From Paraburkholderia sp. Tr-20389 (GTDB lineage Bacteria; Pseudomonadota; Gammaproteobacteria; Burkholderiales; Burkholderiaceae), in contig NZ_JAAGPD010000037.1 in NCBI RefSeq assembly GCF_017104565.1, positions 59,277 through 123,276 of the forward strand: DNA of 64,000 nt, in the 5' to 3' direction. The notes beneath the pieces are model-generated. The model ran no database searches. It was not told the origin of the DNA and saw only the letters and a list, made by a program, of their open reading frames with translations. Shown in pieces: positions 1 through 64,000 of the stretch. Every line of letters begins with the position of its first letter. Position 1 is the first letter of the stretch. The position numbers and the translations under genes are program-made.

Positions 1-54
1 AAGCCCGTTACAGCAACTGGAAAGGACATCGCTGTGCGGCGCGGCGTGCGTGCA

Positions 55-1479
55 TCAGCGCGCGTCGTCGGCGGTCACGCGCCACGCAGACGCATCGTCG
101 TCGACATGCGACACGAGCGTTTCGAGCGAGAGGCCTTTCGTCTCGATCCCGAGCGCCCACACGGCAAGCGCCGCGACGCCGAACGACAGCGCGCCGAGCG
201 TGAAGACGCCGCCCTGTCCGAAGATGGGCAGCACGACGCCGACCGCGTACGGACCGATCAATGAGCCGACACGGCCGATCGCCGATGCAAAGCCGGAACC
301 CGTGGCCCGCGCGCCCGTGCCGTAGAGTTCGGGTGTGTACGTGTAGAGCACGGCCCACATGCCGAACAGGAAGAACTGCATCGCGAGGCCCGTGCAGATC
401 AGCAGCGTCACGCTGTCGGCATGCATCGCGGTCTGGCCGTACGCGTAAGCCATCACGCCGCCGCCGATCAGCGAAGCGATGCACGTCGGCTTGCGTCCCC
501 AGCGCTCGACGAGCCACGCGGCGCACAGAAAGCCCGGCACACCGCCAAGCGAAATGAGCACCGTATAGAACACCGATTTCGTCACGGCGAATCCCGCTTG
601 CTGCATCAGGGCGCCGAGCCACGACGTGAGTCCGTAGAAGCCGAGCAGCGCGAAGAACCACAATGCCCAGACCATGATCGTGCGCTGACGATAGGCGGCG
701 CTCCAGATCTCGCGGAATGCGCCGTGCTTCGAAGGAGCGGCCGAATCGGCGAGCAGCGACGGCGCGGGCAGCGAACGCAGTCCTTTGGACTTCATGACCT
801 TCGCCTCGATGGTGTCGAGCACGGCGTCGGCCTGCGCGAGACGTCCGCGATGTTCGAGCCAGCGCGGCGATTCGGGCACGATGCGCCTCACGATCAGCAC
901 GAATACAGCGGGAATCGCGAGCAGCGCGAAGACGGTGCGCCAGCCGAACTGCGGCAGTACGAAGAACGACACGCAGCCCGCCGTGATGAAGCCCAGCGGC
1001 CAGAAGCCGTCCATCAACGCGACGAGACGTCCGCGCGAAGCCGTCGGCACGAACTCGGACAGCAGCGTCTGCGCGATCGGGAATTCCATGCCCATACCGA
1101 TGCCGAGCAGCACGCGATACACGATCAACGCATCGACGCTTTGCGCCGTCGAGCACAGATACGACGCTACGCCCCACAGCACCATGCTCCACTGAAACAC
1201 GGGGCGGCGTCCGAAGCGGTCCGCGAACAGGCCCGCGACGGCGGCGCCGAGCACCATGCCGAAGAAGCTTGCGCTCGCGACGAGCCCCGCTGCTGCGCTC
1301 GACAGACCGAACTCCGTCTTGATCGAGCCGAGCACGAACGTCATCGTGCCGAGATCGACGGAGTCGAAGAAGAACGCAATCGCGATGATGATGAAGATGG
1401 TGCGGTGATAGCCCGAAAACGGCAGGCGTTCGAGCCGCGCGGCAGCGCTGGCTCGTTTGGCGGAAGCGGTGGTCGGCAT
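55..1479 (-). CDS. MFS transporter, sugar/organic-acid porter type
   Basis: A 474-residue inner-membrane protein with about twelve hydrophobic segments. The loop after helix 2 carries the MFS signature (ADRFGRR, near residue 90) and a PESPRWL motif follows helix 6, as in sugar-porter and metabolite:H+ symporter families. The ATG is preceded by CGGGGAC a few bases upstream. It lies downstream of betA on the same strand, separated by 147 bases that contain a strong hairpin, so it probably has its own promoter. The context suggests a substrate linked to choline or betaine use, but nothing in the sequence fixes the substrate. Only 54 bases remain downstream before the window edge, and they show nothing. 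Confidence 0.85.
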   Translation of the reverse strand: MPTTASAKRASAAARLERLPFSGYHRTIFIIIAIAFFFDSVDLGTMTFVLGSIKTEFGLSSAAAGLVASASFFGMVLGAAVAGLFADRFGRRPVFQWSMVLWGVASYLCSTAQSVDALIVYRVLLGIGMGMEFPIAQTLLSEFVPTASRGRLVALMDGFWPLGFITAGCVSFFVLPQFGWRTVFALLAIPAVFVLIVRRIVPESPRWLEHRGRLAQADAVLDTIEAKVMKSKGLRSLPAPSLLADSAAPSKHGAFREIWSAAYRQRTIMVWALWFFALLGFYGLTSWLGALMQQAGFAVTKSVFYTVLISLGGVPGFLCAAWLVERWGRKPTCIASLIGGGVMAYAYGQTAMHADSVTLLICTGLAMQFFLFGMWAVLYTYTPELYGTGARATGSGFASAIGRVGSLIGPYAVGVVLPIFGQGGVFTLGALSFGVAALAVWALGIETKGLSLETLVSHVDDDASAWRVTADDAR

Positions 1480-1590
1480 GGCGTCCCCGGGTGGAGGGTG
1501 GAAGAAGCCGGCTGTGTCAGCGAAGCCGGTTCAGTCCAGTAGACGCCGCCATTAATCCGTCATATAGAACAGATTCGGCATTGGGATGGA

Positions 1591-1621
1591 ACGTGTGCGT
1601 CATTCGCGATGACGCACACGT
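1591..1621. terminator. Perfect 13-bp inverted repeat between betA and the MFS gene
   Basis: Arms ACGTGTGCGTCAT and ATGACGCACACGT flank a TCGCG loop. It sits immediately after the betA stop on the minus strand and upstream of the MFS gene. There is no T-run on either side, so it may be a 3' stabilising hairpin or an operator rather than a classical intrinsic terminator. Confidence 0.5.
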
Positions 1622-1626
1622 ATTCT

Positions 1627-3345
1627 TCAATGCGTATGTGCGGCCACGCTCCGCGCCGGTGCGGGCGCAGCATGCTTCGCGCCGCGCGCCGGTGTGCCGT
1701 TCGCCACGTAGTAGGACGCTGTCGAACGCGCGAGCGGCGTGCGTCCGCGAATGCGATCGGCGATCTTCTCCGCGAGCATGATGGTCGGCGCGTTCAGGTT
1801 GCCCGTCGTGATGCGCGGCATGATGGACGCATCGACCACGCGCAGGCCTTCGAGTCCATGCACGCGTCCTTCGCCATCGACGACGGCCATATCGTCGTAA
1901 CCCATCGCACACGAACACGACGGATGGTAGGCCGTTTCCGCGCGGGCCCGCACGAACGCATCGATCTGCGCATCGCTCTGCAACTCGGCGCCGGGGCTCA
2001 GTTCGCGGCCGCGGAAGCGATCCAGCGCAGGCTGCGCGATGATCTCGCGCGTGATCCGGATCGCGTCGCGGAACTCACGCCAGTCGAGGGCTTCCGCCAT
2101 GTAGTTGAAGAGGATCGACGGATGCTCGCGCGGATCGCGCGAACGCAGTTTCACGCGTCCACGGCTTGGCGAGCGCATCGAGCCGACGTGTGCCTGGAAG
2201 CCGTGCATCTTGATCGCGTTCGTGCCGTTGTAATTGATCGCGACGGGCAGGAAGTGATACTGGATGTTCGGCCACGGATCGTCGTCGCGGGTGCGGATGA
2301 ATCCGCCCGCTTCGAAATGATTGCTCGCGCCGATCCCTGTGCCCTTCAGCATCCATTCGATGCCGATGGCGGGCTGATTGCGCAGCAGCAGCGCGGGGTA
2401 GAGCGACACGGGCTCCTTGCACTCGTACTGCATGTACATCTCGAGGTGATCCTGCAGATTCTGGCCGACGCCGGGCAGGTCGAGCACGACGGGGATGTCC
2501 AGCTCGCGCAGCCATGCGCCAGGGCCGACGCCCGAGCGTTGCAGGATCTGCGGCGACGCAATTGCGCCACTGCACAGCAGCACTTCGCGCCGCGCGTGGG
2601 CCGTGATCTGCGCCTGTCCATCCAGATACACGACGCCTTGCGCACGCTTGCCGCTAAAGAGAATCCGGTCGGTGGTCGCGTGCGTGACGATCGTGAGATT
2701 GGGGCGTGGCTTCGCCTGATCCAGATAGCCGCGCGCGGTGCTCGCGCGGCGGCCGTTGGCCGTCACGGTGCGGTCCATCGGGCCGAAGCCTTCCTGCTGG
2801 TAACCGTTGAGGTCGTCGGTACGCGGATAGCCCGCCTGCACGCCCGCTTCGATCATCGCTTCGAAGAGCGGATTCACGCCGGGCTTGCTGGTCGTCACAT
2901 GCACGGGACCATCGCCGCCGTGATAGTCGTTCGGGCCGGCATCGCGAGTCTCAGCCTTGCGGAAATACGGCAGGCAATCCAGATAGGTCCAGTTTTCCAG
3001 GCCTTTTCGTTCGGCCCAGCCGTCGTAGTCGAGCGCGTTGCCGCGGATGTAGCACATGCCGTTGATCAGCGACGAACCGCCCAGACCCTTGCCGCGTCCG
3101 CATTCCATGCGCCGGTTGTTCATGAACGGCTCGGGGTCCGTTTCATAGGCCCAGTTGTAGCGACGGCCCTGCAACGGATACGCGAGCGCGGCGGGCATCT
3201 GCGTACGAAAGTCGAAGCGATAGTCGGGCCCGCCCGCTTCGAGCAGCAGCACGGTCACGTCGCGGTCTTCCGTCAGGCGAGTGGCGAGCACATTGCCCGC
3301 CGATCCCGCGCCGATGATGATGTAGTCGTACTCTTTCGCTGCCAT
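1627..3345 (-). CDS. betA: Choline dehydrogenase (GMC oxidoreductase)
   Basis: Oxidises choline to betaine aldehyde (and can oxidise the aldehyde to glycine betaine), passing electrons to the respiratory chain at the membrane. The product has 572 residues. The N-terminal FAD-binding motif [18 protein letters not shown] lies at about residues 6-23, the GMC signature region [13 protein letters not shown] follows, and the C-terminal active-site segment is [11 protein letters not shown]. The frame is open far upstream, but MAAKEYDY is chosen because GGGAG sits 8 bases ahead and the flavin motif then falls at the usual place. It follows betB with an 11-base gap, giving the order betI-betB-betA. 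The C-terminal tail is slightly longer than in E. coli BetA and rich in Ala and Pro. Confidence 0.96.
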
Positions 3346-3356
3346 GCTGCGCTCCC

Positions 3357-4826
3357 TCAAAACACGGGCTGATATTTGCCCAGTTCGACCTGGATGGACT
3401 TGATGCGCGTGTAGTGCTCGAGCGTCGTGATGCCGTTTTCGCGCCCGACACCCGATTGCTTGTAGCCGCCCACGGGCATTTCCGCGGGTGACTCGCCCCA
3501 CGTGTTGATCCAGCAGATGCCCGCTTCGAGCCGGTGAATCGCGCGATGCGCACGCGCCAGATTCTCCGTCACGACGCCCGCTGCGAGACCATAGATCGTG
3601 TCGTTCGCGCGCGCGATTACTTCGTCTTCGTCGGTGAAGCTCAGAATGCTCATCACAGGCCCGAAGATTTCTTCGCGCACGATCTTCATGTCGTCGCGGC
3701 AGTCGGCGAAGACGGTCGGCTGCACATATTGACCGCGCGCGTAATCGCCTTCGACGATTCGTGCACCGCCCGTCACGAGCCGCGCGCCTTCGCGCTTGCC
3801 GCTTTCGATGTAGCCGAGCACCTTGTCCAGTTGCGCGGCGCTCGCCAGCGGCCCGAAATTGGTCGACGGATCCGACGGCTTGCCGACGCGAATGCGCTTC
3901 ACGCGTTCGAGCACGCGCGCCTCGAACGCCTGCTGCACCGACTGATGCACGAACACACGCGTGCCGTTCGTGCACACCTGTCCTGCACTGAAGAAGTTGG
4001 CGGTCACGGCGATGTCGGCGGCGCGGTCGAGATCGGCGTCTTCGAACACAATCAGCGGCGACTTGCCGCCGAGTTCCATCGTCACTTCCTTCAGCGACGA
4101 ACCGCCGGCCATCGACATCACTTTCTTGCCCGTTTCCACGCCGCCCGTGAACGAGATCTTCGCGATGCCGGGGTGCGCGCTCAGCATCGCGCCCACGCGT
4201 CCGTCGCCCTGCACGACGTTGAACACGCCGGCGGGCACGCCCGCTTCGAGATAGATTTCCGCGAGCTTCGATGCCGACAGCGGCGTGACTTCACTCGGCT
4301 TGAAGATCATCGCGTTGCCGGCAGCGAGCGCGGGCGCCGACTTCCAGCATGCAATCTGGATCGGATAGTTCCATGCGCCGATGCCCGCCGTCACGCCCAG
4401 CGGCTCGCGCCGCGTATAGACGAACGACTCCGCACGCAAGGGAATCTGTTGCCCTTCGATTGCCGTTGCCAGACCGGCGTAATACTCGATCACGTCGGCG
4501 CCCGTGACGATGTCGACCGCGCGCGTTTCCGCAATCGGCTTGCCCGTGTCGCGCATTTCGAGTTCGGCGAGCTCGTCGTTGCGCTCGCGCAGCAGTTCGA
4601 CCGCGCGACGCAGGATGCGCGAGCGCTGCATCGCCGTCATCGCGGCCCACACGCGCAGGCCTTCACGCGCGGATTGCACGGCGCGCTCGATGTCGGCTTC
4701 GCTTGCTTGCTGGACCGTGGCGAGCAGTTCGCCCGTGGCGGGATCGAAGGTGTTGAAGGTGACGCCGCCAGTGGCGTCGACATATTCACCACCGATGTAG
4801 AGACGTTGCAGGCCGTATGCGGACAT
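3357..4826 (-). CDS. betB: Betaine aldehyde dehydrogenase
   Basis: NAD(P)+-dependent oxidation of betaine aldehyde to glycine betaine. The product has 489 residues, the usual BetB length. The ALDH catalytic residues are visible: Glu251 in MELGGKSP and nucleophile Cys285 in [10 protein letters not shown]; the cofactor-binding FTGGVETGK segment is near residue 227. An in-frame ATG 45 bases upstream exists, but AAGGAG at 8 bases before MSAYGLQRL supports the start used here. It lies between betI (63-base gap) and betA (11-base gap), as in the classical bet operon, and should be repressed by BetI. Confidence 0.97.
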
Positions 4827-4889
4827 CCGGGTTTCTCCTTGAAATGCGGTTTTGGTTTGCGCGGCGCTCAAGTGACGCTCAAGCGACGT

Positions 4890-5480
4890 TCAAGCGGCGC
4901 TTTGCGCGAGCAGCAGGTCGATGTAGTCGTTGGCGAGGCGCAGCGCCGCTTTGGTGTCGAACGGATCGCCGGACAATGCGCCGCGCAGCCACAGGCCGTC
5001 GATCATCGCGGCGAGGCCGCTGGCCGCGCGCCGGGCCGAAGCTCGGGGCAATTCCCTGGCGAACTCGGCGCACAGGTTCGAATAGAGCCGCCGCGTATTC
5101 ACGTGCTGCAAACGGCGCAGCGCGGGCTCGTGCATGCTCTCGGACCAGAACGCGAGCCAGGTCTTCATGACAGGGCCGCTCACCTGCGACACGTCGAAGT
5201 TGGCCGCGACAATTGCGCGCAAGCGCGCGCGCGGCTGTGCTTTTGCTGCGATGCGGCGGCGCGTCGTGGCGGCCCATAGATCGCGCAGGATATGGCGCAT
5301 GGTCGCTTCGAGCAGACCGTCCTTGTCGCCGAAATAGTGGCTGACGATGCCCGTCGAAATGTTGGCGCGCTGCGCGACGGAAGCGAGCGTCGTGCCCGAC
5401 AGACCGGACTGGTCGATCGTGAGCAAGGTGGCGTCGATCAGTTGCGCGCGACGCACTTCGCGCATTCCGACTTTGGGCAT
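4890..5480 (-). CDS. betI: TetR-family repressor of choline oxidation genes
   Basis: TetR-type repressor of 196 residues. The N-terminal helix-turn-helix includes [27 protein letters not shown] (given in parts: [27 protein letters not shown]), matching BetI. MPKVGM is the conserved BetI start; a GTG five codons upstream is also possible. It is first in the betI-betB-betA operon and diverges from fdhA. A BetI-like inverted repeat lies 46 bases upstream of the start, consistent with autorepression relieved by choline. Confidence 0.94.
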
Positions 5481-5525
5481 GGTGACTCGCAGCACTTTCG
5501 AAAGTCGTCACTCTAGTCTTTTTTT

Positions 5526-5539
5526 ATTGAACGATCAAT
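5526..5539. promoter_or_regulatory. betI: Candidate BetI operator
   Basis: ATTGAACGATCAAT is an inverted repeat ATTGA-N4-TCAAT in the betI/fdhA divergent region, in an AT-rich stretch otherwise unusual here. Its position just ahead of betI fits a TetR-family operator. It could also influence fdhA. Confidence 0.6.
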
Positions 5540-5676
5540 CAACAAAAACGGTCTGGACCGGCTTTGTCGGTTTCGGGAAAACGCGTGTCGGTTTTTGAAC
5601 ATTGGCGCACGGGGCAAAAGGACTAACCTCGACTCAGCGCCTTTTCGCGCATGCAGACCAACATGGAGACGAGACG

Positions 5677-6876
5677 ATGAGCAGCAATCGCGGTGTCGTG
5701 TATCTGGGGCAGGGCAAGGTCGAAGTGCGGCCGATCGATTATCCGAAGATGGTAGATCCGCGCGGCCGCGCGATTGGCCACGGCGTGATTCTGAAAGTGG
5801 TGTCGACGAATATTTGCGGCTCGGACCAGCACATGGTGCGCGGCCGCACGACGGCTGAAGTCGGCCTTGTTTTAGGGCACGAAATCACGGGTGAAGTGAT
5901 CGAAGTCGGTCGCGACGTGGAGACGCTGAAAATCGGCGATCTGGTGTCCGTACCGTTCAACGTCGCATGCGGCCGCTGTCAGACCTGCAAGGAGCAGCAC
6001 ACGGGCGTGTGCCTGAACGTGAACCCGTCGCGTGCGGGCGGCGCGTACGGTTACGTCGACATGGGTGGCTGGATCGGCGGGCAAGCCGAATACGTGCTGG
6101 TTCCGTATGCGGACTTCAATCTGCTGAAGTTTCCCGACCGCGACCGCGCGATGGAAAAGATCCGCGACCTCACGTGTCTCTCCGATATCCTGCCGACGGG
6201 CTATCACGGCGCGGTGATGGCGGGCGTGAAGCCGGGTTCGACCGTCTACATCGCGGGCGCGGGCCCTGTCGGCATGGCGGCGGCCGCATCGGCGCGCATC
6301 CTGGGTGCGGCCTGCACGATCATCGGCGACATGAACGAAGAGCGTCTCGCGCACGCTCGCGCTGTCGGCTTCGAGACGGTCAACCTGTCGAAGGATGCGA
6401 CACTCGGCGAGCAGATCGCGCAGATTCTCGGCAAACCCGAGGTAGATTGCGCCGTCGATTGCGTCGGCTTCGAAGCACACGGCCACGGCAGCAGCGGCGC
6501 GCGCGAAGAAGCGCCCGCCACGGTGCTCAATTCGCTGATGGATATCACGAAGCCTGCCGGCGCGATCGGCATTCCGGGCCTCTATGTGACGGACGATCCG
6601 GGCGCCGTCGACGTCGCCGCGAAGAAGGGCAGCCTGTCGATCCGCTTCGGCCTCGGCTGGGCCAAGTCGCACTCGTTCCACACGGGTCAGACGCCCGTGA
6701 TGAAGTACAACCGCAATCTGATGCAGGCGATTCTGTGGGACCGTCTGCCTATCGCGGATATCGTCAACGTGACGGTCATTTCGCTCGAGAACGCGCCCGA
6801 TGGCTACCGTCAGTTCGATGGCGGCGCGCCGCGCAAGTTCGTGCTCGATCCGCATGGTTTGCTGAAGGCCGCGTGA
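5677..6876 (+). CDS. fdhA: Formaldehyde dehydrogenase, glutathione-independent
   Basis: Zinc- and NAD+-dependent oxidation of formaldehyde to formate in the cytoplasm. The product has 399 residues, essentially the length of Pseudomonas putida FdhA. Visible features are the catalytic-zinc segment NICGSDQHMVRGR, the GHEITGE motif, structural-zinc cysteines in CGRCQTCKEQHTGVC, and the Rossmann motif GAGPVGMAA. The start MSSNRGVVYLGQ follows GGAGACGAGACG. Each oxidative N-demethylation of betaine-derived amines releases formaldehyde, so placing fdhA beside bet genes is functionally consistent. It ends with a clear intrinsic terminator. Confidence 0.95.
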   Translation: MSSNRGVVYLGQGKVEVRPIDYPKMVDPRGRAIGHGVILKVVSTNICGSDQHMVRGRTTAEVGLVLGHEITGEVIEVGRDVETLKIGDLVSVPFNVACGRCQTCKEQHTGVCLNVNPSRAGGAYGYVDMGGWIGGQAEYVLVPYADFNLLKFPDRDRAMEKIRDLTCLSDILPTGYHGAVMAGVKPGSTVYIAGAGPVGMAAAASARILGAACTIIGDMNEERLAHARAVGFETVNLSKDATLGEQIAQILGKPEVDCAVDCVGFEAHGHGSSGAREEAPATVLNSLMDITKPAGAIGIPGLYVTDDPGAVDVAAKKGSLSIRFGLGWAKSHSFHTGQTPVMKYNRNLMQAILWDRLPIADIVNVTVISLENAPDGYRQFDGGAPRKFVLDPHGLLKAA

Positions 6877-6942
6877 TCCGAACCGGCTGGTTCGTCATGC
6901 GTTGGTAGCAGGTCGAAGTCTCCTCTGTCCTTATCCTGGACG

Positions 6943-6980
6943 ATGCTGCGTTGCCTCTCGCGAGGCACGCAGCATTTTTT
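6943..6980 (+). terminator. Intrinsic terminator after fdhA
   Basis: Stem ATGCTGCG/CGCAGCAT with an inner TGCCTC/GAGGCA stem, followed by a run of seven T. It lies 67 bases after the fdhA stop. Confidence 0.85.
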
Positions 6981-7006
6981 TATTCACGCGATGGATGTTC
7001 CGCGCT

Positions 7007-7549
7007 TCAGAAGTCGTGTCGAATCGAGAAGGTCGCGCCGCGCTCGTGCGCGTGATTGAGGTTCAGAAGCGGATTGGCCCTGAAGCTCCAGTCGTCGTCA
7101 TCGCTGGCGGCAGTGGACGGAACGCCCTGCGGGTCGGACGGAAGGCCGAAGCCATAGGCGGGCAAGGGCGAACGGCCGGCCTGAGCGCCGTCGAGCGGGG
7201 CCAGGTAGGGATCACCCGGCGCATGCCCGTAACGGAAGCGGTGTTTGCCTTGCGCGATGTTGTTGCTATCGGGCAGTCCGTAAGCCACCGCACTCCATTG
7301 CATCGCGTTCTGGACCACATAGCGGCGTACATGGCGAAACGGCGTGTACGCCGGTGATGCAGCGACGGGATACGAATAGAAGAGAACGGATGTCGAATAA
7401 TGCCTTTTGGGTAGGGCGTGAACGGGACGTTTGGCAAATGACATCGCGCCGTTCAGAAGCAATAACGCGCCGACAATCCAGAGCACTGGATTGCGGCGCG
7501 CAATCAATCCGATCCTGCCAACGATGTAGTCGATCACCCTACCGGCCAC
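7007..7549 (-). CDS. Small membrane-anchored hypothetical protein
   Basis: Not recognised. The frame encodes up to 180 residues from a GTG start, with one hydrophobic segment (VLWIVGALLLLNGAMSFA, about residues 22-39) followed by a soluble, Pro- and Ser-containing domain ending in FSIRHDF. No strong ribosome-binding site is seen. It converges with fdhA and is codirectional with nrdJ upstream. The hydrophobic anchor and high-GC codon pattern favour a real gene over the competing frames, but support is modest. Confidence 0.45.
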   Translation of the reverse strand: MAGRVIDYIVGRIGLIARRNPVLWIVGALLLLNGAMSFAKRPVHALPKRHYSTSVLFYSYPVAASPAYTPFRHVRRYVVQNAMQWSAVAYGLPDSNNIAQGKHRFRYGHAPGDPYLAPLDGAQAGRSPLPAYGFGLPSDPQGVPSTAASDDDDWSFRANPLLNLNHAHERGATFSIRHDF

Positions 7550-7651
7550 CCCCGGTCCATTGAGACCCTCACCGATTAAGGCATGAATAAATCAGTTTAG
7601 TTCGCTTTGCATCATTGACGAACGACTCTGACAGGTAAAAACTGCGGGCGA

Positions 7652-10195
7652 TTATCCGCATGCGCCAATTTCACCGCACGCCGTGCAAAAGTCGCAGCCG
7701 TCTTTACGAATCACGGCATTGGCACCGCAATTGCCGCATTTGCGGCCATGCATCGTGCGTAGTTCCTGAGCGCTGCGTGCTTCTTCCGCAGAGCCTTCGA
7801 CAATGGAAAGCGCATTGTTCGCAGTCGAAGCGGTGAGATTCGCGTCGTCGCGCGGCGGATGAGCAAGAAGGCGGGACGGCACCTGGTTGCCTTCTGCATC
7901 GAGAAAGCCACGGCGGTGCAGAATCTGCTGAAGCGCATAGGCGAGGGCGGCGACTTCCGAATCGTGCCAGCGCGGCGAACGGTGGCCGTCGAGCCGCTGC
8001 ACGTCGCCGAGCCTGACCTGGCCTCGATCCCACGACACCTTGCGTAAGTCCTGCAGATTGCGCGCGACGAAGCCGCCTCGCGCGGCCAGCGACAGCGAGC
8101 GCATCGTCGCCGTGATCCATTGCTGCGATTCGTCGCGCTGACCGGCGGGGATGAAGAACTCGATGGGGCGCTCGATCGTCACTTCTTCGCCGCCTACGCG
8201 TCCCGTCACTTCGATGAAAGACACGGCCAGATACAGCGACTTCTTGCCCGCTGCCGTCAGGTACTCGACCTTCTCGATGATCGCGGGTAACTGGCCCTTG
8301 GGGCGATGATCGATGGCGATGCGCAGCGGGTCGAGATCGACTTCGGCGAGTGCATCGTCGGCCATCGGAGCGGGTTCGGGCGTGACGCTCAGCACGGCGC
8401 CGAGCGTTTCGTTCGGGCGATATGTCGCGAGTCCTTTCAGCCCGCCTTTCCATGCATCGAAATAGAGATTTTCGAACGCGTCGAAAGGATAGTCTGCGGG
8501 CACGTTGACGGTTTTCGAAATCGACGTGTCGATGTACGGCTGCACGGCCGCCATCATATCCAGATGATCGCGCGCCGACATTTCGAGCGCGCTGACGAAG
8601 TAGTCGGGCAGATGGCCGACGTCGCCGCCCAGTTCGCGATACAGACGGTAAGCATGATCTTCGACGGCAAACTGCTCGCGGCTGCCGTTCGCCATCACCT
8701 TCATGCGGGTATAGGTCCATGAGAACGCGGGCTCGATACCGTTCGACGCGTTGTCGGCGAACGCGAGACTGACCGTGCCCGTCGGCGCGATGGAAAGGAG
8801 GTGGCTATTGCGGATGCCGTGCGTGCGGATTGCTTCCTTGACGTCGTCGGGAAGGCGCGATGCGAAGGTGCCGTCTTCGAGATACTGCTTGGCATTGAAG
8901 AGCGGGAACGCGCCGCGTTCGCGCGCGAGTTCGACGGACGCGCGATACGCCTCATCGCGCATCAGCTTTGCGATGCGCACCGCGAAATCGCGGCCTTCCT
9001 GCGAGTTGTAGCGCAGGCCCATCATCACGAGCGTGTCGCCGAGCCCGGTGAAGCCCACGCCGATGCGCCGCTTCGCGCGCGATTCATCGTATTGCTGGTC
9101 GAGCGGCCAGAGCGTGACATCGAGCACGTCGTCGAGAAAACGTACATGAGTGCGCGTGCGTTGCGCGAGTGCGTCCCAGTCGAACGATGGCTTGCCGCCG
9201 TGCCGCTGAGCGAACGGATCGAGCACGAAGCGCGTGAGGTTCAGCGGGCCGAGATTGCAGCAGCCGTAGGGCGGCAGCGGTTGTTCGCCGCACGGGTTGG
9301 TCGCGCGGATCGATTCGACGGCGCGCAGATTGTTGTCGTCGTTCATCCGCGAGATGAATACGATGCCGGGTTCCGCGATGTCGTAGGTCGAGCGCATGAT
9401 GCGATCGAAGATTTCTTTCGCGCGCCGTTCGCTGTAGACCCACATGCCGTCGTCGCGCTGGCGCACGTCGTTGGCCGCACGCAATGCGGGCGTCGGTTCC
9501 GCGCGATGCACGAGCTGCCACATCGCGTCGTTTTCGACGGCTTGCATGAATTCGTCGGTGACGGCGACGGAAACGTTGAAGTTGTTCCAGCGGCCTTTGG
9601 AGTGCTTGGCCTCGATGAATTCGAGCAGATCGGGGTGTGTGCAATCGAGCACGGCCATTTGCGCGCCGCGCCGCGAGCCTGCGCTTTCGACGGTGCGGCA
9701 CGACGCGTCGAACACGTCGATATAGCTGCACGGGCCCGACGCCGACGAACTTGTTGTTTTCACACGCGCGCCGCGCGGCCGGATTGCCGAGAAGTTGTAG
9801 CCGACGCCGCCGCCGCGGCGCATCGTTTCGGCTGCTTGCAGCAGTGCGACATAGATGCCGGGCAGGCCTTGATCGTCGACGCCCTGGATGCTGTCGCCGA
9901 CGGGTTGCACGAAGCAGTTGATCAGGGTCGCCTGGATGCCTGCGCCTGCGGCGCTCATGATGCGGCCGGCGCCGAGCGCGCCGTTCTGGAGGTTTTCGAC
10001 GAAACGGGCTTCGATTGCTGGGCGCAGTGCTTCTGGCTCGGCGAGGGCGACGCCGCGTGCGACTCTTCGGTAGACGTCGTCGGCTGTGCGTTCATCGCCC
10101 TTTGCGTACTTTTCCATGAGTACGTCGAGGGAGAATTGCTGCGGCGCGATGGTGGTGGAGTTGAGTTGCGACAGGTCGTTGTCGGTGTCGGCCAT
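7652..10195 (-). CDS. nrdJ: Adenosylcobalamin-dependent (class II) ribonucleotide reductase
   Basis: Reduces ribonucleotides to deoxyribonucleotides using coenzyme B12, without needing oxygen. The product has 847 residues. Visible are the N-terminal redox cysteine segment (INCFVQPVGDSIQG), the active-site loop NPCGEQPLPPYGCCNLGPLN with its radical cysteine and glutamate, KRIGVGFTGLGD, and the effector-type APTGTVSLAF. The C-terminus is a zinc ribbon with CGNCGA and CDFCTACGEIGAC. MADTDNDLSQ is taken as start; the longer open frame runs backward into a repeat element. A weak hairpin followed by TTTTT overlaps the stop. Codons near the N-terminus look more A-ending than the rest of the gene. 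No cobalamin riboswitch was recognised upstream. Confidence 0.95.
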   Translation of the reverse strand: MADTDNDLSQLNSTTIAPQQFSLDVLMEKYAKGDERTADDVYRRVARGVALAEPEALRPAIEARFVENLQNGALGAGRIMSAAGAGIQATLINCFVQPVGDSIQGVDDQGLPGIYVALLQAAETMRRGGGVGYNFSAIRPRGARVKTTSSSASGPCSYIDVFDASCRTVESAGSRRGAQMAVLDCTHPDLLEFIEAKHSKGRWNNFNVSVAVTDEFMQAVENDAMWQLVHRAEPTPALRAANDVRQRDDGMWVYSERRAKEIFDRIMRSTYDIAEPGIVFISRMNDDNNLRAVESIRATNPCGEQPLPPYGCCNLGPLNLTRFVLDPFAQRHGGKPSFDWDALAQRTRTHVRFLDDVLDVTLWPLDQQYDESRAKRRIGVGFTGLGDTLVMMGLRYNSQEGRDFAVRIAKLMRDEAYRASVELARERGAFPLFNAKQYLEDGTFASRLPDDVKEAIRTHGIRNSHLLSIAPTGTVSLAFADNASNGIEPAFSWTYTRMKVMANGSREQFAVEDHAYRLYRELGGDVGHLPDYFVSALEMSARDHLDMMAAVQPYIDTSISKTVNVPADYPFDAFENLYFDAWKGGLKGLATYRPNETLGAVLSVTPEPAPMADDALAEVDLDPLRIAIDHRPKGQLPAIIEKVEYLTAAGKKSLYLAVSFIEVTGRVGGEEVTIERPIEFFIPAGQRDESQQWITATMRSLSLAARGGFVARNLQDLRKVSWDRGQVRLGDVQRLDGHRSPRWHDSEVAALAYALQQILHRRGFLDAEGNQVPSRLLAHPPRDDANLTASTANNALSIVEGSAEEARSAQELRTMHGRKCGNCGANAVIRKDGCDFCTACGEIGACG

Positions 10196-10294
10196 GAGGT
10201 TTCTCTGTGAGAGACGACGCGCCCTGGCGTCGCGGGCAGGTCTTACCTTAGCGCAGGGCGCGGTTGCGTGCAAACCGCGTGCGTCAAGGTTTTT

Positions 10295-11044
10295 GTCTGC
10301 GACGCGGTGGTGCCGGTTTTTTGCGGTTGGGGATTGGTATTTGCTGGCATCCGCGATTTCATGTCGGTGTTCAGGCGTTGCCCCTGTGCGGGGCGGCACT
10401 TACTTTCTTTGCCGCCGCAAAGAAAGTAAGCAAAGAAAGCGGGCTAACCCCGCCAGCGCTGGTTCCTGCCTGCGGGCCCCCGACAGTTCTTATGCTCCAC
10501 GCGGCAACGCGCTAATCCATGCTCGTTGCCAGCGCTCGTCGATTCGCATCACCCACTTCAAACTCCCGCGTCACGTTCCGCGATACCCGAAAGCCCACCG
10601 CCGCCCAGGCGGCAAACTGTGTGTAGGCCGTCGCGATGGAAGTGCACCACTCCGGACGGAAAAGCGGGATCGGTGTCGTAGGATCGCTAACGCATGCGGT
10701 GCGATAGCCTACACACAGTTTGCCACCTGGGCGGCGCAGACGAATCGCTGCCGCTGGCTGCCTGCGGGTGATTGGAGTGGGTGATGCGCCGGTTCAAGGC
10801 GCTGGCAACGGGTGCAAAACAACGTGTTGCCGGGTGAAGTGCGGGACCCGTTGGGGGCCCGCAGGCAGGAACAAGGATTGGCGGTGTGAGCCCGCTTTCT
10901 TTGCTTACTTTCTTTGCGGCGGCAAAGAAAGTAAGTGCCGCCCCGCACAGGGGCAACGCCTGAACACCGACATGAACTCGCGGATGCCAACGAAAAAAAA
11001 GCGCTCGCTAGCAAAAAAACCAAACCGGCGACTGCGTCGCAGAC
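10295..11044. repeat. Mosaic palindromic repeat element, copy R1
   Basis: About 750 bases fill the space between nrdJ and gbdR. The outer ends are inverted copies of a short motif (GTCTGCGACGCGGTGG at 10295-10310; GGCGACTGCGTCGCAGAC at 11027-11044). Inside are perfect 88-bp inverted arms at 10358-10445 and 10889-10976, each containing a small hairpin (GCCCC-N5-GGGGC) and a larger one (13-bp stem TTACTTTCTTTGC/GCAAAGAAAGTAA). A second pair of 29-bp arms, one mismatch, lies at 10600-10628 and 10707-10735. No transposase frame is present. Related sequence recurs at 24.0-25.1 kb. Short frames inside it are not considered genes. Confidence 0.85.
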
Positions 11045-11062
11045 AACAAAAAAAACCAAACC

Positions 11063-12079
11063 TCAAGCGTGAAGCGGCGAGCCAGCGAGCACCCCCATCA
11101 CAGGATGGGCCAACGGAGCGACCTGCTTCCTCCGCTCCCGAGTAGGAGCGGTCCCAAACGCATCACGATAGCTCTTCGAAAAATGACAGGCAGACTGAAA
11201 CCCGCACGCCATGGTGATATGCATGATCGACATATCCGTCTGCAGCAGCAGTTCACGCGCGCGGCGCAGCCGCAACGTCAGATAGTAGTGGGTCGGCGTC
11301 ATACCGAGATGCTCGCGGAACAGACGCTGCAACTGCCGCTGCGACATATTCGCGAGCCGCGCGAGTTCCTCGCGTGAAAGCGGCTCCTCGATGTTGTTCT
11401 CCATCAACGCAATGACTTCGAACAACGACTTGTTGGCGGAGCCAAGCCGCGCCACCAGCGGCATGCGCTGCTGCGCGCTGTTGTCGCGCACATGCTCGAC
11501 GATGAACTGCTCGGCAATCTGCGTGACACGCGGTGTGCCGACGCGCGCCGCGATCAGGTTCAGCATCATGTCGAGCGGCGCGACGCCGCCCGTACAGGTC
11601 ACGCGGTCACGGTCGATCACGAACAGTTCTTTCAGGAAACGCGTGTCGGGAAACTCTTCCTTGAGCGCCGACATGTTCTCCCAGTGAATCGCGCACGCAT
11701 AACCCGCCAGCAAGCCCGACTTCGCGAGCGCATAGGTTCCCGTGCACAGGCTGCCCAGCGCAACGCCCGCGCGAGCGAAGCGCCGCAGCGTGGACAGATG
11801 CTCGGGCGTGGTCTCGCGCTGCACGTCGATGCCGCCGCATACGAACACGATGTCCGGCGTGCCGACGCACTCGGCAGGCCCCGTGTCGACTGAAAGACCA
11901 TTGCTCGCCGTAACGGAGCCGCCGTCCGGACTGATGATCGACCATCGATAGAGCGATTGCCCGCTTAGGTAGTTGGCCATGCGCAGCACTTCGATCGCAT
12001 TCGTAAACGCGATCATCGTGAAGTTGGGCAGCGGCATGAACGCGAAGTGAGACAACGACGCGGTTCGATCGGGCGACAT
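11063..12079 (-). CDS. gbdR: GlxA-type AraC regulator of glycine betaine catabolism
   Basis: Transcription activator of 338 residues: a DJ-1/PfpI-like N-terminal domain (about residues 10-200; VCGGIDVQ, GSLCTGTYALAKSGLL) and a C-terminal AraC double helix-turn-helix (about 225-320; LARLANMSQRQLQRLFREHL, HITMACGFQSACHFSKSYRD). In Pseudomonas, GbdR of this architecture responds to glycine betaine and dimethylglycine and activates gbc, dgc and related genes. Here it stands divergent from glyA and the dgc-gbc series, which supports the name. GAAGGAAC precedes the ATG. The stop lies directly against repeat element R1. Confidence 0.88.
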   Translation of the reverse strand: MSPDRTASLSHFAFMPLPNFTMIAFTNAIEVLRMANYLSGQSLYRWSIISPDGGSVTASNGLSVDTGPAECVGTPDIVFVCGGIDVQRETTPEHLSTLRRFARAGVALGSLCTGTYALAKSGLLAGYACAIHWENMSALKEEFPDTRFLKELFVIDRDRVTCTGGVAPLDMMLNLIAARVGTPRVTQIAEQFIVEHVRDNSAQQRMPLVARLGSANKSLFEVIALMENNIEEPLSREELARLANMSQRQLQRLFREHLGMTPTHYYLTLRLRRARELLLQTDMSIMHITMACGFQSACHFSKSYRDAFGTAPTRERRKQVAPLAHPVMGVLAGSPLHA

Positions 12080-12583
12080 GGTTCGGGCGTTCCTTCAGCT
12101 CGATGTTCTGTTTCAGCCGCGTGGGGAACGGCCTTTCTTATTCTGCGAGCGAGCGCAACAAGCATGCCATACGGCTAAACCCTGGCTGGATAAACGGTTT
12201 GCGGCAGTGCATTCGCGCCGGCGCACCTGCGCTGTGCACTTTTCGCACTGTCAATGAGCCTGCGGCGCGCCCGAACGGTGCTGCATCCGATGTACCCGAG
12301 TCGATCGACGTTGCGATGCACCATTTCTATTTAGCTTCAATTCTTTGCATTGAAGCCGCCGATTAGCACGAGCGATCACTTGTCCAAAACGGACTTGCAT
12401 GGCGGAAAAGGCAAAGAACGCGTCTGAAATCGTAAATTGACCGGTCAGGCGAAAGACAAGAATAGAGCCATCGCTGGAGGTAGTGCAAAGCCAGTCCAGG
12501 CAAGGGATTGCGCGGGATCAAGGACGCCGGGCCACGCACTCTCTTTCGCTTTTCGGTCATCAACGGTCAACTGAACGGAAGCC
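12080..12583. promoter_or_regulatory. gbdR/glyA divergent intergenic region
   Basis: 504 bases without a supported gene. It holds an inverted repeat GTCC-AAAAC-GGAC at 12382-12394 and two similar direct segments, GGCGGAAAAGGCAAAG at 12401 and GGCGAAAGACAAG at 12448, about 47 bases apart. These are candidate activator sites for the glyA promoter, but I did not match them to a verified GbdR consensus. No glycine riboswitch fold was recognised. Confidence 0.35.
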
Positions 12584-13858
12584 ATGTCGAACGCCAACCC
12601 ATTCTTCTCGCAGTCCCTCGCCGAGCGCGACGCATCGGTGCGCAAGTCGGTCCTCAAGGAACTCGAACGCCAGCAGTCGCAAGTCGAACTGATTGCGTCG
12701 GAAAACATCGTGTCGCGCGCCGTGCTCGAAGCACAAGGCTCGGTACTGACGAACAAGTACGCGGAAGGCTATCCCGGCAAGCGCTACTACGGCGGCTGCG
12801 AATTCGTCGATGAAGTCGAAGCCCTCGCGATCGAACGCATCAAGAAGCTCTTCAATGCAGGCTTCGCCAACGTGCAGCCGCACTCGGGCGCGCAAGCGAA
12901 CGGTTCGGTGATGCTCGCGCTCGCCAAGCCGGGCGACACGATCCTCGGCATGTCGCTCGACGCGGGCGGCCACCTGACGCACGGCGCAAAGCCCGCGCTG
13001 TCCGGCAAGTGGTTCAACGCCGTGCAGTACGGCGTGAACCGCGAAACGATGCGCGTCGACTACGATCAGATCGAAAAGCTCGCGCACGAGCACAAGCCGT
13101 CGATGATCATCGCCGGCTTCTCCGCCTATCCGCGCGAGCTGGACTTCGCACGCTTCCGTGCGATCGCCGACAGCGTCGGCGCGAAGCTGATGGTCGACAT
13201 GGCGCACATCGCGGGCGTGATCGCGGCGGGCCGTCATGCGAATCCCGTCGAGCATGCGCATGTCGTGACGTCGACCACGCACAAGACACTGCGCGGTCCG
13301 CGCGGCGGCTTCGTGCTGACCAACGACGAAGACATCGCGAAGAAGATCAACTCGGCGGTGTTCCCCGGCCTGCAAGGCGGCCCGCTGATGCACGTGATCG
13401 CGGGCAAGGCGGTCGCGTTCGGCGAAGCGCTCGAAGGCAGCTTCAAGACCTATATCGACAACGTGCTGGCCAATGCGCAAGCGCTCGGCGAAGTGCTGAA
13501 GGACGGCGGCGTCGATCTCGTGACGGGCGGCACCGTCAACCATCTGCTGCTCGTCGATCTGCGCCCGAAGGGCCTCAAGGGCACGCAGGTCGAACAGGCG
13601 CTCGAACGCGCGGGTATCACCTGCAACAAGAACGGCATTCCGTTCGATACGGAAAAGCCGACGGTGACCTCGGGCATTCGTCTCGGCACGCCGGCAGGTA
13701 CGACGCGCGGCTTCGGTGTCGCCGAGTTCCGCGATGTCGGCCGGATGATTCTCGAAGTGTTCGATGCACTGCGCACGCAGCCCGAAGGCGACGCTGCAAC
13801 CGAGCAGCGCGTGCGCCGCGAGATCTTCGCGCTGTGCGAACGCTTCCCGATCTACTGA
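12584..13858 (+). CDS. glyA: Serine hydroxymethyltransferase
   Basis: PLP enzyme interconverting glycine plus 5,10-methylene-THF with serine plus THF. The product is full length at 424 residues; the PLP lysine is Lys234 in [12 protein letters not shown], with the usual VDMAHIAG and PHSGAQAN segments. GGAAG lies just ahead of the ATG. As first gene of the series running to gbcB, it would dispose of glycine formed by complete demethylation and recapture methylene-THF made from methyl groups. Probably a second, catabolic GlyA besides a housekeeping copy elsewhere (inference). Confidence 0.95.
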
Positions 13859-13904
13859 GCCGCCTCGAACGGTCCGTCAAAACCCCACAGCTACGGAGTC
13901 AACC

Positions 13905-14876
13905 ATGAGCAACCTGCACGACAGCAGCATCATCATCGACGGTCTGAACATTTCGAAGTTCGAGCGTTCGGTGTTCGAGGACATGAGAAAGGGCGGTGTC
14001 ACCGCGGTCAACTGCACGGTCTCCGTGTGGGAAGACTTCCAGAAGACGATCGACAACATCGCGGAAATGAAACAGCAGATCCGCGAATACAGCGAGATCC
14101 TGACGCTGGTGCGCACGACGGACGACATCCTGCGCGCCAAGAAAGAGAACAAGACGGGCATCATCTTCGGCTTCCAGAACTCGTACGCGTTCGAGGACAA
14201 CCTCGGCTATATCGAAGTGTTCAAGGAACTCGGCGTGAACGTGGTGCAGCTTTGCTACAACACGCAAAACCTCGTCGGCACGGGTTGCTATGAAGCGGAT
14301 GGCGGCCTGTCGGGCTATGGCCGCGAAGTGATTCAGGAAATGAATCGCGTCGGCATCCTGGTCGACCTCTCGCACGTCGGCGCCAAGACGTCGTCCGATG
14401 CGATCGCCTGCTCGAAGAAGCCCGTCACGTACTCGCACTGCTGCCCGTCGGGTCTCAAGGACCATCCGCGCAACAAGACGGATGAGCAGCTGAGAGAAAT
14501 CGCCGATGCCAACGGCTTCGTCGGCGTGACGATGTTCTCGCCGTTCCTGAAGAAAGGTCCGGACGCGACCGTCGACGACTATCTCGAAGCCATCGAATAC
14601 GTGATCGACGTGATCGGCGAGGACAAGGTCGGTATCGGCACGGACTTCACGCAAGGCTATAGCACGGAATTCTTCGACTGGATCACGCACGACAAGGGCC
14701 GCTATCGCCGTCTGACGAACTTCGGCAAGGTCGTGAATCCCGAAGGCATCCGCACGATCGGCGAATTCCCGAACCTGACGGCCGCGATGGAGCGGGCGGG
14801 CTGGGGCGAGTCGCGCATCAAGAAAGTGATGGGCGACAACTGGATGCGCTTCTTCGGCGAAGTCTGGAACGTCTAA
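13905..14876 (+). CDS. Membrane-dipeptidase-family (M19) protein of the betaine operon
   Basis: 323 residues, renal dipeptidase family (peptidase M19, metal-dependent TIM barrel). Visible metal-site and signature segments are IIIDGLNI near the N-terminus (His-X-Asp partly changed), LVDLSHVGAKTSSDAI and PVTYSHCCPSGLKDHPRN, then VGIGTDFTQG. The gene is 46 bases after glyA with GGAG ahead of the ATG. A homologue sits in the same position in the Pseudomonas betaine/dimethylglycine locus, where its exact role is unclear. The first metal motif reads D-G instead of the usual H-x-D, so the substrate may not be a dipeptide. Confidence 0.85.
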   Translation: MSNLHDSSIIIDGLNISKFERSVFEDMRKGGVTAVNCTVSVWEDFQKTIDNIAEMKQQIREYSEILTLVRTTDDILRAKKENKTGIIFGFQNSYAFEDNLGYIEVFKELGVNVVQLCYNTQNLVGTGCYEADGGLSGYGREVIQEMNRVGILVDLSHVGAKTSSDAIACSKKPVTYSHCCPSGLKDHPRNKTDEQLREIADANGFVGVTMFSPFLKKGPDATVDDYLEAIEYVIDVIGEDKVGIGTDFTQGYSTEFFDWITHDKGRYRRLTNFGKVVNPEGIRTIGEFPNLTAAMERAGWGESRIKKVMGDNWMRFFGEVWNV

Positions 14877-14910
14877 ATCAACCTACAGATACAGCACAGG
14901 AACCCCCGCG

Positions 14911-15444
14911 ATGCAACCGGAACTCCCGATCGACGTCGACCCGAACACGGGCGTCTGGACCACCGACGCGCTGCCGATGCTGTACGTGCCGCGCCACTTC
15001 TTCACGAACAATCACACGGCCGTCGAAGAAGCGCTCGGCCTCGAAGCGTACGCGGAGATTCTCTACAAGGCCGGCTACAAGTCCGCTTATCACTGGTGCG
15101 ACAAGGAAGCGAAGCAGCACGGCATCAGCGGCATGGCCGTGTTCGAGCACTACCTGAACCGTCTTTCGCAACGCGGCTGGGGCCTCTTCAAGATCGTCGA
15201 AGCCGATCCGTCGACGGCGCGCGCGAAGATCGAATTGCATCACTCGTCGTTCGTGCTCGCGCAGCCGGGCAAGGAAGGCAAGCTGTGCTACATGTTCGCC
15301 GGCTGGTTCGCGGGTGCGATGGACTGGGTGAACGACACGACTGACGGCGGCAAGAGCGCGCCGCGCGCGCAGTCGAAAGAAGTGCAGTGCGCAGCCGAGC
15401 ATCACGATCACTGTGTATTCGAAGTGTCGCCGATCGCTCACTGA
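14911..15444 (+). CDS. Conserved DUF5943-like protein of the dimethylglycine operon
   Basis: 177 residues, soluble. It corresponds by position and sequence type to the conserved hypothetical between the dipeptidase and dgcA in Pseudomonas betaine loci. The C-terminal part (HHSSFVLAQ, then CAAEHHDHCVFEVSP) resembles the Cys/His-rich end of V4R-type small-molecule-binding domains; that likeness is by eye. The conserved cysteines could bind a metal. It is 34 bases after the dipeptidase and 54 before dgcA, so probably in one operon. No function is known. Confidence 0.75.
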   Translation: MQPELPIDVDPNTGVWTTDALPMLYVPRHFFTNNHTAVEEALGLEAYAEILYKAGYKSAYHWCDKEAKQHGISGMAVFEHYLNRLSQRGWGLFKIVEADPSTARAKIELHHSSFVLAQPGKEGKLCYMFAGWFAGAMDWVNDTTDGGKSAPRAQSKEVQCAAEHHDHCVFEVSPIAH

Positions 15445-15498
15445 CACACTGCTCATCACATTAGAGCCTGAACTGAACACCGCCCGAGGTCGCCTGCA

Positions 15499-17562
15499 AT
15501 GCGTTACCCCAATCTGTTCAAACCTTTGACCCTCAACCAGCTGACGCTGCGCAACCGTATCGTCAGCACCGCGCACGCGGAGGTGTATGCCGAACCGGGC
15601 GGCCTGCCCGGCGACCGCTACATCCGCTATTACGAGGAAAAGGCCAAGGGCGGTGTCGGCCTCGCCGTGTGCGGCGGGTCGAGCCCGGTTTCGATCGACA
15701 GCCCGCAAGGCTGGTGGAAGTCCGTGAACCTGTCGACGGACAAGGTCATCGATCCGCTGTCGCGTCTCGCCGAAGCGATGCACCGGCACGGCGCGAAGAT
15801 CATGATTCAGGCGACGCACATGGGCCGCCGCTCCGCATGGCATGGCGAGAGCTGGCCGCATCTGATGACGCCTTCCGGCGTGCGCGAGCCCGTGCACCGC
15901 GGCAACGCGAAGATCATCGAAGTGGAAGAGATCCGCCGCATCATCGGCGACTTCGCGACGGCAGCGAAGCGCGTGAAAGATGCGGGGATGGACGGCATCG
16001 AGATTTCGGCTGCGCACCAGCATCTGATCGACCAGTTCTGGAGTCCGCGCACGAACTTTCGTACCGACGAATGGGGCGGCTCGCTCGAAAACCGTCTGCG
16101 TTTCGGCGTCGAAGTGCTGCAGGCGGTGCGCGAAGCCGTCGGCAAGGACTTCTGCGTCGGCCTGCGCATGTGCGGCGACGAGTTCCATGAAGATGGCCTC
16201 GATCACACGCAGTTGAAGGAAATCGCGCAGGCGATGGCCGAAACGGGTTTGATCGATTACATCGGCGTGATCGGGTCCGGCGCGGATACGCACAACACGC
16301 TCGCCAACTGCATGCCGCCGATGGCGTTGCCGCCCGAGCCGTTCGTGCACCTCGCGGCCGGTATCAAATCCGTTGTGAAGTTGCCCATCATGCACGCGCA
16401 AAGCATTCGCGATGCAGGGCAAGCGGAGCGTCTGCTCGCAAACGGCATGGTCGACCTGGTCGGCATGACGCGCGCACAGATCGCCGATCCGCACATGGTC
16501 ATCAAGATCCGCGATGGCCGCGAAGACGAAATCAAGCAGTGCGTCGGTGCGAACTACTGCATCGACCGCCAGTACAACGGCCTCGACGTGCTGTGTGTGC
16601 AGAACGCCGCGACATCGCGCGAAGCGACGATGCCGCATGTGATCGAAAAGACGCGTGGGCCGCGCCGCAAAGTGGTCGTGGTCGGCGCGGGTCCCGCCGG
16701 ACTCGAAGCGGCACGCGTCGCGCGTTCGCGCGGCCATGATGTGGTGCTGTTCGAGAAGAGCGATGCCGTCGGCGGCCAGATCATGCTTGCCGCCAAAGCG
16801 CCGCAGCGCGAGCAGATGGCGGGCATCGTGCGCTGGTTCGATATGGAAACCAAGCGTCTTGGCGTCGATCGCCGCATGGGCGTCGAAGCCGACGAGAAGA
16901 TGATCCTCGCCGAGAAGCCGGACATCATCGTGCTCGCCACGGGCGGTTCGGCCTTCACGCAGCAAGTGCCTGCATGGGGCGTCGCCGAAGGGCACGCCGT
17001 GAGTTCGTGGGACATCCTGTCGGGCAAGGTCGAGCCGGGCCAGAACGTGCTGGTCTACGACGGTGTGAGCACGCATGCGGGCGCGGGTGTGGCCGACTTC
17101 ATCTCGAGCCGCGGCTCGAAGGTCGAAATCGTCACACCGGACGTGAAGGTGGCCGACGACGTCGGCGGCACCACGTTCCCGATCTTCTATCGACGCCTCT
17201 ATGCGCAAGGCGTGATTCACACGCCGAACTACTGGCTCGACCGCGTGTATGAGGAAGACGGCAAGAAGATCGCCGTGATCCGCAACGAGTACACGGAAGA
17301 ACAGGAAGAGCGTGCCGTCGATCAGGTCATCATCGAAAACGGCAGCACGCCGAACGACGGGCTGTACTGGAAGCTGAAGAACGAGTCGGTGAATCGCGGT
17401 CAGGTCGACGTGCACAAGCTCTTCGCTTCGGAGCCGCAGCCGTCGCTGTCCGAAGAACTCGGCAACGGCCGCTTCCTGCTGTTCCGTGTCGGCGACTGCA
17501 TCTCGATGCACAACATCCACGGCGCGATCTATGACGCGCTGCGTCTTTGCAAGGATTTCTGA
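15499..17562 (+). CDS. dgcA: Dimethylglycine demethylase subunit A (FMN/FeS/FAD oxidoreductase)
   Basis: 687 residues of the trimethylamine-dehydrogenase/2,4-dienoyl-CoA reductase type: an N-terminal old-yellow-enzyme FMN barrel (about 1-350; NRIVSTAHAE, HRHGAKIMIQATHMGRR, AAHQHLIDQF), a cysteine segment near 350-370 and a C-terminal FAD/NAD-fold domain beginning RKVVVVGAGPAGLEAARV. It demethylates dimethylglycine to sarcosine with DgcB. The cluster motif reads C-V-G-A-N-Y-C then C 12 residues on, so the second cysteine of the trimethylamine dehydrogenase motif is alanine. GAGG precedes the ATG. It abuts dgcB (2-base gap). Confidence 0.92.
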   Translation: MRYPNLFKPLTLNQLTLRNRIVSTAHAEVYAEPGGLPGDRYIRYYEEKAKGGVGLAVCGGSSPVSIDSPQGWWKSVNLSTDKVIDPLSRLAEAMHRHGAKIMIQATHMGRRSAWHGESWPHLMTPSGVREPVHRGNAKIIEVEEIRRIIGDFATAAKRVKDAGMDGIEISAAHQHLIDQFWSPRTNFRTDEWGGSLENRLRFGVEVLQAVREAVGKDFCVGLRMCGDEFHEDGLDHTQLKEIAQAMAETGLIDYIGVIGSGADTHNTLANCMPPMALPPEPFVHLAAGIKSVVKLPIMHAQSIRDAGQAERLLANGMVDLVGMTRAQIADPHMVIKIRDGREDEIKQCVGANYCIDRQYNGLDVLCVQNAATSREATMPHVIEKTRGPRRKVVVVGAGPAGLEAARVARSRGHDVVLFEKSDAVGGQIMLAAKAPQREQMAGIVRWFDMETKRLGVDRRMGVEADEKMILAEKPDIIVLATGGSAFTQQVPAWGVAEGHAVSSWDILSGKVEPGQNVLVYDGVSTHAGAGVADFISSRGSKVEIVTPDVKVADDVGGTTFPIFYRRLYAQGVIHTPNYWLDRVYEEDGKKIAVIRNEYTEEQEERAVDQVIIENGSTPNDGLYWKLKNESVNRGQVDVHKLFASEPQPSLSEELGNGRFLLFRVGDCISMHNIHGAIYDALRLCKDF

Positions 17563-17564
17563 CG

Positions 17565-19484
17565 ATGAGCCCGGCGTTCCTCATCACCGCGTTGTTGTGG
17601 GTATCCGTCGCCGGCCTTGCGTTTGCGGTCGCAAAACGGGCGGCATACTGGCGTCTCGGACGGGCAACGGCAGCCGGCGCATTCGGCTGGACGAACCTGC
17701 TGACCATTCCGAAGCGCTATTTCGTCGATCTGCATCATGTCGTGGCGCGCGATCCGTACATCGCGAAGACGCACGTCGCGACGGCGGGCGGTGCGATTGC
17801 CGCCTTCGCGCTGGTCTTCCTGAACTACGGCCTCGCGATCTATTCGCCGTGGCTCGACCGGCTGATCTTTCTGGCCGCGCTGATCATGCTGGTGGGTGCC
17901 GTGTTCGTGTGGCGCCGCCGGCATGCGAAGGACGTGCCCGCACGCCTGTCGCGCGGTCCGTGGAATACGCTGCCCTGGCTGCTCGGATCGTTCGCGCTCG
18001 GTCTGCTGCTGTACACGCTGTTGCCGGCATCGGCGATGTCGGGCGGCCTCGCGATCATCTTCGCGGTGCTGATCGCGGCAGGTGCCTTCGCGATGACGTT
18101 CGGCGCAGCGCGCGGCGGTCCGATGAAGCACGCGCTGGCAGGGCTGCTGCATCTCGCGTTCCATCCGCGTCAGGAGCGTTTCGCGGCGCAAGGCGACGTG
18201 CGCAAGGAACAGGCTGTTCCGCCGACGGCGCTGAAGACGCCCGTGCTCGAACAGAATGAATACGGCGTCGGCAAGCCCGTCGAGTTTCGCTGGAACCAGC
18301 TGCTGAGCTTCGATGCATGCGTGCAATGCGGCAAGTGCGAAGCGGCCTGTCCCGCGTTTGCGGCAGGCCAGCCGCTGAATCCGAAGAAGCTGATTCAGGA
18401 CCTCGTGACGGGCATGGTGGGCGGAACGGATTCGGCCTATGCAGGCAGCCCGACGCCCGGCATCAAGGTCGGCCAGCATGGCGGCGAACCGCAGCGTCCC
18501 ATCATCTCCAGCCTGATCGAAGCCGATACGGTGTGGTCGTGCACGACTTGCCGCGCTTGCGTGCACGAATGCCCGATGCTGATCGAGCACGTCGATGCCA
18601 TCGTCGATATGCGCCGCAACCAGACGCTCGTGCACGGCACGGTTCCCGGCAAGGGCCCGGAAGTGCTCGCGAATCTGCGCGAAACGGGCACGATGGGCGG
18701 CTATGACAAGGCGGCGCGTTACGACTGGTCGGTCGATCTGAGCTCGCCCATCGCGCAGCCGGGCAAGCCTGTCGACGTGCTGCTGGTGGCGGGCGAAGGC
18801 GCGTTCGACATGCGTTATCAGCGTACGCTGCGCTCGCTGGTCAAGGTGCTGAACAAGGCAGGTGTGAACTATGCGGTGCTGGGCGCGCAGGAAACCGATA
18901 CGGGCGACGTCGCGCGCCGTCTCGGCGACGAAGCGACGTTCCAGCGCATGGCGAAGCAGATGATGGGCACGTTGTCCGCGCTGAACTTCAAGCGCATCGT
19001 CACCGCCGATCCGCACGTGATGCACAGCCTGCGCAACGAGTATCGCGCGCTCGGCGGCCGCTATGACGTGCTGCATCACACGACGTTCCTCGCGGAACTG
19101 GTCGCGAGCGGCAAGCTGTCGCCGAAAGCCATCGCGGCGTTCAACGACAAGACGATCACGTATCACGATCCGTGCTATCTCGGCCGCTACAACGGCGAAA
19201 CGGAAGCGCCGCGCCAACTGCTGAAGACGATCGGCATCAAGGTCGTCGAAATGGAACGGAACGGTAAACGAGGCCGCTGCTGCGGCGGTGGCGGCGGTGC
19301 GCCGCTGACGGATATTCCCGGCAAGCAGCGTATTCCCGATATCCGCATCAACGATGCGCGCTCGATCGGCGCGGACGTGGTCGCGGTGGGTTGCCCGAAC
19401 TGCACGGCGATGCTCGAAGGCGTGGTCGGTCCACGGCCCGAGGTGCTCGATGTGGCCGAACTCGTTGCCGCAGCGCTGGAGTGA
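17565..19484 (+). CDS. dgcB: Dimethylglycine demethylase subunit B (membrane FeS protein)
   Basis: 639 residues. The N-terminal third has about five membrane segments; then two 4Fe-4S motifs (CVQCGKCEAACP and CTTCRACVHECP) and a C-terminal heterodisulfide-reductase-type CCG region (HDPCYLGRYN, RCCGGGGGAP, GCPNCTAML). This fits a membrane-bound electron-transfer partner of DgcA passing electrons to the quinone pool. The ATG lies two bases after the dgcA stop, indicating coupled translation. It is followed after 3 bases by the ETF alpha gene. Confidence 0.92.
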   Translation: MSPAFLITALLWVSVAGLAFAVAKRAAYWRLGRATAAGAFGWTNLLTIPKRYFVDLHHVVARDPYIAKTHVATAGGAIAAFALVFLNYGLAIYSPWLDRLIFLAALIMLVGAVFVWRRRHAKDVPARLSRGPWNTLPWLLGSFALGLLLYTLLPASAMSGGLAIIFAVLIAAGAFAMTFGAARGGPMKHALAGLLHLAFHPRQERFAAQGDVRKEQAVPPTALKTPVLEQNEYGVGKPVEFRWNQLLSFDACVQCGKCEAACPAFAAGQPLNPKKLIQDLVTGMVGGTDSAYAGSPTPGIKVGQHGGEPQRPIISSLIEADTVWSCTTCRACVHECPMLIEHVDAIVDMRRNQTLVHGTVPGKGPEVLANLRETGTMGGYDKAARYDWSVDLSSPIAQPGKPVDVLLVAGEGAFDMRYQRTLRSLVKVLNKAGVNYAVLGAQETDTGDVARRLGDEATFQRMAKQMMGTLSALNFKRIVTADPHVMHSLRNEYRALGGRYDVLHHTTFLAELVASGKLSPKAIAAFNDKTITYHDPCYLGRYNGETEAPRQLLKTIGIKVVEMERNGKRGRCCGGGGGAPLTDIPGKQRIPDIRINDARSIGADVVAVGCPNCTAMLEGVVGPRPEVLDVAELVAAALE

Positions 19485-19487
19485 ACG

Positions 19488-20666
19488 ATGAATACGACCA
19501 TCAAACGTATCGATCCGCGCCGGCCATTCGTCATCACGGCGGCAGGGCTGAAGCGCATCACGCTCGGCGCGGAGCATGTGGCAGGCGCGTCGTATGACCA
19601 TGCGTTGCAGGCGGGCGCGCACGGCCATGGTGCCGCTAAAACGCTGCGCACGACGCAGGCGCCGCAACGCACGCTGCTCGTGGTCGCACACAGCGACCGC
19701 GGCGCGCTCGACGATCACACTCGTCAGGCGCTGGCCGCCGCCGCGCTGATCGCGGACGCCACGACGCAAGTCGCGCTGCTGGTGCTCGGCGAACTGAAGG
19801 ATGATGCCGCCGCGCTCGGCGCCGACAAGGTGATCGAACTGCCGTCGTTCGATCGACGCACGTTCGCACCGGAACGCGAAGTGCAGGCCGTCGCGGCCTG
19901 TGTCGCGCAACTCACGCCCGCGCATATTTTCATGCCCGACAACGCGACGGGCGACGGCGATCTCGGCCGCCGCTACGCCGCGCTCGCGGGCGCCAGCATC
20001 GCGACGCACGTCGTGCAGATCGACGCGAAGGAAGTGTCGACCTATGCGCAGGCGAAGACGGCCTACGCAACACGCGCGCTGCCCGATGTGATTCTGCTGG
20101 CAGCGGGTGCGGTCGATACGCGGCTGCCGTTCGTCGGCGCAGGCGAGCGGCTGGACGTGCCCGCTCTCGCGCAGACGAACGATGCATCGACGGGTGCGTA
20201 CCGCGATCTCGGCATCGAGGAAATCGACGCGGCTCAGGTTGCGCTGGAAGAGGCCGATTTCATCGTATCGGCGGGCAATGGGGTCACGGATGTCGCGGCG
20301 TTCCAGAAACTCGCGGGCACGTTCGGCGCGGCGATCGGCGCGAGCCGAGTGGCCGTCGACAACGGCATGTTCACGCGCGACAAGCAGATCGGCGCAACGG
20401 GCAAGACCGTCGAAGCGAGCGTGTATATCGCGTTCGGCATCTCTGGCGCCGTGCAGCATTTGCAGGGCATCAAGGATTGCCGTCATGTGATCGCGGTGAA
20501 CCTGGACGGCAGCGCGCCTATCGTGAAGCGCGCGAATCTGACGATCATCGGCGATACGCAGGCCACCATCGCGTCGCTGATCGACGAGATCGATCGTGCG
20601 CGTTCTGGACGCGGCGGTGCCGCTGCGCCTGTTGCCAACCCGATCGTCGAAGGAGTCGCGGCATGA
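19488..20666 (+). CDS. etfA: Electron transfer flavoprotein alpha subunit, dgc-associated
   Basis: 392 residues. The C-terminal half carries the FAD-binding ETF-alpha signature region (VASVYIAFGISGAVQHLQG, HVIAVNLDG, ADLTIIGD-like ANLTIIGD) after an N-terminal AMP/ATP-type alpha/beta domain. It begins 3 bases after dgcB and overlaps the next gene by 4 bases (ATGA). The length exceeds the roughly 310-330 residues of housekeeping ETF alpha because of an N-terminal extension (about 60 residues). Presumably it accepts electrons from dimethylglycine demethylation; the Pseudomonas dgc locus has the same pair. Confidence 0.9.
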   Translation: MNTTIKRIDPRRPFVITAAGLKRITLGAEHVAGASYDHALQAGAHGHGAAKTLRTTQAPQRTLLVVAHSDRGALDDHTRQALAAAALIADATTQVALLVLGELKDDAAALGADKVIELPSFDRRTFAPEREVQAVAACVAQLTPAHIFMPDNATGDGDLGRRYAALAGASIATHVVQIDAKEVSTYAQAKTAYATRALPDVILLAAGAVDTRLPFVGAGERLDVPALAQTNDASTGAYRDLGIEEIDAAQVALEEADFIVSAGNGVTDVAAFQKLAGTFGAAIGASRVAVDNGMFTRDKQIGATGKTVEASVYIAFGISGAVQHLQGIKDCRHVIAVNLDGSAPIVKRANLTIIGDTQATIASLIDEIDRARSGRGGAAAPVANPIVEGVAA

Positions 20667-21442
20667 ACGGCAAGCTCGAAAAAATCGCAGTGCTCGTGTC
20701 GGTCGGCAGGCATCCCGTCAGCGGCGTCGCGCGCTATAGCCGCAACGATGCCGCCGCGCTCGAAATCGGCCGTCAATTGTCGAGCCAGCACGCGGCGCGT
20801 CTGGACGTGCTGCATGCGGGCGATCCGGGTAATCCCGCACTCGAAGACTACCTGGCGCTGGGTGCGGAACACGTCGAAGTGCTGACCTGCGGCGCCAATG
20901 ACGATGCCGTGAAGCTGCTTGCGGCGCGGCTCAAAGGATACGACCTCGTGCTGACGGGCACCTGCGCGGAAGGCGCGTTCGACAGCGGCATGCTGCCTTA
21001 CCGTCTCGCCGATGCGCTGTCGGTTCCGCTCGCCGGCACGGCCGTCGACGTGACGGTGGCAGGCGGCCGGGCGACGGTGCGGCAATTCTTGCCGAAAGGT
21101 GTACGCCGCCGCGTCGAGGTCGCGCTGCCCGCTGTCGTCGCCGTGCATCCGCTGGCCAGCGTGACGCCGCGTTATGCGTACGCGCGGCTGCGCGCGGGCT
21201 CGATCCAGCCGGGACGCGCGGAGGCAGTCGCCGATACGGAAGCCGCGCAATGGCAGATCGCGGCCGTCACGCGCAAACCGGTGCGGTTCGCCGCGGCGGA
21301 AAAGCGTTCGGGCCATGCCCGTATGCTGTCTGCGACGACCACGGAAAGCCGCGGCGGCAGCGTCGTAATTGAAGGGACTTCGGTCGAAAAAGCACAAGTG
21401 ATACTTGCCTATTTGCGCGAGCATCAACTCATCGATTACTGA
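20663..21442 (+). CDS. etfB: Electron transfer flavoprotein beta subunit, dgc-associated
   Basis: 259 residues with the ETF beta alpha/beta fold: KIAVLVSVGRHP near the N-terminus and DLVLTGTCAEGAFDSGMLPYRLADAL in the centre (given as DLVLTGTCAEGAFDSG, MLPYRLADAL). The ATG overlaps the stop of the alpha subunit in an ATGA junction with AGGAG ahead, showing translational coupling. It is a divergent member, low in similarity to housekeeping FixA/EtfB, as expected for the dgc-specific pair. Confidence 0.88.
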   Translation: MNGKLEKIAVLVSVGRHPVSGVARYSRNDAAALEIGRQLSSQHAARLDVLHAGDPGNPALEDYLALGAEHVEVLTCGANDDAVKLLAARLKGYDLVLTGTCAEGAFDSGMLPYRLADALSVPLAGTAVDVTVAGGRATVRQFLPKGVRRRVEVALPAVVAVHPLASVTPRYAYARLRAGSIQPGRAEAVADTEAAQWQIAAVTRKPVRFAAAEKRSGHARMLSATTTESRGGSVVIEGTSVEKAQVILAYLREHQLIDY

Positions 21443-21483
21443 TTTGCGCCGCACCCACACGGCCTCGCAAACCCGGAGCACAC

Positions 21484-22764
21484 ATGAAAGTATCGGCAGA
21501 CATTCAGGCGCTCGTCGATCGGCGCAAGCAGGGACATAGCCTCGAAGCACCGTTCTATCTGAGCGAAGAAATCTTCAAGCTCGATATGGATGCGATTTTC
21601 CGTCAACACTGGATTCAGGTCGCCGTCGAGCCGGACGTTCCCGAGCCGGGCGATTACGTGACCGTCGAACTCGGCAGCGATTCGATCCTGATCGTGCGCG
21701 ACGACGACATGAACGTGCGCGCCTTCCACAACGTGTGCCGCCATCGTGGCGCGCGCCTGTGCAACGAGGACAAGGGTAGCGTCGGCAATATCGTGTGTCC
21801 GTATCACAGCTGGACATACAACCTGTCGGGCGACCTGATGTTCGCCGAGCACATGGGCGAGCAGTTCGATCGCTGCAAGCACAGCCTGAAGAGCGTGCAT
21901 GTCGAGAACCTGGCGGGCCTGATTTTCGTTTGCCTCGCGGAAAACCCGCCCGTCGATTTCGCCGTGATGCGCGCCGCGATGGAGCCGTATCTGCTGCCGC
22001 ACGATCTGCCGAACTGCAAGATCGCCGCGCAGATCGACATCATCGAGAAAGGCAACTGGAAGCTCACGATGGAGAACAACCGCGAGTGCTACCACTGCGT
22101 CGCGAACCATCCGGAGCTGACCATTTCCCTCTACGAATACGGCTTCGGCTATCAGCGCTCGCCGGCGAACGCTGAAGGCATGGACGCGTTCGAGCGCACC
22201 TGCATCGAGCGGGCCAAGGAATGGGAAGAGATGGATCTGCCGTCCGTCGAGATCGATCGGTTGTCGGACGTGACGGGTTTCCGCACGCAACGTCTGCCGC
22301 TCGATCGCAGCGGCGAATCGCAGACGCTCGACGCGAAGGTCGCGTCGAAGAAATTGCTGGGCGAATTCAGGCAAGCCGACCTTGGCGGCCTGTCGTTCTG
22401 GACGCAGCCCAATTCGTGGCATCACTTCATGAGCGATCACATCGTGACGTTCTCGGTGATTCCGCTGTCGGCGGGTGAAACGCTGGTGCGCACCAAGTGG
22501 CTCGTGCACAAGGACGCGCAAGAGGGTGTCGATTACGACGTGAGCAACCTGACGGCCGTATGGAACGCGACCAACGACCAGGACCGTGCGCTCGTCGAAT
22601 TCTCGCAGCGCGGCGCGTCCAGCAGCGCGTATGAGCCGGGTCCGTACTCGCCGTTCACGGAAGGGCTGGTCGAGAAGTTCAGCGACTGGTATGTGCGGCG
22701 CGTGGCTGCGCACATCGACAGCTCGGCTTCGGAGCCGCGCACGTTCAACATCAAGGCCGTTTGA
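21484..22764 (+). CDS. gbcA: Glycine betaine demethylase, Rieske oxygenase subunit
   Basis: 426 residues. The Rieske 2Fe-2S motif is Cys85-X-His87 and Cys105-X2-His108 (CRHRGARLC, CPYHSW). The mononuclear iron site is in the C-terminal domain (NRECYHCVANHPEL at about 200). With GbcB it oxidatively removes a methyl group from glycine betaine, giving dimethylglycine and formaldehyde. GGAG lies 5 bases ahead of the ATG. It is 41 bases after etfB and 52 before gbcB, so it may be transcribed with the dgc genes or from a local promoter. Confidence 0.95.
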   Translation: MKVSADIQALVDRRKQGHSLEAPFYLSEEIFKLDMDAIFRQHWIQVAVEPDVPEPGDYVTVELGSDSILIVRDDDMNVRAFHNVCRHRGARLCNEDKGSVGNIVCPYHSWTYNLSGDLMFAEHMGEQFDRCKHSLKSVHVENLAGLIFVCLAENPPVDFAVMRAAMEPYLLPHDLPNCKIAAQIDIIEKGNWKLTMENNRECYHCVANHPELTISLYEYGFGYQRSPANAEGMDAFERTCIERAKEWEEMDLPSVEIDRLSDVTGFRTQRLPLDRSGESQTLDAKVASKKLLGEFRQADLGGLSFWTQPNSWHHFMSDHIVTFSVIPLSAGETLVRTKWLVHKDAQEGVDYDVSNLTAVWNATNDQDRALVEFSQRGASSSAYEPGPYSPFTEGLVEKFSDWYVRRVAAHIDSSASEPRTFNIKAV

Positions 22765-22816
22765 CCGAGCCTTCAGACAACACCGACCGGATGCCTGGCG
22801 GCAAGTGGAGCAAGCA

Positions 22817-23974
22817 ATGATGCGCGATGGAGCAACCTTCGAACCCGTCGAAAGCCGCGTGACGAAGCCCGAATTCTGGAGCGCGTTGCCGGCGCGCTGG
22901 ACGAGCGATGTCGAGGAGACGCTCGTGTGCTGCCAGGTTCGTCAGGAAACGCACGACGTGAAGAGCTTTTTCTTCCGTTCGCCGGAAGGCCGTGCGTTCG
23001 TGTTCGAGCCGGGTCAGTTCATTACACTCGAACTGGACATCGAGGGCGAGACGATCAATCGCTGCTATACGATCTCATCGTCGCCGACGCGCCCGCACAC
23101 CATTTCGATTACGGTGAAGCGCGTGCCGGGTGGCAAGGTATCGAACTGGCTGCACGACAACCTGCAGGCGGGCGCGCGCGTGCGCGTGCTGGGCCCTGCG
23201 GGCGAATTCACCTGCGCGCGGCATCCGGCGCGCAAGTATCTGTTTTTGTCGGCGGGGTCGGGCATTACGCCGCTGATGTCGATGAGCCGTGCGCACCACG
23301 AGCTGAGCGAGGACCGCGACATCGTGTTCGTGCATAGCGCGCGTACGCCTGACGACATCATCTTTCCCCGGGAACTGGATCTGATTGCTTCGAATCAGGC
23401 GAACTTCCGAACTTCTTTTGTTTGTGAGCGGGTGGGTGCACGGACCAGCTGGCCGGGGATTACCGGGTTCTTGACGCTGCCTTTGCTCAAGCTGATTGCG
23501 CCGGATTTCATGGAGCGTGAGGTTTTCACTTGCGGACCTGCGCCTTATATGAAGGCGGTGCGCGATCTGCTCGATGAAGCGGGTTTTGATCGCAAGCAGT
23601 ATCACGAGGAGAGTTTTTCGTTCGAGACCTTGATCGAGGCTGAGCCGCAAGTTGCGGCGGAAGTGCTCGAGGCCGAGCACAAGGCTGATGGCCATGCTGC
23701 GAATGGTACGCAGACCTTTTCGGTGAGCTTTACTCGTAGCAATCGGTCGATTGAATGTGGTTCGACGCAACATGTGCTCGATGCGGCCCGCCAGGCCGGG
23801 GTTCGGTTGCCGGCTTCATGTACTCAGGGCATGTGTGGCACATGCAAGGTCAAGCTTGTTTCTGGCCAGGTGGATATGAAGCACAACGGTGGGATCCGGC
23901 AGCGTGAGATCGATCAGGGGATGGTGTTGTTGTGTTGTAGCAAGCCGTTGAGCGATCTTGTTGTTGAGAAGTGA
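22817..23974 (+). CDS. gbcB: Glycine betaine demethylase reductase subunit
   Basis: 385 residues: FAD-binding ferredoxin-reductase domain (about 25-150; RCYTISSSP), NAD-binding domain (YLFLSAGSGITPLMS, FTCGPAPYMKAV), and a C-terminal plant-type 2Fe-2S domain with Cys335, Cys340, Cys343 and Cys373. It transfers electrons from NAD(P)H to GbcA. GGAG lies ahead of the double ATG. From about 23380 to the stop, codons are noticeably more T- and G-ending than in the first half, although the protein motifs are intact. The stop abuts repeat element R2. Confidence 0.95.
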   Translation: MMRDGATFEPVESRVTKPEFWSALPARWTSDVEETLVCCQVRQETHDVKSFFFRSPEGRAFVFEPGQFITLELDIEGETINRCYTISSSPTRPHTISITVKRVPGGKVSNWLHDNLQAGARVRVLGPAGEFTCARHPARKYLFLSAGSGITPLMSMSRAHHELSEDRDIVFVHSARTPDDIIFPRELDLIASNQANFRTSFVCERVGARTSWPGITGFLTLPLLKLIAPDFMEREVFTCGPAPYMKAVRDLLDEAGFDRKQYHEESFSFETLIEAEPQVAAEVLEAEHKADGHAANGTQTFSVSFTRSNRSIECGSTQHVLDAARQAGVRLPASCTQGMCGTCKVKLVSGQVDMKHNGGIRQREIDQGMVLLCCSKPLSDLVVEK

Positions 23975-23981
23975 TTTTTTT

Positions 23982-25140
23982 GTCTGCGACGCAGTCGCCA
24001 TTCTGGTTTTTTTTTGCTGGCGAGCGCCTTTTTTTTCGCTGGCATCCGCGTGATGTTGTCTTGTTTCAGGCGTTGCCCCTGTGCGGGGCGGCACCTACTT
24101 TTCTTTGCAGCGGCAAAGAAAAGTAGGCAAAAGAAAGCCGCTCACACCGCTAGCGCTTGTTTTTTGCCTGCGGGCCCCCTACGGGTCCCGCGCTTCAAAT
24201 GGCAGCGCACTAATCTCGGCTCGTTGCCATCGTGCTAACTGAATGCATCACCCGCTTTACATGCCCGCGTCATGGACCGCGGTACCAGGAAGTCCACTGC
24301 CGCCCAGGCGGCAAACTGTGTGTAGGCTGTCTCGACGGAGGTGCACCGCTCCGGACTGAAAAGCGGATTGGTGTCGTAGTATCGCTACTGGTTTTTTTGC
24401 TGGCGAGCGCCTTTTTTTTCGCTGGCATCCGCGTGATGTTGTCTTGTTTCAGGCGTTGCCCCTGTGCGGGGCGGCACCTACTTTTCTTTGCAGCGGCAAA
24501 GAAAAGTAGGCAAAAGAAAGCCGCTCACACCGCTAGCGCTTGTTTTTTGCCTGCGGGCCCCCTACGGGTCCCGCGCTTCAAATGGCAGCGCACTAATCTC
24601 GGCTCGTTGCCATCGTGCTAACTGAATGCATCACCCGCTTTACATGCCCGCGTCATGGACCGCGGTACCAGGAAGTCCACTGCCGCCCAGGCGGCAAACT
24701 GTGTGTAGGCCGTCGCGATAGAAGTGCACCACTCCGGACTGAAAAGCGGATTGGTGTCGTAGGATCGCTAATGCATGTGGTGCGAAAACCTACACACAGT
24801 TTGCCACCTGGGCGGCGCAGACGACTCGCTGCCGCTGGCTGAACTACGGGTTGCTGGAGTGGGTGATGCGCTTGTTAGCGCGCTGGCAACGGGCGTTAAA
24901 AGGTGTGTTGCCGTGTGGAGTGCGGGACCCGTAGGGGGCCCGCAGGCAAGAAGAAGGATTGGCGGTGTGAGCGGCTTTCTTTTGCCTACTTTTCTTTGCC
25001 GCTGCAAAGAAAAGTAGGTGCCGCCCCGCACAGGGGCAACGCCTGAAACAAGACAACATCACGCGGATGCCAGCGAAAAACCAGGAACTGCGACTGCGTC
25101 GCAGACAAACAAAACCTTAAACGGCGACTGCGTCGCAGAG
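23982..25140. repeat. Mosaic palindromic repeat element, copy R2, with a tandem duplication
   Basis: About 1.16 kb between gbcB and the next gene. Outer ends carry the same inverted motif as R1 (GTCTGCGACGCAGTCGCC at 23982-23999; inverted copies at 25090-25106 and 25123-25140). Perfect 119-bp inverted arms lie at 24032-24150 and 24962-25080. The left part is duplicated in tandem with a period of 383 bases (copy of the arm at 24415-24533); the two copies are identical for roughly 300 bases and differ in their last 70 and in one T-run. Each arm contains hairpins GCCCC-N5-GGGGC and CCTACTTTTCTTTGC/GCAAAGAAAAGTAGG. No transposase is present. Confidence 0.88.
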
Positions 25141-25255
25141 AAGAAAAAACCCAAGTCGCATACAGACAAGAACCCGTCGCAAACCCGACCACCATCGACT
25201 TTCTGGTTAGCGATTCTAAAACTACACCGCACCTGCGGCCACAAGGAGATCGACC

Positions 25256-26119
25256 ATGAAGCACCTGAAAAAACTGATGTTGTGCGGGGCACTGATCGCA
25301 ACCATGACCGCGATCGGCACGGCGGCTGCAGATACCAAACCCACCATCAAGATCGGCTACGTCGAAGGCTGGGACGACAGCGTCGCCACTTCCAACGTCG
25401 CCGCGCAGATCATCGAAAAACGTCTCGGCTATCCGGTGCAACTCGTGCCCGTCGCAGCCGGCATCATGTGGCAGGGCGTCGCGCGCGGCGATCTCGACGC
25501 GACTCTGTCGGCATGGCTGCCCGTCACGCACGGCGCGTACTGGGATCAGTTCAAGGGCAAGGTGCAAGACCTGGGAGCTAACTATACCGACGCGAAGATC
25601 GGTCTGATTGTGCCCGCCGACGTACCCGAGAAAAGCATCAGCGACCTGCAGGCGCATAAGGCCGACTTCTCGGGCCGTATCGTCGGTATCGACGCCGGCG
25701 CGGGCGTGATGAAGAAAACCAGCGAGGCAATCAAAGCCTATAACCTCGACTATCAACTGATGCCGAGTTCGGGCAGCGCAATGACCGCGGAACTTGCTCG
25801 CTCAATGAATGCCAATAAACCTGTGATCGTCACGGGTTGGGTGCCGCACTGGATGTTCGCGAAGTGGAAGCTGAAGTTCCTCGAAGACCCGAAGAAGGTG
25901 TACGGCGAGTCCGAGCACGTGGATAGCGTCGTCAATCCGGGCCTCGATACAAAGGCTCCGCAAGTGGTCGCGTTTCTGAAGAAATTTCAATGGAAGCCGG
26001 GCGAAATCGACAGCGTCATGCTGGCGACGGAGAACGGCGCCAAGCCTGCCGACGCAGCCGGATCGTGGATCGCCTCACACGGCGACCGCGTGAATAGCTG
26101 GGTAGGCGGAGCACAATAA
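25256..26119 (+). CDS. Glycine betaine/quaternary amine ABC transporter substrate-binding protein
   Basis: 287 residues with a cleavable signal peptide (MKHLKKLMLCGALIATMTAI, cleavage near AAA). The mature part is OpuAC/ProX-like (IGYVEGWDDSVATSNVAAQI, GDLDATLSAWLP, GWVPHWMFAKWKLKFLEDP). The tryptophans seen are consistent with an aromatic cage for a quaternary ammonium head. It is periplasmic, with AAGGAG ahead of the ATG. No permease or ATPase gene follows, so it probably serves a transporter core encoded elsewhere. It is followed by an amino-acid-type permease. Confidence 0.87.
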   Translation: MKHLKKLMLCGALIATMTAIGTAAADTKPTIKIGYVEGWDDSVATSNVAAQIIEKRLGYPVQLVPVAAGIMWQGVARGDLDATLSAWLPVTHGAYWDQFKGKVQDLGANYTDAKIGLIVPADVPEKSISDLQAHKADFSGRIVGIDAGAGVMKKTSEAIKAYNLDYQLMPSSGSAMTAELARSMNANKPVIVTGWVPHWMFAKWKLKFLEDPKKVYGESEHVDSVVNPGLDTKAPQVVAFLKKFQWKPGEIDSVMLATENGAKPADAAGSWIASHGDRVNSWVGGAQ

Positions 26120-26156
26120 CCGTCCTTCTCTAACGCGTTCTAATTAGGGTTTTAAT

Positions 26157-26193
26157 GGCGATGCGAATGCGCTGCGCGCGCATCCGCATCGCC
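26157..26193. other. Strong hairpin between binding-protein and permease genes
   Basis: Arms GGCGATGCGAATGCG and CGCATCCGCATCGCC pair with one mismatch around a 7-base loop. It has no T-run after it. It could limit read-through or stabilise the upstream message. Confidence 0.55.
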
Positions 26194-26255
26194 GTGTCAC
26201 CGGTTGTTTGTGTTCCAGCCAGCGCGCAGGCTCTTTCTAAAAAGGGAGACTCTGG

Positions 26256-27923
26256 ATGGATCAGACAGGACTGCGCTCGCGCAGTATCGAAGGCTCGAGC
26301 AATGGTACGAGCGACAGCGCCGCACATGAAGGCCATGCGCTGCAACGCGGCCTCACATGGAAAGACGCATTCTGGGTGACGAGCGGCGTGCCTGGCGGCG
26401 TGCTGTTCACGATCGGCGGCGTATCGGCGACGATCGGTCAACCCGCGTGGGCCATCTGGGTCGCAGCGATCCTGATGGGTCTCATTCAAAGCGCGACCTA
26501 CGCTGAAATTTCAGGGCTTTTCCCGCACAAGTCGGGTGGCGCGTCCGTGTATGGCGCGATGGCCTGGGTGCGCTACAGCAAGACCATTGCGCCTGTTTCC
26601 GTGTGGTGCAACTGGCTCGCGTGGTCGCCCATGCTCGCATTGGGCACGGGCCTCGCCGCCAATTACGCGCTCTCCAGTCTGTATGCACCCGACGCCGCGA
26701 TCAACACATGGCGTCTGACACTGCTCGACCTGAGCTTCATCAAGCAAGGGCTGTCGTTGCGCATCAACGCGACGTTCATCATCGCGGCGATCTTCCTGCT
26801 GATCACCTTCAAGCTGCAGCATAGCGGCGCTTCAAAAGCCGCTAAAACGCAGCGCATTCTCGGGATTGCTTCGCTTGCGCCGCTGCTGATCGTCGGCATC
26901 GTGCCGTTCGTCACGGGCGATGTGCCCGCTGCGCATCTGTGGCCGCTGCTGCCGCTCGGACACGACGCACAAGGCAACGTAACGGCAGCGACATTCGGCT
27001 CATGGAACGGCGCGGGCATCACGATGGCGTTCGGCGCGATGTTCATGGCGGGCTGGGCCGCGTATGGCTTCGAGACGGCTGTCTGCTACACGCGTGAATT
27101 CCGCAATCCGCGTACCGACACGGTCAAGGCAATCTTCTGGTCCGGCATGGCGTGTCTGCTCGTGATGACGCTCGTGCCGCTCGCGTTCCAGGGTGTATTG
27201 GGCACGAAGGGTATGCTCGATCCGAAAATCGCCGACGGCACGGGTGTGGCGGCTGCGATGGCGCATATGGTGGGCGGCGGCGCGATCGTGTTCGACGTGG
27301 TGGTCGTCATGCTGATGCTCACCATCCTGCTGATCGTGATGACGTCGATGATGGGTTCGTCGCGCACGCTGTATCAGGCATCCGTCGACGGCTGGCTGCC
27401 GAAGTATCTGTCGCACGTCAACGAGCACGGCGCGCCGACGCGCGCGATGTGGACCGATCTCGGCTTCAATCTGATCCTGCTGCTGATGTCCGACTACATG
27501 ACGGTACTGTCGATCTCGAACGTCTGCTACATGATCTTTGTGTTCCTGAATCTGCAATCGGGCTGGATTCACCGGCTGGATCGCGCGGATGCCGACCGTC
27601 CGTTCCGCTGCCCGCCGTGGCTGCTCGCAGCGGGTGCGTTGTGCGGCTATCTGGATCTCGCGTTCATCGGCGCGGGCGCCGACATGCAAGGCGAGGGGAC
27701 GATGCGCAACGGTCTGATCGCGATGCTGCTGATCGTGCCCGTGTTCATGTTCCGCCATTACTGGCAGGACCGTGGGCGCTTTCCGGCGCGCATGCAGCAG
27801 GACATGGAGTGGAAGGGCGGCGCGCGGCCTGCCGGCCTGCGCGGTGTGCTGCCGTACGGCGCATTGCTGCTAGCCGTTTTTGTGGTGTGGTTCTCGCATC
27901 ATCTGGCGAAGCCGTTTCTGTGA
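26256..27923 (+). CDS. APC-superfamily permease
   Basis: 555 residues with about twelve hydrophobic helices. Helix 1 has SGVPGGVLFTIGGVSATIG, resembling the unwound substrate-binding helix of APC amino-acid/amine permeases; helix 2 contains the conserved SATYAEISGLFP and KSGGASVYG. GGGAG lies 10 bases ahead of the ATG. It is downstream of a betaine-type binding protein and upstream of purU (convergent), so an amine or amino-acid substrate related to betaine breakdown is plausible. The sequence alone does not identify it. It ends at a terminator. Confidence 0.82.
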   Translation: MDQTGLRSRSIEGSSNGTSDSAAHEGHALQRGLTWKDAFWVTSGVPGGVLFTIGGVSATIGQPAWAIWVAAILMGLIQSATYAEISGLFPHKSGGASVYGAMAWVRYSKTIAPVSVWCNWLAWSPMLALGTGLAANYALSSLYAPDAAINTWRLTLLDLSFIKQGLSLRINATFIIAAIFLLITFKLQHSGASKAAKTQRILGIASLAPLLIVGIVPFVTGDVPAAHLWPLLPLGHDAQGNVTAATFGSWNGAGITMAFGAMFMAGWAAYGFETAVCYTREFRNPRTDTVKAIFWSGMACLLVMTLVPLAFQGVLGTKGMLDPKIADGTGVAAAMAHMVGGGAIVFDVVVVMLMLTILLIVMTSMMGSSRTLYQASVDGWLPKYLSHVNEHGAPTRAMWTDLGFNLILLLMSDYMTVLSISNVCYMIFVFLNLQSGWIHRLDRADADRPFRCPPWLLAAGALCGYLDLAFIGAGADMQGEGTMRNGLIAMLLIVPVFMFRHYWQDRGRFPARMQQDMEWKGGARPAGLRGVLPYGALLLAVFVVWFSHHLAKPFL

Positions 27924-27940
27924 GCATCGCCTGAATGCTG

Positions 27941-27980
27941 GCCGCCGCGTCTGCGATGCAGCGCGGCGGCTTGTGCTTTT
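27941..27980. terminator. Terminator between the convergent permease and purU genes
   Basis: Perfect 9-bp stem GCCGCCGCG/CGCGGCGGC enclosing a CTGC-GAT-GCAG mini-stem, followed on the plus strand by TTGTGCTTTT. Confidence 0.75.
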
Positions 27981-28857
27981 AGAGCACGACGGTTCGATCG
28001 CCATTGATGAACACGCGGCGCTCGACAAACGCCTTCACCGCGCGCGCCAGCGTGATGCACTCGACATCGCGGCCCACGGCAAGCATGCGCTCCGGACCAT
28101 ACGAATGATCGACGCGCTGCACTTCCTGTTCGATGATCGGACCTTCGTCGAGATCGTCGGTGACGAAGTGGGCCGTCGCGCCAATCAGCTTCACGCCGCG
28201 CGCATGCGCCTGGTGATACGGCCGCGCGCCCTTGAAGCCGGGCAGGAACGAGTGATGGATGTTGATCGCGCGGCCCGCGAGCGCGCGGCTCGTTTCATCG
28301 GACAAAATCTGCATGTAGCGCGCGAGGATCATCAGTTCCGCGCCGCTCGTTTCGAACAGGTCGAGAATCTGCGCTTCCTGCTGCGCTTTCGTTTCGGGCG
28401 TCAGCGGAAAGTGATGGAACGGCAGACCGTGCTGCGCGGCAAGCGGCTCGAAATCAGGGTGATTCGACGCAATGCCGACGATGTCCATCTTCAGCTCGCC
28501 CATGCGCCAGCGGAACAGCAGGTCCGCCAGACAGTGTTCAAGCTTCGACACCATGATCAGCACTTTCGGCCGCGTCTCGAGGTCGTGCATCGCCCATGTC
28601 ATGTCGAAGTCGGCGGCAATGGGGCGAAACTCGTGGCGTAGCGTGTCGATATGCAACGTAGCGTCGGGCGCGCTACCCACGCCATGAAACACGCAGCGCA
28701 CGAAAAAGCGCTCGCTGATGTCGTCGTCGAACACAGTCAGCTCGTCGATGTAGCAGTGATGCCGATCGAGAAAGCCGACGACGGCGGCGACCTGTCCGGC
28801 GGCGCTCGGGCAGGAAAGGGTCAGCGCGAACTGCTGGTGGCGATCGGTGGCGGGCAT
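27979..28857 (-). CDS. purU: Formyltetrahydrofolate deformylase
   Basis: Hydrolyses 10-formyl-THF to formate and THF. The product has 292 residues: an N-terminal ACT-like domain (LTLSCPSAAGQVAAVVGFLDRH, shown as LTLSCPSAAGQV) and a C-terminal formyl-transferase fold with NIHHSFLPGFKGARPYHQA and the catalytic-type HFVTDDLDEGPII. AGAGGA is ahead of MPATDRHQ; the frame continues 38 codons upstream without support. Location among betaine genes fits removal of excess one-carbon units produced when methyl groups enter the folate pool. Confidence 0.94.
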   Translation of the reverse strand: MPATDRHQQFALTLSCPSAAGQVAAVVGFLDRHHCYIDELTVFDDDISERFFVRCVFHGVGSAPDATLHIDTLRHEFRPIAADFDMTWAMHDLETRPKVLIMVSKLEHCLADLLFRWRMGELKMDIVGIASNHPDFEPLAAQHGLPFHHFPLTPETKAQQEAQILDLFETSGAELMILARYMQILSDETSRALAGRAINIHHSFLPGFKGARPYHQAHARGVKLIGATAHFVTDDLDEGPIIEQEVQRVDHSYGPERMLAVGRDVECITLARAVKAFVERRVFINGDRTVVL

Positions 28858-29005
28858 GCGGTCCTCTGTCTTCGATATGGGATTCCCGCATGGCCGCGCC
28901 AGTGGTCGTGCAGCGCAGCGTGGCGCGGCAAGCGGGATGATCAAGTAAATCAGCCCAATTTGCGCGCGCATAGAACCGAAGCGCCGTGCTCGTAGTATCG
29001 GAACG

Positions 29006-29932
29006 TCAGGCGTGCGCGTGCTCGCTCGCGTCCACCAGTTCGTTGAAAAGCCAGCGCCGGAACAGCGGCACGGCGGCGGGCGCGGGGCGGGCAGGCGGGC
29101 AGACGAGGTAGTAGCCGCGCTCGGTCGTCACGGGCGTGTCGAGCAGACGCACGAGCTGACCCGTCGCGACGAGTTCGTCGGTCAGCGGCGTCCAGCCGAG
29201 CGCGACGCCCTGGCCCATCAGCGCGGCCTGCACGACGAGCGAATAGCTGTTGAACATCATGCCCTGGCTTTCTTCGGGCGCGGCAAGGCCGTGTGCGGCG
29301 AACCAGCTATTCCACGCGAGCCAGCGCTCGGGCTCGGTGGGCTGCACGTGCAGGAGCGGCAGTGCGGCGAGATCGGCGGCCGTATGCACGGCCGGGTGCA
29401 GCTTCTGGAAGGCGGGCGAACACACGGCCGTGACAGCTTCGGCGAACAGGCGTGTGGACGTGCAGGGCGGCCAATGGCCGTCGCCGAATGCAATGGCGAT
29501 GTCGGCATGATCGCGGTGCGGGTCGTAGCCGAGTTGCGATGTGACGATCTTCACGTTGACGCCGGGCATCGATGCTTTGAGGCGTGCAAGACGCGGCATC
29601 AGCCAGTAAGTGGCGAAACCGGCGTCGGTGAGTATCGTCAATGCGCCCGTGGCGCGGCGCGCGCGGATGTCGGAGGTGGCCTCGCGGATCGTGTCGAGCC
29701 CGCTGCGCACCGCTTCGTACAGCAGCACGCCTTCGGGCGTGAGCGTCACGCCGCGATGGCCGCGCTCGAACAACGGCGCGCCGAGATCTTCTTCGAGCTG
29801 CACGATGCGTTGGCTCACGGCGGGCTGCGTCGAGCCGAGCTCGCGCGCGGCGGCCGTGAAGCTCGCGAGTCGCGCGGCCGATTCGAAGGCCGATAGAGCC
29901 TGCATCGGCGGAAGACGGTCTGGTCCCGGCAT
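29006..29932 (-). CDS. LysR regulator, choline-sulfate utilisation type
   Basis: 308 residues. The N-terminal winged helix-turn-helix is at about residues 10-65 (SFTAAARELGSTQPAVSQRIVQLEEDLG, i.e. SFTAAARELG then STQPAVSQRIVQL), followed by a two-lobe effector domain. AAGGGG lies just ahead of the ATG. It is divergent from betC, exactly the arrangement of the choline-sulfate-utilisation LysR family, so it probably controls betC and the binding-protein gene in response to choline-O-sulfate or choline. An array of ATAAG/CTTAT motifs overlaps its start. Confidence 0.85.
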   Translation of the reverse strand: MPGPDRLPPMQALSAFESAARLASFTAAARELGSTQPAVSQRIVQLEEDLGAPLFERGHRGVTLTPEGVLLYEAVRSGLDTIREATSDIRARRATGALTILTDAGFATYWLMPRLARLKASMPGVNVKIVTSQLGYDPHRDHADIAIAFGDGHWPPCTSTRLFAEAVTAVCSPAFQKLHPAVHTAADLAALPLLHVQPTEPERWLAWNSWFAAHGLAAPEESQGMMFNSYSLVVQAALMGQGVALGWTPLTDELVATGQLVRLLDTPVTTERGYYLVCPPARPAPAAVPLFRRWLFNELVDASEHAHA

Positions 29933-29957
29933 AAGATCCCCTTATGGGCCGATAAGC
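29932..29957. promoter_or_regulatory. Candidate LysR operator in the betC divergent region
   Basis: Three alternating copies ATAAG (29932), CTTAT (29942) and ATAAG (29953) form two overlapping inverted repeats, spaced 10-11 bases, about one helical turn. It overlaps the regulator's start codon, fitting autoregulation. Confidence 0.5.
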
Positions 29958-30076
29958 GCACGCCGCCTTCACAACGTTTTAATGAGCGGCAATAGTGAAG
30001 TGAATGCGCGGCGTTCCGCACTGTTGCGAGCACCGCGCTTCGAAGCGTAACCGTACGATTCTAATCCGCCCCGTCC

Positions 30077-31618
30077 ATGAGCCTTAATACAAAGCAGAAT
30101 ATCCTTATCCTGATGGCCGATCAGATGACGCCGTTCGCATTGCGTGCGTATGGCAATCAGGTCTCGCTGACGCCGCGCATCGATGCGCTCGCGAAAGAAG
30201 GCGTCGTGTTCGATTCCGCGTACTGCGCGAGCCCGCTGTGCGCGCCGGCCCGCTTTTCGATGATGGCGGGCAAACGGCCCGCTGCAATCGGTGCTTACGA
30301 TAACGCCGCCGAATTGCCTGCGCAAACACTGACGTTCGCTCACTATCTGCGTGCCGCGGGCTATCGGACGATCCTTTCCGGCAAGATGCATTTCTGCGGC
30401 CCGGACCAGTTGCATGGCTTCGAAGAGCGTTTGACCACCGACATCTATCCCGCGGATTTCGGCTGGGTGCCGGACTGGGATCGCCCGGACGTGCGGCCCA
30501 GCTGGTATCACAACATGAGTTCGGTGCTGGATGCGGGACCGTGCGTGCGTACGAACCAGCTGGATTTCGACGACGAAGTCACCTACACGACGCGACAGAA
30601 GCTCTTCGACATCGTGCGCGAGCGCTCGGCGGGCGGCGACGCGCGGCCGTTTTGCGTGGTCGCGTCGCTGACGCATCCGCATGATCCTTACGCGATACCG
30701 CAGCAGTACTGGGATATGTATCGCGATGAAGAGATCGACATGCCGCGCGTCACGCTCACGCGCGATGAAAGCGATCCGCATTCGAAGCGCCTGCGCGACG
30801 TCTACGAAGCGGACCTCACGCCGCCAACGGAACAACAGATCCGCGATGCGCGGCACGCGTATTACGGCGCGCTATCGTATGTCGATGCGCAATTCGGCGC
30901 GATTCTCGACACGCTCAAGGCAACGGGACTCGCCGACGATACGATTGTCATCGTTACGTCGGATCACGGTGAAATGCTCGGCGAGCGCGGCCTCTGGTAC
31001 AAGATGACCTGCTTCGAAGGCGGCGTGCGCGTGCCGCTGATCGTGCACGCGCCGAAGCAGTTTCACGCGCATCGCGTGGCGGCGTCGGTATCGCATGTCG
31101 ATCTTCTGCCCACGCTGGTCGGAATGGCAACGGGAGCGCGCCGCTCGGAGTGGCCCGATACCGTCGATGGACACAGTCTCGTTCCGCATCTGCACAACGA
31201 CGGCGGCCACGACGAAGCCATCGTCGAATACTTTGCTGAAGGCGCGATTGCGCCGATGTTGATGATCCGGCGCGGCCAGTACAAGTTCATTCACACGCCC
31301 GTCGATCCGGACCAGCTTTACGATCTCGCGAATGATCCTCAGGAACGTGTCAATCTTGCGCAGGATCCGGCAGCCGCGACGCTCGTCGAAGCCTTTCGCA
31401 AAGAGATCGCGCAGCGCTGGGATATTCCCGCACTGCATCAAGCTGTGCTCGCCAGCCAGCGCCGCCGCCGCTTTCACTTCGAGGCGACGACACAAGGCAC
31501 GATCCGCTCATGGGACTGGCAGCCATTCAACGATGCGAGCCAGCGCTATATGCGCAATCACATCGAACTCGATACGCTCGAAGCGATGGCGCGTTACCCG
31601 CGCGTCGTCTCGCGCTGA
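30077..31618 (+). CDS. betC: Choline-sulfatase
   Basis: Hydrolyses choline-O-sulfate to choline and sulfate. 513 residues; the sulfatase signature C-X-P-X-R is Cys55-Ala-Pro-Ala-Arg59 (formylglycine precursor), metal-site Asp15 lies in LMADQM, and the second sulfatase segment is GYRTILSGKMHF. Later Asp/His residues in IVTSDHGEMLGERG complete the metal site. The C-terminal part (FHFEATTQGTIRSWDWQPF) is typical for BetC. There is no signal peptide, so it acts in the cytoplasm. The choline then feeds BetA/BetB. Confidence 0.95.
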   Translation: MSLNTKQNILILMADQMTPFALRAYGNQVSLTPRIDALAKEGVVFDSAYCASPLCAPARFSMMAGKRPAAIGAYDNAAELPAQTLTFAHYLRAAGYRTILSGKMHFCGPDQLHGFEERLTTDIYPADFGWVPDWDRPDVRPSWYHNMSSVLDAGPCVRTNQLDFDDEVTYTTRQKLFDIVRERSAGGDARPFCVVASLTHPHDPYAIPQQYWDMYRDEEIDMPRVTLTRDESDPHSKRLRDVYEADLTPPTEQQIRDARHAYYGALSYVDAQFGAILDTLKATGLADDTIVIVTSDHGEMLGERGLWYKMTCFEGGVRVPLIVHAPKQFHAHRVAASVSHVDLLPTLVGMATGARRSEWPDTVDGHSLVPHLHNDGGHDEAIVEYFAEGAIAPMLMIRRGQYKFIHTPVDPDQLYDLANDPQERVNLAQDPAAATLVEAFRKEIAQRWDIPALHQAVLASQRRRRFHFEATTQGTIRSWDWQPFNDASQRYMRNHIELDTLEAMARYPRVVSR

Positions 31619-31659
31619 TCAATCTGGTAACGAAGACAACTCGATACGGGAGCCCTACG

Positions 31660-32625
31660 ATGAACACACGCTGGAGAAGTTCGCTTGCCAAGGCTGCGTT
31701 GATGCTTTCTGCATTCGGCATGGCCTTGACGGGATCGTCGCATGCCGCCGAACCGCAAAGCTGTACGCAGGTGCGCATGGCCGATCCCGGCTGGACCGAC
31801 ATCGACGCGACGAATGCAGTGGCGGGTGTGCTGCTGAAAGCACTCGGCTATCAGCAGAACGTGTCGAACCTGTCGGTGCCGATCACCTATCAGGGCCTGA
31901 AAAAAGGTCAAATCGACGTGTTTCTCGGCAACTGGATGCCCGCACAAGGTCCGCTCGTCAAACCGTTCGTTGACGAACACTCGATCGACGTGCTGCACGC
32001 GAATCTGACCAACGCGAAATTCACACTCGCCGTGCCGGATTACGTGGCGGCGGCCGGTGTGCATTCGTTTGCCGACCTCGTCAAACATGCGGATCAGTTC
32101 AACGGCAAGATCTATGGCATCGAGCCGGGCGCACCCGCCAATCAGAACATCAAGAAGATGATTGCGGACAAGGCGTTCGGGCTCGGTGACTGGAAGGTGG
32201 TCGAATCGAGCGAGACGGGCATGCTGACGCAAGTGGAGCGGGCCGTGCGGGACAAGCAGTGGATCGTGTTCCTTGCGTGGGAGCCGCATTTGATGAACAC
32301 GAAATTTCACTTGACCTATCTGTCTGGCGGCGACGCGTATTTCGGGCCGAACTACGGCGGCGCGACGGTGAATACGGTGACGCGTCCGGGTTTTGCAGGG
32401 CAGTGCACGAATCTCGCGAAGCTGTTTCAACAGATGACGTTCAATGTCGACATGGAGAACCAGATCATTGCGAACGTTCTGCAAAACAAGGTGGACATCA
32501 ATACAGCGGCATTGACTGCGCTAAAGGGTAATCCCGATTTGTTAAATGCATGGCTCAAGGGCGTGACGACCACGAGCGGAGCAGACGGATTGCAGGCTGT
32601 TCAGGCGCAACTCGGCATTCACTAA
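31660..32625 (+). CDS. choX: Choline-type ABC transporter substrate-binding protein
   Basis: 321 residues with an N-terminal signal peptide (cleavage near SSHAAEP). The ChoX-like mature part contains MADPGWTDIDATNAVAGVLL, FLGNWMPAQGPL and VVFLAWEPH-like IVFLAWEPHLMNTKF. GGGAG lies ahead of the ATG, 41 bases after betC, so the two are probably cotranscribed and the protein may bind choline or choline-O-sulfate. No choV/choW genes follow; a terminator ends the unit. The symbol reflects family likeness, not proven specificity. Confidence 0.85.
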   Translation: MNTRWRSSLAKAALMLSAFGMALTGSSHAAEPQSCTQVRMADPGWTDIDATNAVAGVLLKALGYQQNVSNLSVPITYQGLKKGQIDVFLGNWMPAQGPLVKPFVDEHSIDVLHANLTNAKFTLAVPDYVAAAGVHSFADLVKHADQFNGKIYGIEPGAPANQNIKKMIADKAFGLGDWKVVESSETGMLTQVERAVRDKQWIVFLAWEPHLMNTKFHLTYLSGGDAYFGPNYGGATVNTVTRPGFAGQCTNLAKLFQQMTFNVDMENQIIANVLQNKVDINTAALTALKGNPDLLNAWLKGVTTTSGADGLQAVQAQLGIH

Positions 32626-32645
32626 AGCGTCATTGCAAGTACTTC

Positions 32646-32680
32646 AAAAAGCGCGCGGAGCCGAAGGGCCGCGCGCTTTT
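32646..32680 (+). terminator. Intrinsic terminator after the betC-choX unit
   Basis: AAAAAGCGCGCGG and CCGCGCGCTTTT form a long GC stem with a 10-base loop and a trailing T-run, 20 bases after the stop. Confidence 0.88.
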
Positions 32681-32863
32681 CATTTGTGACACGTGTATTT
32701 CTTTTTGCAGTCGTGTCGCTATCAGACCAATGTGTGTCGTGTCTGGTCGAGTCGAATGAAAAATGGATTTGTACTGTGCCTTCATCGTGGTGCGAATTGC
32801 ACACGCCGCGGAGTGCGCTTCGCATTCCTATTCCCTCATAGCCAGGCAAGAGAGAACGATACG

Positions 32864-34006
32864 ATGAAAAAGCTGAATGCCGCAGCACTGACAGGCGTCG
32901 CGCTAGCGCTCGCCGGAGTTTCGAACGCGAGCCATGCGCAAAGCAGCGTCACGCTGTATGGGATCCTCGACGCGGGCATTACGTGGGTCAATAACACGGG
33001 CGGCTCGCATGTCGTGAAGTTCGACGACGGCATTTCGTACGGCAACCGCTTCGGCATCAAAGGCACGGAAGATCTCGGCGGCGGACTGCAAGCGGTATTC
33101 GTGCTCGAAAGCGGGTTTCACCTCGGCAATGGGCAGCTGGGCTTCGGCAGCACGCTGTTCGGCCGTCAGGCCTATGTGGGCCTGAAGAACCAGTGGGGCA
33201 CGCTGTCGTTCGGCAATCAGCTCGATATGACGGAGGAGATGGTGTACCTGTACAACGTCTCGGCATGGGCGAGCGGCTACGCGATTCACCAGGGCGACTT
33301 CGACCGCTTCAATGGCGACCGTCTGCCCAATTCGGTGAAGTTCCTGTCGAATGAATTCGCGGGCTTCATGTTCGGCGGCATGTATTCGTTCGGCAATGTC
33401 GCGGGGGACTTCCATCAGGACAGCGCATGGAGCGTCGGTGCGCACTATGCCAACGGAGCATTCACGGCGGGCGCGGCTTATACGCAACTTAACAATCCGC
33501 ACGGCATCTACGCATTCGATCCGTATGCGATGCTCGGCGTGCACACGTTCCTCGGCCAGCAGACGGTCACCGTCGATCCGGCAACGGGCGCAAGAACGGA
33601 TCTCTTCTCGAGCAATCCGTTCCCCGTCGACAAGCAGGGCACGTTCGGTATCGGCTCGAGCTACGCGATCGGCGACGTGACGCTGATGGGCAACTTCACC
33701 TATACGACGATCAAGGGCCTGGGCGTCACGTCGCACATGAAGGTCGGCGAAGGCGGCGCCAGCTGGCAGGTGACGCCGGCGTTCAGCGTGATCGGCGGCT
33801 ACCAGTACACGAATTTCGAAGGGCACCACTGGAATCAGGGCTCGCTCGGCGCGCATTATCTGCTTTCCAAGCGGACGGATGTCTATATTTCGGGTGACTA
33901 TCTGAAGGCTTCGAGCGGCGTGGATGCGGTGATCGGCTATAGCTTCACGCCGTCCACCACGACGACGCAAGCCGACGTCCGCATTGGCATGCGCCACTCG
34001 TTCTGA
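32864..34006 (+). CDS. Gram-negative trimeric porin
   Basis: 380 residues with signal peptide (MKKLNAAALTGVALALAGVS, cleavage near HAQSSVTLYG). The QSSVTLYGILDAGI start of the mature barrel and the terminal GMRHSF phenylalanine are hallmarks of beta-proteobacterial general porins (OpcP/Omp family). A PEFI-like segment is not evident. It stands alone between the choX terminator and convergent cdhR. Its placement suggests outer-membrane uptake of quaternary amines, but general porins are abundant in this group and specificity cannot be read. Confidence 0.9.
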   Translation: MKKLNAAALTGVALALAGVSNASHAQSSVTLYGILDAGITWVNNTGGSHVVKFDDGISYGNRFGIKGTEDLGGGLQAVFVLESGFHLGNGQLGFGSTLFGRQAYVGLKNQWGTLSFGNQLDMTEEMVYLYNVSAWASGYAIHQGDFDRFNGDRLPNSVKFLSNEFAGFMFGGMYSFGNVAGDFHQDSAWSVGAHYANGAFTAGAAYTQLNNPHGIYAFDPYAMLGVHTFLGQQTVTVDPATGARTDLFSSNPFPVDKQGTFGIGSSYAIGDVTLMGNFTYTTIKGLGVTSHMKVGEGGASWQVTPAFSVIGGYQYTNFEGHHWNQGSLGAHYLLSKRTDVYISGDYLKASSGVDAVIGYSFTPSTTTTQADVRIGMRHSF

Positions 34007-34029
34007 TCGTATCGAGTACTTGCACCCAT

Positions 34030-34056
34030 CTGCTTTGCCCGCAACGGGCGAAGCAG
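34030..34056. terminator. Hairpin between convergent porin and cdhR
   Basis: 12-bp arms CTGCTTTGCCCG/CGGGCGAAGCAG (one G-T pair), 3-base loop. No T-run; possibly a weak bidirectional terminator. Confidence 0.5.
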
Positions 34057-34078
34057 GTCTAAAGAACCATCCGGCGAG

Positions 34079-35071
34079 TCAGGGTGCGGCGGCTTCGCGT
34101 GTCGAAAGCGTTCTGCCGCCCGCCCCGTGATGCGGCGGACTGCGGTCGCTGCGCGGACTCGCGCCGAAACGCGCCCGATAGGTCCGGGAGAAATGCGAAG
34201 GCGATTCGAATCCGCATGCGACGCAGATCGCCGTAATCGACATGTCCGTCTGCCGCAAAAGCTCACGCGCGCGATCGAGCCGCAATTGCAGATAGAAATG
34301 CGTCGGCGTGTCCTTCAACGATGAGCAGAAGAGCCGTTCGAGCTGCCTGCGCGTGACGCCGATTTCCTGCGCCAGATCGGCGGGCGCAAGCGGCTCTTCC
34401 ATGTTCTGTTCCATCACGCCGATCACCTGAATCAGCTTGCGGTTGTGCACGCCGTAGCGCGCGGCGATTTCCATGCGCTGATGATCGGACCGCTGACGGA
34501 TGCGGCTCACGACGAATTGCTCGGATATCGCTGAAGCAAGCGCGGCGCCGTGATTGCGCGAGATCAGGTCGAGCATCATGTCGATCGAAGCGGTGCCGCC
34601 CGCGCAGGTAATGCGCCGTTCGCCGATTTCGAACAACTCGTCGCTGGCCTGCACCGATGGATAGTGCTCGCGAAACGCGGCGAGCGCTTCCCAATGCAGT
34701 GTCACGCTGTCCGTGGCGCGCAGCAGTCCCGCTTCCGCCAGAATGAACGCACCCGTGTCGATGCCGCCTAGTGTGGCGTGCGCACGATCCATCCGCTTGA
34801 GCCAGTCGCCGAGCGCACGGCTATAGCACGCGAGCGGCTCGAAGCCCGCTACGACAAAGACCGTTGACGCGTGATGCACATCGCCGAACGCGGCTTCGGC
34901 ATTCAGCGAAATACCGTTGCTCGCGGTGACGGGCGCGCCGTCCACACTCAAGATGTGCCAGCGGTACAGATCTTCGCGAAAGCGGTTCGCGACGCGTAAA
35001 GGCTCGATGGCCGACATGAAGCCGATGGCCGAAAAGCCGGGCAGCAGCAGAAACGAAATGTCTTCGGGCAT
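34079..35071 (-). CDS. cdhR: GlxA-type AraC regulator of carnitine catabolism
   Basis: 330 residues: DJ-1/PfpI-like N-terminal domain (FLLLPGFSAIGFMSAIEPLR, GGIDTGAFILAEAGLL) and AraC DNA-binding C-terminal domain (LAQEIGVTRRQLERLFCSSL, ICVACGFESPSHFSRTYRARFG). Divergent from caiX-cdhC-cdhA-cdhB-hocS, the same arrangement as CdhR, the carnitine-responsive activator of Pseudomonas. MPEDISFLLLPG is taken as start by analogy; the longer open frame would run across a perfect palindrome. It is a paralogue of the gbdR product of this window. Confidence 0.87.
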   Translation of the reverse strand: MPEDISFLLLPGFSAIGFMSAIEPLRVANRFREDLYRWHILSVDGAPVTASNGISLNAEAAFGDVHHASTVFVVAGFEPLACYSRALGDWLKRMDRAHATLGGIDTGAFILAEAGLLRATDSVTLHWEALAAFREHYPSVQASDELFEIGERRITCAGGTASIDMMLDLISRNHGAALASAISEQFVVSRIRQRSDHQRMEIAARYGVHNRKLIQVIGVMEQNMEEPLAPADLAQEIGVTRRQLERLFCSSLKDTPTHFYLQLRLDRARELLRQTDMSITAICVACGFESPSHFSRTYRARFGASPRSDRSPPHHGAGGRTLSTREAAAP

Positions 35072-35097
35072 CGCTCGATCGTCGGGAGTGAGGTCGA

Positions 35098-35116
35098 CCG
35101 GATTCGTCGAATCCGG
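35098..35116. promoter_or_regulatory. Perfect palindrome in the cdhR/caiX divergent region
   Basis: CCGGATTCGTCGAATCCGG: 9-bp perfect arms around one base, 27 bases upstream of the cdhR start. A candidate operator; the rest of the 315-base intergenic stretch (35072-35386) shows nothing else distinct. Confidence 0.5.
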
Positions 35117-35386
35117 CGAGCGTAGCAAGCAGCATGCAAGCCGGCAAGCCGCCAATAATCGGCGCGACGCATGGCGCAGCGCACCATTCGCGCGGCCTTC
35201 ACCGGGCGTAGTGCCGCATGCTGGTTTTCCCTCATGGTCGCTCGCGAGCAAGAACGGGTCGCTGGCGGTCGATTTTGCCGGAATATGGATTTGTACCTTT
35301 AATGCACATCACGTCGTTGTCGTTTCATTCGTCGCCCGCGTCGCGGGCGTTCAAAACCATTACGAGCCGGTTCAAAGGGGATCGTC

Positions 35387-36337
35387 ATGAAGTGGATCAA
35401 CCAGGCTGTTTCCGCATGTCTTGCCGGCCTTCTGGCCGCACTGTCGTTGCCCGCGCTCGCGCAGGATCCGGCGAGCTGCCGTGCCGTGCATTTCGCGGAT
35501 ATCGGCTGGACCGACATCACGTCGACGACGGCGCTCGCGTCGACGGTATTCGAGGGACTGGGCTATCAGCCGGTGACGACGGTGGCCTCCGTGCCGATTT
35601 CGTTTGCCGGTTTGAAGAGCAAGCAACTGGACGTGTCGCTCGGCTACTGGTGGCCGGTGCAGGAAAAGGCGATTGCGCCGTTCGTCGACGCGAAATCGAT
35701 CAACGTGTTGCAGCCGCCCAATCTGACGGGTGCGAAGGCGACCTTTGCCGTGCCGACCTATGAATACGACGCAGGGCTGAAGACCTTTGCCGATATCGCG
35801 AAGCACCGCGCGGAACTCGACGGAAAGATTTATGGCATCGAACCGGGCAGCAGCGCGAATGCCGCGATTCAGAAAATGATCGCGACCAATCAGTTCGGTC
35901 TCGGCGGATTCAAGCTGATCGAATCGAGCGAGGCGGGCATGCTCGTTACGGTCGACCGTGCGGTGCGCGAGAAGAAATGGGTTGTATTTCTCGGCTGGCA
36001 GCCGCATCCGATGAACATCCAGATCGACATGAAGTACCTGAGCGGCAGCGAAGGCGTATTCGGTCCCAACGATGGCGAAGCGCGCGTCTATACACTGACA
36101 TCGCCTGATTTTCTGACGCGTTGCCCGAATGCCGGCAAGCTCGTGAGCAACCTGCGCTTTACCACGCAGCTCGAGAACGTGGTGATGCAGTCAGTGATGA
36201 ACAAGGAGAAGCCTTCCGAAGCCGCTAAAGCCTATTTGAAAAAGAACCCGCAAGTACTCGATGAATGGCTGGCGGGCGTGAAGACGTATGACGGCAAGGA
36301 TGGCTTGCCGGCAGTGAAGGCTTATCTCGGTCTTTGA
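35387..36337 (+). CDS. caiX: Carnitine-type ABC transporter substrate-binding protein
   Basis: 316 residues, signal peptide (MKWINQAVSACLAGLLAALS, cleavage near ALAQDP). Mature part ADIGWTDITSTTALASTVF, VSLGYWWPVQEKAI and VVFLGWQPHPMN parallels the choline-type binding protein at 31.7 kb. First gene of the carnitine unit and divergent from cdhR, as caiX is in Pseudomonas, so it most likely binds carnitine in the periplasm. Again no permease or ATPase gene accompanies it. Confidence 0.86.
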   Translation: MKWINQAVSACLAGLLAALSLPALAQDPASCRAVHFADIGWTDITSTTALASTVFEGLGYQPVTTVASVPISFAGLKSKQLDVSLGYWWPVQEKAIAPFVDAKSINVLQPPNLTGAKATFAVPTYEYDAGLKTFADIAKHRAELDGKIYGIEPGSSANAAIQKMIATNQFGLGGFKLIESSEAGMLVTVDRAVREKKWVVFLGWQPHPMNIQIDMKYLSGSEGVFGPNDGEARVYTLTSPDFLTRCPNAGKLVSNLRFTTQLENVVMQSVMNKEKPSEAAKAYLKKNPQVLDEWLAGVKTYDGKDGLPAVKAYLGL

Positions 36338-36424
36338 AATTTGACATTCGAATACGAAGAGTACTTTTTCATTGCGACTCTTCAGATCCAACCGCTAGCA
36401 GATATTGCACGAGGAATTGCACGC

Positions 36425-37354
36425 ATGAACCATGAAGTGATCGTGACCTGTGCCGTCACGGGTGCAGGGGACACCGTCGGCAAGCATCCCGCCATCCCCG
36501 TCACGCCGAAACAGATCGCCGATGCCGCGATCGAAGCCGCGAAAGCCGGCGCAACCGTTGCGCATTGCCATGTGCGCGATCCGAAAACGGGCCGTGGCAG
36601 CCGCGATCCGAATCTGTATCGCGAAGTCGTCGACCGCATTCGTTCCGCCGATACGGACGTCATCATCAATCTGACGGCGGGCATGGGCGGCGATCTGGAG
36701 ATCGGCCCGGGCGAAGATCCAATGCGCTTCGGTGCGAACACCGATCTGGTGGGAGGCTTGACGCGGCTTGCGCATGTCGAGGAACTCTTGCCCGAGATTT
36801 GCACGCTCGATTGCGGCACGCTCAATTTCGGTGACGGCGACTACATCTATGTGTCGACGCCCGCGCAATTGCGCGCCGGCGCAAAGCGAATCCAGGAACT
36901 GGGTGTCAAGCCGGAGCTGGAGATCTTCGATACGGGGCATCTGTGGTTCGCGAAGCAATTGCTGAAAGAAGGTCTGCTCGATGCGCCGCCGCTGTTTCAG
37001 CTTTGCCTTGGCATTCCCTGGGGCGCGCCCGCCGACACCACGACGATGAAGGCCATGGTCGACAACCTGCCGCACGGTGCGCATTGGGCCGGTTTCGGCA
37101 TCGGCCGCATGCAGATGCCGATGCTCGCTCAGGCGATGCTGCTCGGCGGTCATGTGCGCGTCGGACTCGAAGACAACATCTGGCTCGACAGGGGCGTGCC
37201 CGCGAGCAATGGATCACTGGTGACGCGTGCGGTCGAGATCATCGAACGGCTCGGCGGCCGTGCGCTGACGCCGGCGGAAGGTCGCAAGAAACTCGGTCTA
37301 CCCGCGCGCGGCGAACGGTTGCTCGAAAGACGCGCGGTCGAACAGTTCGCCTGA
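36425..37354 (+). CDS. cdhC: 3-dehydrocarnitine cleavage enzyme (BKACE family)
   Basis: 309 residues, beta-keto acid cleavage enzyme family (formerly DUF849), zinc TIM barrel: [37 protein letters not shown] and the zinc ligands in AHCHVRD and [11 protein letters not shown] region. It would react dehydrocarnitine (3-keto) with acetyl-CoA to give betainyl-CoA and acetoacetate. Start MNHEVIVTC has GAGGAA ahead. It lies between caiX and cdhA, matching the Pseudomonas carnitine locus, which makes the substrate assignment fairly safe. Confidence 0.88.
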
Positions 37355-37404
37355 TCGAACCAACGGTATTGAACGCTTCGAATATTTTCTGAGGAACATC
37401 GGCA

Positions 37405-38370
37405 ATGGCAGTGATTACCGACATCAAGACATGGGCTGCAATCGGCGCGGGCGTGATCGGCAGCGGCTGGGTGGCGCGCGCGCTCGCGCACGGCCTGGAC
37501 GTCGTCGCGTGGGACCCGGGGCCCGGCGCCGAGAAGCAGTTGCGCGACAACGTCGCGAATGCATGGCCCGCGCTCGAACGCGTTGGACTGGCGCCGGGTG
37601 CATCGCAGGAGCGCTTGCGCTTCGTGAAGACGATCGAGGAGTGCGTCGCGGAGGCGGATTTCATTCAGGAAAGCGCGCCGGAGCGCGAGGAGTTGAAGCT
37701 TGCGTTGCACGATCAGATCAGCCGTGCCGCGAAGCCCGACGCGATCATCGCTTCTTCGACATCGGGCCTGCTGCCGACCGATTTCTACGCGCGGGCTTTG
37801 CATCCCGAGCGCTGCATCGTCGGGCATCCGTTCAACCCTGTGTATCTGTTGCCGCTCGTCGAAGTGCTGGGCGGCGAGCGGACTGCGTCGTCGACCATCG
37901 ATGCCGCCATGCAGATCTATCGCACGCTAGGCATGCGGCCGCTGCATGTGCGCAAGGAAGTGCCCGGCTTCATCGCGGATCGCCTGCTCGAAGCGTTGTG
38001 GCGCGAGGCGCTGCATCTGGTCGATGAAGGCGTCGCGACGACGGGCGAGATCGACGATGCAATCCGTTTTGGCGCGGGCATACGATGGTCGTTCATGGGC
38101 ACGTTCCTGACGTATACGCTCGCGGGCGGCGATGCGGGCATGCGGCACTTCATGCAGCAGTTCGGGCCCGCGCTGGAATTGCCGTGGACGAAGCTGGTTG
38201 CGCCGAAGCTGACGGACAAACTGATCGATCGCGTGGTCGACGGAACGGCCGAGCAGGTCGGTCCGCGTTCGATCAAGCAGCTCGAACGCTATCGCGACGA
38301 GTGCATCACGAACGTGCTGTCCGCGATTGCGGAAACGAAAGCGCGTCATGGCTTGCGGGCCGACGAATAA
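37405..38370 (+). CDS. cdhA: L-carnitine dehydrogenase
   Basis: 321 residues of the 3-hydroxyacyl-CoA dehydrogenase superfamily: NAD-binding GAGVIGSGW at about 14-22, the [11 protein letters not shown] segment, catalytic-type [14 protein letters not shown] and the C-terminal helical dimerisation domain. Oxidises L-carnitine to 3-dehydrocarnitine with NAD+. Located 50 bases after cdhC in the caiX-hocS unit. The length of 321 residues matches known L-carnitine dehydrogenases. Confidence 0.93.
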
Positions 38371-38457
38371 GGTCGCGTATCATCAGCGCGTGTGGGGCAT
38401 CGGAGCCGATATCCCGCACGCGCAAGGTATCCATTCAAAGCGACGGAGACATTCGCC

Positions 38458-38949
38458 ATGCCGCGACATGCGGAATTGCCTGCGTATCACGACGTCGTGC
38501 GCGCCGAGTGGGTCGACTACAACGGCCATCTGCGCGACGCGTTCTATATGTTGATCTTCAGCTTCGCCACCGATGCGCTGATCGACCAGATCGGCCTCGA
38601 CGACGCAGTGCGCAAGGCGCGCGGCCGTTCGATCTACACGCTTGAAGCGCACATCAACTATCTGCACGAAATCAAGGAGGGCGCGAAAGTGCGGACCGAG
38701 ATGCGCGTGCTGGCGCATGACGCGAAGCGCATGCACCTGTACCTCGAAATGTTCGCCGGCGACGGTGAAGAGCCCGTCGCAGCGGGCGAGCAGATGCTGT
38801 TGCACGTCGATACGAGCGGGCCGAGTTCCGCCTCCTTCGACGCCGATGTCGAGGCGCGCGTGCGTGCTTTGGTCGAGGCTCAGGCGGCGCTGCCTGCCGC
38901 CCGCTATGCAGGGCGTGTGATCGGTTTGCCGGGCCAGACGCGCACCTAA
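38458..38949 (+). CDS. cdhB: Betainyl-CoA thioesterase
   Basis: 163 residues, 4-hydroxybenzoyl-CoA thioesterase hot-dog fold with the active-site segment VDYNGHLRDAFYMLIF (Asp/Asn-Gly-His) near residue 20. In the carnitine pathway the thioesterase releases glycine betaine from betainyl-CoA. The start follows GGAGAC; the frame extends 22 codons upstream without support. Order cdhC-cdhA-cdhB-hocS is conserved with Pseudomonas. Confidence 0.87.
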   Translation: MPRHAELPAYHDVVRAEWVDYNGHLRDAFYMLIFSFATDALIDQIGLDDAVRKARGRSIYTLEAHINYLHEIKEGAKVRTEMRVLAHDAKRMHLYLEMFAGDGEEPVAAGEQMLLHVDTSGPSSASFDADVEARVRALVEAQAALPAARYAGRVIGLPGQTRT

Positions 38950-39003
38950 AGAAGGCCGGCATCTGCGTGGATAATTGGGCAACTGATAAGCGGAGCACGC
39001 GCC

Positions 39004-39939
39004 ATGCTCGAGCCTGAGATCGTTGCGTTCGTTGAACGCACGAAAAGTCTTTATCCTGCCGATCGCGGCGAGTCGACTCCTGCTGAGCAGCGCGCGATGT
39101 ACGAGCGACTGGCGGCAGCGTTCACGCCGCCGCTGCCCGACGGTGTGACGACTCGGGATGCGCTGTTCACGTCGCCCATGGGCGGATACTCCTTCATGGT
39201 GCGACTGTATGCGCCGACCGACCACGCGCGCGCGTCGGGCACGGTGCTGTACTTTCACGGCGGAGGGTTCGTTGTCGGCTCGCTTGCGAGTCACGAGCTG
39301 ATCACTGCGCGCATCGTCGCGGATACGGGACTGTGCGTCGTGGCCGTCGATTATCGGCTGGCGCCCGAACATCCCGCGCCCGCCGCTCACGACGATTGCC
39401 TGGCGGTGACGCGCGCTGCGCTCGACGGCAGTTTGCCGTTCGGTCCGCTGCCGCGCTCGCTGCAACTCGCGGGCGACAGTGCGGGCGGCACGCTGGCCGC
39501 GAGCGTCGCGCTACGGCTGCGCGACGAGGGTGTGCCAGGCGTGCGCGGTCTCGCGCTGGTCTATCCGATGCTGGGCGTCGAACCGCAACTGCCCGCGCGC
39601 GACACGGAGGCCGATGCGCCGATGCTCACGCTTGCCGACGTGCGGCGCTACGGCGCGCTGTACTGGCGCGGTCGGTCCGATTGCACGTGGACCGTGCCGC
39701 TCGAAGCGTTGCGCTACGACGGATTGCCGCCGACGCTGGCAATCGGCGTCGAGCACGATCCGTTGCGCGACGATGCGCGCGTGTTCGTTGAACGCATCGG
39801 CGCGGCGGGCGGGCAGGCTCACGCGCCCGTCGGCGCTGGTCTTGTCCACGGATCGTGGCGTGCGCTGGCGACGAGCCCCGGCGTGCAATGGATGCATCGC
39901 GAAGTGTGCCGCTTTCTCGTCGAGCACGCGGCAAGCTGA
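39004..39939 (+). CDS. hocS: Alpha/beta hydrolase (short-chain acylcarnitine hydrolase candidate)
   Basis: 311 residues of the hormone-sensitive-lipase family: oxyanion-hole HGGGF at 85-89, nucleophile Ser159 in GDSAGG, and probable Asp252 and His282 completing the triad. Last gene of the carnitine unit; in Pseudomonas the homologue HocS hydrolyses short-chain O-acylcarnitines to carnitine. The name is by position and family. No terminator was clear after it. Confidence 0.78.
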   Translation: MLEPEIVAFVERTKSLYPADRGESTPAEQRAMYERLAAAFTPPLPDGVTTRDALFTSPMGGYSFMVRLYAPTDHARASGTVLYFHGGGFVVGSLASHELITARIVADTGLCVVAVDYRLAPEHPAPAAHDDCLAVTRAALDGSLPFGPLPRSLQLAGDSAGGTLAASVALRLRDEGVPGVRGLALVYPMLGVEPQLPARDTEADAPMLTLADVRRYGALYWRGRSDCTWTVPLEALRYDGLPPTLAIGVEHDPLRDDARVFVERIGAAGGQAHAPVGAGLVHGSWRALATSPGVQWMHREVCRFLVEHAAS

Positions 39940-39994
39940 CTGCCGCTCCAACTGTACTGATCCGTCGAAGATCGATTGTTGCTCGAAATGCTGG

Positions 39995-40282
39995 TTATGC
40001 GGCGAGCGCGTGTTCGAGCACTTCGGCCGCGATCATCGCGGAGGCGTTTGCGGGGGCAGGACGTTCTGCGGGCTTGAAGACCGCGTCGCCGCGGCGAATC
40101 TTGCGGCGCGAAACGGCGCAGGTACCCGACGTATGCGCCGAGCGGCGGCGCCAGCGCTGTTCGCCATAGTGGCAGCGGCCCGGTTCGATCCAGCGGATCA
40201 CCAGCGTCGTGTCAGAGTGCTCGAGAATCTCGATGCGCAACCCGTCAGCGCCCGTCAACGGTAAACACTCCAAGGTCGTCAT
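39995..40282 (-). CDS. DUF3331 domain protein
   Basis: 95 residues. It matches the small Burkholderia DUF3331 family: TTLVIRWIEPGRCHYGEQRWRR (read as IRWIEPGRCHYGEQRW), then GTCAVSRRKIRRGDAVFKP and a C-terminal PANASAMI. Cys residues in CHYG and TCAV may be functional. GGAG is ahead of the ATG. Single gene, convergent with hocS. Function unknown. Confidence 0.75.
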   Translation of the reverse strand: MTTLECLPLTGADGLRIEILEHSDTTLVIRWIEPGRCHYGEQRWRRRSAHTSGTCAVSRRKIRRGDAVFKPAERPAPANASAMIAAEVLEHALAA

Positions 40283-40659
40283 GGTCGGCTCCGTAGTTGT
40301 GGTGTGCCGAATTTAGTCCCGCGCGCGCGTGAGAGCCATTGTGTCCGAGTAGAAACACTGTTCCCGATTCCGCAATAATGAGATGGCTGCTGTGTACGGG
40401 AACGGTACAAAGCGGATTTGCGGGCGATCGGATCGATTGCGCGCAAATATGCAACGAACTGTTGTATGAAAAGCAGAAAAGGGCGGGATCATTGGCGGGG
40501 TGATCCGGCCGCGGGCCGCATCCTATAAGATGGGCGGCCCGGCAGCCGGACTAGCGGGGTGCGGCATCCCGTGTGCTTGCATCTGCGGACGGCTTTTGCC
40601 TGCATCATCATAGCGATGCGCCATTGCTGAATGCGCATCGAACCTGTTCACGAGGTCAC
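40283..40659. other. Intergenic region upstream of the AI-2E family gene
   Basis: 377 bases. A GC-rich hairpin is seen at 40513-40540 (GGGCCGCATC with GATGGGCGGCCC, two-base bulge). Otherwise nothing distinct was recognised apart from the expected divergent promoters. Confidence 0.4.
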
Positions 40660-41745
40660 ATGAACCAGCGCCCGCCCGACGTTCCATCCGAAGCCGACCT
40701 GCCGAATCGCCGCAAGGTACAGCGAATCGCGTCGACCGCGTTGTATGCCGTGATGGTGGCGCTGGCGATCTGGGTGATCCGCGATTTTGTGCCTGCCATT
40801 GCGTGGGCCTGCGTGATCGCGATTGCGCTGTGGCCGGCGTTTCACCGGATCGAAGAGCACAAGTTCTTCAAGGGGCGGTCGACGCTGATCGCGACCGTTC
40901 TGACCATTGCGATCGGCCTGCTGTTTCTGCTGCCCGTCGGTATCGGCATTGCGCAGGCGGCGTCCGAGGCGCACGACGTGATCGAATGGGCGCGCGGCGT
41001 GCAGGAGAACGGCATTCCTGTGCCGGACTTCGTGCAGCACCTGCCGTTCGGTGCGGCGCAGATCGGGAGCTGGTGGCAGGACAACCTGAGCCAGCCGTTG
41101 CGCGATTCGCCCGCGATGAAGAGCTTGCACGGTGGGGCCGTCGTCACGTTCGGGCGGCATTTCGGCGCGCGCGCCGCGCATGCGCTGATGCTGTTCGCGT
41201 TCATGCTGGTCACGCTGTTCGTGATCTTTCAGGCGGGGCCGAAGCTGTCCTGCGAGCTGATGAAGGGCGTGCGGCGCGCGTTCGGCTATGACGGCATGCA
41301 TCTGTTCGAGCGGATGGCGGCGGCCGTGCGCGGGACGGTGTCGGGGCTGGTGGTGGTCGGGATCGGCGAGGGTGCGCTGCTGCTGGTGGCTTACATGCTG
41401 ACGGGCGTCCCGCATGCCGCGCTGCTTGGCTTCGTCACGGCGATTGCGGCGATGCTGCCGTTTTGTGCACCGGTCGTGTTCTGCGGCGCGGCGCTGTGGA
41501 TCTTCGTCGAGCAAGGCGCGCTCATTCCGGCGATCGGTCTTGCCGTGTTCGGCTTCGTCGTCGCGTTTGTCGCCGAGCACTTCGTGCGGCCTGTGCTGAT
41601 CGGCAGTTCCGCGCGCTTGCCTTTCCTGCTCGTGCTGTTCGGGATTCTTGGCGGCGCGGAGACCTTCGGTCTGCTGGGCCTGTTCGTCGGCCCTGCGCTG
41701 ATGACGGTGCTGATGGTGCTGTGGACCGAGTGGATCGAGCGCTGA
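40660..41745 (+). CDS. AI-2E family (TqsA/PerM-like) membrane transporter
   Basis: 361 residues with about eight hydrophobic segments and the family pattern: two N-terminal helices, a soluble stretch (about 100-150), then a C-terminal helical block with GIGEGALLLVAYMLTGVPHA and PFCAPVVFCG and the final ETFGLLGLFVGPALMTVLM. GAGG lies ahead of MNQRPPDV. This family was first tied to autoinducer-2 export; most members have unknown or antiporter-type roles, so no substrate is claimed. Confidence 0.85.
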   Translation: MNQRPPDVPSEADLPNRRKVQRIASTALYAVMVALAIWVIRDFVPAIAWACVIAIALWPAFHRIEEHKFFKGRSTLIATVLTIAIGLLFLLPVGIGIAQAASEAHDVIEWARGVQENGIPVPDFVQHLPFGAAQIGSWWQDNLSQPLRDSPAMKSLHGGAVVTFGRHFGARAAHALMLFAFMLVTLFVIFQAGPKLSCELMKGVRRAFGYDGMHLFERMAAAVRGTVSGLVVVGIGEGALLLVAYMLTGVPHAALLGFVTAIAAMLPFCAPVVFCGAALWIFVEQGALIPAIGLAVFGFVVAFVAEHFVRPVLIGSSARLPFLLVLFGILGGAETFGLLGLFVGPALMTVLMVLWTEWIER

Positions 41746-41831
41746 GCCTTTTGAGCCGCGCTCTTGCTTGCTGCGTCTGGGATTCCGGGGCGGTCAGGCT
41801 CGGGGCCGATTTGACGGCCTGATCGCAAGGC

Positions 41832-42935
41832 TCAGGCGGGGCCGGAGCCGCGCAGACGTAGGGTCAACACGCGCGAGATCGGCACGGATGCCTTGGCGAC
41901 GGCGAACAGCGAGCCGATGGCGACGGCGTCGGCGACGAGGCCGAGCGGCACGTTCAGATATCCGTCGGTGGCCGTGTACAGCAGCGAGTCGACGACCAGC
42001 GAGATCACTGTGCCGGCGACGAAGCACAGCAGGCCTTTGCGCCCGACGAGCCCGACCCAGGGCAGGCGCTGCGCGATCTCCCTCGCCCAGCCGAGGCGCA
42101 CCATATTCGCGACGAGCCACGCGATCGCGAGGAAATTCATTGCACGCAGCCATGACAAATTCTGCTTCAGGCTGCTGTCGAGCGGCGTCACTTCCACGAA
42201 CAGCTTGAACCAGGCGGCCGCCGCGACGATGCCGCACGCGAGCGCCGTCACCAGCCAGCCGTAGCGATGCGCGCTCGTGCGCTGATAGACAGGCTGTGTC
42301 TGCGCGATCACACCCAGCACGAACATCAGCTGCCATGCGAACGGGTTGAAGTCCCATTGCGCATTTTCCGCGACGGGAAGGTGCGGCAGCATCGACGGCG
42401 CAATGCCCCATACGGCAAGGCTGCCCGCGAGCAGCAGCCACGGCTTGCTGCGCGCGAGCGGCAGGATCATAGGCACCGCGAACGCGAAGAACGCGTACAT
42501 GGGCAGGACGGAAGCCAGATACGGCTGGCGACGGAACAGCAGGATGTCGCGCAGGACGGCGGCAGGCGTGTCCATCATGTCGTCGAGATCGGTCGTGGCC
42601 ATGTTGGGCGCGTCGATGCTGAAGGCGCTCATGACGGCGCTCACGACCAGCATCAGGACGGCCGTGACCAGAAATGCGCGGTACAACTCCAGTGATCGCT
42701 TGAAGAAACGGTTGCGTGCGTCGGCCTCCGTGTGACGGTTGGCGAGTGACGCGTAGGCCGTGGCCGTCGCGAATCCGCCGAGGAAGACGAAGACTTCGGC
42801 CGCGTCGCACAGCGCGTACGCGTGGAGCGTGGCGCGCGACAGGATGCTGCCGCCGATGTGGTCGACGACGATAAATAAAAGAACGAGACCTCGGAAGAAG
42901 TCCAGCTCGATCAGACGGTTTTTTGATGTCTGCAT
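41832..42935 (-). CDS. OpgC-family membrane acyltransferase
   Basis: 367 residues, about ten hydrophobic helices, starting IELDFFRGLVLLFIVVDHIGG, the OpgC pattern (acyltransferase-3-like) with the FFRG and DH residues. In enterobacteria OpgC succinylates periplasmic glucans; here it may modify glucans or another polymer. The upstream 40 bases contain repeated TTTTCTGC units. It lies next to the polysaccharide locus but on the opposite strand, divergent from it. Confidence 0.82.
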   Translation of the reverse strand: MQTSKNRLIELDFFRGLVLLFIVVDHIGGSILSRATLHAYALCDAAEVFVFLGGFATATAYASLANRHTEADARNRFFKRSLELYRAFLVTAVLMLVVSAVMSAFSIDAPNMATTDLDDMMDTPAAVLRDILLFRRQPYLASVLPMYAFFAFAVPMILPLARSKPWLLLAGSLAVWGIAPSMLPHLPVAENAQWDFNPFAWQLMFVLGVIAQTQPVYQRTSAHRYGWLVTALACGIVAAAAWFKLFVEVTPLDSSLKQNLSWLRAMNFLAIAWLVANMVRLGWAREIAQRLPWVGLVGRKGLLCFVAGTVISLVVDSLLYTATDGYLNVPLGLVADAVAIGSLFAVAKASVPISRVLTLRLRGSGPA

Positions 42936-43422
42936 GCGTTTTCTGCTTTTTCTGCTTTTTCAGCAAAACGCCTCCCCGAGACGGTGCGCGGGTGGCGCGC
43001 AGCGCGGTTTCGGTGAAGCGGGAATGGTGGGGGGCTTTGGCGCAGTTGCTGCCTGTGCGCGGGACGGTGCTGGTTGCGCACTTGGGACCCATTGATTGAC
43101 CGACATTATCTCTCAGAGTTCACCCTCATTGCATTTTCGCGAGAAAAATGCATCGCGATGAGGGGCGCCGAGTGTGTAGGGAGTCTGTGTTGAGTCTCAA
43201 ATAATGTGCGGGTTGGCGAAAACGGTTCGAGTATTGGCCGGAACGACGGGGGTGGCCTCGGTAACCTTGCGACCGCAATTGTCACTATCTCGCCGGTCGT
43301 CGACTGGTCATGCTCATGAGGGGGGCGGGCGGTAGCCCTGTAATTGATCTGGCAATAGAAACACCCATGCGGAAACCGGTTTCCGTCGGGGATGGCAGCT
43401 TAATAACAATATGGATAACTAA
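42936..43422. promoter_or_regulatory. Long leader and promoter region of the polysaccharide locus
   Basis: 487 bases without a gene. It contains an inverted repeat TGCATTTT-N7-AAAATGCA at 43130-43152 and, nearer the first gene, a perfect palindrome (separate entry). The stretch is AT-richer than the flanks toward its end. Confidence 0.45.
43370..43385. promoter_or_regulatory. Perfect 16-bp palindrome upstream of the polysaccharide locus
   Basis: CGGAAACCGGTTTCCG ends 37 bases before the ATG of the first gene. It is a candidate operator or regulator site. Confidence 0.5.
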
Positions 43423-44082
43423 ATGAAAAGCGTCGTTCGGATGGTGGGTAGAGCAACTGGTCGAGCTGGCGTGGTTCGGCGTGTCGCCAAGCGAATTTTC
43501 GATGTCGTCGTTGCGTCGCTGTTGATCGTATTGCTGTTGCCGCTCTTCCTTGTAATCGCCGTTGTGGTAAGGCGCGACGGTGGGGCGGTGCTGTATGGGC
43601 ATGTACGCATCGGGCGTGACGGCGTTCCATTCAACTGCCTGAAGTTCCGGTCGATGGTGGCAAATGCGGACGCGGTTCTCGAGGAATTACTCAAGCGAGA
43701 CCCGGTGGCGCGCGCCGAATGGGAGCGCGAGTTCAAGCTTAAAAATGATGTGCGCATCACCGCGATCGGGCGTCTGCTTCGCAAGACGAGTATGGATGAG
43801 TTGCCACAGCTCTTTAATGTCGTCAAGGGTGAAATGAGTCTGGTTGGTCCGCGTCCAATCGTCCGGGAGGAACTGCTGCGCTACGGCGACAACGCTTCCT
43901 ACTATCTGATGACGAAACCCGGGATGACTGGACTGTGGCAGGTGAGTGGGCGGAACGATGTCGACTATTCGACACGGGTCTTGTTGGATGTTGCTTATGT
44001 CAAGGAATTGTCTTTGCGCCGCGATCTTTGGATTCTCTTCCGGACCGTGGGTGTGGTGTTCCGAGGTTCAGGCGCTTATTGA
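43423..44082 (+). CDS. Undecaprenyl-phosphate sugar-1-phosphate transferase (priming enzyme)
   Basis: 219 residues, bacterial sugar transferase family: one N-terminal hydrophobic helix (VVASLLIVLLLPLFLVIAVVV, about 28-48), then KFRSM, RKTSMDELPQLFNVVKGEMS, VGPRP and KPGMTGLWQVSGRN. Transfers the first sugar phosphate to undecaprenyl phosphate at the inner membrane, starting repeat-unit assembly. It is the ExoY/short WcaJ-type form without the N-terminal multispan part. First gene of the locus. Confidence 0.93.
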   Translation: MKSVVRMVGRATGRAGVVRRVAKRIFDVVVASLLIVLLLPLFLVIAVVVRRDGGAVLYGHVRIGRDGVPFNCLKFRSMVANADAVLEELLKRDPVARAEWEREFKLKNDVRITAIGRLLRKTSMDELPQLFNVVKGEMSLVGPRPIVREELLRYGDNASYYLMTKPGMTGLWQVSGRNDVDYSTRVLLDVAYVKELSLRRDLWILFRTVGVVFRGSGAY

Positions 44083-44124
44083 TGCGTCGAAGTTTTAGTA
44101 ACAAAGCGGGTTATGAGGTTGTAG

Positions 44125-45300
44125 ATGAATGTGTTGAAACAGGCAAAACGTTTCATGCCACGATGTGCGTTCGATATGCGACGAGTCGGCATCTTGATCG
44201 CCATGCTTCCAGTGTGCGTGACGATGTCTGCCTGCGGTGTGGCGCCAGGCATGAGGATGCAACAGCCGGCGACTCTTCCGGTGAGTACGTCTAGCGCGTC
44301 GACTGACGATGACAGACTTCAGGTCCCGATTGCTGATATCAACCTCGCGTTGATCACACGTCTACGCGAGGATGCACGAAAGGCATCGCTCGATTGGACC
44401 GGGCTGACAAGGGCGCACGGGGCGTATACGGTTGGGGCGGGCGACGTGCTGCAGATTACCGTATGGGATCATCCGGAACTTGCGGCGGCGTTGGGTACGC
44501 AGTCGCAGTCGAGCGCGCGCGCAGCGGATGCTCCACCGGGCTTTGTCGTTGATCAGGACGGCACGCTTCAGTTTCCGTTCGTCGGTCGAATTCAGGTTGC
44601 TGGCCTGCAACCCGAGAAAATCCAGATGATCCTGGTCAAGGCCTTGAGCAAGTCCTACCAGTCTCCGCAGGTGACGGTACGGATTGCTTCGTTTCGTGCA
44701 AAGCAAGTGTTCATCGAGGGAGAAGTTCACGCGCCCGGCTCACAACAGATCAACGACATTCCGATGACACTATATGACGCGATCGGCCGTGCGGGAGGCC
44801 TCGCATCGACGGCGGATCAAAGTCGCATCGCGCTGGTGCGTGATGGGGTTCAGCACGAGATTAACCTGACGGAAATGACGGCGCGTGGCGAGAGCCCCTC
44901 GCACATCGTTCTGCAAAACGGAGATGTCCTGCGAGTACCGGCACGGGACGAAAGCGGCGTTTTCATCATGGGCGAAGTCAACAAGCCTCTATCCGCGGTA
45001 CCGATGAAAAGTGGCAAGCTGACGCTCAGCGATGCGCTGTCGCAGGCAGGTAGCTTGAACTCGGCATCCGCGGACGCCGCTCAGCTTTATGTGATCCGAG
45101 GCGGCGAAGGGAAAGAGCCTCAAGTTTTCCATCTCGACGCCACTTCGCCTGTCGCGATGGTACTCGCCAATCAGTTTGATCTCCAACCCAAGGACATCGT
45201 GTATGTCGACGGTAACGGTCTAGTACGTTTCAGCCGCGTGTTGAGTTTGCTACTGCCTGCGATCAATGCCGGACTTACCGCCGCTATCGTCACCAAATGA
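44125..45300 (+). CDS. wza: Outer-membrane polysaccharide export lipoprotein (Wza type)
   Basis: 391 residues. An SPII signal with lipobox TMSAC (Cys near residue 37), the Poly_export domain (YTVGAGDVLQITVWDHPEL) and two SLBB segments (VFIEGEVHAPGSQQI, VFIMGEVNKPLSAVP). The last residues form a hydrophobic helix (LSLLLPAINAGLTAAIV). This matches Wza, the outer-membrane channel. GAGG precedes the ATG. The stop overlaps wzb by four bases (ATGA). Confidence 0.93.
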   Translation: MNVLKQAKRFMPRCAFDMRRVGILIAMLPVCVTMSACGVAPGMRMQQPATLPVSTSSASTDDDRLQVPIADINLALITRLREDARKASLDWTGLTRAHGAYTVGAGDVLQITVWDHPELAAALGTQSQSSARAADAPPGFVVDQDGTLQFPFVGRIQVAGLQPEKIQMILVKALSKSYQSPQVTVRIASFRAKQVFIEGEVHAPGSQQINDIPMTLYDAIGRAGGLASTADQSRIALVRDGVQHEINLTEMTARGESPSHIVLQNGDVLRVPARDESGVFIMGEVNKPLSAVPMKSGKLTLSDALSQAGSLNSASADAAQLYVIRGGEGKEPQVFHLDATSPVAMVLANQFDLQPKDIVYVDGNGLVRFSRVLSLLLPAINAGLTAAIVTK

Positions 45301-45731
45301 TTGAAAAGATCCTTGTTGTGTGCGAAGGCAACGTTTGCCGCAGTCCGATGGCCGCTGCGTTGCTGAGTGTGACGCCGGGAGGTCACAAGGTCACGTCGGC
45401 GGGATGGAACGCTATGGTTGGCGCGCCTGCCGCGCCATTCGCGCGCGAGATCATGCAAGCACGCGGCATGAACATCGACGCACATAGAGGTCGTCAACTT
45501 GGTTTGCCAGACTGCATCCACGCCGACCTCATTCTTGTGATGGACCGCAGGCAGCGTGAACTGATCGAACGCGAATATCCCCTCGCGCGCGGAAAGATCT
45601 TCCGTCTTGGCGAGCATCGGAACATCGATGTAGACGATCCGTTTCGTCAGCCGCGGGCCGTTTTCGAGCGCTGCGCGCATCTCATCGAAGTCTGCGTCGC
45701 CGATTGGCAGACGCGATTGAAGACATTGTAA
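45297..45731 (+). CDS. wzb: Low-molecular-weight protein-tyrosine phosphatase (Wzb type)
   Basis: 144 residues. The P-loop Cys9-X5-Arg15 is CEGNVCRSP and the acid is Asp114 in DDPF. It dephosphorylates the autokinase Wzc and so regulates polymerisation and export. Overlaps wza in an ATGA junction. Adjacent wza-wzb-wzc confirms the role. Confidence 0.94.
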   Translation: MIEKILVVCEGNVCRSPMAAALLSVTPGGHKVTSAGWNAMVGAPAAPFAREIMQARGMNIDAHRGRQLGLPDCIHADLILVMDRRQRELIEREYPLARGKIFRLGEHRNIDVDDPFRQPRAVFERCAHLIEVCVADWQTRLKTL

Positions 45732-45808
45732 ATATAGAAGCGTCAACGCCGCCTACATGCTCTGGTCGAGTGATGTGGGCGGCGCTGTTGCAAGGAATAT
45801 CCGGTTGT

Positions 45809-48058
45809 ATGATGAACGAAGAGACCCTGAGAACTCGTAATTCAAATGATCGGGATGATGATGGGAGCAGCGATGTCGTTGCGATCCTCGACATCCTCCT
45901 GGAAACCAAATGGACGATCCTGGTAATCGTCTCCGCATTTCTGTTGTTGGGTGTCAGTTACGCGCTCCTTGCAAAGCCAGTCTACCAAGCGGACATCATG
46001 GCCCAAGTTGAGGGTACTCCTGACACGGCGCCGGCCGATGGCCTTTTAGGCGATGTTTCGTCGCTGTTCGACATCAAGTCGTCAGCGGCGGCTGAAACGC
46101 AAGTTCTTGCTTCGCGGCTCGTGGTGTCGCGCGCAGTCGATAAATTGCATCTTTATATCAGCGCGAAGCCGTTACGCTTTCCCATAATCGGCAGTTGGGT
46201 CGCGCGACACAACAACGGACTGACAGATCCGGGTGTCTTTGGGATAGGTGGCTATGTTTGGGGGCAAGAGAGTATCGATGTCGCTGTTTTCAATGTACCG
46301 CACGAGATCGAAGGCGATGCATTCAAGCTGACTTTACTTGACCCGAAGCACTATCGAATTTCGGGGGACGACCTTCAAAAGAGTGCTGAGGGCACAATCG
46401 GCTCGATCGAACGCTTTGACAGCGTGAGCGGTCCAGTGGAACTGCTTGTGTCGTCGGTAACCGCCCGGACCGGCGCTGCGTTCAGGCTCGTGCGAAATTC
46501 GCGTCTGCAAACGATCGAGGACTTGCAGGATCACCTGGACGTGCAGGAGAAGGTCAAGCAATCGGATGTCATCGTAGCGAGCCTGCAGGATACTGACCCG
46601 CTGTGGCTGGCGGACGTTCTCAACGAAATTGGTTCGCAATACGTTCAGCAGAATGTCGAGCGAAAGTCGGAAGCTGCTGCGCAATCGCTGGATTTTCTGA
46701 AGCGGCAATTGCCGCAACTGAAGGCACAGTTGAGCGAGTCGGAAACCATGCTCACGAAATTTCAAAACGAGCGAGGGACCGTTGATCTAAGCGAAGAGGC
46801 CAAGCAGGCGTTGCTTCAAAACGCGGACGCACAGACGCGTTTGCTCGAGTTGCAGCAAAAGCGCGCCGAACTCCTTACCCATTTCACGCGTGACAATCCG
46901 AATGTTGTCTCGGTAGACCGGCAAATCGAATCGCTGAGTTCGTATCGGGATTCCGCACACGCTCAAATCCGTCGCCTGCCGGATCTCCAACGGGAGTCGG
47001 TCGGCTTACTGCTTGATGTGAAGGTTAATACGGACATGTACGCGGCGTTGCTGAACAACATGCAACAGCTGCAACTGGTACGTGCGGGCAAGGTCGGAAA
47101 CATCAGACTCGTCGACACGGCAGAGATTGAGGAGGTCCCCGTCAAGCCTAAAAAAGTACTGGTGATCATCGCATCTTTGATGTTTGGCCTGCTATTCAGT
47201 ACCGGGTGGTCTATTTCTCGCTGGTATCTGTTCAAAGGGATTACGGACCCATCAGAGATTGAGCGTCGCCTTGGACTGAGCGTCTATGCAACGGTGCCAC
47301 TCAGTTCGCATCAAGTTCTCCTTTCCAATAAATCAGAAAGGAACGGTGCAGCAGGCGAATTGCTGGCGCTCGCGTTTCCAGACGATCCAGCAATCGAGAG
47401 CCTTCGCAGTCTCAGAACGGCATTGCAGTTTGCGATGCTCGAAGCCAAAAACAACTTGGTTCTGATAGCAGGATCGGCGCCGGGCGTCGGGAAAAGCTTC
47501 GTCTCGGCCAATCTGTCTGCCGTACTTGCAACGGCCGGTAAGCGCGTACTGCTTATTGATGGCGATATCCGTAAAGGACGACTCAACGAATACCTGGGAT
47601 ACTCGCGTGAAGGCGGGTTTTCAGATGCGATCAGCGGAAGCATTTCGCTTGAGGACGCCATTCACTGTGGCGTCGTACCGGGACTTGATTTCATCTCCAC
47701 CGGAAATCGTCCGACGAATCCATCGGAGCTGTTGCTGAACAGCCGGGTCGACGGATTGATCAAGGAGTTGTCTGCACGCTACGACATTGTGATCATCGAT
47801 TCGCCGCCGGTGCTGGCAGTTTCTGATGCCTGTACGCTCGCCGCGTTGGCGGGAACCATATTTCTGGTCGCTTTCTCAGGCGCGACGAAGCTTGGGGAGA
47901 TTAGTGAATCCGACAAACGCCTGGCGCAGAACGGCATCAAGCTGAACGGCGTCGTGTTCAATGGCATTAATCCAAAACTCGGCTTGTACGGATACGGCTC
48001 AAAGTACGGTAGCTATCGCTACGTCGCGTACGAATACGGCCCAGAACGTGACGCGTAG
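45809..48058 (+). CDS. wzc: Tyrosine autokinase/copolymerase (Wzc type)
   Basis: 749 residues. Two membrane segments (about 35-57 and 450-470) flank a periplasmic Wzz-like domain with a coiled-coil stretch (KRQLPQLKAQLSESETMLTK). The cytoplasmic BY-kinase domain has Walker A GSAPGVGKS (about 554), Walker A' LLIDGDIRKG and Walker B DIVIIDSPP. The last 23 residues contain seven tyrosines (YGYGSKYGSYRYVAYEYG). The chosen start has AAGGA about 12 bases ahead; an ATG upstream (MWAALLQG) is possible. The tail overlaps no other gene; wzx starts shortly after. Confidence 0.93.
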   Translation: MMNEETLRTRNSNDRDDDGSSDVVAILDILLETKWTILVIVSAFLLLGVSYALLAKPVYQADIMAQVEGTPDTAPADGLLGDVSSLFDIKSSAAAETQVLASRLVVSRAVDKLHLYISAKPLRFPIIGSWVARHNNGLTDPGVFGIGGYVWGQESIDVAVFNVPHEIEGDAFKLTLLDPKHYRISGDDLQKSAEGTIGSIERFDSVSGPVELLVSSVTARTGAAFRLVRNSRLQTIEDLQDHLDVQEKVKQSDVIVASLQDTDPLWLADVLNEIGSQYVQQNVERKSEAAAQSLDFLKRQLPQLKAQLSESETMLTKFQNERGTVDLSEEAKQALLQNADAQTRLLELQQKRAELLTHFTRDNPNVVSVDRQIESLSSYRDSAHAQIRRLPDLQRESVGLLLDVKVNTDMYAALLNNMQQLQLVRAGKVGNIRLVDTAEIEEVPVKPKKVLVIIASLMFGLLFSTGWSISRWYLFKGITDPSEIERRLGLSVYATVPLSSHQVLLSNKSERNGAAGELLALAFPDDPAIESLRSLRTALQFAMLEAKNNLVLIAGSAPGVGKSFVSANLSAVLATAGKRVLLIDGDIRKGRLNEYLGYSREGGFSDAISGSISLEDAIHCGVVPGLDFISTGNRPTNPSELLLNSRVDGLIKELSARYDIVIIDSPPVLAVSDACTLAALAGTIFLVAFSGATKLGEISESDKRLAQNGIKLNGVVFNGINPKLGLYGYGSKYGSYRYVAYEYGPERDA

Positions 48059-48071
48059 CGAGTTGCAGAAA

Positions 48072-49304
48072 ATGATACGGCTGAAGGATTCCGTCATATC
48101 GCTCGCGGGCGTGGTCGCGGGCCAAATTTCGCTGTTTCTTTGCGTTTCTCTAATCGGGCGCTCTCAGGGACCAGCGGTATTGGGGCACTTCAACTATCTA
48201 CTCGCGTGCGGGACATTTGCGGGAACGCTGCTGGGGTTCCGATACGAGCTCGCTTGTGTATCGGACAGTCCGCGTTACGCGTTCAATGCACTCGTCAATG
48301 TAACCGTGTTTAGTGCGACGGTGATGGTCGTCGCCATATGCGTAACACTCGCCATGTCTCATGGTGAACTTCTTGCCGTGGAAAGCTACGCATTCGCTTT
48401 TCTTGTGCAGCAGGCGACGAGTTCTTATTTGAATAGTTTTCGCAGATACGATCTAATCGCCGCAAGCCGGCTGGCCATAAATGGTTCGTTCCTGCTGTGT
48501 CTCCTGACGGAGAGATGGACTGGAACTCTACACGGCCTAGATGTGTTTCGGACGTACTCCGTCATAAACGTCTTGCTCACGGTATTGTCGCTGGCTGGTG
48601 TTCTGCTCCACGGCAGACGTCACGGTTACCGGGCTCAGATCGGTCTTGCGTTCTTCTCGGAAAATCGTCGCTTCGCAACCTTCATTCTTCCATCCACAAT
48701 CTGCGGATCAGTTCTGACGTACTCGCTTGCGATCATTATTCCGCAGTGGTTTGATGCGGAAAGTGCGGGATATTTTGCGGCTGCCTATCGCTTGGGTTTC
48801 TTTCCTGTCTCATTGATTGGACAGAGCCTCGGCAGCGTGTTTCGCCGTGATGCAATCGGCGCCTTGGCGCACTGCGATGCAGATATGCTTCTGCATCGGG
48901 TATTCATGACCTACGCAAAATTTCTCGTCCTGATTGCAATCGCTTACGGAGCGGGAAGCGCTTTGCTTTTTTCGTCACTGGTGCGCATCTTCTTCGGTAC
49001 AAGTTGGCGTGGGGCAAGCGATTTCTTTTACGACTTGGTACCGCTTTTTGCGGTTCAACTGATTTACGTTCCACTTTCTCAGATATTTCTGGTTACCAGA
49101 GAACAGCGGCTTGATTTTCTGTTTCAGTTTGGATCTGCTCTTGTATTGAGTTCAACGCTATACACCACTCATATATTGAGCTTTTCTCCGCATTCAAGCG
49201 TCCGAGCGTTCTCGTTCGCGGGTGTCGTCACGATGCTAGTCGGACTCGCGTTGACATATCAGGTAATGAAGTGCAGTGCATTACGTTTGCGCAAAGTGGC
49301 GTGA
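48072..49304 (+). CDS. wzx: Repeat-unit flippase (Wzx-like)
   Basis: 410 residues, about twelve hydrophobic helices, in a pattern of the MATE/PST oligosaccharide flippase superfamily. It begins MIRLKDSVISLAGVVAGQIS and contains SLIGRSQGPAVLGHFNYLLA, the typical region of Wzx. A GTG eight codons upstream is a possible alternative start; no strong ribosome-binding site was seen at either. Follows wzc by 13 bases. GC content drops from here onward. Confidence 0.82.
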   Translation: MIRLKDSVISLAGVVAGQISLFLCVSLIGRSQGPAVLGHFNYLLACGTFAGTLLGFRYELACVSDSPRYAFNALVNVTVFSATVMVVAICVTLAMSHGELLAVESYAFAFLVQQATSSYLNSFRRYDLIAASRLAINGSFLLCLLTERWTGTLHGLDVFRTYSVINVLLTVLSLAGVLLHGRRHGYRAQIGLAFFSENRRFATFILPSTICGSVLTYSLAIIIPQWFDAESAGYFAAAYRLGFFPVSLIGQSLGSVFRRDAIGALAHCDADMLLHRVFMTYAKFLVLIAIAYGAGSALLFSSLVRIFFGTSWRGASDFFYDLVPLFAVQLIYVPLSQIFLVTREQRLDFLFQFGSALVLSSTLYTTHILSFSPHSSVRAFSFAGVVTMLVGLALTYQVMKCSALRLRKVA

Positions 49305-49333
49305 AATTTTCTATTCTATTCTGAGAGCCGTTG

Positions 49334-50536
49334 ATGACGATTGCCGTCGTAGTCGATTCGCTTGAGCGCTTCTATTTCATTCGTCGTCTCGTGAAGCCGA
49401 TCGAGGACGAATGCGATTTCGTCTTTATCACGAGCGAGCCTCTTGCTCATCTTTTGCTCCGACTCGAAGGGCATCGCTCGGTCTATCTTCGGCGCGATGT
49501 TGGGATTCGTCAGGTCTCTACATATGACGCATCAGCGTTTGAGCGCTCTATCGAAGTCTTGAACGGACAGATTGACGTAAGCGTTGCTCGCGTGGACTCG
49601 ATGGCGACGTTTGCCGCTGTGTCGGAACTTTTTAGCGACGGCACCATTGAGCGCTGTGTGATGTGGAATGGACAGCAATTGGTATGTAGGGTCGTTAGCC
49701 AGGCATGTGCGAAATACGGCGTGCGAACGCGGTTTTTAGAGCTATCAAATCTACCAGGAAAATTGTTTGTCGACGATTCAGGGGTAAATGCGCTTTCGAC
49801 AATCGCTAAAAACCCGACCATCATAGATGGTTATCCATTGCCAGATCGAGCGGATCACAATCGCTGGATAGAGGAATATGAAGAATATAAAAGACAACCG
49901 CTCCCTCAATCACGGACATTGATCAGGCGAAAATCTCTTTCGCTACTTAACTACGCGTTGAAGTTTTTGACATGTGGCGTTGGTCGAAAGCGACTCGACC
50001 GAACGCGGGCTAGCAATGGAGCGAGACTTCCCTCGCTAATAACGGAAATAGACGTAAAAGAACTCATCTCGCGACGTTATATATTTTTGCCTCTTCAGGT
50101 ATCGGGTGATACGCAGATCAGACTGCATTCGGATGTCAATAATCTTCAGGCGATCTTGATCGCGCTCAAGTTGGCAAAAGAGGAGGGGCTTGATCTGATC
50201 GTCAAGATTCATCCTGCGGAGAACGATAGGTCACAAATCGATGAAATCGTACACCTCCAAAAAATCCACAACTTTCGGATTGCATGCACTGCAACTGTGG
50301 ATTTAGTCAGATATGCATCGGTTGTTGTAACAATCAACTCAACCGTTGGTCTGGAAGCGATGTTGTATGAAAGACGGGTTGTAGCCTTGGGGCGTTGCCT
50401 ATACAAAGAGTTCGATCATGACCGGTTGATGAAGTATATCCACGGATTCTTGGTGGATGGAATCGATTATTTCGGAACCGATCCAATTGACGGGTGGGCC
50501 GCGAGGCGAACATTTTCGATTGGGGGCGACGTATGA
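49334..50536 (+). CDS. KpsS/Capsule_synth-family protein (candidate beta-Kdo transferase)
   Basis: 400 residues. The C-terminal half reads YIFLPLQVSGDTQIRLHSDV, LDLIVKIHPAEN and VVVTINSTVGLEAMLYERRV then ALGRCLYK, the pattern of the capsule-synthesis (PF05159-type) KpsS/KpsC family whose characterised members transfer beta-linked Kdo. The N-terminal half is unassigned. ATG at 49334 is preferred over TTG at 49331. Its stop overlaps the next start (ATGA). In a Wzy-type locus this family would be unusual unless the repeat unit contains Kdo, which the later kdsA and kpsF genes suggest. Confidence 0.72.
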   Translation: MTIAVVVDSLERFYFIRRLVKPIEDECDFVFITSEPLAHLLLRLEGHRSVYLRRDVGIRQVSTYDASAFERSIEVLNGQIDVSVARVDSMATFAAVSELFSDGTIERCVMWNGQQLVCRVVSQACAKYGVRTRFLELSNLPGKLFVDDSGVNALSTIAKNPTIIDGYPLPDRADHNRWIEEYEEYKRQPLPQSRTLIRRKSLSLLNYALKFLTCGVGRKRLDRTRASNGARLPSLITEIDVKELISRRYIFLPLQVSGDTQIRLHSDVNNLQAILIALKLAKEEGLDLIVKIHPAENDRSQIDEIVHLQKIHNFRIACTATVDLVRYASVVVTINSTVGLEAMLYERRVVALGRCLYKEFDHDRLMKYIHGFLVDGIDYFGTDPIDGWAARRTFSIGGDV

Positions 50537-51060
50537 GCGTTACGATAAGAGGCACACTACGTTTGATAGTTGAGGATCATAGGTGTAATTCGTTCGTTAA
50601 GTCTCGATTCGTTCTTTTATTATTCAGGATGGCGAACTATTTGGCCTCTAGGAATAAATTAACCTTGATCCTTGGGGCGCCTGTTATTGTATTTTATACA
50701 TTGGTATGCGACTGGATAATGGGAATTGAAATTCCGGTGAAAACGCAAATCGGAAAAGGCTTGACGATATATCACGGTTTTGGCCTTGTTATTAACGGAT
50801 ACTCGGTGATTGGCGACTACTGCGTGCTACGTCATGGAGTGACGATCGGGAATATTATGCGCGCCGATGGCACATACACGGGTGCCCCGATTATTGGAAA
50901 CTGCGTCGAGTTTGGTGCCAATTCCATTGCACTGGGCGAAATAGAGATTGGAAACAACGCCCGCATCGGTGCGGGGGCTGTACTGTTATCCAGCCTGGCC
51001 GAGCACGCTGTAGCCGTTGGCGTTCCAGCTCGCGCAGTAGAAAAGGATAAGCGAAAGTGA
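50533..51060 (+). CDS. Left-handed-beta-helix acetyltransferase (serine acetyltransferase-like)
   Basis: 175 residues. Hexapeptide repeats run from about residue 75 to the end (IGKGLTIYHGFGLVINGYSV, IGDYCVLRHGVTIGN, IGNCVEFGANSIALGEIEIG, NARIGAGAVLLSS) and the end is GVPARAV. The N-terminal segment contains a hydrophobic stretch (LTLILGAPVIVFYTLVCDWIMG, i.e. residues about 47-68). Similar to CysE-type acyltransferases found in polysaccharide loci. Role probably O-acetylation of the repeat unit, inferred from context. Overlaps both neighbours by four bases. Confidence 0.8.
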   Translation: MSVTIRGTLRLIVEDHRCNSFVKSRFVLLLFRMANYLASRNKLTLILGAPVIVFYTLVCDWIMGIEIPVKTQIGKGLTIYHGFGLVINGYSVIGDYCVLRHGVTIGNIMRADGTYTGAPIIGNCVEFGANSIALGEIEIGNNARIGAGAVLLSSLAEHAVAVGVPARAVEKDKRK

Positions 51061-52044
51061 AAGTTTTCATTCTGCATTCGGGTAAGGCCAACTACCCAGA
51101 GATTAGCGCGTATTCTGCTGTGCTCGTCAAGCGGGGATTTCAGGTTTTTGACGGCGATAGTAACGAATATTCACGATTCCCGTTCAAGGATGAATGCGTA
51201 CTCTGGTGCATCATGGGTTTCTATCGTACGCATGGCGAAGCACGGTTCATCATTCACGACTATCGCTCGCTTTCGGTGAGGCCTTTTGCAGCCTGCAAGG
51301 ATTGGGTCAAGCGGGCAATGAACGCCACGCCGAATCTCAGGGCTTTTCAGAATGTACAAATGCGCGATGCGATGAATTTCGGAGATGATATTCCGTCTGT
51401 AATTTTGCCGATGGGTGTGCCGGATTGGATATTCGATCTCGTTGACGACGAGTGTGACGATGCTATAGACAAGAGGAGCGTCGGCCGATTCTGTTACATC
51501 GGTGAAATGAGTAGGGAGCGTGGTTTCGATAAGCATGCTTGCTGCATGGCAGGCTTCACCTTGGAAGCGAAAGAACCAGTTCGTGTTGGTCGGACGCCCC
51601 GAACCTGCGATTTACGATGAGTTTAAGGATACGCAAGGGTTGACTTTCGTGGGACGTGTTCTACAAAAGGACGCGTTGCGTATTGTCCGACGATCTGAGT
51701 ACGCTATCTGCTACTTTCCCTATCATCGTCCGCACTGCTTTCAGACTCCTACAAAACTCTTGGAGTATGCCGCGCTTGGTAAAAAGATTATTTGCAACGA
51801 CTCACCGTCGAACAGAACTGCCTCTCAAGAATTCGGGATTCATGCACTCATGGCGGGCCGAACAATCTTCGATAGCTTGCCACTCGACGAATCTTCTCTA
51901 ACTATAAGACAGAATGAACCTCACAAGTTGAGACAGATTGCGTGGTCGGCAGTAATCGAAGATTCCGGCATTCTTGTGCACATCCGAGACGCGGTCGGCA
52001 CGACTGTCGCGCGACGGATTGAACGCGCTGAGAGCGCGTTATGA
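51057..52044 (+). pseudogene. Glycosyltransferase interrupted by an apparent +1 frameshift
   Basis: Begins with GTG (GTGA overlap with the previous gene). The first frame (51057-51620) carries MKVFILHSGKANYPEISAYS and a short mid part, RFCYIGEMSRERGFDK. From there the second frame (MLAAWQASPWKRKNQFVLVG, then FVGRVLQKDALRIVRRSEYA and CFQTPTKLLEYAALGKKIIC) reads as the C-terminal GT-B domain to 52044. Removing one C at 51534 in AAGCATGC joins both into one frame of 328 residues (DKMLAAW). So this is a single glycosyltransferase broken by one extra base, through real mutation, sequencing error or phase variation. The following gene still overlaps by ATGA. Confidence 0.8.
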
Positions 52045-53138
52045 AGATTGTTCAAGTCTTGGAGTCCTGCGCAACAGGTACGCTGTCGATGGTTTGCCTG
52101 ATCGCAAACAGGTTTGCGAACGACGGGCATGAAGTGCATGTGGTCTATTCGATCAGGGATGAAACACCCAACGCACTTAGAACGATGTTCGACAATAGGG
52201 TGATACTCAAGCATATTCAGATGCAGGGGCGCGGCTTGTTTTTTGCAATTGCACGGCTGCGAGCTACGTTAGTCGAGATACAGCCCGATGTCATTCATCT
52301 TCACTCGTCGGTGGCAGGTTTTCTTGGCAGATTGGCGACACTATTCTCGTGCAGGCGTTCGATCATTTTATACAGCCCGCATTGCATCGCATTCATGCGC
52401 CAGGATATCTCGCGGTTTGCAAGATCCACATATATTGCGTTGGAGCGTTTGGCGTCCATGCGAAAGGCCGTATATGTGGCATGTTCTGAAAGTGAGTGCC
52501 ACGCAGTATGGGCTTATTTGCGGAAACGTGCAGTAGTCGTTGAGAACGCCGTATCGGAAATATGGACGTCAGAACACGGTTCGCTTCACCAATGTGGCCG
52601 TGCCTCGTCAGGGTTCCGGTGCATTGTCACCGTCGGAGGCATTCGGCGACAAAAGAATCCTGAACTGTTCGCACGTATCGCTTCAACGTTTCGCGACAGT
52701 AATTTACGCTTTGTCTGGGTCGGAGACGGCGAGGAGAAATTCAAGCAGCAACTCGTCGATGCGGGCGTTCGTGTTACCGGGTGGGTTAGTCGTGAAGATG
52801 TCATTCGGAATCTGGAGCAGGCCAGCATTTACCTATCGACGGCATCGTGGGAAGGGATGCCCGTATCGGTGATTGAAGCGATGCTAACGGGACTACCCGT
52901 GGTCGTTTCCGCGTGCGCTGGGAATGTGGACGTTGTACGTGGGGCCGTGACCGGCGTGGTCTTCAATAACGAGATCGAGGCAATTAACGCAATAAAAAAT
53001 ATTTCGGATAACGACGTATGGCGAGAAGATCTCGCCAACCGAGGCCGGTGCGAAGCGCGAAGGCGGTTTTCGGAAGATCGGTTTTTCGAAGTTCTGATTC
53101 CGCTCTATCTAGGCCGTGTTGTCGCTACTCGAACTTAA
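52041..53138 (+). CDS. Glycosyltransferase, GT4/GT1-type
   Basis: 365 residues, GT-B fold. N-terminal part MKIVQVLESCATGTLSMVCL and VIHLHSSVAGFLGRL; C-terminal donor-binding part FVWVGDGEEKFKQQLV and STASWEGMPVSVIEAMLTGLPVV with the E-X7-E type motif near residue 280. ATG overlaps the stop of the preceding frame. It would add one sugar to the lipid-linked repeat unit. Acceptor and donor cannot be read. Confidence 0.88.
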   Translation: MKIVQVLESCATGTLSMVCLIANRFANDGHEVHVVYSIRDETPNALRTMFDNRVILKHIQMQGRGLFFAIARLRATLVEIQPDVIHLHSSVAGFLGRLATLFSCRRSIILYSPHCIAFMRQDISRFARSTYIALERLASMRKAVYVACSESECHAVWAYLRKRAVVVENAVSEIWTSEHGSLHQCGRASSGFRCIVTVGGIRRQKNPELFARIASTFRDSNLRFVWVGDGEEKFKQQLVDAGVRVTGWVSREDVIRNLEQASIYLSTASWEGMPVSVIEAMLTGLPVVVSACAGNVDVVRGAVTGVVFNNEIEAINAIKNISDNDVWREDLANRGRCEARRRFSEDRFFEVLIPLYLGRVVATRT

Positions 53139-54020
<882 letters not shown>

Positions 54021-54083
54021 GCGGTGTATCGCTGTTACGTTATTTCATGAAATTTTAAGCGAGCTAATCTGGATTCGCAAATC

Positions 54084-55019
54084 ATGCAAGCATTGAACTA
54101 TATCGAGTCCGCGCGAGCCGTCTTTCAGATCGAATCAGAAGCGCTTTTGGGTGTTGCCGACAGGCTTGACGCTGAATTTAATGGCGCAGTGGAAAGAATA
54201 CTGAACTCTACTGGCCGAGTCGTGGTTTGTGGTATGGGGAAGTCGGGAATCATTGGACGCAAAATCGCGGCCACCTTGGCAAGCACCGGCACCCCCAGTT
54301 TCTTTATGCATCCAGGAGAGGCGTACCACGGCGATCTGGGTATGGTCACGCCGGACGACACGTTTTTGGCGATCTCGAACTCCGGAGAGACAGACGAGGT
54401 GATCAAGTTGATTCCATTCTTGCGGAATAACTGCAACCACCTGATAGCACTGACCGGAAATGTGCAATCGACGCTTGCAAAGGCAGCCGATTGTCATCTG
54501 TATATTGGTGTCAAAGAAGAGGCGTGCCCGTTCCAGCTTGCGCCGACGGCGTCGACGACAGCAACCTTGGCAATGGGCGATGCGCTCGCTGTGACGTTGA
54601 TGAAGGCGCGTGGCTTTCGCCCCGAGGGGTTTGCGCGCCTGCATCCCGGTGGGTCGCTTGGAAGAAGGCTTTTGCGTAAGGTCGAGGATGAAATGGTTAG
54701 CACCGAGTTGCCGATCGTCACGGAGGACACGCGCGCGGTAGAGGTATTGCGAACAATGACTCGCGGACGACTCGGGCTCGCAATCGTCCGAAGACAAACG
54801 GGATGGGGAGTTGTGACGGACGGTGATCTACGTCGTGCGATTCAGGCTTTCGGGGATGCGTTGTTCGTCAAAAGCGCGTGCGACATGATGTCGGTTGATC
54901 CTGTGATGGTCCCGGTCGGCACACGGGTTGAGGATGCGTTGATCCTGATGGACGAGCGCAAGATCGGCGCGTTGTTGGTCTTTGAATGCTCGGACGTCGT
55001 TGGGGTGTTCAAGAAGTAG
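54084..55019 (+). CDS. kpsF: D-arabinose-5-phosphate isomerase (KpsF/KdsD type)
   Basis: 311 residues: SIS domain (about 30-190; VVCGMGKSGIIGRKIAATLA, ISNSGETDEV, MPTAST-like APTASTTATLAMGDALAV) and two CBS domains at the C-terminus. Converts ribulose-5-phosphate to arabinose-5-phosphate, the KdsA substrate. It lies 63 bases after kdsA. Truncated slightly at the C-terminus (ends VVGVFKK, a few residues shorter than E. coli KdsD). A housekeeping copy is expected elsewhere for LPS. Confidence 0.92.
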   Translation: MQALNYIESARAVFQIESEALLGVADRLDAEFNGAVERILNSTGRVVVCGMGKSGIIGRKIAATLASTGTPSFFMHPGEAYHGDLGMVTPDDTFLAISNSGETDEVIKLIPFLRNNCNHLIALTGNVQSTLAKAADCHLYIGVKEEACPFQLAPTASTTATLAMGDALAVTLMKARGFRPEGFARLHPGGSLGRRLLRKVEDEMVSTELPIVTEDTRAVEVLRTMTRGRLGLAIVRRQTGWGVVTDGDLRRAIQAFGDALFVKSACDMMSVDPVMVPVGTRVEDALILMDERKIGALLVFECSDVVGVFKK

Positions 55020-55262
55020 GTGCGGGTTATGACGGCAATTTGTCTATAGCTTCGAATCATGCTTCACGAACATCGCAATTTTCATTTCCTAACGTCTCAA
55101 TCGGTAGCTATTGCTATGAGAATAGACGATGCTTGATCATACGATTTACGTCATAGGTTTAGTAAATCGAATGATGGCATTTGATTTTAAGTTTACCGAT
55201 TGCTCTGGAATAGAGGTGCGCACAATGTCCCGATCTGAAGTTATTTCATATTTTTTAGAGCT
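55020..55262. other. AT-rich spacer before the polymerase gene
   Basis: 243 bases of clearly low GC content. No gene, terminator or hairpin was recognised; a promoter could lie here. Confidence 0.3.
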
Positions 55263-56486
55263 GTGAAGAAATATTCGTTTGATTATCTTAGATCAACTTC
55301 GCCGATGCGCAGCGTCGTTCCGTTGATTTTAATTGTTATCTTGTTTTTTCTTTTCCCTTTTGCGTCATTTTATATAGCTCTTATTTTTATTTGTATCGTC
55401 GCGGGCATTCGATCACCTGATCGAATGCTCGTTGCTTTCATTTGCATGTGCGCAATTGTCTCGCTTGGCCCTCTGATCGCTCTTAAACTACCCATTCAAG
55501 ACGGTGGTAACGACAAGTTACAGTACCTTGATTTTATGCGTACGATGCATTCGGTAGGGGTTGCGAAGTATCTAATGCGTCAGCCTGAGATTATTTCATT
55601 TTTATCTATTTATTTTGCATCGTCGCTGGCTGGATTCAGCGATTTGGCGTTCTATTTAATATTCGTCGTATATTTTTCGTTGTTTTTGATCGTGCTGTGG
55701 CGAGGAGAGTATCGGATGATCCCTATATTCTTAGTTCTTTTCATCTCGTCATCGTCGTTCTTTGGAACCTATGGAAACTTGATCCGCCAAGCGATGGCCT
55801 TTCCTTTCATATTTGCAATGATTTTTGCGAAGAAAAGAGGAAAATCGGTACTTTATATGGTTCTTGCCGGTGCGGCTCACATACCTGCTTTACTAGTTTG
55901 TCTGCCTTATGTGGTGCTAAGGTATTTCAATAAAATTATTATATTTTGTTTTTTCGCTATTGCGCTAGTAATATTAGTTGCAGCGAGTGGGGTTGGTGAC
56001 TTTGTGTCTTTGTTGGACGGAGGTGATTCATACCTGTCCACAAAAATCAGTATTTACAATAATTGGGATTCTTATAGTGTATTGGGGGTGGCAATTTTCG
56101 CAATGGGAATTCTTGCCGTAAGCAACATTTTGTGGCTTCTTTGTCGAAAAAAACCGGGTCTATTTCCAAATCATACTCGTCTTTCTGCGCGAAATTGTTT
56201 GATTGCTGTTGATGTTTCAGGGTTGTCACTGTTTTTTGCATACGGTCAAGCAAAGGTATTTGAGCGAATATATATATATTTTTTTGTTATAGCGCTTGTA
56301 TATTTATCCTGTATGCTAGTACGCGTACGGCAGGGTTTGTTAAAAGTTTGGGTTATTTTTGTATTCTTAAGCTATTCAGTATATGGATTGGTAAAAAATC
56401 TGGAAACTCAGTCGTTGTTATATGGGGGGCATCCAATCGATTTTCTTACAGAAAATATTATGAATCTGTATCGGCAGTTTGTGTAG
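55263..56486 (+). CDS. wzy: Polysaccharide polymerase, EpsG/Wzy-like
   Basis: 407 residues, about ten hydrophobic helices, very AT-rich codon use. A periplasmic-type segment DGGNDKLQYLDFMRTMHSVG and GTYGNLIRQAMAFPFIFAMI are reminiscent of EpsG-family polymerases (N-D...Y and R-Q-A pattern). The start is a GTG with AGAG only two bases ahead; MRSVVPLILI at 55305 is an alternative. It is the only candidate for the Wzy polymerase in the locus. Function is by topology and context. Confidence 0.72.
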   Translation: MKKYSFDYLRSTSPMRSVVPLILIVILFFLFPFASFYIALIFICIVAGIRSPDRMLVAFICMCAIVSLGPLIALKLPIQDGGNDKLQYLDFMRTMHSVGVAKYLMRQPEIISFLSIYFASSLAGFSDLAFYLIFVVYFSLFLIVLWRGEYRMIPIFLVLFISSSSFFGTYGNLIRQAMAFPFIFAMIFAKKRGKSVLYMVLAGAAHIPALLVCLPYVVLRYFNKIIIFCFFAIALVILVAASGVGDFVSLLDGGDSYLSTKISIYNNWDSYSVLGVAIFAMGILAVSNILWLLCRKKPGLFPNHTRLSARNCLIAVDVSGLSLFFAYGQAKVFERIYIYFFVIALVYLSCMLVRVRQGLLKVWVIFVFLSYSVYGLVKNLETQSLLYGGHPIDFLTENIMNLYRQFV

Positions 56487-56529
56487 TTGTTTTTTTGGTT
56501 GGTAGGTTAAGAACGTCTCAAGTTGAAAA

Positions 56530-57735
56530 ATGGTAAATTTTAGAGGTGTAAAGCCTGGGGTGTGCTTATTTCAGAAACAATATGCACGGGCTGTTCTTTT
56601 GGGAATTGCTGTAACGTGTGCGATATTGGTGACGTCAACTCAGTCGGCGGTGGCGGATGTAACCCCCCCCGGCGTCGTGATCGCACACAGCTTTGCACGT
56701 ACGGGGGTCTATCTTGGATCACCAGCAATCGCGATATTGCCGGATGGAGCGTATGTCGTAGCACATGATACGTTCGGTCCCGGGTCAAGGCAGAACACCG
56801 AATCACTGTATGAATCTAGGGATGAAGGACGGTCGTGGAAGAAGTTGGTCGACGTTAATGGTCAGTACTGGTCTTCTCTCTTTGTGGATCACGGCTTATT
56901 GTATATCGTTGGAACGAGTGGATTCTCGGGATTGCCCTGTATTCGCAGGTCGGCCGATGGTGGTCGATCTTGGTCGGTTCCACGCGATATTGGCACGGGC
57001 ATGCTCAGCAATGAAGGAAAGTATTTTTCCGCTGCTGTCCCAGTCGTTGTGGGAAATGGTCGCATCTGGCGCAGTATGGAATCGGTAGAGCCTACAGGCA
57101 TTTGGAGCTTTATGATGTCGGCTCCCATAGATAGCAATCTTCTCGACGGACGGAATTGGAAGTTCACAAACCGGTTGAGACCAAATGCGGAGTGGCTTAA
57201 TGGAAGGTTTAGAGGATGGTTGGAAGGAAATGCAGTCGTTACATCGCATGACGCGGTCGTAAATGTGCTGCGTGTTTATTTTAACGACTTGCCAGAGAAG
57301 GTTGCGCTTGTGTCCGTCAGTCCAGACGGCACTAAAGCCACTTTTGATCCTGAGAGTGGGTTCGCAGATATGCCGGGAGGAGGGAAGAAGTTCACGATAC
57401 GTTTTGATTCGCGGTCCGGCCTTTATTGGTCGCTAACCAATTCGGTGGACGCGGGATACGGTGGTTCCAATTACGAACGAGCACGAAATACGCTGGCTCT
57501 TGTTGCGTCTCGGGATCTCCGTAATTGGAGCATTCGACGTGTCGTTTTACATCATAACGATTGGAGTAATCATGGATTCCAATACGCTGATTGGCAGTTC
57601 GATGGAAATGATATTGTCGCAGTTGTGCGCACATCGTTTGATGATGGAGACGCAGGCGCGCATTCCCAGCATGATTCGAACTACATCACTTTCAATCGAA
57701 TCGCAAATTTCCGGGACATTGGTATAGAAAATTGA
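56530..57735 (+). CDS. Secreted sialidase-fold (Asp-box) glycosidase-like protein
   Basis: 401 residues. An N-terminal hydrophobic segment (AVLLGIAVTCAILVTSTQSA, about 21-40) followed by AVADV looks like a signal peptide. Two Asp-boxes S-X-D-X-G-X-T/S-W are exact: SRDEGRSW at 96-103 and SADGGRSW at 141-148. The fold is therefore a sialidase-like beta-propeller, and the substrate could be a 2-keto-3-deoxy sugar. It sits at the end of a locus with kdsA/kpsF, so cleavage of Kdo linkages in its own polymer is a hypothesis only. Catalytic residues were not assigned. Confidence 0.65.
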   Translation: MVNFRGVKPGVCLFQKQYARAVLLGIAVTCAILVTSTQSAVADVTPPGVVIAHSFARTGVYLGSPAIAILPDGAYVVAHDTFGPGSRQNTESLYESRDEGRSWKKLVDVNGQYWSSLFVDHGLLYIVGTSGFSGLPCIRRSADGGRSWSVPRDIGTGMLSNEGKYFSAAVPVVVGNGRIWRSMESVEPTGIWSFMMSAPIDSNLLDGRNWKFTNRLRPNAEWLNGRFRGWLEGNAVVTSHDAVVNVLRVYFNDLPEKVALVSVSPDGTKATFDPESGFADMPGGGKKFTIRFDSRSGLYWSLTNSVDAGYGGSNYERARNTLALVASRDLRNWSIRRVVLHHNDWSNHGFQYADWQFDGNDIVAVVRTSFDDGDAGAHSQHDSNYITFNRIANFRDIGIEN

Positions 57736-57760
57736 TTTGGATTTGACACGCGATCGTGGA

Positions 57761-58333
57761 TCACCGCCCACAAAGAAACGGCGAGTAATATTCGATCGCT
57801 TCCTGAATAGGTACGTGATGCCCGTACGCAATGGCTGACACGCCAAAGATCGTCAATGCTGCAAGAGCTCGCAGACGACCCTGCAACGCGGGCTGCATCG
57901 TCATTTGGAGAAAGGTGAACGTCACGAGTGAACCTAGACACCACCCGGCCACTACCTCGGAAACGGTGTGTGCGTTATCAAACACACGTGCCGTTCCGAT
58001 CATCGCGGCTATCAGCACGCCAAGCGCAAACCCAAGCTTTGTGCTGTTGTCGCGAGAATTTGTCAGGCAGATGACGAGTGTTGCGGGCCATACTGCAGAC
58101 GCGAGCATTGTGTGTCCGCTGATGACGCGAAAGTCGATTGCGCGAATCTCCAATCCGCAGCCCGCGTAAAGCACCTTTGTTACGCCTACGACAAATGCCC
58201 CGCCGGTGAGCAACACAAGCCAATTCGCTGCGGAGCGCCATCCGGCCGATGACATGGTTAACCATGCTGCGCACGTAAGCGCGAGAGGCAGAGTAAGCGC
58301 TGCGTCGCCGAGATTGCTGAGGGTGGACCACAT
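57761..58333 (-). CDS. PAP2-family membrane phosphatase
   Basis: 190 residues, about five hydrophobic helices. Phosphatase motif 2 is Ser72-Gly73-His74 (VISGHTMLASA) and motif 3 is Arg116-X5-His122-X3-Glu126 (ARVFDNAHTVSEVVAG; Glu replaces the usual Asp). Motif 1 K-X6-RP is not intact: K53 leads into VLYAGCGLEIR without the RP. Perhaps acts on undecaprenyl pyrophosphate or another lipid phosphate. Converges with the sialidase-like gene (25-base gap) and lies 40 bases from the downstream regulator. Confidence 0.72.
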   Translation of the reverse strand: MWSTLSNLGDAALTLPLALTCAAWLTMSSAGWRSAANWLVLLTGGAFVVGVTKVLYAGCGLEIRAIDFRVISGHTMLASAVWPATLVICLTNSRDNSTKLGFALGVLIAAMIGTARVFDNAHTVSEVVAGWCLGSLVTFTFLQMTMQPALQGRLRALAALTIFGVSAIAYGHHVPIQEAIEYYSPFLCGR

Positions 58334-58373
58334 ATCGGTTCTTGAGATGGCTTCTAGACGTTCTTGTCCAATT

Positions 58374-59426
58374 CTAAGTGTGTGTCGCGTTAGTCATAAG
58401 GTGATTCCGGTCGATGTTCGCCGAACGTATTGCGCTGTCACGCGGTTCATGAGCTTTCCGCACCCGCCCCCGATACTCCGTCGGCGATATCTCCCAAACC
58501 TGCCGAAACAACCGCGCCAGACATTCCCCGCTCGTCAGCCCGCACCGCCGGGCGATTTTGTCCACCGGCAAGTCACTCGATTCCAGCATGCTCGCAGCCA
58601 ACTCAACCCGCGCGCGTCGCAAATATTCAGAAGGCTTGATACCCATTTCAGCCCTAAAGTGTCGCAAGTACGAACGCTCGCTCATCCCAGCCGTTTGCGC
58701 CGCGACCGTAACTGAAATGGCCTTATTGCAATTGCGCGTGATCCACTGAGCACTTTCGTGAATCTTGTCCCTGATCGACTTCGCGCTATCGCGGGCGATA
58801 GCATTGAATTCAGGCAAGCCCGTGTCGGGAATCAACTCCAGCACGCGGCGCAAGACGCCGACACCAAAGTCCTGTCGTACGAGTTCGAGCGCCTGGCGCA
58901 CGGCCGACCGCGGGCCAAGACCGGCGGCACTGTTGAGCGATGAGTCGCCAGACACACCAGTCTGTTTCCTGGCATCGAATTGCCTACCTGCCACCCCGAT
59001 CGCAGAGAGCAACGAATCGCCATTACCAATTGCGCATACCTCGTCGGCCTGACAGGCCGCTTCGCGAAGCCAGTCGTTGAATCGGACGTCTTTCGTGCGC
59101 TCGGACGTCAATTCTCCACACGCAACGAAGAGCACGCGCAGAGAGGGAAGTTGGCTGACCGTCTGCGTCAGCACATCGATCTGCGCTGAGCTGGATACAC
59201 ATTCCCCGCGATCGGAGAGAAAGGCGGTCCGGTAACAAGGCAGACCACCAGGCCCCGCGGCCAGAACCTGATTCGCCTTGTCGAATACATCGACGACTTC
59301 GGCGGCCGGCAACATCGAGAAGCCGTCGAATACGGCGATCCCAACGAAGTGCGTATCGTGTGAAAAATCGTGAACTGAAACACTGTGGCCCGAACTGCGT
59401 GAAGCGTTGTACCGAGTTGTTTTCAT
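58374..59426 (-). CDS. GlxA-type AraC transcription regulator
   Basis: 350 residues: DJ-1/PfpI-like N-terminal domain (FVGIAVFDGFSMLPAAEVVD, VLFVACGELTSERT) and AraC C-terminal domain (VTVAAQTAGMSERSYLRHFR, IARRCGLTSGECLARLFRQV). GGGAGG with 7-base spacing fixes the start MKTTRYNASR, although the frame is open for 87 codons more. Third GlxA-type regulator of the window. It follows the polysaccharide locus and may regulate it, but no target can be read from the sequence. Confidence 0.88.
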   Translation of the reverse strand: MKTTRYNASRSSGHSVSVHDFSHDTHFVGIAVFDGFSMLPAAEVVDVFDKANQVLAAGPGGLPCYRTAFLSDRGECVSSSAQIDVLTQTVSQLPSLRVLFVACGELTSERTKDVRFNDWLREAACQADEVCAIGNGDSLLSAIGVAGRQFDARKQTGVSGDSSLNSAAGLGPRSAVRQALELVRQDFGVGVLRRVLELIPDTGLPEFNAIARDSAKSIRDKIHESAQWITRNCNKAISVTVAAQTAGMSERSYLRHFRAEMGIKPSEYLRRARVELAASMLESSDLPVDKIARRCGLTSGECLARLFRQVWEISPTEYRGRVRKAHEPRDSAIRSANIDRNHLMTNATHT

Positions 59427-59890
59427 CAATGCCTCCCTGCTGCGTATCAGCGTATCTGGCGCGCGCATTTGAGCATTGCTGACGAACGTTCCCGATCGAA
59501 GCTTTGTCATTCTTTTAAGCACGCCCCACATAGAGGCGCAGAGGATACGAAGACGTTTCCACGCGACCAATCGGACAAATCTGATTCCCCTGACAAACGT
59601 TCCGGCGTCGATAGAGAGGGGGCGATTCTTCGAATTGATCTGACAGACGCATTCAATCCCGCGAATTGATGCACCATTCGTGGGCATTTCACAACGATTT
59701 TCCCGGCTATACCGACTTCAACTGGACTGGGCGATGGCGCTCGGGCAGCATCTCGTCCGTTGCATGCACAGCGAATCGAACTTACTTGCAAGCAAGAAGG
59801 CAAGAAGCTTGCTAACTAGTAAGCATGCCGAACAAAAAATTATTTCAGCACGAAAAATCAACATATATCTACCAAAATAGGAGATCTCCA
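59427..59890. other. Intergenic region between regulator and porin
   Basis: 464 bases. CGAATTGAT occurs twice as a direct repeat (59631 and 59662, 31 bases apart), possibly a binding site array. Near the porin the sequence is AT-rich. No supported gene. Confidence 0.35.
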
Positions 59891-61042
59891 ATGAAGAAAC
59901 AGGTCATTGCGCTGGCTGCTTCGGCCGCGTTCGCCGCTCCCGTATTCGCGCAAAGCAGCGTCACGCTGTATGGCGTGATCGACGAAGGCATCAATTACAC
60001 GAACAGCGTCGGCGGCCACAGCGTCGTTGAGCTGCAAAGCGGTTACGCGCAAGGCAGCCGTTGGGGCTTGAAAGGCGCGGAAGACCTGGGCGGCGGCAAC
60101 AAGGCGATCTTCCAGCTCGAAAGCGGCTTCGACCTGAATAGCGGCCGCGCAGGGCAGGGTGGCCGCATGTTCGGCCGTCAGGCATACGTCGGCGTGTCGA
60201 ACGACCGCTTCGGTACCGTCACGTTGGGCCGTCAGTACGATTCCGTCGTCGACTATCTCGCGCAGACCACGTCGAACGGCAACTGGTCGGGCTATCTGTT
60301 CTCGCATCCGTTCGACAACGACAATACGGACAACTCGTTCCGCGTCAACAACACGGTCAAGTACGCGAGCCCGGACATCGCCGGCTTCCAGTTCGGCGGC
60401 ACGTATAGCTTCAGTAACGACACGAACTTCGCCAACAATCGTCAATACAGCTTCGGCGCCCAGTACGCGACGGGCGGTCTGCTGCTCGCGGCTGCCTACT
60501 TGCAGGCGAACAACACGGGCGCAACGTCGGCCGGCGCGATCGCGACCAACGACGCCAGCTTCTTCGCGCAGCGCATGCGCGTGTTCGGCGCGGGCATCAA
60601 CTACACGTTCGGCTCGGCGACGGCCGGTTTCGCGTACACGAACTCGGACTATCACAACCCGACGGGCAACGGCTACCTCGGCAATCCGGGCGCGATCGTC
60701 GCTCCCGGCTCGACGCTGAACCGCCTGCGCTTCCAGAACTTCGAAGTGAATGCGAAGTACCAGGTGACGCCTGCGTTCTATGTCGGCGGCCAGTACGTCT
60801 ATACGCTGGAGAACTACGATGCATCGACGGGCGGCGTGAAGCCGAAGGTGCACTCGGTGGGTCTGATGGCCGACTACAACATCTCAAAGCGCACCGACTT
60901 CTACGTGCAAGGCGAGTATCAGAAGGTTGCCGGCGACAAGACCAACTCGATCATGGACAACGCGTTCATTCTCGGCACGCAGGCGCCGTCGTCGACGTCG
61001 AACCAGCTCGCGTTCCGCGTCGCGATTCGTCACAAGTTCTGA
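59891..61042 (+). CDS. Gram-negative trimeric porin
   Basis: 383 residues, signal peptide MKKQVIALAASAAFAAPVFA cut before QSSVTLYGVIDEGI; ends in RVAIRHKF with the terminal Phe of the beta-barrel signal. Highly biased codon use (C- and G-ending) suggests strong expression. GGAG lies ahead of the ATG. It is paralogous to the porin at 32.9 kb. A terminator follows. Confidence 0.94.
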   Translation: MKKQVIALAASAAFAAPVFAQSSVTLYGVIDEGINYTNSVGGHSVVELQSGYAQGSRWGLKGAEDLGGGNKAIFQLESGFDLNSGRAGQGGRMFGRQAYVGVSNDRFGTVTLGRQYDSVVDYLAQTTSNGNWSGYLFSHPFDNDNTDNSFRVNNTVKYASPDIAGFQFGGTYSFSNDTNFANNRQYSFGAQYATGGLLLAAAYLQANNTGATSAGAIATNDASFFAQRMRVFGAGINYTFGSATAGFAYTNSDYHNPTGNGYLGNPGAIVAPGSTLNRLRFQNFEVNAKYQVTPAFYVGGQYVYTLENYDASTGGVKPKVHSVGLMADYNISKRTDFYVQGEYQKVAGDKTNSIMDNAFILGTQAPSSTSNQLAFRVAIRHKF

Positions 61043-61091
61043 TCGCGTCAGGTTGCAAACGACCTTCGTGTCGTCGGATTTCCACGCATTT

Positions 61092-61128
61092 CCCGTCGCG
61101 CTTCATGTGAAGCCCGACGGGTTTTTTT
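61092..61128 (+). terminator. Intrinsic terminator after the porin
   Basis: CCCGTCG and GCTTCA pair with TGAAGC and CGACGGG around a short loop, followed by seven T. Confidence 0.9.
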
Positions 61129-61164
61129 ATCATCCCGGCAACATGATTGCGTCGCCTCGACACG

Positions 61165-61752
61165 TCATTGCAGGAACAGATGAAGCGCCGCGTATTGCAG
61201 CAGCATGATGGTCTTGCCGTCCATGATCTCGCCGCGCGCGATCATCGTTAAAGCATCGTCGATGGGCAATTCGAGCACCTCGATGTCTTCGCCTTCGTCG
61301 GCGACGCCGCCACCGCGGCTCACACGCGCAGCCGCATCATATTCGGCGACGAAAAAGTAGAGCTTCTCCGTCACGGAGCCCGGACTCATGAACGCCTCGA
61401 ACACCTTGCGCACCGACTCCACGCGATAGCCTGTTTCCTCTTCGACTTCCGCGCGAATCCGCGCTTCGGGCGATGCGGCTTCGAGCAATCCTGCCGGTGC
61501 CTCGATCAGCATCCCTTCGTGTCCGTTGACGAACGCCGGCAGGCGAAACTGCCGCGTCAGCACCACCGTGCGCCGGCGCGGGTCGAAAAGCAGCAGCGTC
61601 GCGCCGTTGCCGCGATCGTAGGTTTCGCGGCTTTGCCGCTGCCAGCTGCCATCGGCGCGCTGGTAATCGAAGGTGGTTTTCTTCAGTACGTACCAGTCGT
61701 CGGACAGCACCTGCACATCGACGATACGCACGCGGTCAGCCGTTTCGCTCAT
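61165..61752 (-). CDS. nudK: Nudix hydrolase, GDP-mannose pyrophosphatase (NudK) type
   Basis: 195 residues. Resembles E. coli NudK throughout: RADGSWQRQSRETYDRGNGA, VVLTRQFRLPAFVNGHEGML, Nudix box GLLEAASPEARIRAEVEEET-GY, then FEAFMSPGSVTEKLYFFVAE and DGKTIMLLQYA. Hydrolyses GDP-mannose or related nucleotide sugars. MSETADRV has GGGA ahead; the longer frame runs into the divergent promoter. Divergent from the DeoR regulator. Confidence 0.87.
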   Translation of the reverse strand: MSETADRVRIVDVQVLSDDWYVLKKTTFDYQRADGSWQRQSRETYDRGNGATLLLFDPRRRTVVLTRQFRLPAFVNGHEGMLIEAPAGLLEAASPEARIRAEVEEETGYRVESVRKVFEAFMSPGSVTEKLYFFVAEYDAAARVSRGGGVADEGEDIEVLELPIDDALTMIARGEIMDGKTIMLLQYAALHLFLQ

Positions 61753-61842
61753 GAGCGTTCCCTGTTTCGGATTCACCATCCGATCGCGCAATGGCGACCG
61801 GGTAAGGACGCAGCCGATTGGCCGCATCGTCCGAGCATGGTA

Positions 61843-61879
61843 TCGTGCAGTTTCGTGCAGAATCAAGAAAATTCGTGCA
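61843..61879. promoter_or_regulatory. Phased direct repeats upstream of the DeoR regulator
   Basis: TCGTGCA occurs at 61843, 61853 and 61873, spaced 10 and 20 bases (whole helical turns). This fits a DeoR-family operator. Confidence 0.55.
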
Positions 61880-61912
61880 ATCTCATGATCGGATCAATCT
61901 CGGACTAACTGG

Positions 61913-62668
61913 ATGCTGACTTCCCAACGCAAGAAGCTGATTCTCGACGCGCTCAAGCGCGATGGCCAGGTGCTGGCCAAGGCGCTGAGCGACACCTTCG
62001 GCGTGTCGGAGGACACGGTGCGCCGCGATCTGCGCGAGCTTGCCGCCGAGGGCAAGCTGCAACGCGTGCACGGCGGCGCACTGGCCGCGTCGCCGGCGGA
62101 GGCGAATCTCGCGGGGCGCCGGGCGATTGGATCGGAGGCGAAGGCGGCGATCGGCCGGGCGGCCGCGCAGATGATCGCGCCGGGCCAGATCGCGTTCGTC
62201 GATGGCGGGACGACGGCCATTCAACTGGCGCGCCATCTGCCCATCGACCTGCGCGCGACCATCGTCACGCACAGTCCGAGCGTCGCCGTCGAACTGGCGG
62301 AGCACGAGGCGCTGGAAGTCGTCGTGATCGGCGGGCGGCTGTTCCGCCATTCGATGGTGACGGTCGGCGCGGCCGCCATCGAAGCGCTCGGCCACATCCG
62401 CGCCGATCTGTACTTCATGGGCGTGACGGGCGTCCATCCCGAAGCGGGGCTGAGCACGGGCGATCTGGAGGAAGCGTATGTGAAGCGCGCGCTCGTCGCG
62501 CGGGCAGCCGAGACGGTGGTGCTGGCATCGTCGGAAAAACTGAATGCCGCGTCGGCATACATGATTGCGGGCATCGACGCGGCGAGCGCGATCATCGTCG
62601 AGAAGGACACGCCCGAGTCGACAACCGCGCCTTTCGAAGCGTCAGGTGTGACGATCCTTCGCGCCTGA
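61913..62668 (+). CDS. DeoR-family transcription regulator
   Basis: 251 residues. N-terminal DeoR helix-turn-helix (residues 1-55; LAKALSDTFGVSEDTVRRDL, RVHGGAL) and a C-terminal sugar-phosphate-isomerase-like sensor domain (FVDGGTTAIQLARHLP, VVVIGGRLFRHSMVTVG). Probably responds to a phosphosugar. It diverges from nudK and likely binds the phased TCGTGCA repeats. The ribosome-binding site is weak. Confidence 0.9.
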   Translation: MLTSQRKKLILDALKRDGQVLAKALSDTFGVSEDTVRRDLRELAAEGKLQRVHGGALAASPAEANLAGRRAIGSEAKAAIGRAAAQMIAPGQIAFVDGGTTAIQLARHLPIDLRATIVTHSPSVAVELAEHEALEVVVIGGRLFRHSMVTVGAAAIEALGHIRADLYFMGVTGVHPEAGLSTGDLEEAYVKRALVARAAETVVLASSEKLNAASAYMIAGIDAASAIIVEKDTPESTTAPFEASGVTILRA

Positions 62669-62691
62669 ACGAAGCCGGCCTGCGCCCGGCG

Positions 62692-63099
62692 TCATCGCTG
62701 CTCGAGAAAGCGCTTCAGTTCGGCGAGGTCGCGTTCGACCCATTGCGCGTCGGCGGCAAACTGCGCGTCGCTCATGCTTGCCGTCCGTAACAGGGTAAGC
62801 AGCACTTCGGCGCCGTTGCCGTTCGGGATCACGCGCATCGGCACGTAGATCTCGTCGCCCTGTCCGGTGATCACACGATGATCGAGCACGCCATACGGAT
62901 TGCGCGGCGTGAAGTGTACTGTTACAGGATGTCCGTCCGCGCTTTCGAAGGTCCACTCTTCGCCTGCGCCGCGCAACGGCTTGCCGAGCCCCGACGCCCA
63001 TTGCGCGAACGACAACGGATGTTCCATGAACGCGTACACCTCGCGCCAGTCGCGCGCGATCGCCACGCTGATCGTTTTCGATTCGGCTACGGCGGTCAT
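62692..63099 (-). CDS. SRPBCC (START-like) domain protein
   Basis: 135 residues, helix-grip fold by pattern: ISVAIARDWREVYAFMEHPL at the N-terminus, HFTPRNPYGVLDHRVITGQ in the middle, and WVERDLAELKRFLEQ as the C-terminal helix. GGAG lies 9 bases ahead of MTAVAESK; eight upstream codons are also in frame. Convergent with the DeoR gene. Function unknown, probably small-molecule binding. Confidence 0.8.
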   Translation of the reverse strand: MTAVAESKTISVAIARDWREVYAFMEHPLSFAQWASGLGKPLRGAGEEWTFESADGHPVTVHFTPRNPYGVLDHRVITGQGDEIYVPMRVIPNGNGAEVLLTLLRTASMSDAQFAADAQWVERDLAELKRFLEQR

Positions 63100-63507
63100 C
63101 GTTGTCTCCATTGGGGTTGCCACGGCGCACGCGTCTCAAGTTTCGCGCGTTCCCTGCCGATATGACAAAGAGCAGGTGTTATGACACGCGCCGGAAAGAT
63201 TGTCGATCCGGGCGCGATCGTGCAGGCAATACAGCCGGTAATTTGTATCGAAGTGTTCACGGGAAGCGTTTTCCGGTGCCTGCACTTTACAATGCGGCTT
63301 GGATTTAAAAGGCTAATCCGACCCCTTTAGCGGAAGATCGCATCACGTTTGACGCGGCTCCGTAAGAGAGGGGAATTCCGGCGGTGAGCCGGACGGTTGA
63401 GGCCGCAACGAGGCGGCATGCTGCGCGCCGTCAGCGGGTGTCCTGCGACATCCGCTGACCGGGCGAAGCGCGCATCCGCTCTATAAACGAATAATGCGGG
63501 AGAGCAT
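63100..63507. other. Intergenic region with two hairpins ahead of the LysM gene
   Basis: 408 bases. Stem CCGGC-N5-GCCGG at 63378-63392, and GTCAGCGGGTGTC/GACATCCGCTGAC (one mismatch, 4-base loop) at 63430-63459, which ends 48 bases before the ATG. They could form a structured mRNA leader. Confidence 0.4.
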
Positions 63508-64000
63508 ATGTCGAAGAATGGTTTCGACAGAACCTGGGCCGGTTTCGCGAGCTTCACGCTCGCCTTGATGTTGGGGGCCTGCGCGCATGTCGGCGAGCAG
63601 GACGCGAAGAACAGCGACGCGGCGTCGACCGCGCAAACGGCAACGGATCCGGCTGCCGCGGCGCCCGCGCCGCAGATGGTCGCGCAGCCGGTGCCGCCCG
63701 TGATCTACAAGGTGCGTCGCGGCGATTCGCTGGCTCGCATCGCGCGCAGCCATAACGTGACGGTCAAGCAGATCGTCGCGTGGAATCATCTGAAGTCGTC
63801 CGCGCGTCTGCATATCGGGCAGCCGCTGAAGGTGTCATCGCCGGATGCAGTGAAGATGGTCGCCGTGCCGGCCGGTCCGGCCGCAGGCCCGGCGCCGGGC
63901 AAAGCGCCGAATGCGAACGGAGCTGCGGCGGCTGCCAGCGGCGCGTCGAATGCGACCGCGAGCAGCGGGGCGGCCAGCGCCTCGACGAGCAGTGCCAGCG
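63508..64000 (+). CDS. LysM-domain lipoprotein, cut by the window edge
   Basis: 164 residues visible and open to the end. The signal has lipobox LMLGAC (Cys near residue 25). A LysM peptidoglycan-binding domain follows: YKVRRGDSLARIARSHNVTV then KQIVAWNHLKSSARLHIGQP. After it comes an Ala/Pro/Ser-rich low-complexity linker. GGGAG precedes the ATG. The catalytic part, if any, is outside the window; murein hydrolase or transglycosylase, and NlpD-like protein, are possible. Confidence 0.85.
   Translation, partial: MSKNGFDRTWAGFASFTLALMLGACAHVGEQDAKNSDAASTAQTATDPAAAAPAPQMVAQPVPPVIYKVRRGDSLARIARSHNVTVKQIVAWNHLKSSARLHIGQPLKVSSPDAVKMVAVPAGPAAGPAPGKAPNANGAAAAASGASNATASSGAASASTSSAS

What the first reader, a model, noticed from the sequence alone, without database searches (positions are those of the whole stretch)
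49334..57735. Wzy-dependent locus equipped for a Kdo-containing polymer
A KpsS-like Capsule_synth protein, a dedicated KdsA and a KpsF isomerase are mixed into a Wza/Wzb/Wzc/Wzx/Wzy locus with no other nucleotide-sugar biosynthesis gene. KpsS-like proteins belong to ABC-exported group 2 capsules, so their place in a Wzy-type locus suggests Kdo inside the repeat unit. CMP-Kdo synthetase and Kdo-8-P phosphatase genes are absent and would have to come from the LPS pathway. Inference, not proof.
Basis: partly seen in the sequence, partly recalled or inferred. Interest (0 to 1): 0.72.

Follow-up and report, generated by a model that had tools for sequence, protein, structure and literature searches.

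The report
Gene locus for Kdo-containing slime polysaccharide
This stretch of a soil-type bacterium's genome holds the machinery for a surface sugar polymer that very likely has the unusual acid sugar Kdo in every repeat; its relatives point to a galactose-Kdo slime whose chemistry is published but for which the papers found here list no genes, so the link can now be tested.

Summary
The 49334 protein is a Capsule_synth (PF05159) protein, the only one found in the 9-Mb genome; KdsA and KpsF/KdsD follow it inside a complete Wza/Wzb/Wzc/Wzx/Wzy locus. The protein keeps the QXXXD and HP motifs of retaining Kdo transferases (16 of 16 relatives) and matches KpsS-type proteins by profile (local hhalign 99.7%). 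Across 65 Burkholderia genomes a second kdsA occurs in 18, all with the KpsS-like gene, 3.5-5.2 kb from it, and in 0 of 45 without it. Relatives often also hold kdsB, kdsC and galU; the window lacks them. One starter transferase, three glycosyltransferases and one acetyltransferase fit the published polymer [Gal2Ac-Gal-Gal-Kdo]n, for which a 2022 review table lists no genes, while it calls the CPS IV product 'not confirmed'. The 17-gene order of two relatives fits CPS IV tag by tag. Proposal: this locus type makes the Gal-Kdo polymer and the KpsS-like protein is its Kdo transferase. Caveats: one window glycosyltransferase is frame-broken, the polymerase type differs, and nothing is shown biochemically.

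The parts
43423..44082 (+). Sugar transferase (WbaP/WcaJ-type catalytic part) that would load the first sugar phosphate on undecaprenyl phosphate; 219 aa against 358 aa in the B. pyrrocinia locus
   Evidence: PF02397 208.5 bits; 73% to the B. pyrrocinia locus protein
44125..45300 (+). Wza outer-membrane exporter
   Evidence: Poly_export and SLBB domains
45297..45731 (+). Wzb tyrosine phosphatase
   Evidence: LMWPc 92.9 bits
45809..48058 (+). Wzc tyrosine autokinase/co-polymerase; start codon not settled
   Evidence: WZC_N, GNVR, Wzz, AAA_31
48072..49304 (+). Wzx flippase; start codon not settled
   Evidence: PF13440 32.4 bits, cut-off 23; 54% to the locus Wzx of B. pyrrocinia
49334..50536 (+). 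KpsS-like protein, proposed retaining beta-Kdo transferase of the repeat unit; Q255-xxx-D259 and H293-P294
   Evidence: PF05159 57.4 bits; PDB profile hits to KpsC and WbbB; profile alignment with 18 KpsS-type proteins
50533..51060 (+). WcaB/serine-acetyltransferase-like O-acetyltransferase
   Evidence: WcaB model 114.6 bits, below its cut-off 196; Hexapep 41.2 bits
51057..52044 (+). Glycosyltransferase GTa, reading frame broken once near 51534; open pieces 51057-51620 and 51520-52044
   Evidence: Two tblastn pieces meeting at 51533/51535; one open frame in 15 of 15 relatives
52041..53138 (+). Glycosyltransferase GTb (GT4 type)
   Evidence: PF13692 81.7 bits, PF00534 77.7, PF13439 53.5
53175..54020 (+). 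Locus KdsA, Kdo-8-phosphate synthase, second copy in the genome
   Evidence: 527.9 bits, cut-off 457; 45% to own housekeeping KdsA, 67-81% to the locus KdsA of the five relatives compared
54084..55019 (+). Locus KpsF/KdsD, arabinose-5-phosphate isomerase, second above-cut-off copy in the genome
   Evidence: TIGR00393 318 bits, cut-off 203.7; 49.5% to own housekeeping copy
55263..56486 (+). EpsG-type Wzy polymerase
   Evidence: PF14897 39.5 bits, cut-off 30.1
56530..57735 (+). BNR/sialidase-fold-like protein with a hydrophobic N-terminal stretch (by eye), possible polymer-trimming enzyme
   Evidence: BNR_2 26.2 bits, below cut-off 31.4; 49-55% to six relatives beside the same locus type
57761..58333 (-). 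PAP2 phosphatase, conserved neighbour
   Evidence: PF01569 45.1 bits; beside the locus in 11 of 15 related loci within the fetched stretches
58374..59687 (-). AraC-family regulator, possible regulator of the locus
   Evidence: HTH_18 67.5 bits; 30% to the regulator of the B. pyrrocinia locus

Best explanation
The locus makes an acidic, Wzy-dependent extracellular polysaccharide with beta-Kdo in every repeat. The locus KdsD and KdsA raise Kdo-8-phosphate output; KdsC and KdsB (elsewhere in this genome, in the locus in many relatives) turn it into CMP-Kdo. The sugar transferase loads the first hexose, probably galactose, on undecaprenyl phosphate; the KpsS-like protein transfers Kdo from CMP-beta-Kdo with retention through a covalent Asp259 adduct; GTa and GTb add the other two sugars; the acetyltransferase adds one O-acetyl group. 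Wzx flips, Wzy polymerises, Wzc/Wzb/Wza export. In Burkholderia relatives the product is most likely the published tetrasaccharide polymer [3)-beta-Gal2Ac-(1-4)-alpha-Gal-(1-3)-beta-Gal-(1-5)-beta-Kdo-(2-]n, and the cluster is the one called CPS IV (BPSL2769-2785). Shown: gene content, motifs, co-occurrence, synteny. Inferred: every enzymatic step, order of sugars, identity of the polymer. The window's own product may differ in the bond between repeats (other Wzy type), or may not be made if the GTa frame break is real.
For: (1) PF05159 match, the only one found in the genome. QXXXD and HP invariant in 16 of 16, the motifs described as common to retaining Kdo transferases (PMC10148158 passages; PMC12887879 Discussion). 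PDB profile hits KpsC 6mgc 1.2e-7 and WbbB 5fa0 1.3e-5; hhalign with 18 KpsS-type proteins: local 99.7%, E 4.5e-26 over residues 96-360; in forced global mode 99.9%. (2) In the 65 held genomes of the Burkholderia genus: KpsS-like in 20; second kdsA in 18 of those 20 and 0 of 45 others (Fisher 3.8e-14); second kdsB in 15 of 20 and 0 of 45 (7.5e-11); second kdsA 3.5-5.2 kb from the KpsS-like gene in 18 of 18. (3) In 15 related loci: kdsA and kdsD in 13, kdsC in 11, kdsB in 9, all four in 8, galU in 11 (family models checked on a few of them). (4) Locus KdsA is 45% to the own housekeeping copy but 67-81% to five locus copies: an old dedicated paralogue. (5) Stoichiometry: one starter transferase, three glycosyltransferases and one acetyltransferase for a tetrasaccharide with one O-acetyl; structure in PMC9899790 and PMC9635556. 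(6) Gene order of two relatives gives 17 genes for 17 CPS IV tags, agreeing with six of six tags whose products are described in passages that I saw. (7) Kdo-limited kdsD mutants gain suppressors in CPS IV; the authors offer a competing Kdo demand as one of two explanations. (8) Distant KpsS-like proteins with kdsA/C/D or kdsA/B/C/D in two further Wzy-type loci, 2 of 9 distant contexts examined.
Against: No chemistry for this strain. Two of 20 KpsS-positive Burkholderia genomes (G229, G049) have no second kdsA, and none of the kds genes in the locus. GTa and GTb both look GT4-like (usually retaining, recalled), while the published repeat needs one alpha and, besides a Wzy bond, one beta galactose; one of them would have to be inverting. 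The window has a different Wzy family from most Burkholderia relatives, and a broken GTa. L046 has no acetyltransferase hit. The genus-wide association is not corrected for phylogeny. The CPS IV match rests on reported gene names, not on the K96243 sequence. Species named as Gal-Kdo producers could not be tested: none was among the named loci; B. anthina, whose strain LMG20983 is not marked as a GAL-KDO producer, has a divergent kds-less form in another strain.
Confidence: 0.8

Rival explanations
1. The KpsS-like protein uses another ulosonic acid donor, as A. baumannii KpsS1 (GT118) uses a pseudaminic acid derivative, and the kds genes only boost LPS.
For: KpsS1 is about 30% identical to KpsS and is a Pse transferase (PMC12887879 Discussion), so the fold alone does not fix the donor.
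Against: None of the locus genes scanned is of a nonulosonic acid pathway; a second kdsA goes with the KpsS-like gene in 18 of 20 against 0 of 45 genomes; KdsA and, in relatives, KdsB score above curated cut-offs.
Confidence: 0.05
2. The protein puts Kdo on a lipid or chain end as an anchor (as KpsS does), not in each repeat.
For: KpsS itself starts a Kdo linker on phosphatidylglycerol (PMC10148158 passages).
Against: No KpsC and no second PF05159 protein found in the genome; Wzx/Wzy machinery; dedicated Kdo synthesis suggests high demand; a Burkholderia polymer with Kdo in the repeat is published.
Confidence: 0.06
3. The locus makes a Kdo polymer, but not the Gal-Kdo tetrasaccharide; the link to that structure and to CPS IV is coincidence of gene counts.
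For: Glycosyltransferase specificity cannot be read from sequence; two Wzy families occur among the loci and L046 lacks an acetyltransferase hit.
Against: In the one annotated relative the nucleotide-sugar genes listed in the cluster are kdsA, kdsB, the KdsC-like HAD gene, KpsF and galU; galE lies beside L019; counts of transferases and acetyltransferase fit; six of six described tags fit.
Confidence: 0.2
4. The locus is decaying in this strain and makes nothing.
For: GTa is frame-broken, kdsB/kdsC/galU are missing, the sugar transferase is shorter than in relatives.
Against: The other genes are open and conserved; kdsB and kdsC exist elsewhere; one frame break in a 129-contig draft may be a sequencing error.
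Confidence: 0.25

Closest known systems
Burkholderia CPS IV cluster (BPSL2769-2785)
   Same: Gene order and count in two relatives of the window locus give 17 genes for 17 tags and fit six of six described genes
   Different: Window lacks kdsC and galU, has an EpsG-type Wzy instead of that cluster's polymerase, and has the BNR gene on the other strand; K96243 DNA itself was not compared
Galactan-Kdo (GAL-KDO) exopolysaccharide of B. pseudomallei and B. cepacia complex strains
   Same: Three galactoses, one O-acetyl and one beta-Kdo per repeat fit the number of transferases in the locus
   Different: Known by chemistry; the papers seen here list no gene cluster for it
KpsS / KpsC (GT107), group 2 capsules
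   Same: PF05159 family, QXXXD and HP motifs
   Different: Wzx/Wzy locus, no second PF05159 protein in the genome; separate branch; far below the KpsS model's cut-off
WbbB (GT99), KrkA (GT140), KpsS1 (GT118)
   Same: Retaining CMP-ulosonic acid transferases with the same catalytic plan; KrkA builds Kdo into a capsule repeat
   Different: GT99 caps an O-antigen, GT140 works in a group 2 (ABC) capsule, GT118 uses a pseudaminic acid; WbbB is found only at E 1e-5 by profile; KrkA and KpsS1 sequences were not compared

Membership tests
PF05159 Capsule_synth | Score over the curated cut-off | tested here: met
   57.4 against 20 bits
Retaining Kdo transferase group (GT99/107/118/140 plan) | QXXXD nucleophile motif and HP motif | tested here: met
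   Invariant in 16 of 16; same spacing in 18 distinct locus-type sequences (a 19th row is a duplicate). As a yardstick, the same pattern was found in 17 of 18 KpsS-type proteins (one of these, L070, at an odd place), in L086 and L091, in 4 of 7 other weak PF05159-type proteins, and not in L079-L081. The 32 residues from Asp to the Lys before xHP equal those in the KpsC-N peptide printed in PMC10148158 (counted by eye)
Retaining Kdo transferase group (GT99/107/118/140 plan) | CMP-Kdo transfer with covalent Asp adduct | not testable with these tools
KpsS of group 2 capsules | Over the NCBIfam KpsS cut-off | tested here: not met
   34.8 against 600 bits
KpsS of group 2 capsules | KpsC partner in the genome | tested here: not met
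   One PF05159 match only
Wzx/Wzy-dependent (group 1 type) polysaccharide locus | Starter transferase, Wza, Wzb, Wzc, Wzx, Wzy | tested here: met
Burkholderia CPS IV cluster | Gene order as in BPSL2769-2785 | tested here: inconclusive
   Fits by described tags in G083 and G305; not compared with the K96243 sequence; the window itself lacks kdsC, galU and that Wzy family
Gal-Kdo exopolysaccharide biosynthesis | Product has Gal:Kdo 3:1 with one O-acetyl | not testable with these tools
   Needs NMR

The most novel reading that the evidence does not exclude
A separate family of retaining Kdo transferases builds Kdo into Wzy-type repeat units and travels with its own CMP-Kdo cassette in at least three unrelated kinds of locus (window type, L086, L091); in Burkholderia it makes the Gal-Kdo polymer from the CPS IV cluster, and the linked sialidase-fold-like protein cuts that polymer at Kdo.
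Probability: 0.3. Interest if true: 0.75.

Novelty: new variant of a known kind. Interest (0 to 1): 0.62.

Why it matters
The Gal-Kdo polymer has a published structure (a 1997 paper is cited for it in PMC10448790, reference seen only) but its gene cluster is blank in a 2022 review table, while CPS IV has genes and no confirmed product. Joining the two gives a directly testable assignment, names a candidate for the missing Kdo transferase, and gives a concrete reason for the CPS IV suppressors of Kdo-limited mutants. It also offers a new enzyme for making Kdo bonds.

Tried and rejected
A species-by-species match with the published GAL-KDO table (PMC3983119, passages incl. A canonical sialidase reading of the 56530 protein was not adopted: the single sequence had no PDB hit better than E 0.095; the profile's best hits were sortilin (3.7e-5) and an exo-alpha-sialidase (5.8e-5) over short stretches; where a sialidase would have its first Arg (FRIP motif, recalled) the alignment reads YLGSP by eye. 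The becA-R biofilm cluster was considered and dropped: its extracts were mainly glucose, galactose, rhamnose and mannose, and its polymer was reported not to be the acidic exopolysaccharide (passages of PMC5507470). Seven of nine distant contexts (L087-L090, L092-L094) had no kdsA in the 16-20 kb fetched and were not counted as further cases. For the KpsS-type yardstick I used 18 of the 20 loci L057-L076; L066 and L071 were left out because their central frames were long (717 and 551 aa); presence of ABC transporter genes beside the 18 was not checked. Literature searches for a gene assignment; neither their listings nor the passages read gave one; subscription papers are largely not in that library.


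Full report
What is there. The window lies on contig 31 of a 9.0-Mb, 129-contig genome; the named relatives of the locus are Paraburkholderia and Burkholderia. From 43423 to 56486 on the plus strand runs a complete Wzx/Wzy-type polysaccharide locus: sugar transferase, Wza, Wzb, Wzc, Wzx, KpsS-like protein, O-acetyltransferase, glycosyltransferase GTa, glycosyltransferase GTb, KdsA, KpsF/KdsD, EpsG-type Wzy; then a BNR/sialidase-fold-like protein, and on the minus strand a PAP2 phosphatase and an AraC-type regulator. The 49334 protein scores 57.4 bits with PF05159 (cut-off 20) and is the only such protein found in the genome. It scores only 34.8 bits with the KpsS model, whose cut-off is 600, so it is KpsS-like, not KpsS.

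Kdo genes in this genome. There are two KdsA (contig 90 and the locus), two KpsF/KdsD over the cut-off (contig 78 and the locus), one KdsB (contig 15) and one KdsC over the cut-off (contig 78, beside the housekeeping KdsD). The locus KdsA is 45% identical to the housekeeping one but 67-81% to the locus KdsA of the five relatives compared; locus KdsD 49.5% against 68-78%. These are old, dedicated copies, not recent duplicates.

Is the protein built like a Kdo transferase? In an alignment of 16 relatives Gln255, Asp259, His293 and Pro294 are invariant. In KpsC, WbbB and KrkA the Asp of QXXXD is the nucleophile and HP the CMP-binding motif (passages of PMC10148158; Discussion of PMC12887879, read whole). 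The profile finds KpsC (6mgc, 1.2e-7) and WbbB (5fa0, 1.3e-5) in the PDB. A profile-profile comparison with 18 of 20 fetched KpsS-type proteins of the order gives 99.7%, E 4.5e-26 over residues 96-360 in local mode and 99.9%, E 5.8e-32, 18% identity when a global alignment is forced. In a FastTree tree the locus-type proteins lie apart from these KpsS-type proteins. The motif pattern alone is not specific: it also occurs in 4 of 7 other weak PF05159-type proteins. The position of the general base is not settled.

Does it go with Kdo synthesis? The genus of G252 is Burkholderia by coordinates shared with named loci. All 65 genomes held of it were searched, 64 of them at least 90% complete: 20 have the KpsS-like gene. 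With thresholds of 1e-60 for kdsA and 1e-40 for kdsB, a second kdsA occurs in 18 genomes and a second kdsB in 15. All of them are among the 20; none of the 45 others has one (Fisher 3.8e-14 and 7.5e-11, not corrected for phylogeny). In 18 of 18 the second kdsA lies 3.5-5.2 kb from the KpsS-like gene. The two exceptions, G229 and G049 (L024 and L025), carry the KpsS-like gene, acetyltransferase, both glycosyltransferases and an EpsG-type Wzy but no kds genes in the locus. In the wider family 16 of 299 genomes have the gene, the window's own included. With the profile 7 of 398 genomes of the phylum match at E 1e-15: two over the full length (the window's own and one Burkholderia), five in part.

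Anatomy in relatives. In 15 distinct related loci: sugar transferase, Wza, Wzc, Wzx, KpsS-like, GTa and GTb in 15; Wzb in 13; acetyltransferase in 14; KdsA and KdsD in 13; KdsC in 11; KdsB in 9 (in L023 as two overlapping pieces); all four kds genes in 8; galU in 11 within the stretches fetched. L019 also has galE. Family models confirm kdsC of L050 and L042, kdsB of L050 and L018, galE of L019 and galU of L050 over at least one curated cut-off each. The named B. pyrrocinia BX1 record carries the same series in its annotation, with galU next to it; the other loci were not annotated gene by gene outside the homologues sought. L018 (P. fungorum) lacks kdsC; L042-L044 lack kdsB; L046 and the window keep only kdsA and kdsD.

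Match to a known polymer. B. pseudomallei and several B. cepacia complex strains make [3)-beta-D-Galp2Ac-(1-4)-alpha-D-Galp-(1-3)-beta-D-Galp-(1-5)-beta-Kdo-(2-]n (passages of PMC9899790, PMC9635556, and PMC3983119). One starter transferase, three glycosyltransferases (KpsS-like, GTa, GTb) and one acetyltransferase are what a tetrasaccharide with one O-acetyl needs. A 2022 review table gives this polymer no gene cluster and gives CPS IV (BPSL2769-2785) no confirmed product (one passage of PMC9635556). In two unnamed relatives, G083 and G305, the order is galU, kdsD, kdsC, kdsA, GTb, GTa, acetyltransferase, KpsS-like, Wzx, Wzc, Wzb, Wza, sugar transferase, regulator, PAP2, Wzy, BNR: 17 genes for 17 tags. 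The six tags whose products I saw described (2769 uridylyltransferase, 2770 KpsF, 2773 transferase with PF00534 and PF13439, 2779 Wzb, 2780 Wza, 2781 WcaJ) all fall in place. Two of three such genomes (L096, L097) also hold a closer KpsS relative (48% to L062) some 13-14 kb beyond the BNR gene; L095 shows none in its stretch. Suppressors of a Kdo-limited kdsD mutant fall in this cluster, and its authors offer competition for Kdo as one of two explanations (Discussion of PMC10448790, read whole); in what I saw they do not name the product of the cluster.

Recurrence. L086 (another family of the class) has a KpsS-like protein with kdsA, kdsC, kdsD, a GT4-type transferase, a sugar transferase, a Wzy_C-like protein (20.6 bits, below the cut-off) and a sulfotransferase; L091 (another family of the order) has one with kdsA, kdsD, kdsC, kdsB, a flippase and a Wzy_C protein (77.4 bits). 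Seven other contexts examined had no kdsA in the stretch. The arrangement is thus not confined to this locus type, but it is not general for PF05159 proteins either.

What does not fit. GTa is frame-broken in the window near 51534, whereas 15 of 15 relatives have one open frame; it may be a sequencing error or a real defect. The sugar transferase is shorter than in relatives. The window's Wzy is EpsG-type, as in L018, L024, L025 and L046, while the Burkholderia main group has another polymerase without a Pfam match; the bond between repeats may therefore differ. Both glycosyltransferases look GT4-like although one beta-galactose bond is expected besides the one made by Wzy. No chemistry was done.

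Verdict. The evidence moves the claim from 'Kdo likely' to a concrete assignment: a Gal-Kdo-type exopolysaccharide locus with a KpsS-like Kdo transferase of its own branch.

Noticed in passing
51057-52044: Glycosyltransferase GTa is split over two reading frames, while 15 of 15 relatives have one open frame.
   Followed up: partly
56530-57735: BNR/sialidase-fold-like protein with a hydrophobic N-terminal stretch, found beside the locus in many Burkholderia relatives; it seems to lack the first sialidase Arg and could be a hydrolase of the Kdo polymer.
   Followed up: partly
55263-56486 and L018:103-1428: Two different polymerase families serve otherwise alike loci; in L018 the EpsG-type gene lies about 2.1 kb upstream of the sugar transferase on the other strand.
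   Followed up: partly
L086:4397-12676 and L091:9011-15100: KpsS-like genes with kds cassettes in two unrelated Wzy-type loci, one with APS kinase and sulfotransferase genes (possibly a sulfated Kdo polymer).
   Followed up: partly
L024, L025: Divergent form of the locus in Burkholderia guangdongensis and a B. anthina strain without kds genes, which would have to draw CMP-Kdo from the LPS pathway.
   Followed up: no
L023:15223-16025: The locus kdsB of B. seminalis matches as two overlapping pieces, so its frame may be broken near the end.
   Followed up: no
41832-42935 (-): OpgC-type membrane protein (PF10129, 325 bits) next to the locus; no link shown.
   Followed up: no
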